Translations under genes and position numbers: made by a program
NCBI GenBank assembly: GCA_022829145.1
Contig: CM040746.1
Location: 4,859,499-4,923,498, forward strand
Source: Albula goreensis
Lineage: Eukaryota > Chordata > Actinopteri > Albuliformes > Albulidae
Reading direction: 5' to 3'
DNA length: 64,000 bases
Shown: positions 1-64,000 of the stretch, one piece after another
How positions within the stretch are numbered: position 1 is the stretch's first letter
Layout: each line of letters starts with the position of its first letter
The notes under the pieces: generated by a model
Told to the model about the DNA's origin: nothing
Seen by the model: the letters and a program-made list of their open reading frames with translations, nothing else
Databases searched by the model: none

Positions 1-183
1 TGGTACAGACAGAGCTCTCAGGAGAACCCAGTGTCCTCCCATTTTCTCTATTACTTTGGGAAAGTGGCGCGCTTGATGAGGTCACGTGTAGTCAGCAAGA
101 TGGGGCTGGTAATTTCGGTAATCAGTGCTGCTTCTGCATAGAGACCACCTCTCATGCTGGCCCCGCCCCAGGACTTCACTCAC

Positions 184-296
184 CAGTAAAGCCACATCCT
201 CTTCTTCTGTGTCGGACAGGTTGGAGAGGTCGCTCGGTCCGCTCCAGCCCCCCAGGACTTCACATATATCCACTGAGCGGGAGGCTCCAGGCCAGC
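184..296 (-). CDS. mcf2: mcf2 exon: acidic tail
   Basis: 113 bp to a GTGAGT donor, opening with GC to complete a Ser codon. Encodes WPGASRSVDICEVLGGWS, then GPSDLSNLSDTEEEDVALL. The acidic run resembles the end of mammalian MCF2 and the segment before the SH3 domain of MCF2L. If the donor is used, the last exon lies beyond position 1. If not, the frame reads on for about 33 codons to TGA at 82-84, ending YQPHLADYT. Both endings are possible. Confidence 0.82.
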
Positions 297-3200
297 CTGT
301 GACACGCCAGAGACCCCGCGTTGTGAGTGACACCCCGCATCGCATATGCCATGTTACAAAACTTAACAAATCATGCGAAATTAGGATCAAAACCCCAGTA
401 CTAAATTACAAAATCAACTGCAGAATGAGTCAGTTTTGATTTTCTGTAATCGTAATCTGACAGATTTCCCGCAAGAAACTGATAGATACAAACTATACAT
501 GTAGATTCAAAAACAAAGTGCAAGAATGGGGTTAAAAGTCCCAAGTGCCAGATTTAAGCGGGCAAAAGCACAAAATAACAGGATTCGAAGTTTCCTCAGC
601 TTAAATGTGCCCTCCGCAGTCACTGGTAAGGCCCAGCAGCTGACACTGGCCTAAACAAGCCCTGAAAGCTGTCCTGACAGCAGCTCAGGCCCTCTGCAGG
701 GACACAGCCTCTGTGCTGGATAAGGTCAAGCATTAGCATAGCTTAATACATGTATTTCTTCATGTAATTTATGTAAATGATATTCGTTTTTGCATACTGG
801 GCACTTCACCTGAAGGTCCTCCTTGAAAAATAAAGTCATTCTATTGTTTGTCAAAGGATGTTCAGTATTATAATATAGATGACAGAGTGCTAACTGGTCT
901 AGACCCAAGTCATATGGTGAGGTGCATTGAGTTTTGGTTGCTAACTGGTGCCTAAAAACCAGTTAAACAATTGATGTATTCCTATGGTTCATCTGCTTTC
1001 TTGGGTCTGAACTGGCTTTGGAATGCAGTATTCCAGTCTTTATAGAATCTGAGGCCGCTGTCGCTGATGTGACCTGTGATTGGTGGGCTGAAATGAGGGG
1101 GCGTGACTCACTGCGGCGGTTCCGCTGGTGCTGAGGGGAGAAAACTGAGTCCAGAAGGCCCGGGCTGGTGTGACCGGACTCGGTCTCCTCTGAGCTGACG
1201 GACGACCTCTGCATCTTGCTGCGAGAGACAGGGGGCACGGAAATGCACAAGATGAGCGGCCAGCAAACGGACCAATCACGTCACACTGCTGAAACCAGGG
1301 GCAGGGAGGAGAGGGCCGTTTGCTCTTCTGCATTTAATGCTAATCCCTTCTCTTAACATCCATCAGCATTCCCTGATGTTTGGCTGAAATACATTATCAA
1401 TGACAGGTGAGAATTGTTCTCTCGTCCTCAACATGAGCAATTACTACAATACGATAGGTAATTAGTTAAATTAGGCTAATTTGTGGAAACAAAAGCCTGC
1501 ATACACACAGATTGGCCCTCCCAGAATGGAGGTGCCCACCCCTGGCCCATTCACAGCAGAAACCAGGCAACAAGCTCCAGTGGAGTAGCAGAACACAGCA
1601 CAAACAAGATCAAATGCCATTCTGCTCAAACTTTGCTACAAGAGTCCATGTTGCTGTCTCCATCCAGCATAAGCAGTGCATGTTATGTCAGGACAAATTA
1701 TGATGGCAAAAAATGTCTGGTCTCGGTTTATCAAGATCAAATTGAATAAATTGAGATCATATTTCTGTTTGGGGGGGGCAGGTTCACATCAAATTTTGAA
1801 AATCGGTAACTTGTTTTTCAGGAAAGTTTGTGATTCTAGATCTCCAAAAGCGAGCCCAACCTTCAAAAGAAGCGTTTTTTTGTGTGAGCAGCAGAAAAAA
1901 AATATCATCACGAAACGTAAAACCAAACATCTCCTCTTACATTTTGTCTTTCATGCACATCACAAAAGCAAAAACAACCCAACAAGGATGCAGAGCTTGC
2001 AAAGATCAGTGCAAAAATCTCTCCAGGGTACCATGTCCAGGGCGGTGTGGGAGGAGGAGGGGGGGAGGGCGAGGCGTGAAGACATGGAGGCCGTGTTTAG
2101 CGGATGGTTTCGTTAGGGGCGGTCCTCGGAGCTGGAGGGGGGGTAAGGGGGAGTCAGCGTGACACAGTCGATGGAGTGGGGAGAGCGCAATGATCGTCAG
2201 TATGCAAACGGAGCAGGCGCAGCGGCCCTTGATGTCACTTCCTGCATAAAGGACGGTCGCTGGCTGTGGGGGGGTGGGGGGTGTGGTAGTAGTGGAGAGG
2301 GCGCAGGGTGGGGGGATGGGGCGGGGACTTTAACCGAGCGTCACTGGTGCTGGGGGCTTCGGGCACGCAGACACACAAACACATCGGCCACCAGCGACGT
2401 ATAGGCAAGCCTGGGCAAGCAGCCCTTACGGATGCCTCTGGACAGAAGACGCACCGCCCTGTGGGACAGGCACACGAGACACTGCAAGTGCGGCCTTCCA
2501 AAACCACACCCGCACCTCACAGACATTCACCCTCACAAAAATCTACCCACCTCTCAACTATCCTTTAACTCTCAACTGCCATCCACCATCATCAAAATTC
2601 ACCCACATCTCTACTATTCACCCTCACCACCATTCACCTGCACAAACATTCACCCTCACTAAAACTCACCCTCCTCAAAACCAATCGCATGCGCAACCGT
2701 TCACCTTCATAGACATTCACCCTCACAAGTATGAACTTTCACAACCATTCACCCGAACGTTCATTCCACCTTCTCTCTCAACTAATCACCCTCACCACCA
2801 TTCAGCCCTCACATTCACAACTAGCAAACACTCACCCTTGCTAGTCACTGAACACAATCACTCTCTTAGAACATGGCTGTCCTCTCTCAATCACAGAAAT
2901 GTCTTACAAACAGGTGAGGGATACTGTTGATGTGACTGTGCTCTACAGAAAGGGTGGGCAAGACGTAATGATTGGATAATGAGTTACCACGACACCAAAA
3001 ATGGGAGGAGCTGTTACTAATAAAAACTGATTTAAACAATCATTATAAGAACGTTTTGTAAAATGGAGAACAATTTTGGATCAGGTAAAACAAGTCATCC
3101 ATTGGTGACTAATTGAAGCTCCACCCATTTTGGTGTCATGACCACCATCACCAGCAGGAGGCGCCACATTTTCCAGTGGCGCCAGGTCTATGTAAACCTG

Positions 3201-3639
3201 CTTTGTAACAATGGTGTTGTTAAAAACACCATTTCAATTGAATTGAATTGAACTGAATTATTGGTTTCTGGATTCCCTGTCAACTTCTTTTTTTAATAAT
3301 TCAGTCAGTGCATGCGCACTGGCCCTCCCACCCCTGCTCTAAAGCCAGTGAACCTCTGGACACAGGTTCAGCAGACCGCAAACACTGGGGAAGACTCACC
3401 TGTCAGACAGGGGAGGGGACAGCTGGATCTGCTCAGACAGGGGACTGTGATGGGAGGACTCATCTGAGAGACAGACAGAGTCAGAAAGTGTGAGAGAGAA
3501 ATACAAACAACAACAATAACAACAACAACAACAACAGCAATAATAATAATAATAATAATAATTGCAACAACAACAACAACAATAAAAAAAAAAAATGATA
3601 ACGATAATGATAATAATAATAATAATGATGATGATGATG

Positions 3640-3677
<38 letters not shown>

Positions 3678-6600
3678 TACACTTAAACTATTTACAAAGT
3701 ACTTTACATGCAAAGTGGCCAAAGCTTCTTCAAGACAAAACAAAGGAATATAATAAAAATGTATGTTTCAACATAACAATAAAAAAACAAAGTAAGAAAT
3801 AAAAATCATTAACAAGGCCTTACACACTCTTCAGCTTACACATCCTGAGAAGTGGCCCCGTCCCATATTGTGTCACATTTTAGTTACAGTTTATTTGGCT
3901 TTTTTAACAGTGATGTAATATTGAAGGGGGGCAGTGATTAGCTTATTCTCCATTGCAGCAGCATTGAGGGGGCCAGACTATCTTTAGGTTTAAGGAGAGA
4001 TTATGGTGGCTGGGAACTTCACAGCCAAATTCTTTCACTGTTTGCAGTAAGACACAGCATTCCATACACAGTGCTGTGCATCTCAGAGGAAGAGCAATGA
4101 GGAACAGCACAGCACTGAGGAGCAGCACTGAGGAACAGCAGCCCTGAGAAGCAGCACTGAAGAACTGCATTGAGGAGCAGCAGTGGAATACGTGAAAAGC
4201 GTACCACTGATAACACAGAACAGCACTGAAGTGTGTGAAATGCGTACCACAGATAACACACATACCTTTGAGCTGTTTCTGCTGGTTGGTGAGGATTCTG
4301 CGGATCTCGTTGAGCCAAGCCAGCTTCACATCAACCGTCGGTGCCTGAGGGAAAGATTGGGAGCGCAACACAGAAAGGGGTGAGCAAAACAAGAAGCAGA
4401 CTATTAGTAATGGAAAAAGTGCTGCCGAACTTCATGGCTTTGTTGCTACATGCAGTGACTTTTCAGGCCATCTTCATGACTTCATCTATACAAATAGTTA
4501 AGTGACAAATTTAGCTCTTTTTTCAGACAATGGAGGGAAAATATTAGTGGTTAGAGTTTAAATGCATTTAGGGACTGGTATCCAACAGTATGAATCTGAG
4601 CTGCATGTCAGTTAGCCAGTGAACATAGAGTAGCATACCAGCACAGCCCCTCCCCCTTTCTGATGAGAGTGAATGGAGAGTGTCATTACAATGTATGCAA
4701 ATATAATGTTATCTATCGTTTTCTACTGTATTTTTGATCAGGCAAGTAGCTACTTTCCTCACAAATTAGTTGGTGAAAGTGATTAGAACTGTGACAGACA
4801 AGGAAATGTCAGAATCCTGCTGACCTGCACCACATAGACCTCCTCCCTTCCGCTGTACCAGATCTCAAACTTCTTCACGTCGCCCTTCACATTCTCTGTG
4901 ATTCCCACCGCACTCATCTGCTGGCAAACAGGCACATTTCAAACATTGCCCTGGGTTTGGTTTTCAGCTGATAGTGCCCCAAAAAAACAAAAAAACAAAC
5001 AGCACGTCAACTGTCCGCCCCACTTCCATGGAGGATCAGCCAACGATTAAGTCACACAGTTTTCACACACAAAAACACAACTTTTCTGATACTTTTCTGA
5101 GTGTTGAGTTGAAGTTTGCGTTGTCCCTGATTATATACTGCAGAGCTTACTACAGAACAGGAGAACATTCAAACAAATTTGATGGGATCAAGATTGCCCG
5201 TAATGAAATGGTTGTAACGGTTGTAATCTGAAAGTGATGTCACAACATTCAAATTTGAAGAATTCTCTTATATTGTGGCTACAAACTTTGTCTTGAAAGC
5301 AGCCATGATCAGGACCTCATTCAAATTTTTTGTTTAGCAGCTATGCATTCTCAATACATTATGATGGATGTCCTTCTCTGCAGCACAGCTGTTCTGAGGT
5401 CAGCGGCTACACCTTTAGCTACAGTATCTGATGCTGTATGTGGTCATTAGTACCTTGAGGAAGTGTGTTTAGCTGTAAAGGGCAGCTGTGGTACTAAGCA
5501 GGGGAATCTGAAGCTCATTTTCAGAAGGTTCTGGAAGCTGCCTGTCGTACCTTGAGTAGGTTTTTGAAGCTGTAGGAGGCGGTCTTGTCACAGCCCTCCC
5601 CGTGCTCCTCCCGCCGCTTGCAGAAGAGCAGGGCATGTTCATGCAGGAAGAGGTGTCTCTGCATGGGCTTGAACCGCGCCAGCTCCTTCATCCGCGTTGG
5701 GCCTTTTTTATGACTGATCCACACACTGAATGAGCCTTGCATCAGGACCCGACCCAGCTCGCTCAACTCCCCCTGCAGGCCGCAAAGTGCAATTACATCA
5801 TGACTCATCATCTTTGAGATTTTGGACTTTCGGCCAAATAAAACTAGGTTGACAGATGGATGACAATTATGATATCCTAAAAACATTAAAATATTAATAT
5901 TAAGATGTAGCCTGGTAAGTAAAAGCAAATTTGTTTAATGTTTGAGGTTCCCATGTGGCTAAAGTTACATTTGTTTGTCATTTGATATCGCCCACTGGCT
6001 AAAGCTGAAGTCATTTAGTGTTTAGCTGATTTTGTGATTGAGTTCATCATCCCGCACAAGTTTGTAAGGTAACTAGTACATAATTTTAAGATATTTAATA
6101 TTATTTTAATTTAATTACCTTCTTGTAAAGTCAAATGCCATGAAAGTCTATGAACTTCCCTGTCACACAGTTAGTGAGGCAGTTTGACACCACAGAAGTA
6201 CAGCTTTTAAGCTAACCATAAAGCAATCACATCAAAATCTGTTCCAGCTCCTTTTAATAAAGGATGAATGAAGCCAAGCCAACATGATGGTTGTACAGAT
6301 GTAAGGGTCCCAAACACATCAATAGCTAACATATTAGAACAAATTAGTGTAGTACCTGCTATGAAAATTAAAGTTCATTACTGCTATCGAGATAGCCATG
6401 CTAAGTTAACTCTATTGCTAAGCTTATATCAGTTCATACACTTTTAGTAGAATGTTGGTAGCTAGTTAGATACACTAACACCTGACACATCTGATGGGGA
6501 TACATTTGTTTAGAAGTGTACTAAAAATATATCTAAAATATTAACTATTATAAAACTGAATTTTAATTTCAACATTGGCTTGTCTTTTCACAACATGTTT

Positions 6601-9600
6601 TGTTTATGGAAAATTGATACAGTGCCATTCAATCCAATACCATACATGCTCAGCATGTGTACAACCTGTGCTCAATAAACTATTCCCATGTGCAAACTAC
6701 TACTCAGGTCACACTTTATCTGTGAAAGATACAACCCTAATACATGCTTTCTCTGTGAAAGATACAACTCAATACACCCTCTCTCTGTGAAAGATACAAC
6801 CCAATACACCCTTTCTCTGTGAAAGATAAAACCAAATACACCCTTCTCTGTGAAAGATAAAACCAAATACACCCTTTCTCTGTCAAAGATACAACCCAAT
6901 ACACCCTTTCTCTGTGAAAGATAAAACCAAATACACCCCTTCTCTGTGAAAGATAAAACCAAATACACCCTTTCTCTGTGAAAGATACAACTCAATACAC
7001 CCTTTCTCTGTGCACAGTAAAATACACTGTAAAATGCACTGTCAAATACATCTCTTATGTTTTAGCCAACTATTTCTGTTACATTACTGGATATTTCATC
7101 ATTTACTTGGATGTCTGATGGCCCTGATGTGGGATTTTACAAATCTAAAAACATTTAATATTCAACACGAATAAATGCATAAATTATGACTTGTAATCTT
7201 TACAGGGGAAATTGAGATTGAAACGAATTGAAACTGCTCTGCTGATGAAACAGCCCAGTCTCTAGAGATTTAAACTTTCATATTTGAGAAAAAACTGTGA
7301 AAACTATTTGTGTTCATACAGTTAATTACACTCACAGTGCCTCAAGGAAGTGAGGTTGTCAACCACTTCCTGTCACATTGCTGCAAAAATTCCCTCAGTT
7401 TAATATCACAAGTCAGAGATTGGTATTTGTTTAAGTGCACCAAATTTAAGTAACTATTAATAGACTGCATTAGGCTATTCACCCCTTAAAACAAATTAAC
7501 ACACATTAATACTAATATTCTTTAAAAAGAGGCAATTTCACCAATGTTTGATCGTTTTTTTCCACAAAGCTTTTATTTTATTTCCACAAAGATATCTGTA
7601 TCACTGCACCAGCATGTCCCCAGTGAGATAAAACCACAGAAGCATGAGACAGTGTGTATTGCAAGCCTCCTGACCGGAATTTGCCGTTTTAAGGGAAAAA
7701 ATGTGATCATAGCAATGCCATTGGCTAAAGACATTCATTCTTTGACATTGTCTCTGTTTTTTACCAATCTATTTTAATTAATATTACATAGGCTACATTT
7801 TATTTGCATGATATTAAGTGAAATGAAGTGCATTGATGGATTGAGCCTCTCAGTAAATTGAAAATCACAGCGTACCTGATGGATAATGATAGAAGAAACC
7901 ATTGACTTGGATCAAGACTTACTGGGTTGTTTTGAAAAAATGAGCTCACCTCATACCCTGTTATGGCGACCTGATGCATGGAGTCGTTGACAGATTTGAG
8001 AAGGTCCAGCATCGCGGTTAGCGCCCCCTGCAGCTCGGAGGCTCCTTCACAGCCCATACTGCACTTGAGCAGCTCCTGTTGGAGATTACATATGTCTCAG
8101 TATGAATGCGTGCCCCAGTGAAGTTATGTGACCCTGTTTTTGCAATGTTGATCATTGTGCATTATACTAGTATTCTTTTCTATGTCAGATATCTAAGGAT
8201 TCCTTCAGCTTATTGGATTTTAACTTGTATCTATGGATGATACTGAAAATAAGAGCTGAGTCATCTATACGACAAGATGTGACACATATTTGGATATTTT
8301 TCCTACAACTCTATTGCAGAGTGATACAGTGGCAAGAATGAACACATTTAAAGGATTTATTTTTTAGTACGTCTATGATCATATCACAAAATGAAGTATT
8401 TCCATGTGACTGGCTCAACTGCTGTTATATTAATTTGCTATGGAATTGTTAAGATTGAATTATTAGGTGTTATGAAATGCTCATAATGAAATAAAATGCT
8501 AACCGGTGCAGACCTGAAAATGTAATCTAAAATCCTGAATTCTGCTCAATCCATAAAACAATGTTCACTGGCAGGAAATAATTGCCAAGCATGTTCGATT
8601 TTGTGCTATGACACACTGCTTGTGGAGTATGAATCAGTAATTAAGATTACTCAATATAAAATGGACATCCATAAACAACTATATGCAATATATTGAAAAT
8701 ATTTTAAAAATGTCACCCAAACAGTGTTGACCTTGAAAGCTACAACACACAAAAGAAAACAGCTCTGTCTGTCATGTGACTCCTTCACCCCGTCATACCT
8801 TCAGGTTGTTAAAGTCAATTCAGAACCCTCGCATGAAGAAATATTATAACAGTATGTTATAATTATCAATTACAAGTTACTTAACCTCTCTTGACTAACC
8901 TTCAGAAGGAGCTGGTACTTGGTCAAACGTTGGACTGGTTTCAGTAAGTAGGAGTCCAAGCTCAATTTGTGCTCAAGTTTTCTCTGACATTCCTACACCA
9001 TTAAAAAGAGGCACAAAGAGTCGTGAGAAAATAAAGGTTACATTTCCAAAACTTTTAGTAGTCATTAGAATTTAAAAACAGTATATGGCTTTTCATATCC
9101 ACCATCAAAAGTATGAAATAAGTGTCAATAGATGGTTATGTTGATTCAAGGTGTCTATGATGATAATTCTGTTTGTCTGACACTTGACGGTACACCTGGA
9201 AGAAGGCACAGTCGGAACATTGTCTCCATAGCAGTTCAGAACGAGGCTTGTTCTGACAATATCGCTCATACATCTGGAAGTGTTCTTTCTAGAAGGAAAC
9301 AAACTTTTGTGAGACATTAAAACAGAAGAAAAACCCAACAAACACAAAAACAGACAAAACCCAACAAACAGAGAAACGTCTATGAAACACAAGCACAAAC
9401 TGCAAAAACAAACAAATGGGTGTATGTATTAGAAGTAAGCAGAAGCAAGCAGAAGCTTCTGTGAGATACAAAACACACATTGCAACACCCAGAAAACAGA
9501 TTTAGATATGTACAAGAAATCTACAAATCCCTGCCTTAAAAACAATACACAGCAGACAAGCCATTTATGAATGCACAAACATACACACCTGTACACATAC

Positions 9601-12600
9601 AAATGCTAATGCTAACAAACACACACACAATGTTTGTTTCTCACCCTCTCCAGAAAGCATGCTCCTACACCCTCTGGGGTGTCCATACAGGCCTCCAGAT
9701 CCTGCAGGAAGACCCTGAGAGCAGCACAGAGCAGAAAGGAGGATTCATAGCGACACTTACAGAACAGCCTGTCTGATTCAGCATCAACTCTCCAAATCAC
9801 TCTCACCTGATTCAGTATCAACTCTCTGAATCACTCTCACCTGATTCAGCATCAACTCTCCGAATCACTCTCACCTGATTCAGTATCAACTCTCTGAATC
9901 ACTCTCACCTGATTCAGCATCAACTCTCCATGTGACCATGTTACTGTGTGCAGCTGTGTGTGTGTGGGTGTGTGTAGTGTGTGTTTGTGTGTAGCTGTGT
10001 ATGGATGTATGTGTAAGTGTGTGTGTGTGTGTGTAGCTGTTTACGGATGTATGTGTTAGTCTCTTGCCTGCTGTGGAAGTTGTAGATCTCAGGCATATTC
10101 CCAAACAGGATTTCCTTCTTATTGCGCAGGTTAGGGGGGAGGAGCCCAGAGAGGGCGGGGTTATCCATCTCTGCCCTGTAGCCCTGCAGAGTCACATGAC
10201 AAGGGAGGGTGCAGCTTTGTTTACTCATTGAATTATTGCCTAATAGTCGACAATCTTATTCAGAGCGACTTACAATGTGAGAGAACATTAGTGCAGTCAG
10301 ATATTTAATATGAGTATTAAGTGCCAGAACTGACTACCAGCATTCCAAGAGCACCAAGGATAAATGTGACTATACAGTGGAACCGCGAACACCCCTACTC
10401 ATGAAAAAATCGGCTCTTTCTGAACAAATTTTCACTCGGCCCGCGAACAAGCCCTCGGTGCACGAAAGCACAAACACACAAACTTGCGGGCTTCCCGCCG
10501 TAGCGTGTCGTGGATAGCGTCAGTTGTGCTTAGTACTCAGCGTTGTTTACATCGTTCGTTGTTGTGTTCTCCTTTGATGCACGTTCTTTTTGTGCTATTT
10601 CCATTAAATTTGCCCTCATTATGGCTCCCAAGAAAGTGAAAAGTGCTACTTCCTCCTCCTCCTCTCTTCCTCCTCCACCATCCACCTGTGCCAGAAACTA
10701 CCAACCACAAAGGTAAAGTGTACAATTAATATGTTTTATTTTAGTATTAATGTATTTTTCTACAATTAAGGTTATCTTTAATTCCTTTCTATATTTTTGC
10801 CACACATAAACCCATAAAAACGTTTTAAAAAAGTGTTTCTGGGTCTGGAGAACGGACTAATTGGATCTACATTAATTTCAATGGGAAAAATAATTTTGGT
10901 TCACGAACGGAGTCAACGAACGAATTAAGTTCGTGGGCCGAGGTGCCACTGTACATTACTAAAGCACAAATGCAGATAGTCTATGCTAATCAGAACTGAA
11001 ATACAACTCCTGAATACAAAGGAAGTACATTGATAACCAGCGTTCATACGAAATGCAAGAAACCATAGAAATAGCATGTACAAAAGTAAAACATAACCGT
11101 AGCTGGTATGGAAGGGGGTAAATGTAGAAAATGAGTATAATGTAATGTAATGCTTAGTACATTCATGTATGAATGGTATCAATTCAAAATCTAGCGATTC
11201 TCTGTTCATTATTATGTGCTGAAGTACTAACAGAGCAAATTACACCCCAACACACATTTACACCATAGTAAACAATCTTGAGTCAGCCATATTATTGGGG
11301 GTTATGGAAGTAAAAAATCGTTGTTAGCGTGTGTTTCTCACCAGCAGTATGGACAGCAGTTCATCCACGTAGATCCGCTCAGTCTCGATCAGCTCTCTCA
11401 TCACGTAGCTGGGGATAGAACAGGGTAGGTGCTTAGCGGTAAAATACCAACTGCACCATGTGGAAACAAACCGTTAAACGCCACCCTGCGCCCAGTGCAA
11501 GACAGAGCCCGGAGTGCTTCACTCGATCCAAACCTGTGGCATGATGATAAGAGGACTATGCAGGGCTTCTTGTGTAGGGTGGCCCATGCAGTGAAGTCAC
11601 TTTTTTGGGAAGCAAATGTGAGCCCTGCAATAGGGGGCTCCAGTGCCATCCACCCACCACCGGCTGTGGCCAGAGGTCTGCACTGTCAAGGAAACAATTG
11701 GCTCAACCTTGCAGAGGAAAGATAGGGGGTAAGCCAGCTAAGTTCATCAGTCTCATCGCTCTCTAGCGCCACTCCTGGTCAACCAGGTGCCTGTTGATGC
11801 ATGAACCACGGATGTAGCTGACTTCATCGTCCTCTGATGTTGCATGCAACTGGCAGCATGAAATTGATGGTGCAACTGCTGTGTGGAAGAAAGTCAGGGC
11901 CGGCTGCCACGTGGTCGTCATGCGGGAGTCAGGGTTCACAGCATCCTCGCCTTGAGTCAGCAGAAGCTGGAGTAAACCGTTTGGCTGAGTTTGAGGTGGG
12001 AGTGAATTTAAACATGGAAAGTGCCAGGACAAAGTGTATTTTAGAGCCAAAACAGCCAAAATAGTCATGCTGCTGTCACAGTTTTGAGAAGAACATGGCA
12101 GCAATTATTTATGGTAATACACTGTATTTTAACCAGGGACATGAATATGTCACTGCAGGAGAGAAATTAGAGATACATATAATAATAATAATGATAATAA
12201 TAATCATCGTCATCACAACCACCACATCACCACCATAATCATTACTCATGAATGAAAACACTGCTCACCGTTTGAGAAGGTCTGGGCTGTCTTCTCCCTC
12301 TAAACTAAAGGACAGGAAGCTTCGATTTTCCTCATAGTCATGCATCACCTCTATCTGAGAGAGAGAGAGGGGGGGGAGAGGTAGAAAAATGGAGAATACA
12401 AGCAGGAGGGATACTATTCTTCTTTTCCTTGTTCCATTTGTTAAGCAATATTTCACATAATCCTTTGCCAAAACAGGGGTATGGTTGTTAATCTATTTAA
12501 GCAAACCTGAATCTGACCTTGAAACAGAGGGAAAGGGAGTGTGAAAGTCTCATTTCCTTCATTAATTATTATTTTATCTTTTATCAAATTCCGTCTTCTC

Positions 12601-13325
12601 GTGCCAGTTCACCAGCAGGTATGAAATACCCCTCCCACACACTTGCACAGCAGTCTCTGGTATATTGCTCCCTGCTTTGTTTGTGTGTCATAGAATATGC
12701 CTGGTACTCACTATTGCCAAGGACAATACCTTAGCACCCAGGGAAGTCCCAGAGGGCAAATGCATCAGCATTAGTCTGCACTGGCACTCCTCCACTGCGC
12801 TCTCTATAGATCTCACTGGCACTCCTCCACTGCACTCTCTATAGATCTCACTGGCACTCCTCCACTGCACTCTCTATAGATCTCACTGGCACTCCTCCAC
12901 TGCACTCTCTATAGATCTCACTGGCACTCCTCCACTGCGCTCTCTATAGATCTCACTGGCACTCCTCCACTGCACTCTCTATAGATCTCACTGGCACTCC
13001 TCCACTGCACTCTCTATAGATCTCACTGGCACTCCTCCACTGCGCTCTCTATAGATCTCACTGGCACTCCTCCACTGCGCTCTCTATAGATCTCACTGGC
13101 ACTCCTTCACTATGCTCTCTATAGATCTCACTGGCACTCCTCCACTGCGCTCTCTATAGATCTCACTGGCACTCCTCCACTGCGCTCTCTATAGATCTCA
13201 CTGGCACTCCTCCATAGATCTCACTGGCACTCCTCCACTGCGCTCTCTATAGATCTCACTGGCACTCCTCCACTGCACTCTCTATAGATCTCACTGGCAC
13301 ATAGCGTTCCCTGCCAAAACCCTAC

Positions 13326-13410
<85 letters not shown>

Positions 13411-14220
13411 AGTGTCTTTCAGAATGAAGGGCAGGGAAGACAGGAGCTCACCTTCCTAGAGTTCGGGCTTTTCCGTGACGACTTCTTGCCTGGGAGAGAG
13501 ATGTCAAACGAGAACTTCAACCCTGAATTGAATTCTGGGGGAAAAAAAAAAAGTGGGGTTAAAAGGCACATTCACCTCAGTATGCAGGTACTAGCATGGG
13601 ATTACTGTACTGAAATCATATGATGTGTACACTTATTACATAATCACCAAACAGGTCTCAATGAACCTTTTATACACATACACAATTATAATAATAGCAT
13701 ATATTTAGAAGAAGCAGGAGGAGAACACAACTTATATTTTATACACTATCCATATATACTGCTGGATATTTCACAGATGAATTTCAGTCATCACTCTGAG
13801 GACCATCAGAGACAAACACTGTCCTGGCGTGACAGACGGCTCCGCTTTGACTCAGTTCACACAACACGCCTAGTGAGACTGAAGTATGTCAGCAGGCCAG
13901 TTTCTCCTGGTCCCAAACGCACCCAACATGGTTCTTTTGATCTTTTTCTCTTTCAGAAGATTTTCCTTCTGATTGGAAACATCAAATGGAGCTGGTCGAT
14001 GTTATGAAGGGTTTTGATATGCTCTCCCTCCCAGTGCCTCACATGAGAGAGCCACAGCCCAGAGGGCAAACACCTCAAACAACAACGTGAGGATGGAAAG
14101 TAGGCAGACGACCTCATACACATACACACACACACACACACACTCACATGAATATATGCTCACACTCAGATACACATACATATATAAACACTCTCTCTCA
14201 CACTCACACACCGTCTCTTT

Positions 14221-14256
<36 letters not shown>

Positions 14257-14432
14257 TGAATATATGCTCACACTCAGATACACATACATATATAAACACT
14301 CTCTCTCACACTCACACACCGTCTCTTTCATACACACACACACACACACACACACTCACATGAATATATGCTCACACTCAGATACACATACATATATAAA
14401 CACTCTCTCTCACACTCACACACCGTCTCTTT

Positions 14433-14473
<41 letters not shown>

Positions 14474-14552
14474 CCTCACATGAATATATGCTCCCATTCA
14501 GACACACATACATATATAAACACTCTCTCTCACACTCACACACTGTCTCTTT

Positions 14553-14593
<41 letters not shown>

Positions 14594-17500
14594 CAAAGCA
14601 CGCACATTACTGAACACACACATTACATTAAAAAAGCTTGATGGTCTGACAAAGATTTGATCTGGCCTTGTCTTAAGAAAGGTGTTGTACCAAAGTATTA
14701 AGGCAAAACTATTCTGAGCAGAGATGATCGTTTGTGTTTGGCAATCTTCCCTTAATCTATTAAAATATGGCCAGAATTGTATGATATGACCCATTGCTGT
14801 GTACAGTGCCTACCTCTTTTCTGAGGAGCTGATGCCTGTAATTCCATAGGGTGAACTACAATGAGCAGGTGTTGATTAGTGGTTACTTTATTAGTATGAC
14901 CTACATGTGAAACACCCACATTCTCAACTGAGTCACTACTCTATTCTGAAAGGCGAATTTAAAACCATCAGCTATAAACACCTCTGAAGACAAACTGAAC
15001 AGGTTCATCATCAGGCGCGTTAACTCCTGTTATGCCCTGATCAAAACTCATTAGTCTAGTAAGATGATGGTGGGGGTGCTGTATCTAGCAGTCTGCTCTG
15101 TGATATTAGTCCCTGGCTAGGCTGGGAGAGCTCCAGTAACATGCAGACACACAGGCTGCTGTGAGAGCGCGGAGCGGTCCGTATGTAACAAACACCCCCA
15201 GAGCTGGGTCAGTAACATGGGCCCAGGGGACCGTGACGGGGATGGGCAGGGCACAGGAGGCACTGGAGCAAGACAGGGCCCACACTACATTACTACCACA
15301 TTACTGAAAACCCACATTACTGAACCCTCACATTACTGAACACGCACATTACTGAACACGCACATTACTGAACATGCACATTACTGAACCCTCACATTAC
15401 TGAACACCCACATTCCTGAACATGCACATTCCTGAACACTCGCATTACTGAGCATGCACATTACTGAACCCTCACATTACTGAGAACCCACATATTACTG
15501 AACACTCACATTACTGAGCATGCACATTACTGAACCCTCACATTACTGAACACGCACATTACTGAACACGCACATTACTGAACATGCACATTACTGAACC
15601 CTCACATTACTGAACACCCACATTCCTGAACATGCACATTCCTGAACACTCGCATTACTGAGCATGCACATTACTGAACCCTCACATTACTGAGAACCCG
15701 CATATTACTGAACACTCACATTACTGAGCATGCACATTACTGAACGCGCACATTACTGAACACTGAAGTTACTGAACATGTACATTACTGAACACACATA
15801 TTACTGAACACTGAAGTTACTGAACATGTATATTACCGAACACACACATTATTGAATACTGAAGTTGCTGAACATGCACGTTACTGACCACTCATTACTG
15901 AACATGAACATTGATGAACACACAAATTGCTGAACCCTCACATTACTGAACACACACTTCACTAATTATGCACATTACTAAACACGTACATTGTTGAACA
16001 CGCACAGTACTGAACACACACATTACTGAGCTTGCACATTACTGAACACACAAATTGCTGAACCCTCACATGAATGAACACGCATATTACTGAACACACA
16101 CTTCACTAAACATGCACATTACTAAACACGTAAATTGCTGAACACGCACATGACTGAACACTCACAATACTGAATATGCACATTGCTGAACACTCAAGTT
16201 ACTGAACATGCACATTACTGAAAACTCAATTCAGCAATATATACTAAATTGAGTACTAAACACGCACATTACTGAACACTCAAGTTGTTGAATGCGCACA
16301 TTACTGAGCACTCATTACTGAACATGCACATTACGGAACACACAAATGGCCGAACCAATATTGAACGCGCATATCACTGAACACACACTTCACTAATTGT
16401 GCACATTACTAAACACGGACATTGTTGAACACGCACAGTACTGAACACACAAATTACTGAGCTTGCACATCACTGAACACACAAATTGCTGAACCCTCAC
16501 ATTACTGAACACACAGATTACTAAATATGCACATTACGGAACACACAAATTACTAAACATGTACATTACTAAACACGCACATTGCTGAACACACATAGTA
16601 CTGAACACGCACATTACTAAGCATGCACAATACTGAACACGTACTTTACTGAGCACTTCAATGGGGAACGGAAACCCACTGTGACAAAAAAAAGCTTTTC
16701 AAACCTGGCCACTGTCCAGGAACTGTAAGTTTGGCAAATGAAGACAGCTTTAGGAAAGCTAACTTGGCCCAAATCATTACACTTTATTGCCAAACATTAC
16801 ACCGGAGTGTATACTGGTAAAATGAATTATAAATGAAATTTTGGTTTGTGAATGGAATCTCAGGAGCATAACCCCAGCTGTGTGGGTGTGACCATGGCTC
16901 TCACCATGTTTGGGGGAGAACAGGGGGGATTTGGAGCGGGGCGGGTTCTCAGGCCGAGGTGCCACCAGCTGGACGGGCCGGACCTGCTTGTCAGCCAGCT
17001 TCCTCAGGCAGGCCTGGCGGTTCTGGATCATTCCCTGGACGGCAGTGAGCTTCTCGTGAGCTGCTCCGATCTGAGCCTGCAGGGAGCAGAGAGAGATCAT
17101 GGCTCTAAGATTAACTGTCTGCAGGTTTAACTCCAGTCCTGGAGGGCCGCAGTGTCTGCAGGTTTAACTCCAGTCCTGGAGGGCCGCAGTGTCTGCAGGT
17201 TTAACTCCAGTCCTGGAGGGCCGCAGTGTCTGCAGGTGTAACTCCAGTCCTGGAGGGCCGCAGTGTCTGCAGGTTTAACTCCAGTCCTGGAGGGCCGCAG
17301 TGTCTGCAGGTGTAACTCCAGTCCTGGAGGGCCGCAGTGTCTGCAGGTTTAACTCCAGTCCTGGAGGGCCGCAGTGTCTGCAGGTTTAACTCCAGTCCTG
17401 GAGGGCCGCAGTGTCTGCAGGTTTAACTCCAGTCCTGGAGGGCCGCAGTGTCTGCAGGTTTAACTCCAGTCCTGGAGGGCCGCAGTGTCTGCAGGTTTAA

Positions 17501-20500
17501 CTCCAGTCCAGGAGGGCCACAGTGTCTGCAGGTGTAACTCCAGTCCTGGAGGGCCGCAGTGTCTGCAGGTTTAACTCCAGTCCTGGAGGGCCGCAGTGTC
17601 TGCAGGTGTAACTCCAGTCCTGGAGGGCCGCAGTGTCTGCAGGTTTAACTCCAGTCCTGGAGGGCCGCAGTGTCTGCAGGTGTAACTCCAGTCCTGGAGG
17701 GCCGCAGTGTCTGCAGGTGTAACTCCAGTCCTGGAGGGCCGCAGTGTCTGCAGGTTTAACTCCAGTCCTGGAGGGCCGCAGTGTCTGCAGGTGTAACTCC
17801 AGTCCTGGAGGGCCGCAGTGTCTGCAGGTTTAACTCCAGTCCTGGAGGGCCGCAGTGTCTGCAGGTTTAACTCCAGTCCTGGAGGGCCGCAGTGTCTGCA
17901 GGTTTAACTCCAGTCCTGGAGGGCCGCAGTGTCTGCAGGTTTAACTCCAGTCCTGGAGGGCCGCAGTGTCTGCAGGTTTAACTCCAGTCCTGGAGGGCCG
18001 CAGTGTCTGCAGGTTTAACTCCAGTCCTGGAGGGCCGCAGTGTCTGCAGGTTTAACTCCAGTCCTGGAGGGCCGCAGTGTCTGCAGGTTTAACTCCAGTC
18101 CTGGAGGGCCGCAGTGTCTGCAGGTTTAACTCCAGTCCTGGAGGGCCGCAGTGTCTGCAGGTTTAACTCCAGTCCTGGAGGGCCGCAGTGTCTGCAGGTT
18201 TAACTCCAGTCCTGGAGGGCCGCAGTGTCTGCAGGTTTAACTCCAGTCCTGGAGGGCCGCAGTGTCTGCAGGTTTAACTCCAGTCCTGGAGGGCCGCAGT
18301 GTCTGCAGGTTTAACTCCAGTCCTGGAGGGCCGCAGTGTCTGCAGGTTTAACTCCAGTCCTGGAGGGCCGCAGTGTCTGCAGGTTTAACTCCAGTCCTGG
18401 AGGGCCGCAGTGTCTGCAGGTTTAACTCCAGTCCTGGAGGGCCGCAGTGTCTGCAGGTTTAACTCCAGTCCTGGAGGGCCGCAGTGTCTGCAGGTTTAAC
18501 TCCAGTCCTGGAGGGCCGCAGTGTCTGCAGGTTTAACTCCAGTCCTGGAGGGCCGCAGTGTCTGCAGGTTTAACTCCAGTCCTGGAGGGCCGCAGTGTCT
18601 GCAGGTTTAACTCCAGTCCTGGAGGGCCGCAGTGTCTGCAGGTTTAACTCCAGTCCTGGAGGGCCGCAGTGTCTGCAGGTGTAACTCCAGTCCTGGAGGG
18701 CCGCAGTGTCTGCAGGTTTAACTCCAGTCCTGGAGGGCCGCAGTGTCTGCAGGTTTAACTCCAGTCCTGGAGGGCCGCAGTGTCTGCAGGTTTAACTCCA
18801 GTCCTGGAGGGCCGCAGTGTCTGCAGGTTTAACTCCAGTCCTGGAGGGCCGCAGTGTCTGCAGGTTTAACTCCAGTCCTGGAGGGCCGCAGTGTCTGCAG
18901 GTTTAACTCCAGTCCTGGAGGGCCGCAGTGTCTGCAGGTTTAACTCCAGTCCTGGAGGGCCGCAGTGTCTGCAGGTTTAACTCCAGTCCTGGAGGGCCGC
19001 AGTGTCTGCAGGTTTAACTCCAGTCCTGGAGGGCCGCAGTGTCTGCAGGTTTAACTCCAGTCCTGGAGGGCCGCAGTGTCTGCAGGTTTAACTCCAGTCC
19101 TGGAGGGCCGCAGTGTCTGCAGGTGTAACTCCAGTCCTGGAGGGCCGCAGTGTCTGCAGGTTTAACTCCAGTCCTGGAGGGCCGCAGTGTCTGCAGGTTT
19201 AACTCCAGTCCTGGAGGGCCGCAGTGTCTGCAGGTTTAACTCCAGTCCTGGAGGGCCGCAGTGTCTGCAGGTTTAACTCCAGTCCTGGAGGGCCGCAGTG
19301 TCTGCAGGTTTAACTCCAGTCCTGGAGGGCCGCAGTGTCTGCAGGTTTAACTCCAGTCCTGGAGGGCCGCAGTGTCTGCAGGTGTAACTCCAGTCCTGGA
19401 GGGCCGCAGTGTCTGCAGGTGTAACTCCAGTCCTGGAGGGCCGCAGTGTCTGCAGGTGTAACTCCAGTCCTGGAGGGCCGCAGTGTCTGCAGGTGTAACT
19501 CCAGTCCTGGAGGGCCGCAGTGTCTGCAGGTGTAACTCCAGTCCTGGAGGGCCGCAGTGTCTGCAGGTGTAACTCCAGTCCTGGAGGGCCGCAGTGTCTG
19601 CAGGTTTAACTCCAGGGAGGGCTACGGTGTCTGCAGGTCTAGCTCCAGTCCTGGGAGGCCCCACACCGTTTGCAGGGTTAACTCCCAGTCCTGGAGGGCC
19701 GCCCCAGTGTCTGCAGGTTTTAACTCCAGTCCAGGAGGGCCACAGTGTCTGCAGGTGTAACTCCCGGGCCTGGAGGGCCGCAGTGTCTGCAGGTGTAACT
19801 CCAGTCCTGGAGGGCCGCAGTGTCTGCAGGTTTAACTCCAGTCCTGGAGGGCCGCAGTGTCTGCAGGTGTAACTCCAGTCCTGGAGGGCCGCAGTGTCTG
19901 CAGGTTTAACTCCAGTCCTGGAGGGCCGCAGTGTCTGCAGGTGTAACTCCAGTCCTGGAGGGCCGCAGTGTCTGCAGGTGTAACTCCAGTCCTGGAGGGC
20001 CGCAGTGTCTGCAGGTGTAACTCCAGTCCTGGAGGGCCGCAGTGTCTGCAGGTGTAACTCCAGTCCTGGAGGGCCGCAGTGTCTGCAGGTTTAACTCCGG
20101 CCCGGGAGGGCCACAGAGTCTGCAGGTCTAGCTCCAGTCCTGGAGGGCCACACCGTTTGCAGGTTTAACTCCAGTCCTGGAGGGCCGCAGTGTCTGCAGG
20201 TTTAACTCCAGTCCTGGAGGGCCGCAGTGTCTGCAGGATTAACTCCAGTCCTGGAGGGCCGCAGTGTCTGCAGGTTTAACTCCAGTCCTGGAGGGCCACA
20301 GGGGCTGCAGGTTTAACTCCTGTCCTAGAGGGCCTCAGTGTCAACTGGGTTTTTGTGTTTTTTGCCTAGCTCGATTGTTGATTTTAAGGCGAGAAAAAAG
20401 CCAGCACAGCTTGCGGCCCATCAAGACCAGAGTTCAGAACCTTCGCCACAGATCACAGATGTCCCACACACCAAACACAAGCAACCGCATTCACGCATGT

Positions 20501-20873
20501 CTCACAATAATCTACAGCATAGGCTTCCAACTGTGTGTTCTGGTGTGAGGATCACGGCGGGATCGTCACTCGCCTGTGCTCGGGCATCCAGCTCCTCCAG
20601 TTCTCTGATCAGCTGCTCCGTCTGAGCCACACTGTCCCCTGTGGCTCCAATCTCTCGCTCCTGAGCCGACAGCTTCTCCAGCGAGGCCTCCATCTGCAGG
20701 CAGACGTGCCGTTTATCAGCACAATTTAACTGTTCACTGTGTGGTGGCAGTATATTACAAAGGTCAGGGAAGTGGGCTTGCTGCTATACCTCAGCATTGT
20801 ATACAACACAGGAATCACACACACACACACACACACACTATATACACATATACTCTTTCTCTCACCCCCACCA

Positions 20874-20921
<48 letters not shown>

Positions 20922-23900
20922 CCCCACCCTCACCCACACACACACACACACACACACTCACCCCCACCACCACACACACACACAACACACACACCTCACC
21001 ATTACCCCCAGAGTAAACACACACACCTCACCATTAAGAGTAGCAGTCACAGACAGCGCACCGTAAGGCCGTACCTCATGAAAGCTGTGCTCGTATCTGA
21101 GCAGCTGCAGGTACTGCTGCAGCTTCAGGTGGTGCTTCTCGAAGAAGCCGTCGAAGGCCATCTCCATGTCCCTCAGCTGGCCCAGTAACCTGCCACACAG
21201 AATGAGCTCCTTAGCTCAGCGGGCATGCCCACTGATGCCAGCCTGCCACTGGCGCGCTCCCATGTGGGTCTGACTGCCCAACTTTACCTCACTGTCTCTC
21301 ACTAGCTGTAAGACACATCTTGTGAAAATCAAATTTTTCTGGACGGTAATTAGAATCTAGATTTGAGACAATCAATACACGCTACTGAAAATCAATACAT
21401 ATCCATACTTCATTGTATAAAAAAGGTTAACATATTAAATATACAAGTATGCATCACTTAATGTCCACAATACCATCTGTGAAATATGACGATGTGTGAT
21501 TTGGATGTTGTGCAATCACCATATTATCAAAGCTACATGGGATACTGTAGCGTGCCTGTATTGATTAAATAGTAAAGATTCTGTAAACATACAGTACTGT
21601 ATTTCAGCTAATGTATCTGGCAAGGTCATATATGGGTTAAATAGGTTATGTCCGCCACCCCCGTTGCATACCTGTACATAAAAACATATGAAGACAGGAA
21701 ACAGTTTGTTTCGTATCATTTTCTCTACAGGTTTTGGTGCTACATTAGCACTATGACCACAGTCCCCTGTGTGCTTGTTCTGGTTCAGGATGGAGGTGGG
21801 CTGTTGGGTACCTCTGCACCGTCTCCCATTCCTGGCCCAGGTTCCAGTGCTTAAGAGTACGCTCTTCTATCCCGGAGGCCTCTAGGCTGGACAGCAGGTG
21901 ATGCCCCTCCCTTATCACTGCTCTGATGTCATCCTGCAATGATGACATCACAAACACACCATTACACTGAGTCAAAGGCCGAATCCAGCCAGCCTCGCTC
22001 TGATTTAACCCAAAGAAATGCTCGTAAAATATAAAAAGAAAGTCACAATGTAGGAGTTCGGGGAACTAGCTGGACAAGTAACATGCCCTCATTTGCTCAG
22101 TAATAGTGACATCATATTGTCAGTATGTGCTGACAATATGATGTCACTATTGGGAATTAATTTTACAAGGAAGACATGAAATACTTGTTCATATATAGCC
22201 CATTTGGAGGATAATAATGCAGTTATCTTCAGACCCAAGGGTCCCAGCCAGTGTGTTGGCTGGAATGAGTGATGATACTGTCCCTGGGGGAAAGTGTTTA
22301 TACACAAATTCACAGCCTGGCTCATTTTAACGGCCTGTATCAAGGGGACTTATGAATACATGGGACCAAGGGCAAAATAAATCATTCAACATTCATCCAA
22401 TTCAATAAAATTGCAATATTATTAATTTGTTAACTAGCTATTTGTAGTTGTACAAACAGTGTTCAGTTGTATGTTGGAAGTGTATCTATATTCATTTTCA
22501 GCTGTGATTATGTCACTTTCACTGGAACTTATTCATAGCTGTGCATTATCCTAATTCAATGTCTTCAGAAAACTAACACCACCCTTTTGACCAGTCAGGA
22601 GCGAATACTTAATCACTGTAAAATAAATAACGTTCACCTTCTGTTTCCTGTACTTGTCGGTGTGGGACATGAGGAGATACTCGATGGCGGCTCTCTCCTC
22701 GGGCAGGTCGGTTTCCGCGAGCTCCGTGCCAAAAGCTTGCAGCATCTGAGCTATCTCTTTCACAGTCACCGCAAAGCTCTCAATAGCCTGCAGGGGGAGA
22801 CAGAGAGGCAGGATAATAAATAACAACATTGACTGACAAGTCCACAAATTCAGAGCAGTTGCACTGGGAAAACAGAATAAAATCTATACTCGATTACATT
22901 CACAATCACTTAGTGTGCAAGGTGCTATCTCCCCCATGAAATGGAGTGATTATCGTGTAATTTTACATGTCTGTGTAGACAGGCATAATAAACATAGAAT
23001 GTAAATTATATCTGAGCAACTGCACCCGACATTTAGGCAGGTGGGTGAGATTGTCAGTCAGAGCAAAGACTCAGTATTTACTGTAAATAAACATGTTTGC
23101 GCATAGAAGTAGGCTGGTTTGTTAGGGCAGGCAAACACTGCAGTCCTATCATAACCAAATTGACAGAGAGAGACACGGGAGAGCACCAATGTTATGAGAT
23201 ACATGCTGCAGTGGGGTAAAATATTCTGGGGCGTGAGACGTCAGCTCAGTCCTGCGTCCATGAGCAGGCCAGCAGCCATGATAACCCGGGCGCTGACATC
23301 AGCGCCGTTACCAGCTGTCAGGTCAATCGTGAGGTCATCAGTGATGTCGTGGTTACTGTTAGGGCTGGTGTCCAGTGAGGCCAGACCGTAAGCATGATGA
23401 TGTCAGCATGCAGCTGTGCATACCGTGCGCAGCACGATCCAGTCGCTATGGCAATACTCCAGCGTGCCGCCAAATTCAGAGGTCAGCTGGTTCTCGTCGA
23501 TGTAACGCAGCAGGTCTGTCACAGAGCTGAGCATCACCACCTGGGAGGGTATACCATACGAAACATGGAGCATTCTGACAGATACATACGTATATCCCAT
23601 CCTGCACTTTTAAAATGATTTAGGCCAATGATGTGAAAACTGAAAATTTTTATTTCTGAGATAGTGTGAGCATTTTGAACATAAAAATACATTTTCTTAA
23701 AAGGATACCCCCCGGGCAATAACGTACATTCTTGCATACTCTACTAGTGCTGGGAACTAATTCATTCCACGCTGCTTCTGTTTTATAACTAACTTTGAGT
23801 AAAAGCAGCAAAAGACTATTGCAAAAAACAGTTATTATGTGTTTGGAAACATCTAAACCAGCCTAATGAATAATCAAATGTCGTTCAGTGCTGGTCAAGG

Positions 23901-26900
23901 TGACTAAACATTTATTATTTTTGCTTTCAAACTAATTTATGCTTTGAAGGCCAATTTTAATTAATTTTAACAAAGTCAAATGAGTCAATGGTTCATTGTT
24001 ACAAACCATTTAACAAACATTTGACCTATATTTCTAATTATATGAATGTGCTATTGACTATTTGACTGATTCATCAGTATCTGATTGGTTGATTGGTTCA
24101 TTGGTTCATTGATTTATTGATTGATTACCGGCATCTTCAGCATGAAGTCCTCCTGGCTGAAGCGAAAGCCCAGGTCGGTGACAGCACGCTGGAAGAAGCT
24201 GGTGGGCCGCAGCACCAGGACCAGGTGGAGGGTCCCCGGGAAAGAGGCCTGAGGAGGGAGGGGTGACCTCAGAAAAGCTGGCTGGCTGGTACACACTCAC
24301 CAGACTGATACACACATCCAGTCATATACGTGCCAAATGAACCATTACCAAAACACACCTAACACTCCAATAGAGACATGCACAGACCAGGATGGACCAT
24401 TTGTGCAGTCAATAAATCACAGCAGGTTACATGTTTCATTGTGGCTATGTGCGTCACAACACATGGCAATTTATATTCTGCTCGGTTGCTGTGAGTGCTT
24501 CTTTTTTAGATTTAATTTTTATTATGTACGATTATTTGAAAATGCCTAGGAACTAAAGCATAAATGGTTTGACTTTCCAAATACCTGCATTTAATGGACT
24601 CACGATTTTTATCACTGTTCTACCCAAACAAATGATCACGTTTCTTGCATGTTACGGATTGAAGAAACCCAGCAACTCACTTCAACCCTCCAGCTGCGAA
24701 AATTGGGTAAAGCACCATACATACGCTTTTCTTGATGCAGATTCTTGCAGAAAGATTTGAGTTTTAACTCAGACCTACAGAAAGTGACTCATAAACAATT
24801 CTACCCAGTCTCCAAAAAATATAATCAAAGCCGATTATAACTAATTGCAGAAGGTCAACAGCTGTATGTGCCACAGAAATGTACCCAACGCCCTGTGTAT
24901 ACAACGTATGCTAATAATGACTGAACCACCAGGAATCACAAAACAAGGCTGCACATTAGAGGCTGCTTGCAGAGATGCATTGTGGGTGGTGAAGGATGTT
25001 GAAACAGAATTGCCTTCTCCAAATCTTCCTCTGAGAGGGCAGCGCCTATTACGATGCACAAACACCAAGACACTTAGAGACATTTAAATCTCATTTAGAG
25101 ACCCTTTCCGCATTATGACCTTATCGGAACAATCAGCACCACGTGAGTTTTAAGTCCCTGGGATCCAGAAAGGAAGTTAAGCAGTGTTCCCATGTCCCTC
25201 CTCCACACTGCAGAAACAGAGTCTGACCAGCACAGAGGTGCAGGGATGTGGGCGTGCAGCGTTACTGAAGTTAAACAGTGAAATATCTGCATATTCATCA
25301 TGCCTGCTACAAAACAATATAAGTGCACACCCACCTTAACTGATTAGTTTTGGGTTTGGGTTGGGACAAATATCCAGGGAGAAATCGCCCTGTGTTCACT
25401 GTATAAGATTGGTGGGTATTCATTGTAATTTGTCATTTTTGGACAGTAATTCATACCAGACTGCTGGAAAATCAGACACTGTCTAAACACTTCATAACCA
25501 GTGTTAGGGTGCAAAGGAACGCGACTGCAACCCAGCCATACCGGAAATTACAAGAGAACTCTTTGAAACAGCAATGATATACATTTTTACTCATTGTAAC
25601 ACAAAAAATACATATACTTATTTTTCAGCTATCTGTTCACCATAGCAACTAATTTCTGTATAGCTGCACGAGTGCGATGTGAAAGAGGCTAATCAAGTAT
25701 CGCAGATCATACGAAGTGGCAGTGATGCTTATAATCATTTACCTTAGTTATAAAATGGAGGGAGGCACAGTATATTTCTATTTTTAATAAAACAGTCATT
25801 AATTCGACTGCTTCAACTAAATGTCATAAATAACTTAAATTCAGACTTTAGTAAAATATCCATTTATGACTGCATAGTTTAAGTACTGGTGTGCTACCGG
25901 GCGGTGCTGTGGGTACAGCCATGAAGGGGTAAATCCCAGCTGTACGCGTGCCAGCTAATGTAGCGGCAGCCAGCTGCTCTTACTTGCTGATGGAGAGCAG
26001 TGTAATCATGTCAGGTTTGTTGAGATATTTGTTCTAGGCCAGCTGTTCTATACCATCGTAACAATGATTTGTCCTAGCGTTCCTCTGCTATTTACTGCTG
26101 GCACGGACATTTCTGTTCTATTCCAACCCGGATTGACAAAAAAAAAACTCTCCATAAGTTAAATGCATCGGGCTGGCGGAATCGCATGACTAAGCGCGTT
26201 CTACTTCTTGGCACCGCAGTAATGTACAACAAGCTTGTGCTACCGGCAGCCAGCTATGCCGCATTCACCCTGCCCATCTCAACTTGAGGGGAAACTCTTG
26301 TGCACGTGAATAATCTTAAAGTAAAAACCCCTTACCACCGTCCTCCGCATCCTATGAAGTCCTCGGCGCGAATTGGCGTCTGACATCGTCTTTGTTTCGG
26401 CGTTTTTTTTTAGGTTTTAATTCCCACTTTCGTTTTCGCCTCATCCATTGTGGCTGTACCTGCCGGTGCCACCTCGCTAACTCTGGGTGCGGGACTGGGT
26501 GCAGCGGCGAAGATGCTGCGCCCAGACTCGTTAGGTTTGTCTGCAACACGTAAAGATCTCGAGCTGGATTCTTTTCTCGTTCATCGTTTTTCTCTTGAAG
26601 CCCATCACGATTTACGGAACGTAATCGAGCGTCAGTTTTTCGGAACATACATTTCTCATGGTGTTGTAGTAAATGCTGTACTTGCACATTCTTATTTCCA
26701 CCATGCCCAGGGCGCTTGTGCGCTGTCCACGATCACGTGTGAGAGGGAACACTGTCAGCTGCAATACTCAGTTTAGGTTAGAAAATTGAATTTGAACTTT
26801 TCTCACCCTGGTACATATGTTACATGGTATTGATTAATAGTGCATCTCAAATGTGTATCACTGAACCCAGTCACGTGTGCCTGCGCAATGATTATGTCAG

Positions 26901-29900
26901 ACAGGCAGTTACTGGCGTAAAATGGGCGCGTATTCAAGAATGGGGGTGAATTAATGAATTCGGAAGTTATCCGGGTCGGGTGATGTGAATTCAGCCAAGG
27001 GGGAGGGCGATGTCAACTTTTTAAAGACCAATTGTTGTCGAGTTCACGTTATAATAAATAATCGTTAATATGTAAAAATTCGGTTTCATGCGGATTAATT
27101 TTTCCTGGCAAGATGCAACTGTCTTCCAGGTATTTACGCCCCTGACCACACTAGATTCCGTACATTTTCAGAAGCAGAGCTAAGTCCATTTTCAGCACCA
27201 TGGATAGTACTCCAAACAGGACTTCGTTTCCTTGTCAGGTAATGTAGCCAACTTTTCAGCTTTACTGAAGCAGGTTCTGGTAAAATCATCAGACGTTGGC
27301 CAACAAATCAAATCTAATAGAAACATTTACATGCAATGGTAGTTTTTATCTCTATAAACGCAAAACCGTTTTTTTTTTTTTTTTTTCAAAATTTTGTCTG
27401 GGTTACTTCAACTTCGGTTTCTTCAAAAATGACACAAAATATAACAAGAGCGGTATAATAATTAAAGTAGGTGCATCATACAATTACATCTGTTATGATC
27501 ATGGGGAGTTTCTCACCGCAATCCTCGCCAACGCCGTTTTTATGGACGCCCATGTGTCAAGTCTACGGTCCAGAATGATGATAAACTTTACGCCCGGCTG
27601 CCGCGTTCTGAAGAACGAGAGAAAGACAATGAATCTTTATTAGTAATGTCTGAAATAATAATATTTTACACAATTAGGTTGAATGCTTAAAGCGAGTCAG
27701 ACAATAAATACTACCTAGCAGGACTGCTGAGAAACCAGATTTAATAAGTGAGCAGTGAAATGGAATGACATTCCAAGATTTGTAAAGGCGTAATTACATA
27801 TATATAACTTTGTACTTAAAAGTGTAATATCATCTAGCAACATCCAATCACCACTACCACATCTCACCATGCTAAGTGTTACCTATCTAACCTAATTTAT
27901 TGTTTCCCCAGTCCAGTCATGATATTTCCTACTAATCATTCAAACATTAACACTGAGATATGGCACAAATGCTATACATGAATCAAGGATACAATGTGAA
28001 GTGAAGAAAAAAAAATCCAATTAATCTCTGTTTAAGTAGAAACTAAAGAGCACAAGTAGGCTACCTATGACCGAAATGTGAGAGGCATATTTTCACAGCA
28101 GAAGCAAGGTAGTCGATTGGATTTTAGATCTAAAATCTTACAGGTTAAACATATATCTTTTTCCTTTTCAATGTTAAAATCATGCGCAGCAGGGGACACT
28201 GGGGAAAACCGATGCATGAGTGCCAGCAGATATTTTCTAAAAAGCCTCAAATGAGGTTGTACAGGGTGGATCTGTGCGATCTGTGTTATGGTATTTGTCA
28301 TGTAACTCTTCGCAGACATAATAAAACATTACAGTAGCTGCAGGAGAAAGGGTCCAGTAAGTTTACAGAGTAGGCCACTGCAGTGCCAGTAGGGCGTTTA
28401 CTGATGAGCAGGAGGAGTGGTTTACTATTGAAGGTAACTGATCTGTAATTATGGACTGTTTCCTCATGAGGTAAGCAAATGACAGGCGCACGATAGGCAA
28501 AAAATGAATCAGTACAATGATGAACTTTGGTATTGCTATTGTTCAAAATCTATTTTTTTAGATCAGAAAACAAACATGGATACATTTTGAGGAAGACTGA
28601 AAAAGTTTACAAATGGAGGCACATGCATATGTGTGAGTGCAAACCAACACAGCCTGTCTACATTTTAGTATAAGGTATGTGCCTGAATGTTTTTTTGCAG
28701 CAATTACATTGTCTGCACTGAGTTTCTGCACTTTCAGCTGCTTGTCACATTCAACCCCAGGTACTGTTACAACCATCTCTTGGTGTGGGGTAGAATGTAA
28801 CATTTCACTTCTTGTATGTGAGATTAATTTTCACAATCTCCATTAGCATTGGAGGTATGGGCATATGTGGGTACTTTGTCTCAAATTTTGAAAGGTCTAG
28901 CACAAATAAAAGCTGAGCATTGAATGCAAAAAAATTGTTACAATCATCTCCGGTCTACCCTACTGAATTATGGTGAACTAAAAAATTATATGTATATTTC
29001 AAATCCCAGAGATGAATGTTCACAACTGTATGGTGGATGTCAGGAAAGTGGCGGGTCTACATTTGTCACTTGTAATGCCCTGCGATGACAAGAAAATATG
29101 GCCCCTGGAACAATAGTTCTTCAGCTGCTAGCTTTGTTCTAGAAGAAGGATCCCGTTTGAGTAACTAGCTCTCCATAAAGAGCAACGTGACATTGGAAGC
29201 AGCACTATCACAAATATGAGGGAATTAATTTGAGCCATACCCAGCTAACCAAAGCTTGAAACAATCTATGTGTTGAGAATGCAGACCCTAGCGGAAGGAG
29301 ATACTGCAATGCAGAGAGAGAGAATCAGTGGATGAAAAATGTAAGCAGGCCTGGGAGAGAGGGGAAAAGAGAGAGAAGGAGAGAGAGTGTGGGGGGTTGC
29401 ATTTGTGTGTATCACATACCGTGGAATCAAAGTGAGGTAAGTTAGAACTTTGGCTAAAGCCTCTTCTGGAATGTCACTGAAAGCAGAGCATTCTGGGAGG
29501 GTGATGACCACACTAGACTCCTCCCCCCGGCCTCCTGGACAAAAGTAATTAGACAAATTACAAATGTATCAATCATGTTTTGCAATCATGTTTTATGTCA
29601 ATAACGTTTAAATTATGTGGTGGTTAGGGCAACAGACATCAAACAATTTTACATTATTGATGTAAAGGCAAGTTAATCACACTGAAGGTGATATGCTCCA
29701 ATGGTCATTGTCTTGGAAAAAGAAAAGACAATTTCTGCACTCCACTGTCCCCTGCTGGCCAGTAGAGGGCCTGCAGGTTTGTCACTGAGCTTGGTTGACT
29801 CCGAGTTCCTCTGACAGCAGTCTGTGGGGTAGTTCAAACTGATGACGTCTTCCATTTTGGGTGGGGAAAAACATCTTCGCTATTATTAGCCAGCGAATAG

Positions 29901-32900
29901 CACCACATGTCAGTTTCAATTCACAGAGAGAGAGAGAACACAGTGTGCTCTGCGCAAATCCACTGAGTGAAGCACTCTGCCAGACTGCATCATGTGAAGA
30001 TACAAAAATAAAAGCCTTACGCCGTGCCCACGTAGGTGCATTACACGCTATCTGCCAGCAGTCATGCTCGAACGGACCCGACATTGATCCCTGCAGACCT
30101 CCAGTTTGTCTTTCTCCGTTTCCGGGAGACAGAAATTACTCGACATCTGGAGAATTCTCGGAGAAGAAGAGACAAGTGATTTCACGCTCGATAGGGGAAA
30201 TCACATACGTCTAAATTACCTACCCGTGTCCTCGTAAAGACTTCAAATGATTCACATCAGCTAGATGGGGCGTACAGAAAAATATTTCTGGTTTTTAGTG
30301 TAATTAGTGTTATTGATTTGCACGATTATGTAACACCTATGTGGTCCATCTGCTGAAAACAGACAAACACAGAGAAGCCTAATTACAACCCTTGAAGTTT
30401 CACAGAGACGCCGGCTCTAGTGGCGAGAGGCCTATATGTGCCCCTGCTCTCTACTTTCAGCTGAGTGATGTGACTCAGAGCACATCACAGGAACCATGCA
30501 CTGACTCGAGGAAACAGAGGCACAGAGCGGGATGTCTTCCAGCATCGACCAAGAAGCTCAGTGCAACAAAATTATTCATCAGAAGCTTAGACAGGTTCCG
30601 CCAGACTGCAAACACACTCTGTATGCTTCACTGGAAGGCTACCATAGCACAGCCCACTCCTTGTAACTGACATCAGAATATTAAACACAAGTCTGGAAAA
30701 TGACATGCATTTTTGACATAAAACAATTACTTACTTTCGTGCATACTTTCTACCACTACAGATTACTTTACTAATATACATACATTGGAAAACGTAATCT
30801 TCATGACACATACCTGAAGTAATATGGTCTTAAAATGACACGTCTTCATATAAATAATTGACAGGTCATGATGACTCAGGGGTTGCACAAACCAGTATAC
30901 ACAGTGTGACAGAGTTTAAGGGCAACCACGGTTATATACCCAGGCGCCGGGGCAAAGGAAAAGGGCTCTCACCTGAAAGATAGGCCACCTGCTTCTCTAT
31001 GTACCCCCCCACCTCCTTCATGCTCATCGGTACTGTCACCTCTGAGGGGGAGAGACAGAGAAGGGGCAGCGTCTGAGTCAGCACCACTGGAAAAAAACAT
31101 TCAACTCCACAGAGCGACAGATTAAACAGACAGGGGGTGTGCGTCTCTGCATCTGTGTGTAGGAAGAGAGATTAGGGTGGATGATGGACTACAACTCCCA
31201 CAAAGCATATGGGTACCGCATGGAGTAAAGGCACGCGATCCTGATGTGTTTGTGTGTCCCACAGCTGTGTGTCTGAGTCCCACTTTCCCCCTTTCCCACC
31301 CCTTTCTCTCTCGCCTGTACAACAGTGATGGAAAAATATGATAATTTTTCACTTCCCACCAATGTCTTTTCATTTTTATTTATTTATTTTTTTTTTACTA
31401 TAGGGCCATTTCCTGCAACTTCCCATTCCCCCCAAAACCCCCTGTTATCACAAAAACAGGTTTCCATCGAAACATTTCCTGTTCCCTGGGTTTTATGAAT
31501 TAAAAACTACCGGTTAGAGAGAAGACGTCACAAAGCAACAAAATAAAGGAATAAGGGAAACATTTTGAGCCTTTGACACTGCAGAAACAGCGAAATCCAT
31601 TTGATGGCGTACAGCTGCAGAACTGGGTACTCCCGTTTTTCCCCTGCAGGGTCCACAGTTGGACAGTAAGAACACGATGGTGCTCGAGCCGGCCACAGCA
31701 GCAGGGGGTACAGGGCACAAGCGTGCCTTTCCCACGCCTTCCCGATCCCGTCCTCTTCCTCCTCGTCCTCCTCTTCCTCTTCCTCTAGCCTGAGTCAGAC
31801 CATCCCTCTGCCAGCAGGGCTCTGAAAAACGCAGCGCCTGACCCGATGGATCCCAGGGGGTATCAGGACCCTACCGATGTGCTCACCACCGTCGGGGTCA
31901 CCAGCTCGTGTCATTTCATGCCCAGTTGGGCTGCTTACTTTGTTCATTGTGCTGGAAAAATGGCTTTGGGTTGGACCCCAGTCTTGCTTCCTGTAAAAAG
32001 CTTATTTCACACACTCTGAGGAACTGATTTAGGTTATGAAATGAGGTAATGTATTTGCAGAATGACCAATCAAGAATGAAAGTATATTGCGTGGTGATTG
32101 TCAATAGAAACGGCACTGGTGTTATGTTGTCAGTGCTTGCAATGTTGAAATGGTATTCAGTCATTCAGTATTTTACCTAACTGGCTACAGCAGCTTCAGC
32201 AATGCAACCACAAAGTTACTGAACAATTATCTACATTCGGCCTTGCAAAGTTGATTTATTTGTCTGACCTTCAACTTGTGACTTTATTTGAAATGAACCA
32301 TCAGAGTCCCTACACTAAATATCTGATCAAGGGTTACAATATGTCCCTTTTTCCCAACCTACAAAATATCAGAACATGTCCAGTATTTTGTTGATGTGTC
32401 TTTGGCTTGTAATGTAATCTGCAACAAAAATATGAGTCTCAGTTTCCAATAAGAAGCTCTGTACAACAGGATCATCAGCGCCCTCTAGTGTTTGATGTCT
32501 CTCAAATTTCGAACAGCAGCTGCTAGTTGTGAATCTGCCATATACAGTACCGGTTTCACACAGGTGACTTTTTCTAGGTACACTCCTCCACATCCGGTGT
32601 CCTAGCACCAAGCACAGATAACACAGAACCAAAACAAGACCAAGCCAACAGCTTTTAACAGGTCGTCACACATAAAATAGAGGAAATGACATAATATAAA
32701 ACAAACCAATACCTGTAGCATCCCAGGAATTTAAAATCTAATCATGAATGATATCCAACTTCTCACCAGCTGGCCTAATAATCATTGTTCATTTTCATTC
32801 AGTTCTTAATCAGAAATATCCAGGACATATCCTGACGGTAAAGACCTGTAATTAATTAAAATGTAGAAAAGCCTTTAATTACTGATACCTTCTAATATCC

Positions 32901-35900
32901 ATAAACTGATATATGATCCTCATAACAGTGGCCTGCATATGAATAGGCAGTAACTGAGTATGCATTCATGGCTGAACAGAAAGAAAAGGCCTTTGTTCTC
33001 TGTCCGCTCTTTCACATGCCCTGACGTAAGGGCCAGGGAGGCGACTTACTCTGCAGTCGTTCATGTCTTGTTTTTGCCATCTCTGACAGGAACAGCTGTG
33101 GTCCAACACAGGCCCTGCGTATGCAGCCAATCAAAGAGCGGCCTCAGAGTCACGCATCATTCCCCATTCCGTGCATTTTCACATCGCTCAGTCTGACTGT
33201 CTAAACCTGGAGAGGCCAGCCCTGGCCCCAGAGGACAACAGAGTGTGCTGATTTCAGTTGTCACCCAAAATCCGTTAGCACAGTTAGCTCACCTCCCATG
33301 GGGGTCGAGTACCACAAAGCTGGATCACTAGTTAACCAACCAACTATGAGAAATAGAAATAAAATTAGGCTTTTCTGTTCATGAAACTAGCTCTAAATCA
33401 ATTTAATCCATTAATATGCAATAACATTTGACTGCTCCATGTCAATGCATTAAAACAACCTCTTATTTTTTCTCCAACATGGTCACAAAATTTTGCCAGT
33501 TTACTTGGTAAGGCAGCTTTGTGGTACACCTTTGTGGGTTTGTTTCTTGGGTCTGAATTGACTGTCAAAACCCAGCCGGCCCTGTTGCTCCTCAGGACCA
33601 AGGCTAGAGACCCCTGTTTAAGACCATTTAGCTAAATGAAGTTACCGAGAGCCCAACATCTCCTGCATAATGGATGCAGGACATTAAAAATACATTCAGG
33701 CTCAAACAGGTGTAAATCGGGCCGTGCGTGAGGCTGGAGTTTGCGTTGCGGGCACAGTGCGCCTGGCTGTCAGTCAGTACCCAGCACGCCCGCTCTGTGG
33801 ATGGGTGAATAATTCATGGACCCCCCCCCCCCACCCCACTGGAGCTGTGGAGGTTCAAGCTGGGGCTGGGGTTGTAATCTAATATTGGGCTGCAGGTTCA
33901 GCAAATCTGGCCCAAGGGCGTACGGCTGATTGTTATATAAAGTAACTGCTGTGGAAGTCGATATCCAGGGGTATTTTGAGTTGACATGTTTTTGGTTCTG
34001 TGAAATGAATTATACTCGTATTTTCATTGGCATCCAGCATAAAATGACAAACATCAAAAAGGGATAGGTCAAATATTTACTGTAGCCATGTTGTTCTTGG
34101 ATTCCTACAGAGGTTGCTTGATCCATTCCCATCTGGGAAATGGTCCATTCAAAGATTCAGGAAGGTTCAGAATGTTGTTGCGCAACACAGGAAAGACTAA
34201 TAAAAACCAAAGGACAATCAAGCTCCAAAAAACAAGCTGAAGAAACAAAATCTCCAACCATGAGACTGTCAACTGTTCAAGGAGGACAAAGTCCACTATA
34301 TGACCACCAATCACCTGTTATATGGACAATTGATTACTTCTGTATACTTTATAGTATAAGAAGGGAACCCTTTAGACCACCGAGCCTTGCAGGCAGGGTC
34401 TCCAGGGCCCTGTATTGCTGGTGCAGCGGAAGAATAAAGGATTCTGATCCTGCACTAGCTTATGAGTTCATTTTTCCTTCCGGCCTGGATACCTGGGAAA
34501 TTCCACTTCAAGAGTATAGCCACATTGGATAATTCCTATAACATTACCTCTCAACATTACCAGTCGACAAACATAAGGAGTAAGAAACCAATGCAGTTTG
34601 GACATATCTGGCCAGTAACCAATCCCTGCTTCACACCAGCACACACACATGCTTGTGCTCATGTACATGCATATACACACACCCACACACAAACACACAC
34701 ACACACACACATGCAGACAGGCAGGCAAGCAGGCAGGCAGACAGGTGTACAGACAGACAGAACCAGACAGGCATGCATGCATGTGCATGTACATGTACAC
34801 ACACACACACACACACACACACACCCCTCTCTCCTGTGGTGTGATAATGAGACTCCTGAGCTGTAAAACGCTGAAGTTTGCTTCTGTAGCATCCTGCAGA
34901 ACTGGAAGCCTAATGAGCCTCTCAGGCCAACAACCTACAGTATGCTTCATAAGCTGAAAAAAGAGAGAGGGACAGAGAGGGAGGGAGGGAGGGATGGAGA
35001 GGCAGGAGAAGAAGAGAGAGGCCGTCCTGCAGTATTTTGCGTGGGCGCTCTCTCATTCTCCTTCATCTGAGCTAGCTGCCTGGGCCACTTCTCCACTGTT
35101 ATTTCAACCAATCACAGGCCTGGGAATGCAAAGGGGCCGGAGCCTACTCTGTGACTGTCCAATCAGTCAGCTCTGAAGCACTTCTGTCAACATGTCCATT
35201 TAAAATAAGAGTGGTGCTTCTCATGTGGCATTTAGCCTGTTCCTGTCTGTGTCCCTCTTTTACAGAGTTCTGCAAAACATGAGCCAAGCCACACAGCCAG
35301 CACAGACAAATATTGACAAAGGACAGCTGGCCTCTCTGCGTGTTTGCCTTGTTGTCATAGTTATATTGACATCTAAACCTGATAACCCCATGTGACTTGG
35401 TTCCTTTTAAACATGTCCCATGCTGCCCTGTCTGAGTTGGCATGCGGGTCCACAGAGAGACCCAGGCCTGATTCCCACTCTGCCCTGTCCGAGTTAGCGA
35501 GTGCTCAGCTGAGGGTGGAACAGGGAGCCAGGGTCCATCTACACACACAGACTGAGCCCTGCCAGAGAGGCTGCTGGGAAATCCTGAGAGATCGGTCTGC
35601 TCTGCCCTTCATTTTTCACCTCATTTCACATGCTGGCACAAACAACCATATAGCAACCACAGAGGGGTGCCAGCTAATTACAGCTTCTTTTTCATGCCTT
35701 TTATAAACAAACATATGATACAAATATATTATTTACCCCTAAACCCAAATCCCAAATAGCCACAGTGACCAGTTTTCCTCTGGTTTCCTTTCGGTCACTG
35801 GGCAGTTCCTTTCAGGGGTGTGGTCTGGTGGAGACAGCATGAGTTTTCATGGCCCCATGATGGGTGGAGCTACAAGGAACTGTCGACCACTGACTTCTTC

Positions 35901-37281
35901 AAAACAATAAAAACGTTTTGCTCTCCACAGCAAAACACAACAATAATTCCATTCAGTCACATACTGGTTGCATACTGTGAATGTTGTTAATTCAGCTAAT
36001 CTGTGGTATCAAGAGACCTCAATCTCTCATCCGCTGAAATGCTCTGCCTTTTTCTGCAACCCTACATGAAAGGAATTTGCACAAAGGTAAATAAAATGAA
36101 GCCTGAACAGCCGTTTCTCCCTGCTGCAGTGGTACAGGTTAGGTGAGTGCTCTGATTGGAAACCGCATGGGAAAAAGTAAGCTGCTGCCTGAAGAGGTGA
36201 TTCTAGGCCATATATCCACAGTGCAGTAATGGGGATACTGTGTTGCAGGAGATGCAGTCTGTCTGGGATGAGAAGTTGAACTGAGGTCCTTCAAGATCAC
36301 ATGCCCGTTTTGGCATAGTGGTGGGCCCTCCGGTTTCCAGGCAGATTTCCCAGCCGTGCTGCTTCACAGGGTTACCTAATCACTCCTGACTGTAACTGGC
36401 TCAATAATTCCCCCTTACCCCCTTACTGTCCTCTTCAGCTGCTGTGTGGAGCCCTAATGCACCCAGGCAGGTGCTGGGCATTGGTGGTGTGGTGGTGCTA
36501 CACAACTTCAGTTGCTTCAGGCTGAATTTTTATTCCCCACAGAAACCCCTCTTACATTCAGAATAGTAATACAAAAATGAAACTACTGTTGAATTGTCAA
36601 AGTTTCAAGGAGTGTGCTAGGATAAGGGTATCAGATTCCCCTGAAGGGCCAAAGTTTCTGCTGGTTTTTGTATTGTGCTTAATTTCAGCCATTGTTTAGC
36701 TCAAAAGTCCACAACCCTTTTTATTCATGTATTCACCTGGCTGGTGACTGGCAGCTGGTGACTGAGTGCAAGCACTGCAGCTTTCAACATGCTAAATTTG
36801 TAAAGAATATTAACTGGGTCAGAAAGTGTAACTTGTATGTCACAGCTGGAGCGGGGTGGAGTACAGGCCTGGAGAGAAGAGGCGGAGTTACCTATTTTGA
36901 CTCCTCCCCTGAACCAACTGCAGTCAGCCATTTCAGCCAGTTCTGTTACCATGGAGATTATTAGCTTACTAGTTATACACAAGTAGGGCAGGCACATGTC
37001 CACATTTGGAGGGATAGGCACACACATACACACACAATCATGCACACATACTCACATGCACACACCTGTGCCCACCCACATTTGTACACACACTCACATG
37101 CATAAATGCACACACCTGTATACACAAGCACAAACATTTGCACACATATCACACACACACACATAAACATGCAGGCACCCATACACACATGCGTGCACAC
37201 ACACACGCGCAAACACACACACACACACGTATGCATATATGCATGCATGCATGCATGCATACGCATACGCATACGCATACG

Positions 37282-37333
<52 letters not shown>

Positions 37334-40300
37334 CACACACACAAACATACGCACACAGACTTATCTGTTGCAAACTAGCCAGTTTTGTGAACAGGGTTAG
37401 GTCAACAACAATTTTTTTACTGTAAAAGGACTTAAGAGCTATGACAGATTAGTATCAAGAGTTTTGCAAGAGGAAAATGAATTTCACATTGAAATATTTG
37501 TGGCTTTAAAAATAGAATCACATGCAATTAATGTACCTGAGAGGTGACATCAGTTGCATTACTGTATCAAGTTAATTTTAATACATCATTTTATTTTAAA
37601 AGGATGAAGTAGGGTTAGCATCAAACTGGAAAAGTAAGAAAGTCACAGTAAGGCATATAGAATTGTGTAATACTAAACAGTGAGAAAGGAGGGGGAGAGT
37701 TACCTGTTCTTACGTATCATGCATTAACCAAGTGATCTCAGTTCACAAGGTTGCTTGGGTGTGTGTGTTTGTGTGTGTGAGGGAGAGTGAAAGTGTGTGT
37801 ATGAAAGAGATTCAGAGTGAGTGAGATGTGTGTGTGTGTGTGTGTATATGAGTGAGAGACAGAGACAGACACAGAGTGTGTCAGTGAGTGTGTGTGAAAT
37901 AGAGAGACAGAGTGTGTGTGTTTCTGTCATACCCAGCATATTTCTACATGGGACAGAAGGTCAGTGACCCTCCATGCTGAGGCAGCAGGCAGAGGCAGAC
38001 TGGAACAGACCTCTAAAGGGAAGTCTACTGCTCCCGCACCTGCTGCAGAGGGTACACACGCTCTGATCAATCCCATAATCCACCTGCTGCAGAGGGTACA
38101 CAGGCTCTCATCAATCCCATAATCCACCTGCTGCAGAGGGTACACAGGCTCTCATCAATCCCATAATTACACACTCTCATCAATCCCATAATCCACCTGC
38201 TGCAGAGGGTACACACGCTCTGATCAATCCCATAATCCACCTGCTGCAGAGGGTGCACATGCTCTCATGAATCCCATAATCCACCTGCTGCAGAGGGTGC
38301 ACATGCTCTCATCAATCCCATAATCCACCTGCTGCAGAGGGTGCACATGCTCTCATCAATCTCATAATTACACACTCTCATCAATCCCAAAATCCACCTG
38401 CTTGCAGAGGGTGCACATGCTCTCATCAATCCCATAATTACACACTTTCATCAATCCCACAATCCACCTGCTGCAGAGGGTACCCATGCTCTCATTAATC
38501 TCACAATCCACCTGCTACAGAGGGTGCACATGCTCTCATCAATCCCATGATTACACACTCTCATCAATCCCATAATCCACCTGCTGCAGAGGGTACATAT
38601 GCTCTCATCAATCCCATCATTTATCTACTGCAGAGGGTACACACAGTCTCATCAATCCCATAATCCACCTGCTGCAGAGGGTACACACGCTCTCATCAAT
38701 CCCATAATCCACCTGCTGCAGAGGGTACACACGCTCTCATCAATCCCATAATCCACCTGCTGCAGAGGGTGCACATGCTCTCATCTATCCCATAATCCAC
38801 CTGCTGTAGAGGGTACACATGCTCTCATCAATTCCATAATTACACACTCTCATCAATCCCATAATCCACCTGCTGCAGAGGGTACTCATGCTCTCATCAA
38901 TCCCAAACTATCCACTCAGCCACATCTCTCACTTTCAGGTAAAAACAGCATCACACACCACAGTGAGCTCTTTCCTTATTCAGTCCTGCAGATAAATATC
39001 AAAAATATAGTGTGTAAAATTTACATGTCAGGCATTCAGAAGTTTCCCTTATCCAGAGTGATGTTTCTTACACACTGCATAGTAACTGAAGAAATTTAGG
39101 TAATGATCATTTGTAGGTAAAACTAATAGCCCAATAATAATTAAACCACAATGTCAGCACATGATAGCACTAGCTGGTACTGAGTGAAAGGACAGGGTTA
39201 GGGGCTACAGGCAGGGCCCTGTGTGAGCGCCAGTATTCTCATCGCTGGGTAAAACAAAGGGTCTGACCTCATTGTGGAAATGCCTGGGGTTGGAACAGTG
39301 GGCTGGCAGAACTAGCATTGGGGCCACAGATTCTTTACATTCACCAGATACTCAACTCCAACACCCCTTTCATCCTCTCAACCACAGAAGGTACCAGGAG
39401 TTGGTAACAGGAGTTTCTGGTACCATGTTATTGTGAACAAAGTCTGTTGCCGCAGCAACATCCTTGACTATGCCCCGTCAGGAATTTATAGAAAATATAT
39501 AAAAACCGAATGCTTCAGTACAAGTAGTCTATACGTTATGGAATAAGGCTTGAATTTAAGGGGTTGCAGATTTCACTCCCAGGTGTGGCATTGCTGTTAT
39601 ATCTTGGGCAAGACACTTCATGTGAGTTACTTCAGTAAGTATACAGCTATATACAGTATATGTGTAGCGTGTATAAAAGGAAAGCGGTGAAAGTAGTAGT
39701 TGATGACTGTCAGTGAGTACGCCAGAGGAGACAGGAACAGTGCAGCAGCCTCGGCGCTTTGCTACACAGGACTGTCTTTGTCAGCAGCTTCAAGGGCAAA
39801 AACACATCTGTTTGATGGCGGGGTTCTTCCTGTCCCCACAAGCAGGGTTCAGGCAGCCAGCGGGACACTGATGGGTTGCTAAGGGCAGGGCTTCAGGGGC
39901 GGGAAAGACCAGGTCTCTGCATTCCCATTGGACAGCAAAGGATCACAACCATGCGTGTCACCTCCCCCCACCCTCACCCTCACCTTCCTTTTAGGCCTGG
40001 GCTGAGGCCGGGAACCAACAACTGGATCAAATTACATTTTTACCCCGAACAAGAGCACACACACACACACACACACACACCACATAAAAATAGAACTGAG
40101 ACAGCGCTCTGTTCTCCAATGTCCCTGTTACTGTTTAAAAGCAGTGAGTAGAAACTTGAGGAGCATCCCTTTGTTCAGTGTCCCTGTCCAGGTACCCCTC
40201 GAACACTAATGTTACCAGATTTTCAAACAGCCTGTGAAAATGTGTTATGATGAGAATGTTCCCCAAATGTTCTTACAACATTTTATTGCTCAAAGCAGCT

Positions 40301-41133
40301 AAGTTACAGGAAAACATTCCTGGAAGGTAATGTGGGACATCTCAGGTTAGGGGGCACTACATTCAAACAGAGCTCAGGTTAGGGTGCACTACATCCAAAC
40401 AGAGCTCAGGTTAGGGTGCACTACATCCAAACAGAGCTCAGGTTAGAGGGCATTACCTCCAAACAGAGCTCAAGTTAGGGTGCACTACATCCAAACAGAG
40501 CTCAGGTTAGGGTGCACTACATCCAAACAGAGCTCAGGTTAGGGTGCATTACCTCCAAACAGAGCCCAGGTTAGGGGCATTACCTCCAAAAAGAGTTCAT
40601 CCACAGACAGAAAGGGAGAAGTGATAACTCAGTCAACAACAACAAGAACTGCTGCCAAAAAAACCCTTGCCAAATGTTCCAATACATGACGCACTTCCAC
40701 ACCTTGCAGAGAATGCACCCAACATGCCAGGGGGGCAAGGTGCACGGCATCATCATGACAAACGTTGACAGATATCCCAAATCCGGCATGAGACAGACAT
40801 GACAAAAACAAAATGGCAGCATGGCACCCAGCCCAGCCAGTGGTCACAGGCTCTCCCCTGCATAACAATACTGACACAGATGGAAAAAAAGAGTTGGGGG
40901 TGGGGGTTGTTTACCTTCAGTCACCTTCACACCCCTCAACCAACCCTGTGACATTTTAATGATCCTGTCCCTGACAGACTAATAGAGCACAGTCGCATGC
41001 TTATATTACATCCACACTGGAGACATGAGGAACGTCCAGCAGTAAACTGCTGTCCTTCCTCTTTACCTGCCTGTGTCACAGTGCCCAGCTGCACCGGCAT
41101 GCTATATGAGTACAGCAGTCACTGGCAAGTGCA

Positions 41134-41164
<31 letters not shown>

Positions 41165-41518
41165 TTGTATGAGAGAGGCTAATGTTTGTTAGTTAGTTTT
41201 GCATGTCTGTATCCATCTGTAGCATAGAGTACAGGTTTGTGTACATTGTATACACATATGTTTGTGTTTGTGATGGTGATGACCAGCTCAGAACTCATAA
41301 CGTGGTGTGTGTGTGTGTGTGTGGGGACATATAGATGTCCACCTCAAAACTTACACTGTGGTGTGTGTGTGTGTGTGTGTGGGACAGAGAGGCCCAGCTC
41401 TGTACTCACGCTGCAGTGTGTTCTCCAGCTGTGACCCAGCCTGCAGCAGGCTATAGTAGCTCTCCATCTCTCTCTGGGACGGGCGCACTGTGTCCAGAGC
41501 AAAAGGGGTCAGGCCCAT
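184..41518 (-). CDS. mcf2: MCF2 (Dbl) Rho guanine-nucleotide exchange factor, whole gene
   Basis: Multi-exon minus-strand gene. Twenty-four exons from 31,041 down to 184 join with matching phases into one open frame of 867 codons. A candidate 5' coding exon at 41,410-41,518 adds 36 codons in phase. Domain order is Sec14/CRAL-TRIO-like (31,041-22,638), spectrin-like (21,933-16,905), DH (11,408-7,950), PH (5,772-4,266) and a Ser/acidic tail. Dbl proteins exchange GDP for GTP on RhoA/Cdc42-class GTPases at membranes. MCF2 is preferred over the paralogue MCF2L because of segments such as AMLDLLKSVNDSMHQ, VDVKLAWL and FRFSQEDFMLK, and because the upstream neighbour is ATP11C. Human MCF2 is about 925 residues. 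The shortfall is a block of about 125 residues missing between the exons at 20,574 and 17,076. Teleosts can carry a and b copies; which one this is cannot be told. Confidence 0.93.
297..1111. other. mcf2 intron, no feature seen
   Basis: Unique AT-rich intron. No exon, repeat or structured element was recognised. Confidence 0.6.
1112..1218 (-). CDS. mcf2: mcf2 exon: tail
   Basis: 107 bp. Acceptor CTGTCTCTCGCAG, donor GTGAGT. Encodes KMQRSSVSSEETESGHTSPG, then LLDSVFSPQHQRNRR. The SSEETESGHTS stretch parallels a STEETELEHTS stretch in the mammalian MCF2 tail. Confidence 0.88.
2500..2840. repeat. Degenerate CATTCACCCTCAC repeat
   Basis: Irregular repeats of a CATTCACCCTCAC-like motif in the mcf2 intron at 1,219-3,399. 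Open frames here are compositional. Confidence 0.6.
2986..3142. mobile_element. Small inverted-repeat MITE-like element
   Basis: About 157 bp bounded by imperfect inverted repeats of about 24 bp (GACACCAAAAATGGGAGGAG at the left, complement of CCACCCATTTTGGTGTC at the right). Non-coding. The family was not recognised. Confidence 0.6.
3400..3463 (-). CDS. mcf2: mcf2 exon: serine-rich tail
   Basis: 64 bp. Acceptor GTCTGTCTCTCAG, donor GTGAGT. It carries two bases of a split codon at each end that join correctly to both neighbours (G|AT and AG|C). Encodes ESSHHSPLSEQIQLSPPLSD. Low similarity to mammals, as expected for the tail. Confidence 0.85.
3500..3680. repeat. AAC/AAT/ATG trinucleotide microsatellite
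   Basis: CAA, AAT, GATGAT and AATAAT runs. The minus-strand open frame of poly-isoleucine is an artefact of the repeat. Confidence 0.95.
4266..4344 (-). CDS. mcf2: mcf2 exon: PH domain C-terminal helix
   Basis: 79 bp. Acceptor CTTTCCCTCAG, donor GTATGT. Encodes APTVDVKLAWLNEIRRIL, then TNQQKQLK. The Trp of LAWLNEIRRIL is the invariant PH-helix tryptophan. VDVK favours MCF2 over MCF2L. Confidence 0.96.
4825..4917 (-). CDS. mcf2: mcf2 exon: PH domain
   Basis: 93 bp, 31 codons, phase 0. Acceptor TTTGCCAGCAG, donor GTCAGC. Encodes MSAVGITENVKGDVKKFEIW, then YSGREEVYVVQ. VGITENVKGD-x-KKFEIWY is nearly invariant in the family. Confidence 0.97.
5551..5772 (-). CDS. mcf2: mcf2 exon: PH domain, first half
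   Basis: 222 bp, 74 codons, phase 0. Acceptor GCGGCCTGCAG, donor GTACGA. Contains LMQGSFSVWISHKKG, MKELARFKPMQRHLFLHEHA and LFCKRREEHGEG, then SYSFKNLLK. The basic PH strands bind phosphoinositides and assist exchange in Dbl proteins. Confidence 0.97.
5773..6700. other. mcf2 intron, no feature seen
   Basis: Unique AT-rich intron upstream of the PH exon. No exon or element was recognised. The introns at 7,020-7,949 and 8,076-8,899 are similar. Confidence 0.6.
6710..7014. repeat. 31-32 bp minisatellite
   Basis: About nine copies of a unit CTCTGTGAAAGATACAACCC plus AATACACCCTTT, with ACAACC/AAAACC variants, in an mcf2 intron. Confidence 0.93.
7950..8075 (-). CDS. mcf2: mcf2 exon: end of DH domain
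   Basis: 126 bp, 42 codons, phase 0. Acceptor ATCTCCAACAG, donor GTGAGC. Encodes ELLKCSMGCEGASELQGALT, then AMLDLLKSVNDSMHQVAITG, then YE. DLLKSVNDSMHQ-AI-GY matches MCF2 more closely than MCF2L in this region. Confidence 0.97.
8900..8992 (-). CDS. mcf2: mcf2 exon: DH domain, conserved region 3
   Basis: 93 bp, 31 codons, phase 0. Acceptor AATGGTGTAG, donor GTTAGT. Encodes ECQRKLEHKLSLDSYLL, then KPVQRLTKYQLLLK. LLKPVQRLTKYQLLLK is the DH catalytic helix that packs against switch II of the GTPase. Confidence 0.97.
9196..9288 (-). CDS. mcf2: mcf2 exon: DH domain
   Basis: 93 bp, 31 codons, phase 0. Acceptor TTCCTTCTAG, donor GTGTAC. Encodes KEHFQMYERYCQNKPRSELL, then WRQCSDCAFFQ. YCQNKPRSE is diagnostic for the Dbl/Dbs DH domain. 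Confidence 0.97.
9645..9714 (-). CDS. mcf2: mcf2 exon: DH domain
   Basis: 70 bp. Acceptor GTGCTGCTCTCAG, donor GTGAGA. Encodes VFLQDLEACMDTPEGVGACF, then LER. Matches the mammalian DH segment with the pattern FL-x-LE-x(6)-PE-x-VG-x-CFLER. Confidence 0.94.
9773..9935. repeat. 34-bp minisatellite
   Basis: Five copies of CTGATTCAGCATCAACTCTC plus CAAATCACTCTCAC. Starts about 60 bp upstream (minus strand) of the mcf2 DH exon at 9,645-9,714. Confidence 0.93.
9949..10040. repeat. TG-rich microsatellite
   Basis: Interrupted TG repeat next to the GC donor of the mcf2 exon at 10,068. Confidence 0.9.
10068..10183 (-). CDS. mcf2: mcf2 exon: DH domain, GC donor
   Basis: 116 bp. Acceptor ACTCTGCAG. The 3' boundary is AGCAG|GCAAGA, a GC donor at 10,066-10,067; no GT donor in phase exists nearby. 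Encodes GYRAEMDNPALSGLLPPNLR, then NKKEILFGNMPEIYNFHS. The following exon supplies the last base of the split Arg codon (AG|G), which confirms the boundary. Confidence 0.95.
10375..10951 (+). mobile_element. Internally deleted pogo/Tigger-like transposon
   Basis: Starts TA-CAGTGGAACCGCGAAC and ends GGCCGAGGTGCCACTG-TA, so TA target duplications flank inverted termini typical of Tc1/mariner-superfamily pogo/Tigger elements. Inside, an ATG at 10,621 opens MAPKKVKSATSSSSS, like the start of Tigger transposases, then stops within about 35 codons. The DNA-binding and DDE regions are gone. Non-autonomous; sits in an mcf2 intron. Confidence 0.8.
11342..11408 (-). CDS. mcf2: mcf2 exon: DH domain, conserved region 1
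   Basis: 67 bp. Acceptor CTATCCCCAG, donor GTGAGA. Encodes YVMRELIETERIYVDELLSILL. The ELIETERIYV motif with its invariant Glu is conserved region 1 of DH domains, which contacts switch I of the GTPase. Confidence 0.95.
12269..12354 (-). CDS. mcf2: mcf2 exon: linker before DH domain
   Basis: 86 bp. Acceptor TCTCTCTCAG, donor GTGAGC. Encodes IEVMHDYEENRSFLSFSLEG, then EDSPDLLK and a split Arg codon (CG|C). IEVMHDYEE parallels the mammalian linker that precedes the DH domain. Confidence 0.92.
12777..13300. repeat. 35-bp minisatellite
   Basis: About 15 copies of CTGGCACTCCTCCACTGCAC plus TCTCTATAGATCTCA, with single-base variants (GCGC/GCAC) and one shortened unit near 13,215. Followed directly by a TG microsatellite. 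Confidence 0.96.
13327..13408. repeat. TG dinucleotide microsatellite
   Basis: About 40 near-perfect TG repeats, 45 bp from the mcf2 exon at 13,452. Confidence 0.98.
13452..13534 (-). CDS. mcf2: mcf2 exon: linker before DH domain
   Basis: 83 bp. Acceptor is a T10-C5-AG tract, donor GTGAGC. Encodes FNSGLKFSFDISLPG, then KKSSRKSPNSRK. FSFDISLPGKK is a conserved linker motif in Dbl and Dbs. It joins G|AA upstream and is in phase 0 downstream. Confidence 0.93.
14108..14595. repeat. Composite CA and 70-85 bp tandem repeat
   Basis: Four copies of a block containing CATGAATATATGCTCACACT, ACATATATAAACACTCTC and CACCGTCTCTTTCATA, separated by CA tracts. Frames open on both strands are caused by the repeat. 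Confidence 0.95.
15285..16665. repeat. 16-bp minisatellite array
   Basis: About 85 variable copies of ACATTACTGAACACGC, 1.4 kb in all, in the mcf2 intron at 13,535-16,904. Bases 15,325-15,534 are repeated almost exactly at 15,535-15,744. The array becomes more degenerate towards its right half. Confidence 0.95.
16905..17076 (-). CDS. mcf2: mcf2 exon: last helix and proline-rich linker
   Basis: 172 bp. Acceptor CTCCCTGCAG (phase 0), donor GTGAGA (phase 1). Encodes AQIGAAHEKLTAVQGMIQNR, then QACLRKLADKQVRPVQLVAP, then RPENPPRSKSPLFSPKH. LADKQVRPVQ-VAP-PEN matches mammalian MCF2 (LADKHVRPIQ). The exon start aligns without gaps to the mammalian exon after the missing spectrin-like block. Confidence 0.93.
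17117..20340. repeat. 37-bp minisatellite array, about 87 copies
   Basis: Highly uniform 37-bp unit GTCTGCAGGTTTAACTCCAG plus TCCTGGAGGGCCGCAGT. A T/G variant at unit position 11 (GTTTAAC/GTGTAAC) is scattered through it. Divergent units lie near 19,610-19,770 and 20,095-20,160. The unit resembles a terminal piece of a dispersed fish repeat; a related single copy is at about 36,630. The array fills nearly all of the mcf2 intron between the exons at 16,905 and 20,574. Confidence 0.98.
20574..20693 (-). CDS. mcf2: mcf2 exon: spectrin-like segment, GC donor
   Basis: 120 bp, phase 0 at both ends. Acceptor GCCTGCAG. Encodes MEASLEKLSAQEREIGATGD, then SVAQTEQLIRELEELDARAQ. The best 3' boundary is CAG|GCGAGT, a GC-type donor with no GT nearby. 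The peptide end lines up with the point where mammalian MCF2 continues into the second spectrin-like block, which was not found in this window. The frame stays open for 23 more codons past the GC, so an alternative is that the original exon ran on and has decayed. Confidence 0.85.
20815..20998. repeat. CA/CCCA microsatellite
   Basis: Interrupted CA repeat with CACCCCCACC segments, in an mcf2 intron. Confidence 0.95.
21075..21189 (-). CDS. mcf2: mcf2 exon: spectrin-like segment
   Basis: 115 bp. Acceptor TGTGTGGCAG, donor GTACGG. Encodes LLGQLRDMEMAFDGFFEKHH, then LKLQQYLQLLRYEHSFHE. MEMAFDGFFEKH and LQQYLQL match the first spectrin-like repeat of Dbl proteins. Confidence 0.95.
21812..21933 (-). 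CDS. mcf2: mcf2 exon: spectrin-like segment
   Basis: 122 bp, starting in phase 0 and ending AG (phase 2). Acceptor CATTGCAG, donor GTACCC. Encodes DDIRAVIREGHHLLSSLEAS...HWNLGQEWETVQ. Helical, and matches the mammalian MCF2 segment beginning NDITAVTKEG. Confidence 0.92.
22102..22151. repeat. Perfect 22-bp inverted repeat (hairpin)
   Basis: Arms at 22,102-22,123 and 22,130-22,151 are perfectly complementary, with a 6-nt loop TATGTG. The left arm begins AATAGTGACATC. Lies alone in an mcf2 intron. Confidence 0.97.
22638..22787 (-). CDS. mcf2: mcf2 exon: Sec14/spectrin linker
   Basis: 150 bp, phase 0. Acceptor CCCCCTGCAG, donor GTGAAC. Encodes AIESFAVTVKEIAQMLQAFG, then TELAETDLPEERAAIEYLL...YRKQK. 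The segment QMLQAFGTELAET is highly conserved in the family. Confidence 0.95.
23424..23540 (-). CDS. mcf2: mcf2 exon: end of Sec14-like domain
   Basis: 117 bp, phase 0. Donor GTATGC, acceptor CCCTCCCAG. Encodes VVMLSSVTDLLRYIDENQLT, then SEFGGTLEYCHSDWIVLRT. The YIDENQLT-x-GGTLEYCHSDW motif ends the CRAL-TRIO fold in Dbl, Dbs and relatives. Confidence 0.95.
24129..24248 (-). CDS. mcf2: mcf2 exon: Sec14/CRAL-TRIO-like
   Basis: 120 bp, phase 0 at both ends. Acceptor CCCCTCCTCAG, donor GTAATC. Encodes ASFPGTLHLVLVLRPTSFFQ, then RAVTDLGFRFSQEDFMLKMP. Nearly identical to the mammalian MCF2 exon; FRFSQEDFMLK discriminates MCF2 from MCF2L. It is the common acceptor for the long and short isoforms. 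Confidence 0.96.
24249..26335. other. mcf2 intron, no feature seen
   Basis: About 2 kb of unique AT-rich sequence between the shared exon and the alternative first exon. No exon or known element was recognised. Confidence 0.5.
26336..26386 (-). CDS. mcf2: mcf2 alternative first coding exon
   Basis: 17 codons from ATG at 26,384-26,386 to a GTAAGG donor in phase 0: MSDANSRRG, then HRMRRTV. Spliced to the exon at 24,248 it gives RRTV-ASFPGT. This closely parallels the short N-terminus of a human MCF2 isoform that begins MAEANPRRG and also joins ASFPG. Similarity, phase and position agree, so an alternative promoter lacking the first part of the Sec14-like domain seems conserved from fish to mammals. 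There is no in-frame upstream coding. Confidence 0.8.
26387..26720 (-). promoter_or_regulatory. mcf2: Probable internal promoter / 5' UTR of short mcf2 isoform
   Basis: This lies immediately upstream (minus strand) of the alternative first exon. It is richer in GC and CpG than the surrounding AT-rich intron. No TATA box is obvious. The transcription start cannot be placed by eye. The role is inferred from the conserved first exon next to it. Confidence 0.4.
27517..27607 (-). CDS. mcf2: mcf2 exon: Sec14/CRAL-TRIO-like
   Basis: 91 bp. Acceptor TTCTTCAG, donor GTGAGA. Encodes TRQPGVKFIIILDRRLDTWASIKTALARIA; the core strand FIIILDRRLDTW is the hallmark of the Dbl/Dbs Sec14-like domain. The donor is in phase 0, which lets the next exon be shared with the alternative first exon at 26,336. 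Confidence 0.94.
27608..29419. other. mcf2 intron, no feature seen
   Basis: Unique AT-rich intron. No exon or repeat was recognised. The intron at 29,535-30,972 is likewise featureless to the eye. Confidence 0.5.
29420..29534 (-). CDS. mcf2: mcf2 exon: Sec14/CRAL-TRIO-like
   Basis: 115 bp. Acceptor TTTTGTCCAG, donor GTATGT. Encodes GGRGEESSVVITLPEC...IPEEALAKVLTYLTLIP. Matches the family pattern GGRG-x-ITFPE-x-IPEE-x-AKVLTYLT. The split codons at both ends join correctly to the neighbouring exons (G|GA and CG|A). Confidence 0.93.
30973..31041 (-). CDS. mcf2: mcf2 exon: start of Sec14-like region
   Basis: 69 bp. Acceptor is CCCCCTCAG and donor GTGAGA. The exon opens with two bases (AG) and ends in phase 1. 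It encodes VTVPMSMKEVGGYIEKQVAYLSG, in two parts the helix MSMKEVGGY and the strand QVAYLSG. It corresponds to the segment before the conserved GGRG turn of Dbl/Dbs Sec14-like domains. Confidence 0.85.
31042..34640. other. First part of long mcf2 intron
   Basis: Unique sequence with a poly-C tract near 33,822-33,840 and weak dispersed-repeat fragments near 33,200 and 33,560. No exon with family similarity was found. The region is part of the intron only if the exon at 41,410 belongs to mcf2. Confidence 0.45.
34660..34828. repeat. CA and CAGG/CAGA microsatellite
   Basis: CA runs flank a GGCAGGCAAGCAGGCAGGCAG tract (shown here as a 21-base class; core CAGG) and a GCATGCATGCATG palindromic run. 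Confidence 0.93.
36628..36690. repeat. Dispersed-repeat fragment related to the 37-bp unit
   Basis: GAAGGGCCAAAGTTTCTGCTGG followed by TTTTTGT resembles the GAGGGCC-CAGTGTCTGCAGG part of the 37-bp array unit, in single copy. Suggests the array unit came from a dispersed element. Confidence 0.35.
36990..37352. repeat. CA-rich region with GCATAC and GCAT runs
   Basis: Long CA microsatellite with ATGCATGCATGCATGCAT and (GCATAC)n tracts at 37,238-37,286. The alternating purine-pyrimidine sequence can adopt Z-DNA or cruciform structures. Confidence 0.95.
37755..37925. repeat. TG/GA-rich low-complexity tract
   Basis: Interrupted TG and GAGA repeats. Confidence 0.85.
38040..38925. repeat. 44-bp minisatellite
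   Basis: About 20 copies of CTCTCATCAATCCCATAATC plus CACCTGCTGCAGAGGGTACACACG. Some units are shortened (CATAATTACACACTCTCATC), giving a two-unit higher-order pattern. Confidence 0.96.
39558..39682 (+). mobile_element. tRNA-derived SINE fragment
   Basis: GTTGCAGATTTCACTCCCAG, GTGTGGCATTGCTGTTATA and CTTGGGCAAGACACTT resemble the body of tRNA-derived fish SINEs. The tRNA-like head is not clear. Truncated. Confidence 0.45.
40340..40602. repeat. 32-bp minisatellite
   Basis: About eight copies of ACATCCAAACAGAGCTCAGG plus TTAGGGTGCACT. Confidence 0.95.
41130..41385. repeat. Three short TG microsatellites
   Basis: TG tracts at 41,132-41,162, 41,305-41,323 and 41,361-41,381. The latter two sit in a duplicated segment of about 55 bp. 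They lie just downstream (minus strand) of the candidate mcf2 5' exon donor. Confidence 0.9.
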
Positions 41519-41722
41519 CTCCTGCCCCTCTGTGGGGCTGTGGGTGCGGGGCTCCTCCAGGGGCCACCAGGGCCCTCACATCCTCCAGCTCCGTCCCCCA
41601 CACGCTCCCTGAGAGTCTGCTGCTCGGCCTGGCTCCGGGTTCAAACTCGCGCTCCCTCCCCCCCCTCCAGCCCCTACGCCAGAGTCACCTTCAGCATCTG
41701 AGCACTGCACAATCACTCCTAT
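41410..41722 (-). CDS. mcf2: Candidate 5' coding exon of mcf2
   Basis: The donor is a good GTGAGT at 41,409-41,404, and the exon ends in phase 1 (final base C). This joins the AG that opens the exon at 31,041 to give CAG. An ATG at 41,516-41,518 opens MGLTPFALDTVRPSQ...MESYYSLLQAG...LENTLQ. A second ATG sits at the MESYY position. A strong pyrimidine tract and CAG acceptor at 41,723-41,736 would start a longer exon of 313 bp in the same frame, but that extension meets an in-frame TGA at 41,576-41,578. The middle of the extension reads more naturally in another frame (SGSVWGTELEDVRALVAP). The long form is therefore either 5' UTR or a frame-interrupted exon. The only support for belonging to mcf2 is phase, strand and position; the peptide was not recognised. 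Confidence 0.42.
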
Positions 41723-42065
41723 CTGCAGAGAGAGAGCTGCCGTCCTCCGAAAAGCAGCAGCCAGGCGCAGGCCTCCCCCTCACTGGCAGACACTGAGGGA
41801 TGGGTGCGCCAGGAGGCTGGCGTCCCACACGGGGATGTGGCCGCTGTAGGAGCGGGGGGCTGGAACAGGCAGGGCCGAGCGGCGCAGGACAGGCAGCGTC
41901 CCCTCCATCCTCCCTCGGCAGCCTGCTGTAGCTGTCTCAGCGAGGCCGTGCAGCTCTGCTCTGTGCTGGGCTGCACGGGGAGACAGGCAAGCGCTTTCTG
42001 ACACGTTGCCAACTCTTCCTCTCTCTCTCTCTCTCTCTTCCTCCGGTCTCACTTTACAGGCTCCG
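41723..42065 (-). promoter_or_regulatory. GC-rich block upstream of candidate mcf2 exon
   Basis: This stretch is GC-rich with scattered CpG, unlike the flanking sequence, and lies just upstream (minus strand) of the candidate first coding exon. It contains minus-strand open frames, including one from about position 41,906 reading MEGTLPVLRRSALP, and a GTGAGG donor-like site near 41,780. No frame joins cleanly to the exon at 41,722. It could be a promoter/5' UTR region or a further 5' exon. Confidence 0.25.
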
Positions 42066-42229
42066 CCCTCACCGTTCTGCTGCCGGGCGATATGATCACT
42101 GCTCTACGCAGGGGGCAGTGGTCAGCAAAGTGACGCTGTGCCACACTGCATGTGAGCTGTGTGTGTGTGGCATCAGACTTTTTAGTGCTCTCTGCTTTCT
42201 GTACTCACCCGACTCCTCACAAACAAGCA

Positions 42230-42370
42230 CTCACCCACACACACACACACACACACCTAAAGAGAAATTTCTCTGCAGCTAAGCATTATTTTCTCCTCCC
42301 TCATCAGTACAGCCACTCTTTCTTGCCTGCGTGCACACATACACACACAAACACACACACACACACACTC
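42230..42370. repeat. CA microsatellites
   Basis: Two CA tracts separated by about 70 bp of unique sequence. Confidence 0.92.
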
Positions 42371-42457
42371 CTTTGAAAATTAGCAGACATAAATAAACAG
42401 ACAAACACATTTCAGTAAATGTAACAAAATGGGGCCTGAAACATAGTCCTGACAGGA

Positions 42458-42922
42458 TGCATTCTGTAGGTGTGATGGTAAACACACAGGTACAGTCTGG
42501 GACGCATTCTGTAGGTGTGATGGTAAACACACAGGTACAGTCTGGGACGCATTCTGTAGGTGTGATGGTAAACACACAGGTACAGTCTGGGACGCATTCT
42601 GTAGGTGTGATGGTAAACACACAGGTACAGTCTGGGACGCATTCTGTAGGTGTGATGGTAAACACACAGGTACAGTCTGGGACGCATTCTGTAGGTGTGA
42701 CGGTAAACACACAGGTACAGTCTGGGACGCATTCTGTAGGTGTGACGGTAAACACACAGGTACAGTCTGGGACGCATTCTGTAGGTGTGACGGTAAACAC
42801 ACAGGTACAGTCTGGGACGCATTCTGTAGGTGTGATGGTAAACACACAGGTACAGTCTGGGACGCATTCTGTAGGTGTGATGGTAAACACACAGGTACAG
42901 TCTGGGACGCATTCTGTAGGGT
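42458..42922. repeat. 45-bp minisatellite
   Basis: Ten nearly perfect copies of GCATTCTGTAGGTGTGATGG plus TAAACACACAGGTACAGTCTGGGAC (T/C variant in GATGG/GACGG). Because 45 is a multiple of three and the unit lacks stops in several frames, long open frames appear on both strands; no coding signal is seen. A diverged unit recurs at about 44,105-44,150. Confidence 0.97.
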
Positions 42923-44100
42923 GGGGCATTGGGCCTTCAGGGATGGAGACCCGGACCGACCCCAAATTATTTGTAAAGATCGGACATTTTAACAATTTCC
43001 TACCACTCTGTCAGCTCTAGAATCCATGACATCACAGTGGTGCTACCTCAGACTCTGTCCTGTGATCACCTACCAAAGACGACAAAAATAAAACACTTCC
43101 TCACTTTCAGCTACCAGGCCCTTCCCCAAACCAGAGTGTGAGATCACCCCCAAATTCTAACATGACACTGGGTGTCACTGCAGGTTTGTGAGGGAGAGGG
43201 CAGGGCAAACAAGGTGGGGCACAAATGGTGACAATATTCTGATTAACAGATGTTAGAAGTTAGGTAAACAGCTCCTATCCAAAAAACTGGTCAAATGGAT
43301 AGCTAATGTTAACTAGCTAGCTGACAACAAATAATGTTAGCCCAACTAACTAGCTAGCTTATCTAGCTAGCTAATTTGCAGTCATAGCCAGTCTAGCTAA
43401 CATATTCACAGTCACAGAGTGGATAAAACAGAAAATGATCAATCAAATACAAAGACATTTTCCTCATGAATCTCTTCTACGCAAAGTTGGTAAACTGTTT
43501 TTCACTTTGTCAGCTGTGCCATGAAAATGAGTTTATTAGCTAGCTACCATGGTGATATTTGGTTACATTTGCTAGCTAGCTAACATGAGGGTGAATGTTT
43601 AGAACATTAGGAAGATTATATCGCTCATGGCTTTGTACAAGTTTACCTCAAGCGGATTTACCTCAGAGTTGGAGGAAAAATAAGTGCAGTTTTGATAAAT
43701 TTTACTATTTATGTGGACATACCAGAGTTGGTAGTGATTCAAAGTTTTCTGTTCTGAAAATGATGTAAAAAAAAAATTGTATCTGACAATGTTGTTTAGC
43801 CTGAATTATTTGCCTATTTTCACAACAAGCTCTTATCCCAGAACAAAATTTTAAGTTGTACTATCCCTCTGTAAGGGGCTTTCAGGAAACATGTTAACCA
43901 CATGGCATGATATGCCTCACCTATGTACAGTTATCTATCAATTACCTATCCTTGTTTATGTCTGATTTGCTTGAAAATGCTGCCTTTTAGTGGCTAAAAT
44001 TAAACAAAATCCACCCCCGGATCCCCTCCCTAAAAAAATGGATGTCTCGGGCTAAGGCTCAGATGTCCAAAAATCCTAGCAACGCCCCTGCTTTAGGTGG
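42923..44100. other. Intergenic, CTAG-rich
   Basis: Unique sequence with repeated GCTAGCTAGCT runs at 43,310-43,380 and 43,540-43,590 (short palindromes). No gene was seen. Confidence 0.5.
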
Positions 44101-44147
44101 AAGTACACACACAGGTACGGTCTGGGACACATTCAATAGGTGTGATG

Positions 44148-44205
<58 letters not shown>
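44101..44205. repeat. Relic 45-bp unit with CA microsatellite
   Basis: CACAGGTACGGTCTGGGAC and AATAGGTGTGATGGTA match the 45-bp array unit, followed by about 25 CA repeats. Confidence 0.85.
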
Positions 44206-44421
44206 GGTGTTGATACATGTGCTCCGTGCTCTGTCCTTGCACACACAGAGATGGCCATGCTAATTTTGCAGCAGGTCACGTGACTGAATTATTGAATGGT
44301 GAGAGGTTTCACGATCATCGCTCTGAGTAAACGCAGGCACATCTCTGCCTGCGCCACTCACACAGACAAGGATATCAGGACAGACAAGGAATCCCCCACA
44401 CATTGTATTTCGAAAATGTAC

Positions 44422-44427
44422 TTTATT
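44422..44427 (-). terminator. Possible distal polyadenylation signal of atp11c
   Basis: AATAAA on the minus strand in unique sequence, about 2.7 kb before the candidate mcf2 first exon. If used, the atp11c 3' UTR would reach about 5.4 kb past the RTFSDESN stop. No transcript evidence is available. Confidence 0.25.
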
Positions 44428-45549
44428 ACAGAAAGGCTTTTCGTCTGATTGATTGGACTGGTCTTAAAGAGGTACATTCAGATCGGAGATTCAGAGTTCC
44501 TCAGTCGCAGGGGCAGACTGAATGCACAGCGCCCCTGTGTGGCAGTCTCTGGAAGGTACAGCAATGCTTCTCCCCCAAAAAGGAGTGAGAATACTCAGTT
44601 ACTCATCCCAGTCAAGAGCTTCAGGGCCTTTTTTTCCAGGACGATTTTCTCATTTTCTTACAAAAAGTTGCTGGAAAAAGGTTGCATTAAAAATACAACT
44701 TCATCTTCACATTTTTTTGTAGTCAGGCAAATATGAGAGTCTGAACAGATCAAGCTCTGAAGACAGCATCTGAAGTCAGTTAAAGGTTTGTTTGTAATGT
44801 AATATCACAGGCAGGTCCCCCACACCCAACCCACAACACACCAGGTCACATGACTGCCAGGTTGCTCTGTGGGAGGGCATCCATTGGACAGAGCACAGGG
44901 GAAGCAGTCTCCGATTGGATGTAACGCAAGTAAACATTTAAAAAAAAAAAAAAAAAAACATTTAAAGGGAGTTTTTCCTCACTCACTGGACTCCAAAACA
45001 GCAAAAAACCCAGGCATACAAATATAAGTTTTTAAAGCAACGCAAATTATTTTTTTTTTATATATATTCAGAGCTCATGTTTTTGGTTCTGGACGGTGCT
45101 TCTGATTTGCTGGGAAGGTGAGCGACATCACCCATGGAAGAGAAAGACTCACTTGCTTTCGCGATTTTCTTTCATTCAACTGCCAATTTAGACCTAATTT
45201 ATCAAGCACTAACATATGGAAATGAACACTTTTCATCAAGGCAATAAAAACCAAATCTTTAGAATGAGACTTCAAAATTCTTACCGCCATGAATAAATTA
45301 TGTGTAATCTTGATTATTAATTTATGTTTTACGGCACTGATGAAAAAATGTTTAATGTATCTACGTGACTGATAAACTAAGCCAAAGATGTGAAGCCACT
45401 CAATAACTCCAATCCTCCTCCACCACATCTCACCAAACATTTCAGACAGGGGAAAAAAACTACTCAAAATGTGTGGAATGGAATGGACATGGAATGACCA
45501 GGTAGAAATGTTTGTGAGTGGAGGCTAAGGGGAGCTGTGTGTGAAGACG

Positions 45550-45772
45550 GCAGCTCGCTACAAACTGTATCAGATAGCAGGCTAGAGATCCAGTCGACTG
45601 TATCAGATAGCAGGCTAGAGATCCAGTCGACTGTTTCAGATAGCAGGCTAGAGATCCAGTCGACTGTTTCAGATAGCAGGCTGGAGATCCAATCGACTGT
45701 ATCAGATAGCTGGCTGGAGATCCAGTCGACTGTATCAGATAGCTGGCTGGAGATCCAGTCAACTGTCACATG
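45550..45772. repeat. 33-bp minisatellite
   Basis: About seven copies of ACTGTATCAGATAGCAGGCT plus AGAGATCCAGTCG. Open frames on both strands are a product of the 33-bp period. Confidence 0.95.
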
Positions 45773-45779
45773 GTCAGTG

Positions 45780-47340
45780 GTTAGCCCTGCCTGGTGTCTA
45801 CAGGGGCTCAAATGCAGGAAATGGCTACATCAGTCCGTTTCAGAAACAATATGCTCATTCTACAGGTAACTTTGGCAATTTCACTCCTTTTATTCTTTTA
45901 AAAAAAGACATGTAAAAAAAGTGCTTTCACTCAACATTTAGAGATTTTAGAAACCATATTTTTGACTGAGTTCTGAAATTAGTTCTGGCTTTGGACACTT
46001 GTGCAACAGCACCTGACAGGTCATTAACTTTTTGTAGTGGAATATTGAACGCTCTCCACATGAACATAGTGTCGGCTGAACACTGGGAAAAGCCTGTTTG
46101 GCACACAGAAAACAGATCCGATTCTGATGCTGAAAGCATTTCAGTAGTATCCTCACAATCAATGCTGATCCCAGGTCAGTGATAACCAGGTAGACATACC
46201 TGTGGCTAAACAGATCGTGGCCTGGGTCCCTGATCGGGGATCAGCACTGTTTAAGGGGAGCAGAGGAGAACACACTGCTGGTCTCTCTGTAGACTGACCT
46301 CAGGTGGAAAGGCTCAGATAGGCTGTTCTTTCACAAATGATACAGCTTAAAAACTCAAAAGGTGAAATCCGATCAGTTATCCCCACCTGTTTTCAAAAAA
46401 GTGAACATAAACAGCAAATCATGGCTGAAAGAAAAAGTACAGCATTTGAAAGTAAAATCACACATTACAATAAATACATCATACTGGATCACATCGTCAT
46501 CATAATCAAATGGAACAAAAGTGATTAAAGTCAATGGCAATGTAGAAATGGAATGTATGAAGCATTAACTATGGACATTAGAGTGCAGGTTAAAGGCAAA
46601 ACCCATCCACTGAACAGATGTGACACACCCCAGAGTGAGGCATGATGGGTAAATCCCCCAGTAGTTCACAGTGGAAATCACAGGCTGGCTTCCTGGCAGG
46701 CAGACTGGGCGGCTGTCATGGTTACGCCAGACAGGAGCTCAACATTCCACGGAGTCTGGCCCCCATCCTATTGGTGGCGTATTTTAACATTCAGTGATTG
46801 TAAAGAGTGTGCGTGTTTGTGTGTGCGCGCACATGCACCACTTACACAAAGGACCTCAGGAAAACATGGACACACAGTGAAGGGAAACATCGCCCTACAC
46901 ATTTTTGGGTAAAGAAACGCACTTGTTTTTTAACTACTGAAATAAGAAGCACAGATACTCAAGGAAAGGCCAGGTCCCCACAAGGGTTGATGGGATTGAA
47001 GTCCTGTTCATCCACTCCAATCTAGCTGTGATCACGCAGCACAATCTTTGAAATCTAGCCCACATCTTCCACTTCCTTTTACTCTGCCCACACTTTTTGG
47101 CATTCAGCACACGGGAAAACATCCATGCATTCATGTTGTTTCCCTTCGCACATGTTAATTTATAAGCTCTAAATCTACTTCCTCCCAGGGAGATGTGAAG
47201 ACTCTGACTATCCCTCCTCTTTCAGAAGAGAGAGGAAGCCGTTACCTTCTCATCTCTCCCCACACACACCAGGCGGGGTACAGACTTTATACCTCCTAAG
47301 CTCTGCCTTTGAGGTACCCTACACCTCCCCATCCCAGAAT
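45780..47340. other. Intergenic or atp11c 3' UTR, no feature seen
   Basis: Unique sequence without recognisable coding exons. Could be 3' UTR of atp11c if the distal polyadenylation signal at 44,422 is used. Confidence 0.4.
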
Positions 47341-47343
47341 TCT

Positions 47344-47347
<4 letters not shown>

Positions 47348-47387
<40 letters not shown>

Positions 47388-47465
47388 CAGTGTGTGAGAG
47401 ACTGTTAGTGTGTGTGTGTTAGTGCATATGTGAGTGTGTGAAAGCGTGGGTTAAAGTGTGTGTGG
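47348..47465. repeat. TG microsatellite
   Basis: Perfect then interrupted TG repeat. Confidence 0.95.
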
Positions 47466-48027
47466 AGGGGAAGCATCTTTGTGCCGGACTTTAAGACACA
47501 GAATGACAAGTTAAGATTTGGATATTGGGTATTTTTGCTGTTGGCCCTCTGTAACATTTTCAGTTTTCATATTCACTCACAACTTTTAATAAAACACATT
47601 TAGACTCATTTTGAGCTGATTGTTTGGCAAAATAGTAAAAAAAAAAAATCAAGCAAAAAAAAAAAAAAATAACTAATTCCAGCCAGCCCAGATTTCTCCC
47701 AGGCTGACCATGGAATGTGTCCGCTGGGGCACAGCGTTCATGCAGTGGGGCATTCTGGGATGGCAGCAGAGGTGGACAGGGGAGCCTGCGGCCGCTGACT
47801 GGAGCAGCCACATGGAATTCCATCGCACCGATTTTTTCCAACATAAAAATCAGAAGGCCATCCCTTTGCCCTGGACGGAGAGAGTGAGGAACAACAGTGT
47901 TGTGGTAGCGTACGCAACGCAACGCAATGCGTGCTGTGGGGGCGGGGCCACAGGCATGCAGGAGAGAAATGAGTGACAGCAAATATGATGGCGAGCGCAG
48001 CTCCCTGGGCGGGCCCGAGCCCTGCTC

Positions 48028-48064
48028 TTTATTTCTTTATCCGTGTTATTTATTCCTTTTTATT
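48028..48064 (-). terminator. atp11c: Cluster of polyadenylation signals
   Basis: Three AATAAA hexamers on the minus strand (48,028-48,033, 48,049-48,054 and 48,059-48,064) follow the possible terminal exon at 48,129. Position and strand fit a 3' end of atp11c. The A-rich context means the hexamers could also be chance. Confidence 0.45.
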
Positions 48065-48128
48065 TTTTTTTTGTTCAGGCAGCAGCCCAGACGACTGGCA
48101 GGAGGACGCTGTGGTCCTGTTAGCCCCC

Positions 48129-48179
48129 TCACCACAACTCATTCAGGTTCTTGTACGAGAGAGGCGTGATGTCAGCCAT
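48129..48179 (-). CDS. atp11c: Possible third atp11c terminal exon
   Basis: 51 bp including TGA at 48,129-48,131. Acceptor TCTGTCTCCCACAG, phase 0. Encodes [16 protein letters not shown]. The peptide was not recognised. Support comes from the acceptor, the phase shared with the other terminal exons, and three AATAAA signals 65-101 bp after the stop. It could instead be a 3' UTR exon that happens to be open. Confidence 0.38.
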   Translation of the reverse strand: MADITPLSYKNLNELW

Positions 48180-49981
48180 CTGTGGGAGACAGAAGCATAC
48201 ACTCATCACCCAAATGGGAAACTCCAACACCCCTGCCAACCTAAAAAGCGGCAGCAGGAGTGAACGGAATAAACAGCACAGCACAGACCGAGGGAACACA
48301 CTCTGAAACAGGCAGAAGAGGTGTGCATATGGCCTTATATCTCAGACATCCATGCTTTTCATACATCTGCACCTTGCTTATGATCTCCGATTTTAAAATG
48401 TGTTTTTCCAGGCCCAAATAAAGAGGGGACCCCAGTACCCTGAAGATACGATCCTCTCATTTTTTACCTTTAAGTGTCTGCATGTAGGAGGGAGTCTTCA
48501 GATGGCTGGAGAGACGAAAAAAAAAAATACAGGTGTGGGTAATAGTGAGGTTTATGGGAAATGGATTGATCTGATTGGTCAACTCTGATTCAAATATCTG
48601 AATATCTGATCCAATAACTGTGAAGCCATGTCCCTCCTTCCGTCCTTCACTTTATCTACATCGGCAGGGATGGGCGAAACCCGTTTGGCAGAGACTTTGT
48701 CACTTCAGATCAGCGAGAGGAGAAAGGAGGGAGGGAGGGAGAGTGGGTGGAGGATGTTCGCTCAGAGTTTTCGGACAGGCCACAGAGCTCCTCTTTCTGC
48801 CCCTCCCAGAGACGGACACCGAGCGGCAGTCAGTCTGAGATCACAGCAGTGGCATTACACAGCAAGCACGGACAGCGCGCACAGACGGCACACACGGGAC
48901 ACGGCATGCAACAAGAACGGCAACCCCCCACTCCCAGGGCGGAGCGGAGCGTGTTGGAAACAACCACCACAGATAGCAGGCAGCACGACTACCACAAAGA
49001 CGACAGATGTGGAGAGAATCGATACTGCAGCTTGGATCATCGAAACACACACACACACCCACACACACACAGAAATGCAAACACTCATTTGCTCACGCGC
49101 ATACACACACACACACACACACGCACACACACCACCTGCTGACACAGAAGAAGAACCCCACACCAGACCAGTACGCCTTGAACGTCTGGTTAATTTAAGA
49201 AAGGGAAAGAGATCACAGGATGTCACATGAGACAACATGCAGAGGCGTGGGGTGTGGTGCCTCAGAGAGTGAGACAGTGAGGAGGCTGACCTAAGGATCG
49301 GCAGCGGATTACGTCTGAGCTTCACCTGGGGTCAGAACTGTAACAGCCTAATTTTAACCTGACCCACAGACTGACAATGGAGGCCTCTAACCAGCTGTCC
49401 CTTTAATTTCTTAAAGCCACAGAGTATTCAGACAGGCCACAGACTGACTATGAAGAAGAAACAGCCATGAAACTCTGAAGCAAACAACTGATTTCATTAT
49501 ATACAAATTAGTAAAATTCAGGTATCCTCAATTAGAAATGTTTTCAGCCTGCAACGACTCACTCCTGGCTAAATAGTGTAAGAGGTTTCTCATGTTAATA
49601 GTACAATGGATAGCAAGGGCAGTAAGTTCGAAAGAGCTCCTCAAGAACCACTCACTGCCTCTGAGGACCACTAGGGGGCATTGTTTCAGGACAATTATTT
49701 TTGTTGGGGGGAGGTTGTGCGTGAGGGGAGGGATTGCTGAGTGGGAGTGAGCTCTGATTGGTGGGGGCCACTGGGCTTCACATATAAGGGGGAGGGTGGG
49801 GTGGTTCTGGTACCTGTTTAATTGACAGTATTGGACTCGTCAGAAAAGGTTCTCATGAGCAGCGGCCGGACTGAGGAGCGGGGGGACTGGGCCGCGCTTG
49901 ACTGCCCCGGCTTCTTCTGAAAGGGCAAGAGACACTTAGGAGACCCCGAAACTGGAGCCCAGCCTGCTGACCCCCAAACAT

Positions 49982-50072
<91 letters not shown>

Positions 50073-50499
50073 TGCACACACACAAATGCACACAGGCACT
50101 CCAGTTCCAATCGCATAATGTTGTTCAGGACTATGAAATATAAACATATCTGCCACTGTCAAATGCAAAACAAACACAAATTCAGTGTTCAATTAAAAAG
50201 TTAAAGCACACTTTTTGGGTGTACTTAATTCCCCATGGAGCTTCAACTCCGTGATGACAACACAGACAGACACACACATACACACACATGCCCACACACA
50301 CAGAATCACACAAACACACACAGACAAAGAATCACACAGGCACACAACCACACAGGCATACACACACACACTCACACAGAAACACACAGACATAGAAACA
50401 CACGCACACAATGACACAGGCAAAGAAACACACAGGCATGCGCGCACACACTCACACAGAATCACAAAAACACACACACAGAAACACACACACACACAT

Positions 50500-50532
<33 letters not shown>

Positions 50533-53500
50533 ACACCCCACCGCCAGTTGAGGTTTGGCACGGTGAGGGACAGTGGGGCAGGGAGTAGGACTCTATGGCA
50601 TGGGACCTCTTGCTGGACATGACCCCAGTGCGTTTGCTTTGCGTGCTTCATTCAGCAGGACAGGCATGCAGACAGAGCAGGCAGGAGTGCCACAGACCAT
50701 CCCCACCCTGCAGTGCAGCACTGACCGCAGCACTGACCGCAGCAGGAGGGCCACCCCGAACCCGCCTCTCCCACAGCTCAGCGACAGGCCGCCAACCGAG
50801 CCCGCCCCCGCCAACAAAATGGCCTCTGCGTTTAGCGCAAGAGTCATTCTGTCAGAGTGGCTGCAGAGGTGGTGTGACTGTCTGCGCCGCATGCAGCTGG
50901 AGACCAGGCGGAGGTGGCGTGCCCCCTGCTGGCGGGTTAGAGATGGTACACCACCTTTCGGCCACAGCTGGCTGGTAGCGGAGGGGGCAGGGCAGTGGGG
51001 GATGGGGCTGAGGGGAACAGGACAGTGAGTTCAAAACAACTGGCAAGCAAGACACAGAATAGACAAAACTGGCAACCTAAGGAATTAAAAGGGTGGGAAT
51101 AAAAAAAGAGAAAAAAGAGCAGGCAGAAGGACCTCAGTCACTCCAGGAAAAGCTGTGAGTGCTGGTGGTTTGGGACAGCATGAAGACGGTGGACATCCCA
51201 GAAGAAGGCAGGCGCTGCTTCATCTACAGAGCGAAAGCCGAGAAGGGAGAACAAACAGAGGGAATAAGAGTGAGAGAGAGAGAAAGAGAGAGATAGAGGA
51301 AGAGGGAAGGGAAGAGGCAGGGATGGGGGAATACATGCATATTTCCAAACGGAGTGACTGGAGAACACATGGAAGATGATTGGATGCTGCCTTGTCAGGA
51401 GTTAGATAGGGGAGGGGCCTGTGACCCTGTGGACACGCCTCCTGCTCTACATGGAGGATGATTGACAGCTCTCTGACTAGCTGAACCACAAGAAAAGGGT
51501 TAACAGTTGGGAAGCTGGTAGCCAACTGGGTAAGGGAACTTAAACACACTAAAGGTAGTAGCATGGCGCTTCTACAGTGGCACCAGGGTACATTTTATGG
51601 GCAGAAGTCACACAGCTGAGCTGCACGATGGACAGTCTGCCTGGAGCAGCTCCATGGAAACAGTCTGCCCGGTGCAGCTCCATGGAGACAGTCTGCCTGG
51701 AGCAGCTCCATGGAGACAGTCAGCGCTGGTATGAATCAAAGAAGAGGGGACTCTGACATGCGTGACTACAGGAACAGGGAGAAACTGGAGGCAGAGCTGG
51801 GTGAGACTAACGCACATCCTAAAGACAGTGATGGACGGACAGTCGGACAGACAACAGACAGACAGACAGACAGACAGACAATCTGGGTGAAGAGAGACAG
51901 TGCAACCTCAGTACTGCTTTCACTTCCAGCCTGAGCAAGCCTATTCACCTGCCAGCGAGAGAACAGTTACATAACCTCATTATGTGCAGTTAAGACACAA
52001 AATAATGAAGGAGTAGAGGAGAGAAGATGTCATTTTAAAACATGAGGAGGGTTAGGCAGGGAAGACAGGGCCAGAGGTGGGGGGGGTGGATGACATGGTG
52101 TCACAGGAAGGAGGGAGAGTAACAGGGACAGAGGAGGGAGGACAGAGTAACACAGGTGTGTGCATACCTGGTATGAGCGGGGGTGTGAGGGGGCAGTTTA
52201 GTAACACAGGTGTGTTTACCTGGTATGGGAAGGAGTGTGTGGGGAGTAACACAGGTACCTGGTATGCACAGTGTGTTTAGTAACATACCTGGTATGGGAA
52301 GGAGCAGGGGTGTGAGGGGGCAGTTTAGTAACACAGGTGTGCGTACCTGGTATGGGAAGGAGTGTGTGTGGGAGGGTACAGTAACACAGGTGTGTGGTAT
52401 AAGGAGTGTGGTAGTGACACAGCATACCTGGTAGGCCCACAGGTGGGGCCTGGTATGAGCGGCAGAAGAGAAGTGAGCAGGATGTCTGGGAGCAGGCTGA
52501 GCAGAATGAGCAGGATGATCACCAGCCAGGCCGACACCGAGCTCAGCATGTTAGCAAACACAAAGTACAGCCTCTGGTGCTTCAGGAAGGGCCTGTGGGG
52601 GGAGGTGTCAACCATGTTACTGCAAGGGAGTTTACAAAATACAGCTTCATAGTGGAAAACAATCAGTGCACATTTGATTGTTTGATTGACAGATGTGTAG
52701 CCAATGACAGCATTCTCCCGGCCGCTAGAGTAATAATGGAGGTATTGAATTGGTTCAAACTGAATCTTGCAACAGGAACAACTGTCACAAGCAGAAACTT
52801 GTAACAAAGTTGTGGATGTTACAAGAGGCGATAGTAGTGCAATAGTTGTGATTTAAATCTTAGGTTTAAGCTACAGCTATGTATGCAGCAAGTGACTAAT
52901 TGTTGTAGGGAGAAAATCCTTTTGATTGAATGAGCCAGGTCTGATTGACAGGTAATAGAAGCTCTGTTCATTTCATGCTCATTTACGAGCTTGTTAAGGT
53001 CCCACAATACCCCAGTCGAGGCGAAACTTTTGTCTTCTAGCTGATGTCTGTGCAAACTACTTGACTCTGTACTTGAGTAACATTGTTTTTTGTCATTGTC
53101 TAATTGCGTTGCAGTTTGGCCCTAGAGTTTGTTTATTCAACATCAAGCTGGCAGTAGGCAAGTTTGATTTCTTCCAAGATTGATGATTTGGTTATGTTGG
53201 CAATATTACAATTGCGAAACACAGAGATGGAGATGGAGGTGGTACAGCCAATCAGAGAAAGAGAAATGGTTGAAAGAGAAATGACCTTGTTTATTGTTCT
53301 AATCCTTTTCTAAATGTTATGCTTAGCCATCTCCATCGCCTGTGTTCAATCCATATCTTGGTCCTAGCCAGCCACCACCAATTGACTAATCATTGTGGAG
53401 CTCTCTGAGACAGTTGAACAAGCAGAGAGGGATTTTGGCCTGTGTCCGACCGCCTGAAAAAACCCTGATTGAATAAAAACGGCATCAAATGACTACATGA

Positions 53501-55394
53501 TTTATTCGCTAATCAGCCAACGCAGTTCCCCGTGCTTCGAGCCAGTACAAACTCGAGACCAACAATGGGAGAGCTAACATGAACAGTCAAGTACGGTCTT
53601 ATATCAACCAAACAAATGTATTATTTATGACAAACCCTGTGACACATGGTACCTCCACCGTTTTGTGGCCATTTGGTGCTAGTTTCATAATGACAATGTC
53701 TGGAATTCATGTTAATGTGATCTAGGTTACAGATCTCTGGCAAAACCACATTTTCACACATGACCATTTAGAGTAGGAAGGATATGGGTGTGTGCAGCTC
53801 ATAAACTGTCCAAAAGGGGGCAGCAATGCGCTCACCATATGATGCCACCCCAGAAGAAGCTGAAGAAGACGTAGAAGGCCAAGGAGCCCCAGATCACAAA
53901 GTGGTTTATCCACGTCCAGTGCCGTGTGTCCAGAGCCAGCTGTAAAGACAGGTCAGGGGTCAGTCTGTGCCAGGAAACCTGCATAATCACGAGTCAGCTG
54001 AGCCCAAGGAACAGGTCTGGGGTCAGTTTCCATTTCAGGTCTTCCTGCACAGCCACAGATTTGAGATTCGGCTGGATTGCAGCAGCTCTGAAACCTTAGT
54101 TGGCCTGCTTACAAAAACAGAAAACCCCAAATCTTTGACTACAAAAAGCTTACTGTAACAAGACAATGAAATCTTTTGTAAATATCTGAGGATTCATGAA
54201 CCCTATTATGGGTGGAAATAAAATGAGCTGCTCCTCCCATTTTTGGTTGAATGACACTTTCCTGCCCTATCACTACAGAGGGTTCCTGGGAATTACCAAT
54301 ACACAGAAACAGCTGTGCTGTGACAAGCAACACATTTTGTCTGAAGATTAGGATCCAAGGTTAGGCTGGTGTCTAAGGTTTCCTGTCCTCCATTTCTTGA
54401 TTTTAGCCAAGCTGTTTGAGCCCCTTTCGCTACATGAGTACCTGTAGTATGAGCTGTAGTGTGATCCCAGTGTTCAAAGCTTCAAAGCTTCATTTAGCAT
54501 ATGACCTTAAAACCCATACAAAAAAGATTTTTACCTTGAGTGTGACCGTAAAAACGAGGACTGTGAAAACTATTGTCCCGTACGACCAATTTCCAAACAC
54601 CTGGAGAAAAACACAGAGAGCGTTGAGAGGTTAGCTGTGAAACGCCCAGGTGTAGGTTGGTGCGGTGCTGTGTTTGGGTGGTATACCTGTTTGGAGGGGT
54701 TTCTGAAGAGACAGTACTCTGGCCCAGTTGTCCTGGAAGGGCCCCAGGCGGGGTTTTGAAGAGACAGTGCACTCCGAAGAAAAAGAGCAGCCCCTGAAAG
54801 AGACCCAGATTACACCAGGCAGCATGGAGTCAGTACAGGAAGGGTCACACTGATTACACCAGGCCAGAGTCATGGAGTCACACTGATTACACCAGCGTTC
54901 TTCGCTACATCCCTGCAGAGAGAGAGAGAGAGAGGGAGGGAGGGAAAGAGAGTGAGGTCACCTCAGTGGATGGAGAAGGCAGTGAATCACAAGATGGAGT
55001 GGAACTGGAGAAGGCGAGAGTCATGGAGTCACACTGATTTAAACCAGCCTCTGAATTAGACCAGTTTCCCAGCAGCAACACCCCTGACATGGATATCACT
55101 GCTGCAGCAGAGTGCAGGGTGAGGGTGAGGTGAGGGTGAGGGTGTGTATTCTCAGACCGAGCACATGGGTGTGTTCTGGGTTGGTAGGTGACCTCTCACC
55201 TGTACAGGCTGGCATTGTCCAGCAGGATCTCCATGCAGATGTGCTGCTCCAGGAGGCTGTAGGCCAGGATGGGCATAGAGGTGAAGCAGATGTTGTACAT
55301 CGTCAGATAGGCTGCATCGTAGAGGGGCTGGGGGAGGCCAGGGAGGGGGCAGCCAGGGGTTAATAACAGAGAGGAGAGTGCATACACCAGCGCG

Positions 55395-55454
<60 letters not shown>

Positions 55455-58400
55455 TGCACACATACACACACACACACACACACACTTCCTCAAGTACGCA
55501 TACATACCCACACACATACAAAAACACGGACACACACACACACACACAAGCAGTATACACAAACACACAGAAATGCACACACCTGTGTCACTGTGCATTA
55601 TCTGGTGTTACACTCTGCAGGTTCTATTTCTGTCGCTGTATTTGAGTGTGTGCTCAATGTGCCCACTAATAGGGATTGCAACATTTTATTCTGAACAGCC
55701 ACTCACTCCAGGAGCAGAGGGGTTGGAGAATTGTAGGGGAGGAACATAGACATGTAGACGTGCATCCTGATTGGGTGTTTCTGCCTGGATCGGGTCGCCC
55801 CGGCTACCGTGCCCGTAATACTCACCTGCTGTGAATATCCACAGAAAAACTGGTACAAGAACTGAGGTAAAATGAAGCACAGATTCTGAAAGAGAGAGAG
55901 AGAGAAGTGTTTAACACCTAAACACATTGTGGTTGGCCGTTTCCATGGCACTGGCTTCCTGTTGTCCTGACTTTGCGTTGTATCACATTTACCTTTACAC
56001 CTTTAGCCATTTAGCCAGGGTGACTTTCTTTGTTTATATATACGTAAAGTTAATACTTATACACACATATACATTTACAGTGGAGTGCAAAGGTTTGGGT
56101 CACCCTGGTCACAATACCTCATACAATGAATTCTCTGCACACAGCATGAAAACTGTAAAAACAAATTAAAACAAAAATGAACCTTGCTTTGAAAAATTAA
56201 GAAAGGTGTCATGTTTCATTGCATACCATTTAGAGTTCAGGTCAGCTTCTGTTCACTTATTCATTGTAACAGGCATTTTGACCAGGGGGGGACCAACCTT
56301 TTGCACCCCGCTGTATACACTATTGATGTATACAGTGGGACATCTATTGATACAAAGCAGGTGAGGTACAATAGTATTACCCTTCCTGGGTTAAGGTCAG
56401 GGTTAGTGCAGCACTATAGAGTAGGGTTAAGGTTAGTGGAGTTGTGAAGGGTACGTTTAAGGTTAGGGTTCCTGCAGTTGTGTAGGGTACAGTTAGTTAA
56501 AGTGGAGTTCTGTAGGGTAGGGTTAAGGTTAGGGTTCAGGCAGTTCTGTAGGGTAGGGTTAGGGTTAGGGTTCATGCAGTTCTGTAGGGTAGGGTTAGGC
56601 TTAGGGTTAGTGCAGTTCTGTAGGGTAGGGTTAGGGTTAGGGTTGGTTAAGCAGTTCTGTAGGGTTAGGGTTAGGGTTAGGGTTCATGCAGTTCTGTAGG
56701 GTATGTTAGGTTAGTTAGGGTTAGAGCAGTTCTGGAGGGGTTAGGTTAGCAGTTCTGTAGGGTAGGGGTTAGGCTTAGGGTTAGAGCAGTTCTGGAGGGT
56801 ATGGTTAGGGTTAGTTAAAGTGCAGTTCTGTAGGGTTAGGGTTAGGGTTAGGGTTAGGCTTAGGGTTCATGCAGTTCTGTAGGGTAGGGTTAGGGTTAGG
56901 GTTCAGGCAGTTCTGTAGGGTAGGGTTAGGGTTAGTTAAAGTGCAGTTCTGTAGGGTAGGGTTAGGGTTAGGGTTCATGCAGTTCTGTAGGGTAGGGTTA
57001 GGGTTAGTTAAAGTGCAGTTCTGTAGGGTATGGTTAAGGTTAGGCTTAGGGTTAGAGCAGTTCTGGAGGGTATGGTTAGGGTTAGTTAAAGTTAGGCTTA
57101 GGGTTAGTGCAGTTCTGTAGGGTAGCTCTGTGCCTCTCCTACCTTGTAGAAGAAGTACTGCACCAGGTGAGCGATGCGGACGTAGTACAGGTGCCCGTGC
57201 CCCAGCAGCAGCTTCCTCAGGTGCTTGAGTTTGGGGATGGCGTAGTCGCTGTTCCGCACGGCCTGGCGCCCCTCTTTGCCCTTTATACCTGAGGCCCACA
57301 GTGCAGGACAGAGGCTAAATCACAGACCCCCTCCAGCTAGTCCTCTTGAATAAACACTCATTAAACGAAAGTGGAGTCCTCCCATCGCTACCGCCCTGCA
57401 CAGAGCTCCTCGCTCACAGACTGACGGGCTGATCCCGTAATGAGCTCCAGAAAACGGACTCAGCGCTTTGAGGATGGATGACTGCCGTTAGAAACAAAAC
57501 GGTTCATTCAAAACTCAGAGCACTGACTTAAGACAGGCCCCTTGTGTGAGGAAGCACAAGGCTTGCACTATATTAAACACTGACTTAACTTTCAGATGAG
57601 ACATTACAGAAACATTCTGAGTGACTTTGGTCATTAAGCATCCAGTGAGACCTGTGGGTGGCGACGATCGACTGTCTCCGATTCCCGAGGAACACAGCTG
57701 CTCTATCTTCACAATTTTTCAGTTTTTGAGTTCCCCAGGTTTTCAGTGCAGGGGAGAGATGTGTTCTCGGCTAGCTAAGCTCGCCTGCTAAAACACAAGG
57801 AAGATAAAGTAAAAATAAACAAAAGCAGACATCACTGTAGCTCACCTATCCCCACGTGGGCCTCCAGGATCATGCTGACGTCGTTGGCTCCGTCACCAAT
57901 CGACAGGGTGATGGGGCCCCCTTTGGACGTTTTAATCATTTTCACGATCTAAAGAGGGGTGGAGGGGGGGAGGGACGGAGGGAGGAATACAGGAGAAAAG
58001 GAGGGAAAGACGTTAATTAAGGAGAATCAGGGTGTGGAGAGAGAGAGAAAGAGAGAGACAGGGAAAAGGAAAAGAAAGGTAGGGAGGTGGAGGAATATGG
58101 AAAGGGTAGCAGGAGGTGGAGAAATGACAGTGGAGGAATACAAGCAGCTGAAGAGAGCCCTCTGAGCATGCACGGCCAGCCTGCATCACCCACCCAGAGC
58201 TCCACCCCTCAGCCAGGGCCTGCCTGCATCACCCACCCAGAGCTCCACCCCTCAGCCAGGGCCTGCCTGCATCACCCACCCAGAGCTCCACCCCTCAGCC
58301 AGGGCCTGCCTGCATCACCCACCCAGAGCTCCACCCCTCAGCCAGAGCCAGCCTGCATCACCCACCCAGAGCTCCACCCCTCAGCCAAGGCCTGCCTGCA

Positions 58401-61391
58401 TAACCCACCCAGAGCTCCACCCCTCACCCAGGGCCTGCCTGCATATACCCTCCCAGAGCTCCACCCCTCACCCAGGGCCTGCCTGCATCACCCACCCAGA
58501 GCTCCACCCCTCACCCAGGGTCTGCCTGCATATACCCACCCAGAGCTCCACCCCACAGCCAGGGCCTGTCTACATACATCCACCCAGAGTTCCAGCCCTC
58601 ACCTAGGAACAAGGCTACCTGAGCTCAGGTATAGCTCACCTTGGCATAGGTAAGCTAACCTGACACACACAGTTATCTGGTCAAAGTTAAAGCTCCCCTG
58701 CTGGGCACAGGGTCACCTGGGTTCAGGTATGGCTCACCTGGGCCTTCTGCAGAGGGGCCATTCTGCAGCAGAGCACCGCCGTGCAGTTCTGACAGATCTG
58801 CAGGAACAGGCTCTTGTAGCGGCTTGAGCTGGCCTCCGCAGAGGCGTTCAGCACCAGGGACAGCGTCGCACCGTCAATGATGAAGCCGTACTCCTGCGTG
58901 ACTGCGGACCACCTCCTGTGAGCACACACAGGGTGGGGTGAGTGCCTCTCTTTCACACACCTACCCACAGAGCCACACACACAAACAAATGCGTGCACAC
59001 ACGCGCACACACATAGTGGTCTTTTGCCTGAGTCTCTCCTCTTTTAATGGAAACTTCCTCGAACCCTGGATACTGACCTGGTGACCCCTGCTTTTACAGG
59101 CGGCGCGTCCTGTACTGCCCTCCTGTGGTAGTCCAGCAGCAGCTCATGCAGCCTCTCCTCGCGCTTCCGGCCTCCCTCCTCTAGAGTGCGCACTGTCAGC
59201 TCCAGCAGCTCTGTGCCTCTCTGAAACAGCCGGCAGGCGTAGCAGGTGGACTTGGCTGTCTCCATCTTATCCCCAGTCAGAACCCACACTTTCATGCCCG
59301 CGGTCTGAAGCGCCTCCATCGTCTCAGCTGCCTCCTCCTGGAGCCTGTAGGGGGCGACATGGAGCAAGGCTCTATTCAACTGCGCTCAAAAGCAATACAA
59401 CAGCAACTATTTCCCCATGATAATTATGATGGAAAGCAGTGTAGTATAATGGTTAGGGAGCTGGGCTTGTAGCTCAGAGGTTACAGTGTAGTATAATGGT
59501 TAGGGAGCTGGGCTTGTAGCTCAGAGGTTACAGTGTAGTATAATGGTTAGGGAGCTGGGCTTGTAGCTCAGAGGTTACAGTGTAGTATAATGGTTAGGGA
59601 GCTGGGCTTGTAGCTCAGAGGTTACAGTGTAGTATAATGGTTAGGGAGCTGGGCTTGTAGCTCAGAGGTCACAGTGTAGTATAATGGTTAGGGAGCTGGG
59701 CTTGTAGCTCAGAGGTTACAGTGTAGTATAATGGTTAGGGAGCTGGGCTTGTAGCTCAGAGGTTACAGTGTAGTATAATGGTTAGGGAGCTGGGCTTGTA
59801 GCTCAGAGGTTACAGTGTAGTATAATGGTTAGGGAGCTGGGCTTGTAGCTCAGAGGTTACAGTGTAGTGTAATGGTTAGGGAGCTGGGCTTGTAGCTCAG
59901 AGGTTACAGTGTAGTATAATGGTTAGGGAGCTGGGCTTGTAGCTCAGAGGTTACAGTGTAGTAAAATGGTTAGGGAGAGGGGCCTGTAGCTCAGAGGTTA
60001 CAGTGCAGTGTAATGGTTAGGGAGCTGGGCTTGTAGCTCAGAGGTTACAGTGCAGTGTAATGGTTAGGGAGCTGGGCTTGTAGCTCAGAGTATACAGGTG
60101 TACATACATTCCCAGGTAGGGAAATGCGATTTGATATAGGTACACCGAGGTCAGTATGCCCTGTAGCCTAGGGCGAGCAGGCGGTCACTCTGGTTTGGGT
60201 CGTCACTAACCTGTCCTCCACCGCGGTGGCACCAATCAGGCTCATGCCAGTCTCCACCGTGTTGTACACGGCCATGAGCTTCTCCTCCCGGTCCTGCAAG
60301 GCGATCCGAGCGTCCCTCAAACCCGCATCGACCTGCGCAAACTCCTCCGCGTTCAGCTTCTTATAGGCCACGCACAGTGTCCGGTACCCCTCCTGATGCA
60401 TAAACACACACGTGCACACACACATATGCACATAAAAACACGCACGCACACATGCAAACGCAGTGTTTACTCTTTACGCTTGAGGGGATTTGTTCACTCA
60501 AAATGTTATGTGGGCATAGACAGCCGTGGGTTAACCACACGGTTGCTGTGGTTTCACCACGAGGTTGCCATGGTTACGCCGCACGGTCGGGGTTCTGACC
60601 GTGGCGTTGCGCTCCACGTGCACGCGGATCCGCTCCACCTCCTCGGGCCTCACGCGGGGAAGATGGATGAGTCGGCCCCCTTGCAGAACAGCAGAGTCTC
60701 CCCTAGAGGGAGCACAGACACAGAGGGTGAGAGAGCACTTTCGACAGCGTTGTGTTCAACATGAGAGCATTCCCTCCCCCCTCTGCTTCACCCACAGCGC
60801 GCACTCTCAATCACTCATCTCAAACCCTGCGCCATGGAGGACCTCGTTTGCTGCATTCTACCCCCGTCTCTGCCCTTCAGCACTAATGGAACTCTCTACC
60901 CAATAAATCAGTACTGCTGGATTGCGCATACTGCTTTTAAAGTGGAATGAGTTACCTGCGTTTTGTATTATAACCCTTACTGTTGATTACATTCTGTTAA
61001 TGAACACAGTTATGTGCACATGGATGAATGACTATGTCATCTAGTTAAGGTAGCAGTGATTAGTTATAATGAAAGTCAATGCGGACACAGCCCTTCTAGA
61101 CCTGCACCACTGCACAAAGCAGTCTTTAAAAGTCTCTAAGCGGTGTTTAGAGTGTGAACAGGCAGATTTATGCAGTAAAGCATGTGTGTGTGTGTGCGTG
61201 TGTGTGCGTGCTTACAGTGTAAAGTGTGTGTGTGTGTGTGTGCACTTACAGTGTAAAGCGTGTGTGTGTGTGCACTTACAGTGTAAAGCGTGTGTGTGTG
61301 TGTGCACACAGTGTAAAGCGTGCGTGTGTGTGTGTGTGTGCACACACTTACAGTGTAAAGCGTGTATGTGTGTGCACTTACAGTGTAAAGC

Positions 61392-61434
<43 letters not shown>

Positions 61435-63588
61435 GTGTGTGTGTGTGTGCTTACAGCTGTCACATTCTCCTGCCAGCAGCCATAGTAACAGTGCTGTATG
61501 ACAAGGTAGAGCAACTCAATGAAGCACAATTTCAGTTCTCTCTCAGCATCAACACAGCCCAGGTGCTTGACAATAAAGCAGAGACAAAGTCCTCACACTC
61601 ACCGGTCTTTGATTTCACAATCACACTCATGCGTCTCCGAACAGGGTCAAAGTTCAGCACATGAAGCAGGTCATACCTTTGAAATAAGATTACGAAAGCT
61701 ACATTTAGAAAAGCATGAAAAAACAGAAGAACATGACTATTCAATAATTAAAGGAGGAAAATCATATGAACACACATCAATGCACATAAAGAAACACAGA
61801 TGCATCATGACTTACACTTCAATGTCATTATTCCGGTTGAGTATTTTCATCTGCTTGCACTTCAGCCCCAGGAAAGTGAAGCCATACCTGCACACGACCA
61901 CAGCACAGTGCGGTGAGGACAATTCACAACACATGCTCACCTGGGTCAGTCTCAACTGCACAAAGACTAAAGCACCTGTCAGTCTCTCACCTGCACAAAG
62001 ACTAAAGCACCTGTCACTCTCTCACCTGCACAAAGACTAAAGCACCTGTCACTCTCTCACCTGCACAAAGACTAAAGCACCTGTCACTCTCTCACCGGCA
62101 CAAAGACTTAAGCACCTGTCAGTCTCTCACCTGCACAAAGACTAAAGCACCTGTCAGTCTCTCACCTGCACAGACTAAAGCACCTGTCACTCTCTCACCT
62201 ATACACAGACTAAAGCACCTATCAGTCTCTCACCTATACACAGACTAAAGCACCTGTCACTCTCTCACCTGCACAAAGACTAAAGCACCTGTCACTCTCT
62301 CACCTGCACAAAGACTAAAGCACCTGTCAGTCTCTCACATGCACACAGACTAAAGCACCTGTCAGTCTCTCACCTGCACACAGACAAAAGCACCTGTCAC
62401 TCTCTCACCTGCACACAGACTAAAGCACCTGTCAGTCTCTCACCTGCACAAAGACTAAAGCACCTATCAGTCTCTCACCTGTACAAAGACTAAAGCACCT
62501 GTCAGCCTCTCACCTGCACACAGACTAAAGCACCTGTCACTCTCTCACCTATACACAGACTAAAGCACCTGTCAGCCTCTCACCTGCACACAGACTAAAG
62601 CACCTGTCACTCTCACCTATACACAGACTAAAGCACCAGTCACTCTCTCACCTATACACAGACTAAAGCACCTGTCACTCTCTCACCTATACACAGACTA
62701 AAGCACCTGTCACTCTCTCACCTGCACACAGACTAAAGCACCTGTCAGTTGCTCACCTGCACACAGTATATATTGTCCTTTAGCACAGATTTACATTCAT
62801 AAAAATTGGTATTTGAAGCACAGTGCTAGCCCCTCAGACCCAGGGGCCCTGACCCTCCCTTACTTCATGGCCCCCTTGACCAGCGCCACCTCATCGGGGG
62901 ACGAGGCGATGAACCCCCCATGCTCCGCCTCCTGCGGGGTGGCCCCGTCCAGCTGGAGACCGTCCACCTGGTCCTCCTGCCCCGCCTCCTTCACCTGCAC
63001 CGTGTGACAGAGGCAGAGGGCCCGCAGAAACAGCTCCTCCTTCTCCTGCCAATCAGGGACACACAGCCAATGAGGGACAGGGTGGCAGCCGCAGGGCCCG
63101 GCCCATAGGGCTCAGCAGTGAAGGGAAAGTGGGGTACCAAACAGGTACAGCGAGTGCATGTTACCAGTAACTCAAACACTGGAGCCAATCACTGGGCTTT
63201 GTTGTGAGAAAAATAAAACAGCAAATCCATATGACTTATTGCTGACTGTAATAACACCTTTAGTGTCTCGATACCTCATGCCAACCCATAGGCTCAGTTT
63301 CTGTACTGCAAGGCTTTTCTTATATCCTCAAAAGTTGATTACAAAGTTTTTTATATAAAAACCAGTTATAAATTATTCTGCATTATCCCAATTTTACTGG
63401 AGTTCAGAGAATAAAAATATTCTTTGTTGCTTCTATAATCACTTTCAGTTCCACTGGCCAAAAGGCTACATAAATTTTTATGGGCGTGATTTTATTTATT
63501 TTTGCGTAATAAATTAGCGGACACTAGCAACAAAAATAATAAAGTGTTTCGACTGGTAGGCAGACTCAATAAAAACACCAGTAAACTT

Positions 63589-63628
<40 letters not shown>

Positions 63629-64000
63629 TAAATGATAAAGTAAGAGAGACTATTTTAATTCCTGACTTTGTGTCTACTGGCTAAATGTATCTTCACTTTA
63701 ACTTCACTGTATTGCTGTGTTGTTTTTGTTCATTTTACCCCGTTTTTGTGCATTTTTTGTGTATTCTATACTGTCTGTGTGTTTGTGAGGATGTATTTTC
63801 TAATGTGACTCTTGTTAAGCATCCTTAGGTTCTAGAAAGGGGCCCTCCATACAAACATTGGCTGTGTTTATCGTGTTATTTTAGACTTTGTGCCATGTCT
63901 GGCCCACTCTGTTCTGGGTCGGGGTGGAACAGAACCTACCCTGCCTGCCTTCTGCTGCAGTTTGCTGACGGGCCCGTCGGTCACACAGAACCCGTCCAGT
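48129..64000 (-). CDS. atp11c: ATP11C P4-ATPase phospholipid flippase, C-terminal half (gene continues past the window)
   Basis: Minus-strand multi-exon gene whose 5' half lies beyond 64,000. ATP11C is the catalytic subunit of a P4-ATPase that, with a CDC50 partner, moves phosphatidylserine and phosphatidylethanolamine to the inner leaflet. Visible parts are the N-domain (SSPDE, FCKGADS), P-domain hinge ([14 protein letters not shown]) and membrane segments M5 to M10. Assignment to ATP11C rather than ATP11A/B rests on [29 protein letters not shown], and C-termini ending [13 protein letters not shown] or STVFMLSQT. The adjacent mcf2 gene agrees. Two exons are not intact: one base is missing in the exon at 60,600-60,702, and the M7 exon at 54,687-54,912 is scrambled by inserted repeats. 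The annotated sequence as it stands would not encode a full protein. Confidence 0.93.
49818..49916 (-). CDS. atp11c: atp11c alternative terminal exon (RTFSDESN type)
   Basis: 99 bp including TAA at 49,818-49,820. Acceptor TGCCCTTTCAG, phase 0. Encodes [20 protein letters not shown], then [12 protein letters not shown]. Closely matches the mammalian ATP11C end [15 protein letters not shown]. Four bases after the stop is ACAG|GTACC, a possible donor into a further 3' UTR exon. Confidence 0.92.
   Translation of the reverse strand, partial: KKPGQSSAAQSPRSSVRPLLMRTFSDESNTVN
49985..50072. repeat. CA microsatellite, about 44 repeats
   Basis: Long perfect CA tract beginning about 70 bp upstream (minus strand) of the RTFSDESN terminal exon of atp11c. 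Confidence 0.98.
50255..50533. repeat. Degenerate CA/CAGA repeat
   Basis: Interrupted CA tract with ACAGAAACACACA and ATCACACA variants. Confidence 0.93.
51134..51223 (-). CDS. atp11c: atp11c alternative terminal exon (MLSQT type)
   Basis: 90 bp including TGA at 51,134-51,136. Acceptor TTCGCTCTGTAG, phase 0. Encodes [20 protein letters not shown], then STHSFSWSD. It resembles the mammalian ATP11C isoform ending STIFMLSQTSSSLSF. The alternative C-termini of mammalian ATP11C affect localisation and regulated endocytosis. Which one dominates here cannot be told. Confidence 0.8.
   Translation of the reverse strand: MKQRLPSSGMSTVFMLSQTTSTHSFSWSD
51626..51724. repeat. 28-bp minisatellite, three copies
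   Basis: Units of CAGTCTGCCTGGAGCAGC plus TCCATGGAGA. Confidence 0.93.
52155..52440. repeat. Irregular minisatellite with splice-donor-like units
   Basis: Repeats built of GTAACACAGGTGTG and TACCTGGTATGGGAAGGAG. On the gene's strand each carries ATACCAG|GTA, a strong 5' splice-site match. Abuts the 3' end of the atp11c M10 exon. Confidence 0.9.
52428..52592 (-). CDS. atp11c: atp11c exon: M10, uncertain 3' end
   Basis: 165 bp to the first good donor (CCAG|GTATGC). Acceptor CCCCCCACAG. Encodes [40 protein letters not shown], then [14 protein letters not shown]. The last 14 residues resemble units of the adjacent minisatellite rather than the family. This donor is in phase 2, while both recognised terminal exons begin in phase 0. 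The true 3' boundary or an intervening exon is therefore unresolved. Confidence 0.8.
53836..53939 (-). CDS. atp11c: atp11c exon: M9
   Basis: 104 bp. Acceptor TGTCTTTACAG, donor GTGAGC. Encodes [20 protein letters not shown], then [25 protein letters not shown] and F-FWGGIIW are flippase motifs. Confidence 0.97.
54535..54600 (-). CDS. atp11c: atp11c exon: M8
   Basis: 66 bp, 22 codons, phase 0. Acceptor TTTTTCTCCAG, donor GTAAAA. Encodes [20 protein letters not shown], then LK. FGNW-GT-VFTV-VFTVTLK is conserved in ATP11 proteins. Confidence 0.97.
54687..54912 (-). pseudogene. atp11c: atp11c exon for M7, disrupted
   Basis: Boundaries are good (acceptor CTCTCTGCAG, donor GTATAC), but the exon is 226 bp, against roughly 140 bp expected. 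Recognisable pieces in order are DVAKNA (54,911-54,894), [21 protein letters not shown], and FRNPSKQ at the donor end. Between them are copies of a GGTGTAATCAGTGTG unit of 33-45 bp. A related unit lies in the intron near 55,020-55,050. There is also a 53-bp near-duplication (CTGTCTCTTC at 54,768 and again at 54,715). Reading from either side meets TGA and shifted frames. The pieces belong to one ancestral exon; its insertions would remove M7-M10 from the product. Confidence 0.8.
54822..55054. repeat. Local repeat units invading an atp11c exon
   Basis: Units containing CATGGAGTCACACTGATTAC at about 54,823-54,856, 54,870-54,889 and, diverged, 55,022-55,044. The first two lie inside the disrupted M7 exon, the third in the upstream intron. 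Confidence 0.85.
55200..55327 (-). CDS. atp11c: atp11c exon: M6
   Basis: 128 bp. Acceptor CCTCCCCCAG, donor GTGAGA. Encodes [40 protein letters not shown], then LY. YN-x-FTS-PI is the M6 region of the flippase group. Confidence 0.97.
55390..55492. repeat. CA microsatellite
   Basis: CA tract with GCATGCACACATA interruption, 60 bp upstream (minus strand) of the M6 exon acceptor. Confidence 0.97.
55826..55885 (-). CDS. atp11c: atp11c exon: M5
   Basis: 60 bp, 20 codons, phase 0. Acceptor CTCTCTTTCAG, donor GTGAGT. Encodes [20 protein letters not shown], part of membrane helix M5 and the short loop after it. Confidence 0.96.
56078..56313. mobile_element. Tc1/mariner-like MITE
   Basis: 236 bp with TA duplications and termini CAGTGGAGTGCAAAGGTTTG at the left and the complement CAGCGGGGTGCAAAAGGTTG at the right. 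No coding capacity. Confidence 0.75.
56385..57125. repeat. Telomere-like composite minisatellite
   Basis: Blocks of (GGGTTA)n alternate with TGCAGTTCTGTAGGGTAGGG spacers over about 740 bp, with GGGTTAAGG and GGCTTAGGG variants. Ends about 18 bp from the donor of the atp11c exon at 57,143. Confidence 0.93.
57143..57288 (-). CDS. atp11c: atp11c exon: P-domain end and start of M5
   Basis: 146 bp. Acceptor GTGGGCCTCAG, donor GTAGGA. Encodes [40 protein letters not shown], then LVQYFFYK. The [15 protein letters not shown] motif follows the hinge in all P4-ATPases. A telomere-like minisatellite begins about 20 bp past its donor. Confidence 0.97.
57846..57948 (-). CDS. atp11c: atp11c exon: P-domain hinge GDGAND
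   Basis: 103 bp. Acceptor CCTCTTTAG, donor GTGAGC. Encodes [20 protein letters not shown], then [24 protein letters not shown] binds the catalytic Mg2+. Confidence 0.97.
58165..58605. repeat. 43-bp minisatellite
   Basis: About ten copies of AGGGCCTGCCTGCATCACCC plus ACCCAGAGCTCCACCCCTCAGCC in an atp11c intron. The plus-strand open frame is a repeat artefact. Confidence 0.96.
58738..58915 (-). CDS. atp11c: atp11c exon: P-domain
   Basis: 178 bp. Acceptor GTGTGCTCACAG, donor GTGAGC. Encodes [40 protein letters not shown], then [27 protein letters not shown] and [12 protein letters not shown] are conserved. Confidence 0.97.
59078..59344 (-). CDS. atp11c: atp11c exon: P-domain with LTGDK
   Basis: 267 bp. 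Acceptor CCCCCTACAG, donor GTCAGT. Encodes [56 protein letters not shown], then a charged helix [22 protein letters not shown] is the P-type ATPase phosphorylation-domain motif. Confidence 0.97.
59436..60095. repeat. 47-bp array of tRNA-SINE-head-like units
   Basis: About 14 copies of AGTGTAGTATAATGGTTAGG plus GAGCTGGGCTTGTAGCTCAGAGGTTAC. The TGGTTAGGGAGCTGGGCTTGTA part resembles the A-box head of tRNA-derived fish SINEs. No B-box (GGTTCGATTCC) follows, so these are not tRNA genes. Confidence 0.92.
60211..60392 (-). CDS. atp11c: atp11c exon: N- to P-domain
   Basis: 182 bp. Acceptor TTTATGCATCAG, donor GTTAGT. Encodes [20 protein letters not shown], ...[20 protein letters not shown], then [17 protein letters not shown] and LIGATAVED are family hallmarks. 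Confidence 0.97.
60600..60702 (-). CDS. atp11c: atp11c exon: nucleotide-binding domain, one base short
   Basis: 103 bp, where the flanking phases require 104. Acceptor CCCTCTAG, donor GTCAGA. Reads [15 protein letters not shown], then falls out of frame onto TGA at 60,650-60,652. The expected continuation, [17 protein letters not shown], is present in the next frame. The shift sits in a run of four C (G at 60,656-60,659 on the plus strand). FCKGADS is the conserved ATP-binding motif. Confidence 0.9.
61175..61456. repeat. TG tract with CTTACAGTGTAAAG units
   Basis: TG runs broken by about seven copies of CACTTACAGTGTAAAGCG. Followed by an atp11c exon about 150 bp away. Confidence 0.94.
61603..61676 (-). 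CDS. atp11c: atp11c exon: nucleotide-binding domain
   Basis: 74 bp. Acceptor TTATTTCAAAG, donor GTGAGT. Encodes [20 protein letters not shown], then [18 protein letters not shown] is a P4-ATPase N-domain signature. Confidence 0.97.
61816..61887 (-). CDS. atp11c: atp11c exon: nucleotide-binding domain
   Basis: 72 bp. Acceptor GTCGTGTGCAG, donor GTAAGT. Encodes [20 protein letters not shown], then DIE. The acceptor abuts a 35-bp minisatellite whose units carry a similar GTGCAG|GTGAG sequence. Confidence 0.95.
61935..62762. repeat. 35-bp minisatellite with AG|GT motifs
   Basis: About 23 copies of CACCTGCACAAAGACTAAAG plus CACCTGTCACTCTCT, with ACAC/ATAC variants. On the gene strand each unit reads TTTGTGCAG|GTGAGAG, an acceptor-like sequence directly followed by a donor-like one. 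Fills most of the atp11c intron at 61,888-62,863. Confidence 0.95.
62864..63045 (-). CDS. atp11c: atp11c exon: nucleotide-binding domain
   Basis: 182 bp. Acceptor CTGATTGGCAG, donor GTAAGG. Contains [20 protein letters not shown], a variable [20 protein letters not shown], then [23 protein letters not shown] is the P4-ATPase N-domain motif. Confidence 0.96.
63592..63627. repeat. TG microsatellite
   Basis: About 17 TG repeats in the otherwise unique atp11c intron at 63,046-63,939, where nothing else was recognised. Confidence 0.97.
63940..64000 (-). CDS. atp11c: atp11c exon: N-domain (truncated by window edge)
   Basis: Runs off the window. Encodes [20 protein letters not shown] to a GTAGGT donor in phase 0. 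Lies in the variable region just before the conserved [14 protein letters not shown] segment. Confidence 0.8.

What the first reader, a model, noticed from the sequence alone, without database searches (positions are those of the whole stretch)
17077..20573. A block of about 125 spectrin-like residues of MCF2 is missing where a 3.2-kb minisatellite sits
The exon at 20,574 ends (ELEELDARAQ) and the exon at 17,076 starts (AQIGAAHEKL...LADKQVRPVQ) at points that align without gaps to mammalian MCF2 on either side of a block of about 125 residues. That block normally forms a second spectrin-like segment. Both exon edges are in phase 0, so skipping it keeps the frame. The interval holds 87 copies of a 37-bp repeat and no recognisable exon. 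Either the exons were lost as the array grew, giving a shortened but in-frame Dbl, or the assembly joined through the array and dropped the exons.
Basis: partly seen in the sequence, partly recalled or inferred. Interest (0 to 1): 0.75.

Follow-up and report, generated by a model that had tools for sequence, protein, structure and literature searches.

The report
Fish mcf2 copy missing two exons
One of two copies of the growth-control gene mcf2 in a fish genome lacks two exons that its intact sister copy still has, and a large tandem repeat sits in their place, so this copy would probably make a shortened protein, although an assembly error cannot be ruled out without reads or a transcript.

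Summary
The window carries an mcf2 (Dbl) gene on the minus strand. Exon A (20693-20574) and exon D (17076-16905), phase 0 at the junction, flank a 3,497-bp interval that is 92% one 37-bp array (17116-20342, 87 copies) with no recognisable exon. The whole genome is held (932 Mb, 208 contigs). A second mcf2, on contig C2, encodes the missing 128 residues in exactly two extra 192-nt exons, X and Y, both phase 0/0, with no such array. Of six MCF2-family genes found, 5 have exon Y, and 4 of the 5 where X could be read have X; the window gene lacks both. No other copy of its X and Y was found in the assembly, and no second haplotype of the exon-D locus. Otherwise the modelled gene is open (18 exons, 0 stops) and overall evolves no faster than the C2 copy.

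Best reading (about 0.7): a real, probably recent, in-frame deletion in one of two paralogous mcf2 genes, with one breakpoint in the array, leaving a Dbl with a broken spectrin region. An assembly join through the array (about 0.2) remains possible, but needs the same repeat on both sides of the lost exons.

The parts
20574..20693 (-). mcf2 exon A (last exon before the gap), 120 nt, phase 0/0, ...ELEELDARAQ; donor CAG|GCGAGT (GC donor)
   Evidence: C2 paralog exon 22601127-22601008 has the same length and a GT donor
20343..20573 (.). remaining 231 bp of intron after exon A; no trace of lost exons or introns above background
17116..20342 (.). 37-bp minisatellite, 87 copies, mostly perfect with one common T/G variant; decayed at the exon-A end, perfect at the exon-D end; its only indels lie at 19615-19763
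   Evidence: genome-wide family
17077..17115 (.). 39 bp of intron left before exon D, with acceptor CTGCAG
16905..17076 (-). mcf2 exon D (first exon after the gap), 172 nt, AQIGAAHEKL...LADKQVRPVQ
   Evidence: paralog exon 22598831-22598660, 172 nt
13452..13489 (-). 38-nt micro-exon GKKSSRKSPNSRK, kept close (44) to another tandem array, and needed for the frame
   Evidence: same-size exon in C2 paralog
21075..24248 (-). mcf2 Sec14/CRAL-TRIO C-terminal part and first spectrin-like exons (5 exons)
4266..12354 (-). mcf2 linker, RhoGEF (DH) and PH exons (10 exons), no stops
27517..29544 (-). two upstream Sec14 exons (tblastn matches at 29544-29422 and 27594-27517; not joined to the model)

Best explanation
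This is a real, in-frame loss of two consecutive phase-0 exons (X and Y, 64 + 64 residues) from one of two paralogous mcf2 genes. The most likely event is a deletion with one breakpoint in or at the 37-bp minisatellite and the other about 39 bp upstream of exon D. It removed X, Y and their introns and left the array against exon D; the array was amplified and homogenised before or after. Exon A then splices to exon D in frame, giving a Dbl that keeps Sec14, DH and PH but whose spectrin region is cut: the first part of one spectrin-like repeat is fused directly to the last helix of the DBS-like spectrin domain. Because that region holds proto-Dbl inactive in mammals, the product is predicted to be less tightly autoinhibited, while the paralog on C2 keeps the ancestral form. 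Shown: absence of the exons from the sequence, open frame, intact paralog, no other copy found in the assembly. Inferred: that the DNA is assembled correctly, the deletion mechanism, the splicing of A to D, and the effect on activity.
For: The C2 paralog has the block as exactly two extra 192-nt exons, phase 0/0; of the 18 shared exons 17 have equal length and one differs by 3 nt. C13, C5 and C24 have A, X, Y and D as separate exons; C21 has Y and D. PF23289 genome-wide finds exon Y in 5 genes and not on C6. A search with the C2 block gives 9 matches, 2 on C2 and 7 on four mcf2l-type genes, none on C6 or another contig; the one odd hit, on C20, is a RasGEF exon. The exon-D stretch has 2 matches, itself and C2 at 79%. 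The modelled gene has 0 stops in 1,999 nt, and DH and PH score as in C2. dN/dS to C2 is 0.02-0.06 in Sec14, exon D, linker, DH and PH; unique changes are 23 versus 22, p=1.0. 23 consecutive perfect units in sequence without N imply long reads that would normally span 3.5 kb (inference). No other copy of this unit was found in the window.
Against: No reads, transcript or related species could be examined. Exons D and A show no relaxed constraint specific to the window copy (1 vs 2 and 4 vs 3 unique changes), so an old loss is not supported; the event must be recent, or not real. In Sec14 the window copy does have more unique changes (7 vs 1, p=0.07), the one segment that leans the other way. 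By perfect consensus units the array is the most extreme of its family in the assembly (28 of 70 five-unit matches), exactly where an assembler is most likely to fail. The lost block (128 residues) does not match one spectrin repeat (Pfam model 105 positions), so the product is not an obviously well-formed domain.
Confidence: 0.68

Rival explanations
1. Assembly artefact: the true locus reads exon A - array - X - Y - array - exon D with a total array too long for the reads, and the assembler joined the two arrays and dropped the exons.
For: The array has the most perfect consecutive consensus units of its family in the assembly and tandem arrays are classic misassembly sites; missing exons were among the most frequent false losses in older vertebrate assemblies (PMC9516821, passages). 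The gene shows no relaxed constraint next to the gap.
Against: It needs the same unit in the same orientation on both sides of X-Y, for which there is no sign: no other copy of the unit in the window and no such array around the C2 exons A-D. It also needs an array longer than the reads. Dropped exons were not recovered on any other contig. The indel patch at 19615-19763, which could have been a seam, is normal for this family: the 3 arrays looked at, out of the 8 overlapping loci fetched, carry 1, 3 and 6 indel events in 4.9, 4.2 and 8.5 copies.
Confidence: 0.2
2. The deletion is real but polymorphic: the assembled haplotype lacks X and Y and other haplotypes in the species keep them.
For: No relaxed constraint specific to exons A and D and about equal overall rates with the C2 paralog fit a very recent event; homogeneous minisatellites are unstable (established knowledge).
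Against: No second haplotype of the exon-D stretch was found in the assembly, so it cannot be tested here.
Confidence: 0.1
3. The exons are present but unrecognisable, or moved elsewhere in the genome and joined by trans or distant splicing.
For: A weak local similarity of the 231-bp flank to the exon-Y start region of C2, and a weak X-like hit on C20 (aligned to recalled human X better than 500 of 500 shuffles).
Against: The flank similarity is reached by 1 of 64 pieces of the C2 region (which may overlap the target itself) and 1 of 40 other window pieces, and falls from 28.5 to 22 when TG tracts are masked. The C20 frame is a RasGEF-domain exon by Pfam (20.7 bits, E 0.0004, just under its cut-off of 23.1) and has no nucleotide similarity to X. 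Whole-genome protein searches otherwise find only paralogs.
Confidence: 0.02

Closest known systems
MCF2 / Dbl proto-oncogene (Sec14 - spectrin - DH - PH RhoGEF)
   Same: Same domain order; DH and PH intact; aligns to recalled human MCF2 along its length
   Different: Lacks 128 residues of the spectrin region
mcf2 paralog on contig C2 of the same genome
   Same: 89% identical in Sec14, DH and PH segments, 58-89% elsewhere; same exon layout
   Different: Keeps exons X and Y; no 37-bp array at exons A-D; about 14 kb against 20 kb for the same exons
Oncogenic Dbl (N-terminal truncation of proto-Dbl)
   Same: Loss of regulatory N-terminal/spectrin sequence with DH-PH kept (PMC3440356, passages)
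   Different: Oncogenic Dbl loses the N-terminus by truncation; here an internal in-frame block is lost and Sec14 is kept
False exon losses in vertebrate assemblies
   Same: Exons missing from an otherwise present gene (PMC9516821, passages)
   Different: Here the gap is filled by continuous sequence without N and the flanking exons stay in frame

Membership tests
MCF2/Dbl RhoGEF | RhoGEF (DH) domain | tested here: met
   PF00621, 133.7 bits, 1-180 of 180
MCF2/Dbl RhoGEF | PH domain after DH | tested here: met
   PF22697, 105.6 bits
MCF2/Dbl RhoGEF | Sec14/CRAL-TRIO at the N-terminus | tested here: met
   PF13716, 35.6 bits, profile 69-136 of 137; two further Sec14 exon matches upstream
MCF2/Dbl RhoGEF | complete DBS-like spectrin domain (PF23289) | tested here: not met
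   22.5 bits, positions 38-80 of 80, below cut-off 27; the C2 paralog gives 60.3 bits over 1-80
MCF2 proper rather than MCF2L | closest to MCF2 and to the C2 mcf2 gene, no tail SH3 | tested here: inconclusive
   Closest gene in the genome is C2 and the shared Sec14 exons fit recalled MCF2 better than recalled MCF2L; no tree was built and the C-terminal tail was not modelled
Teleost-duplication paralog pair | old duplicates with conserved synteny | tested here: inconclusive
   dS 0.8-2.6 by segment, saturated in exon 5, fits an old duplication; synteny not tested
Dispersed minisatellite family | same unit in arrays at many loci | tested here: met
   5,030 exact 30-mer matches (2,448 + 2,582), pattern read backwards 0; five perfect units 70 times at 21 places (places counted by hand)

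The most novel reading that the evidence does not exclude
A runaway minisatellite has very recently, and perhaps still polymorphically, excised two exons of the autoinhibitory spectrin region from one of two mcf2 paralogs, creating a naturally derepressed Dbl beside an intact sister gene that serves as the internal control.
Probability: 0.35. Interest if true: 0.6.

Novelty: new variant of a known kind. Interest (0 to 1): 0.42.

Why it matters
Truncation of the regulatory N-terminus turns mammalian Dbl into an oncogene. A vertebrate that carries a germ-line, in-frame cut in the same regulatory region, with an uncut paralog in the same genome, would be a natural test of what that spectrin segment does. 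It is also a concrete case of a tandem array removing exons, or, if wrong, a clear example of false exon loss in an otherwise gap-free window.

Tried and rejected
Assembly seam inside the array: all 7 indel events lie in copies 68-72, which first looked like an unpolished join. Three arrays of the family (L001, L003, L005, of 8 overlapping loci fetched) have 1, 3 and 6 indel events in 4.9, 4.2 and 8.5 copies, so such indels are ordinary; rejected as evidence.

Sharp array edge as a breakpoint signature: the exon-D edge is a perfect unit, the exon-A edge is decayed. Of the 10 other arrays measured, several have perfect or near-perfect edges too, so it is not diagnostic.

Relic of exon Y in the 231-bp flank: best local score 28.5 beats 200 simple shuffles (maximum 26) but is reached by 1 of 64 and 1 of 40 control pieces, and falls to 22 when TG tracts are masked. 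Rejected.

Stray copy of exon X on C20 (E 0.27, 0.002 within L029): it beats 500 of 500 shuffles against recalled human X and against C2 X, but Pfam reads the frame as RasGEF and there is no nucleotide match to X. Rejected.

GC donor of exon A as a sign of decay: a second GC donor occurs at exon 11 of the same gene (2 of 17 introns of the modelled chain; 0 of 19 in C2), so it is not specific to the gap.

PDB by sequence: no relative of the spectrin region (4 chance hits, E 0.22-0.79). Array sequence in viral and prokaryote collections: 0 matches.

In one search two exon ends were set wrong, giving a false frame; corrected.

Full report
What was claimed.

The observation. Tandem Repeats Finder gives one array at 17116-20342, 37 bp x 87.1 copies. 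Human MCF2, recalled from memory and therefore only a lead, maps exon by exon on the minus strand. With splice sites set, the window gene between 24248 and 4266 is 18 exons, 1,999 nt, no stop codon, all acceptors AG, and 15 GT and 2 GC donors at the 17 introns within the chain. It includes a 38-nt micro-exon at 13489-13452 close to another array (array 13326-13408) that keeps the frame. Two more Sec14 exon matches lie upstream at 29.5 and 27.6 kb; the first exons and the C-terminal tail were not modelled. Human residues 270-397 (128 aa) have no counterpart; the best match of that block anywhere in the window is E 0.40. The search has limits: exon A itself is found only at E 0.12 with recalled MCF2 and not with recalled MCF2L, which also gives exon 4 only E 0.44. 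Absence from the window rests more firmly on the paralog's own exons, which give only chance-level hits there.

The whole genome. The window lies at C6:4859499-4923498 of a held genome of 932 Mb in 208 contigs. The recalled human block finds its best matches on contig C2, at 57% and 52% identity (11 matches in all). C2 holds a second mcf2 at 22606266-22592030: 20 modelled exons, 2,386 nt, 0 stops. Of the 18 exons shared with the window gene 17 have the same length and one is 3 nt longer; the two extra exons are X (22600807-22600616) and Y (22599525-22599334), each 192 nt and phase 0/0. X plus Y is 128 residues, the size of the human block. In C2 the three introns between A and D are about 0.2, 1.1 and 0.5 kb (from the coordinates) and the 10 kb around them contain no 37-bp array.

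How general the exons are. Pfam PF23289 (DBS-like spectrin domain) finds exon Y on C21, C13, C5, C24 and C2 and not on C6 (9 matches). It also misses exon D of both C2 and C6, so a miss there is not proof by itself. Direct reading shows A, X, Y and D as separate exons on C13, C5 and C24, and Y and D on C21, where 5,000 N precede Y. So 5 of 6 MCF2-family genes have Y, and 4 of the 5 that can be read have X; the window gene is the exception. A search with the C2 block protein gives 9 matches: C2 itself (2) and the four mcf2l-type genes (7); none on C6 or any other contig. The tool scores only its best candidates and N stretches cannot be read. A weak X-like hit on C20 turned out to be a RasGEF exon. 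The exon-D stretch 16800-17115 matches only itself and C2 at 79%, so no second haplotype was found. The labels mcf2 and mcf2l-type rest on similarity to recalled human sequences; no tree was built.

What the loss does to the protein. The window model scores 133.7 bits for RhoGEF and 105.6 for the PH model, close to C2 (134.6 and 104.0), but PF23289 falls from 60.3 bits over positions 1-80 to 22.5 bits over 38-80, below its cut-off of 27. In recalled human MCF2 the lost block covers about the second half of a weak spectrin-repeat match (18.1 bits, below its own cut-off) and about two thirds of PF23289, so it is not a clean removal of one repeat. The fused segment has no evident helix breaker at the junction, so a long helix rather than a three-helix bundle is my guess; no structure was predicted. 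In mammalian proto-Dbl the spectrin region, acting with the PH domain (one passage calls the binding indirect, and Hsc70 is involved), blocks access to the DH domain, and N-terminal truncation makes the oncogene (PMC3440356, passages). Weaker autoinhibition is therefore the natural prediction; it is untested.

Is the gene alive, and is the loss old? Window and C2 genes differ by dS of 0.8 to 2.6 depending on the segment (saturated in exon 5), with dN/dS 0.02-0.06 in Sec14, exon D, linker, DH and PH, and 0.35 in exon A. Changes unique to the window gene against recalled human MCF2 number 23, to C2 22 (p=1.0); by segment, window versus C2: Sec14 7/1, exons 4-5 3/6, exon A 4/3, exon D 1/2, linker 2/2, DH 4/3, PH 2/5. 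The Sec14 excess is the largest asymmetry (p=0.07) and is not next to the gap. So the window gene is constrained overall like its sister and shows no relaxation beside the gap. This speaks for a recent loss or for no loss at all.

The array. 87 copies differ mainly by one T/G variant; copies 20-42 are perfect, the exon-A end is decayed, the exon-D end is a perfect unit 39 bp from the exon. The unit is a genome-wide family: 2,448 + 2,582 exact 30-mer matches, 0 for the pattern read backwards. Five perfect consensus units in a row occur 70 times at 21 places; 28 of the 70 are in this one array and no other place has more than 7 (counted by hand). By that measure, which ignores arrays built of variant units, it is the most extreme array of its family in the assembly. 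No other copy of the unit was found in the window.

Real or artefact. A long-read assembler drops unique exons at an array only if the same repeat flanks both sides over more than a read length. Nothing seen here shows a second array, and 23 perfect copies in sequence without N imply long reads. A single deletion with one end in the array needs no such arrangement, and an intact paralog makes it tolerable. Against this stand the exceptional array, the absence of relaxed constraint beside the gap, and the lack of reads, transcripts or relatives (the tool states that the genome has no relatives here). I put a real loss at 0.68, an artefact at 0.2, and count a still-polymorphic real deletion apart at 0.1.

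Literature. Judged by titles and abstract openings, no listed paper concerns this loss: 4 of 4 listed; 15 of 18; 15 of 23; 15 of 31; 5 of 5; 15 of 123; 10 of 65; 10 of 318; 10 of 34. Passages were read only in PMC3440356, PMC9516821 and PMC10820872; the last, on zebrafish Mcf2lb, holds no mention of spectrin. This is not a claim that the loss is unpublished.

Noticed in passing
window 17116-20342 and genome-wide: The 37-bp unit is a dispersed minisatellite family with 5,030 exact 30-mer matches; of the 21 places with five perfect units, at least 11 lie within 4 Mb of a contig end (not all contig lengths were seen).
   Followed up: partly
window 59437-60102: 47-bp x 14 array whose unit (GGTTAGGGAGCTGGGCTTGTAGCTCAGAGGTTA) resembles the head of a tRNA-derived SINE (recalled resemblance; no tRNA called in the window).
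   Followed up: no
window 1-64000: Heavy load of minisatellites: about a dozen distinct arrays with 30-70-bp units, several nearly perfect, while the 10 kb of C2 around exons A-D (L022) show only dinucleotide tracts and two short repeats.
   Followed up: partly
window mcf2 exons: GC3 is 73.7% in the window gene against 63.6% in the C2 paralog while intron GC is about equal (39.8 with arrays masked, and 39.4 with exons X and Y left in); two GC donors in the window gene, none in C2.
   Followed up: no
L025 1245-6244 (C21:23061245-23066244): Block of exactly 5,000 N just before exon Y of the C21 mcf2l-type gene, gap or withheld; its exon X could not be read.
   Followed up: no
L028 (C24): The C24 paralog has about 4 kb between exons X and Y, against about 0.8-1.1 kb in C13, C5 and C2.
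   Followed up: no
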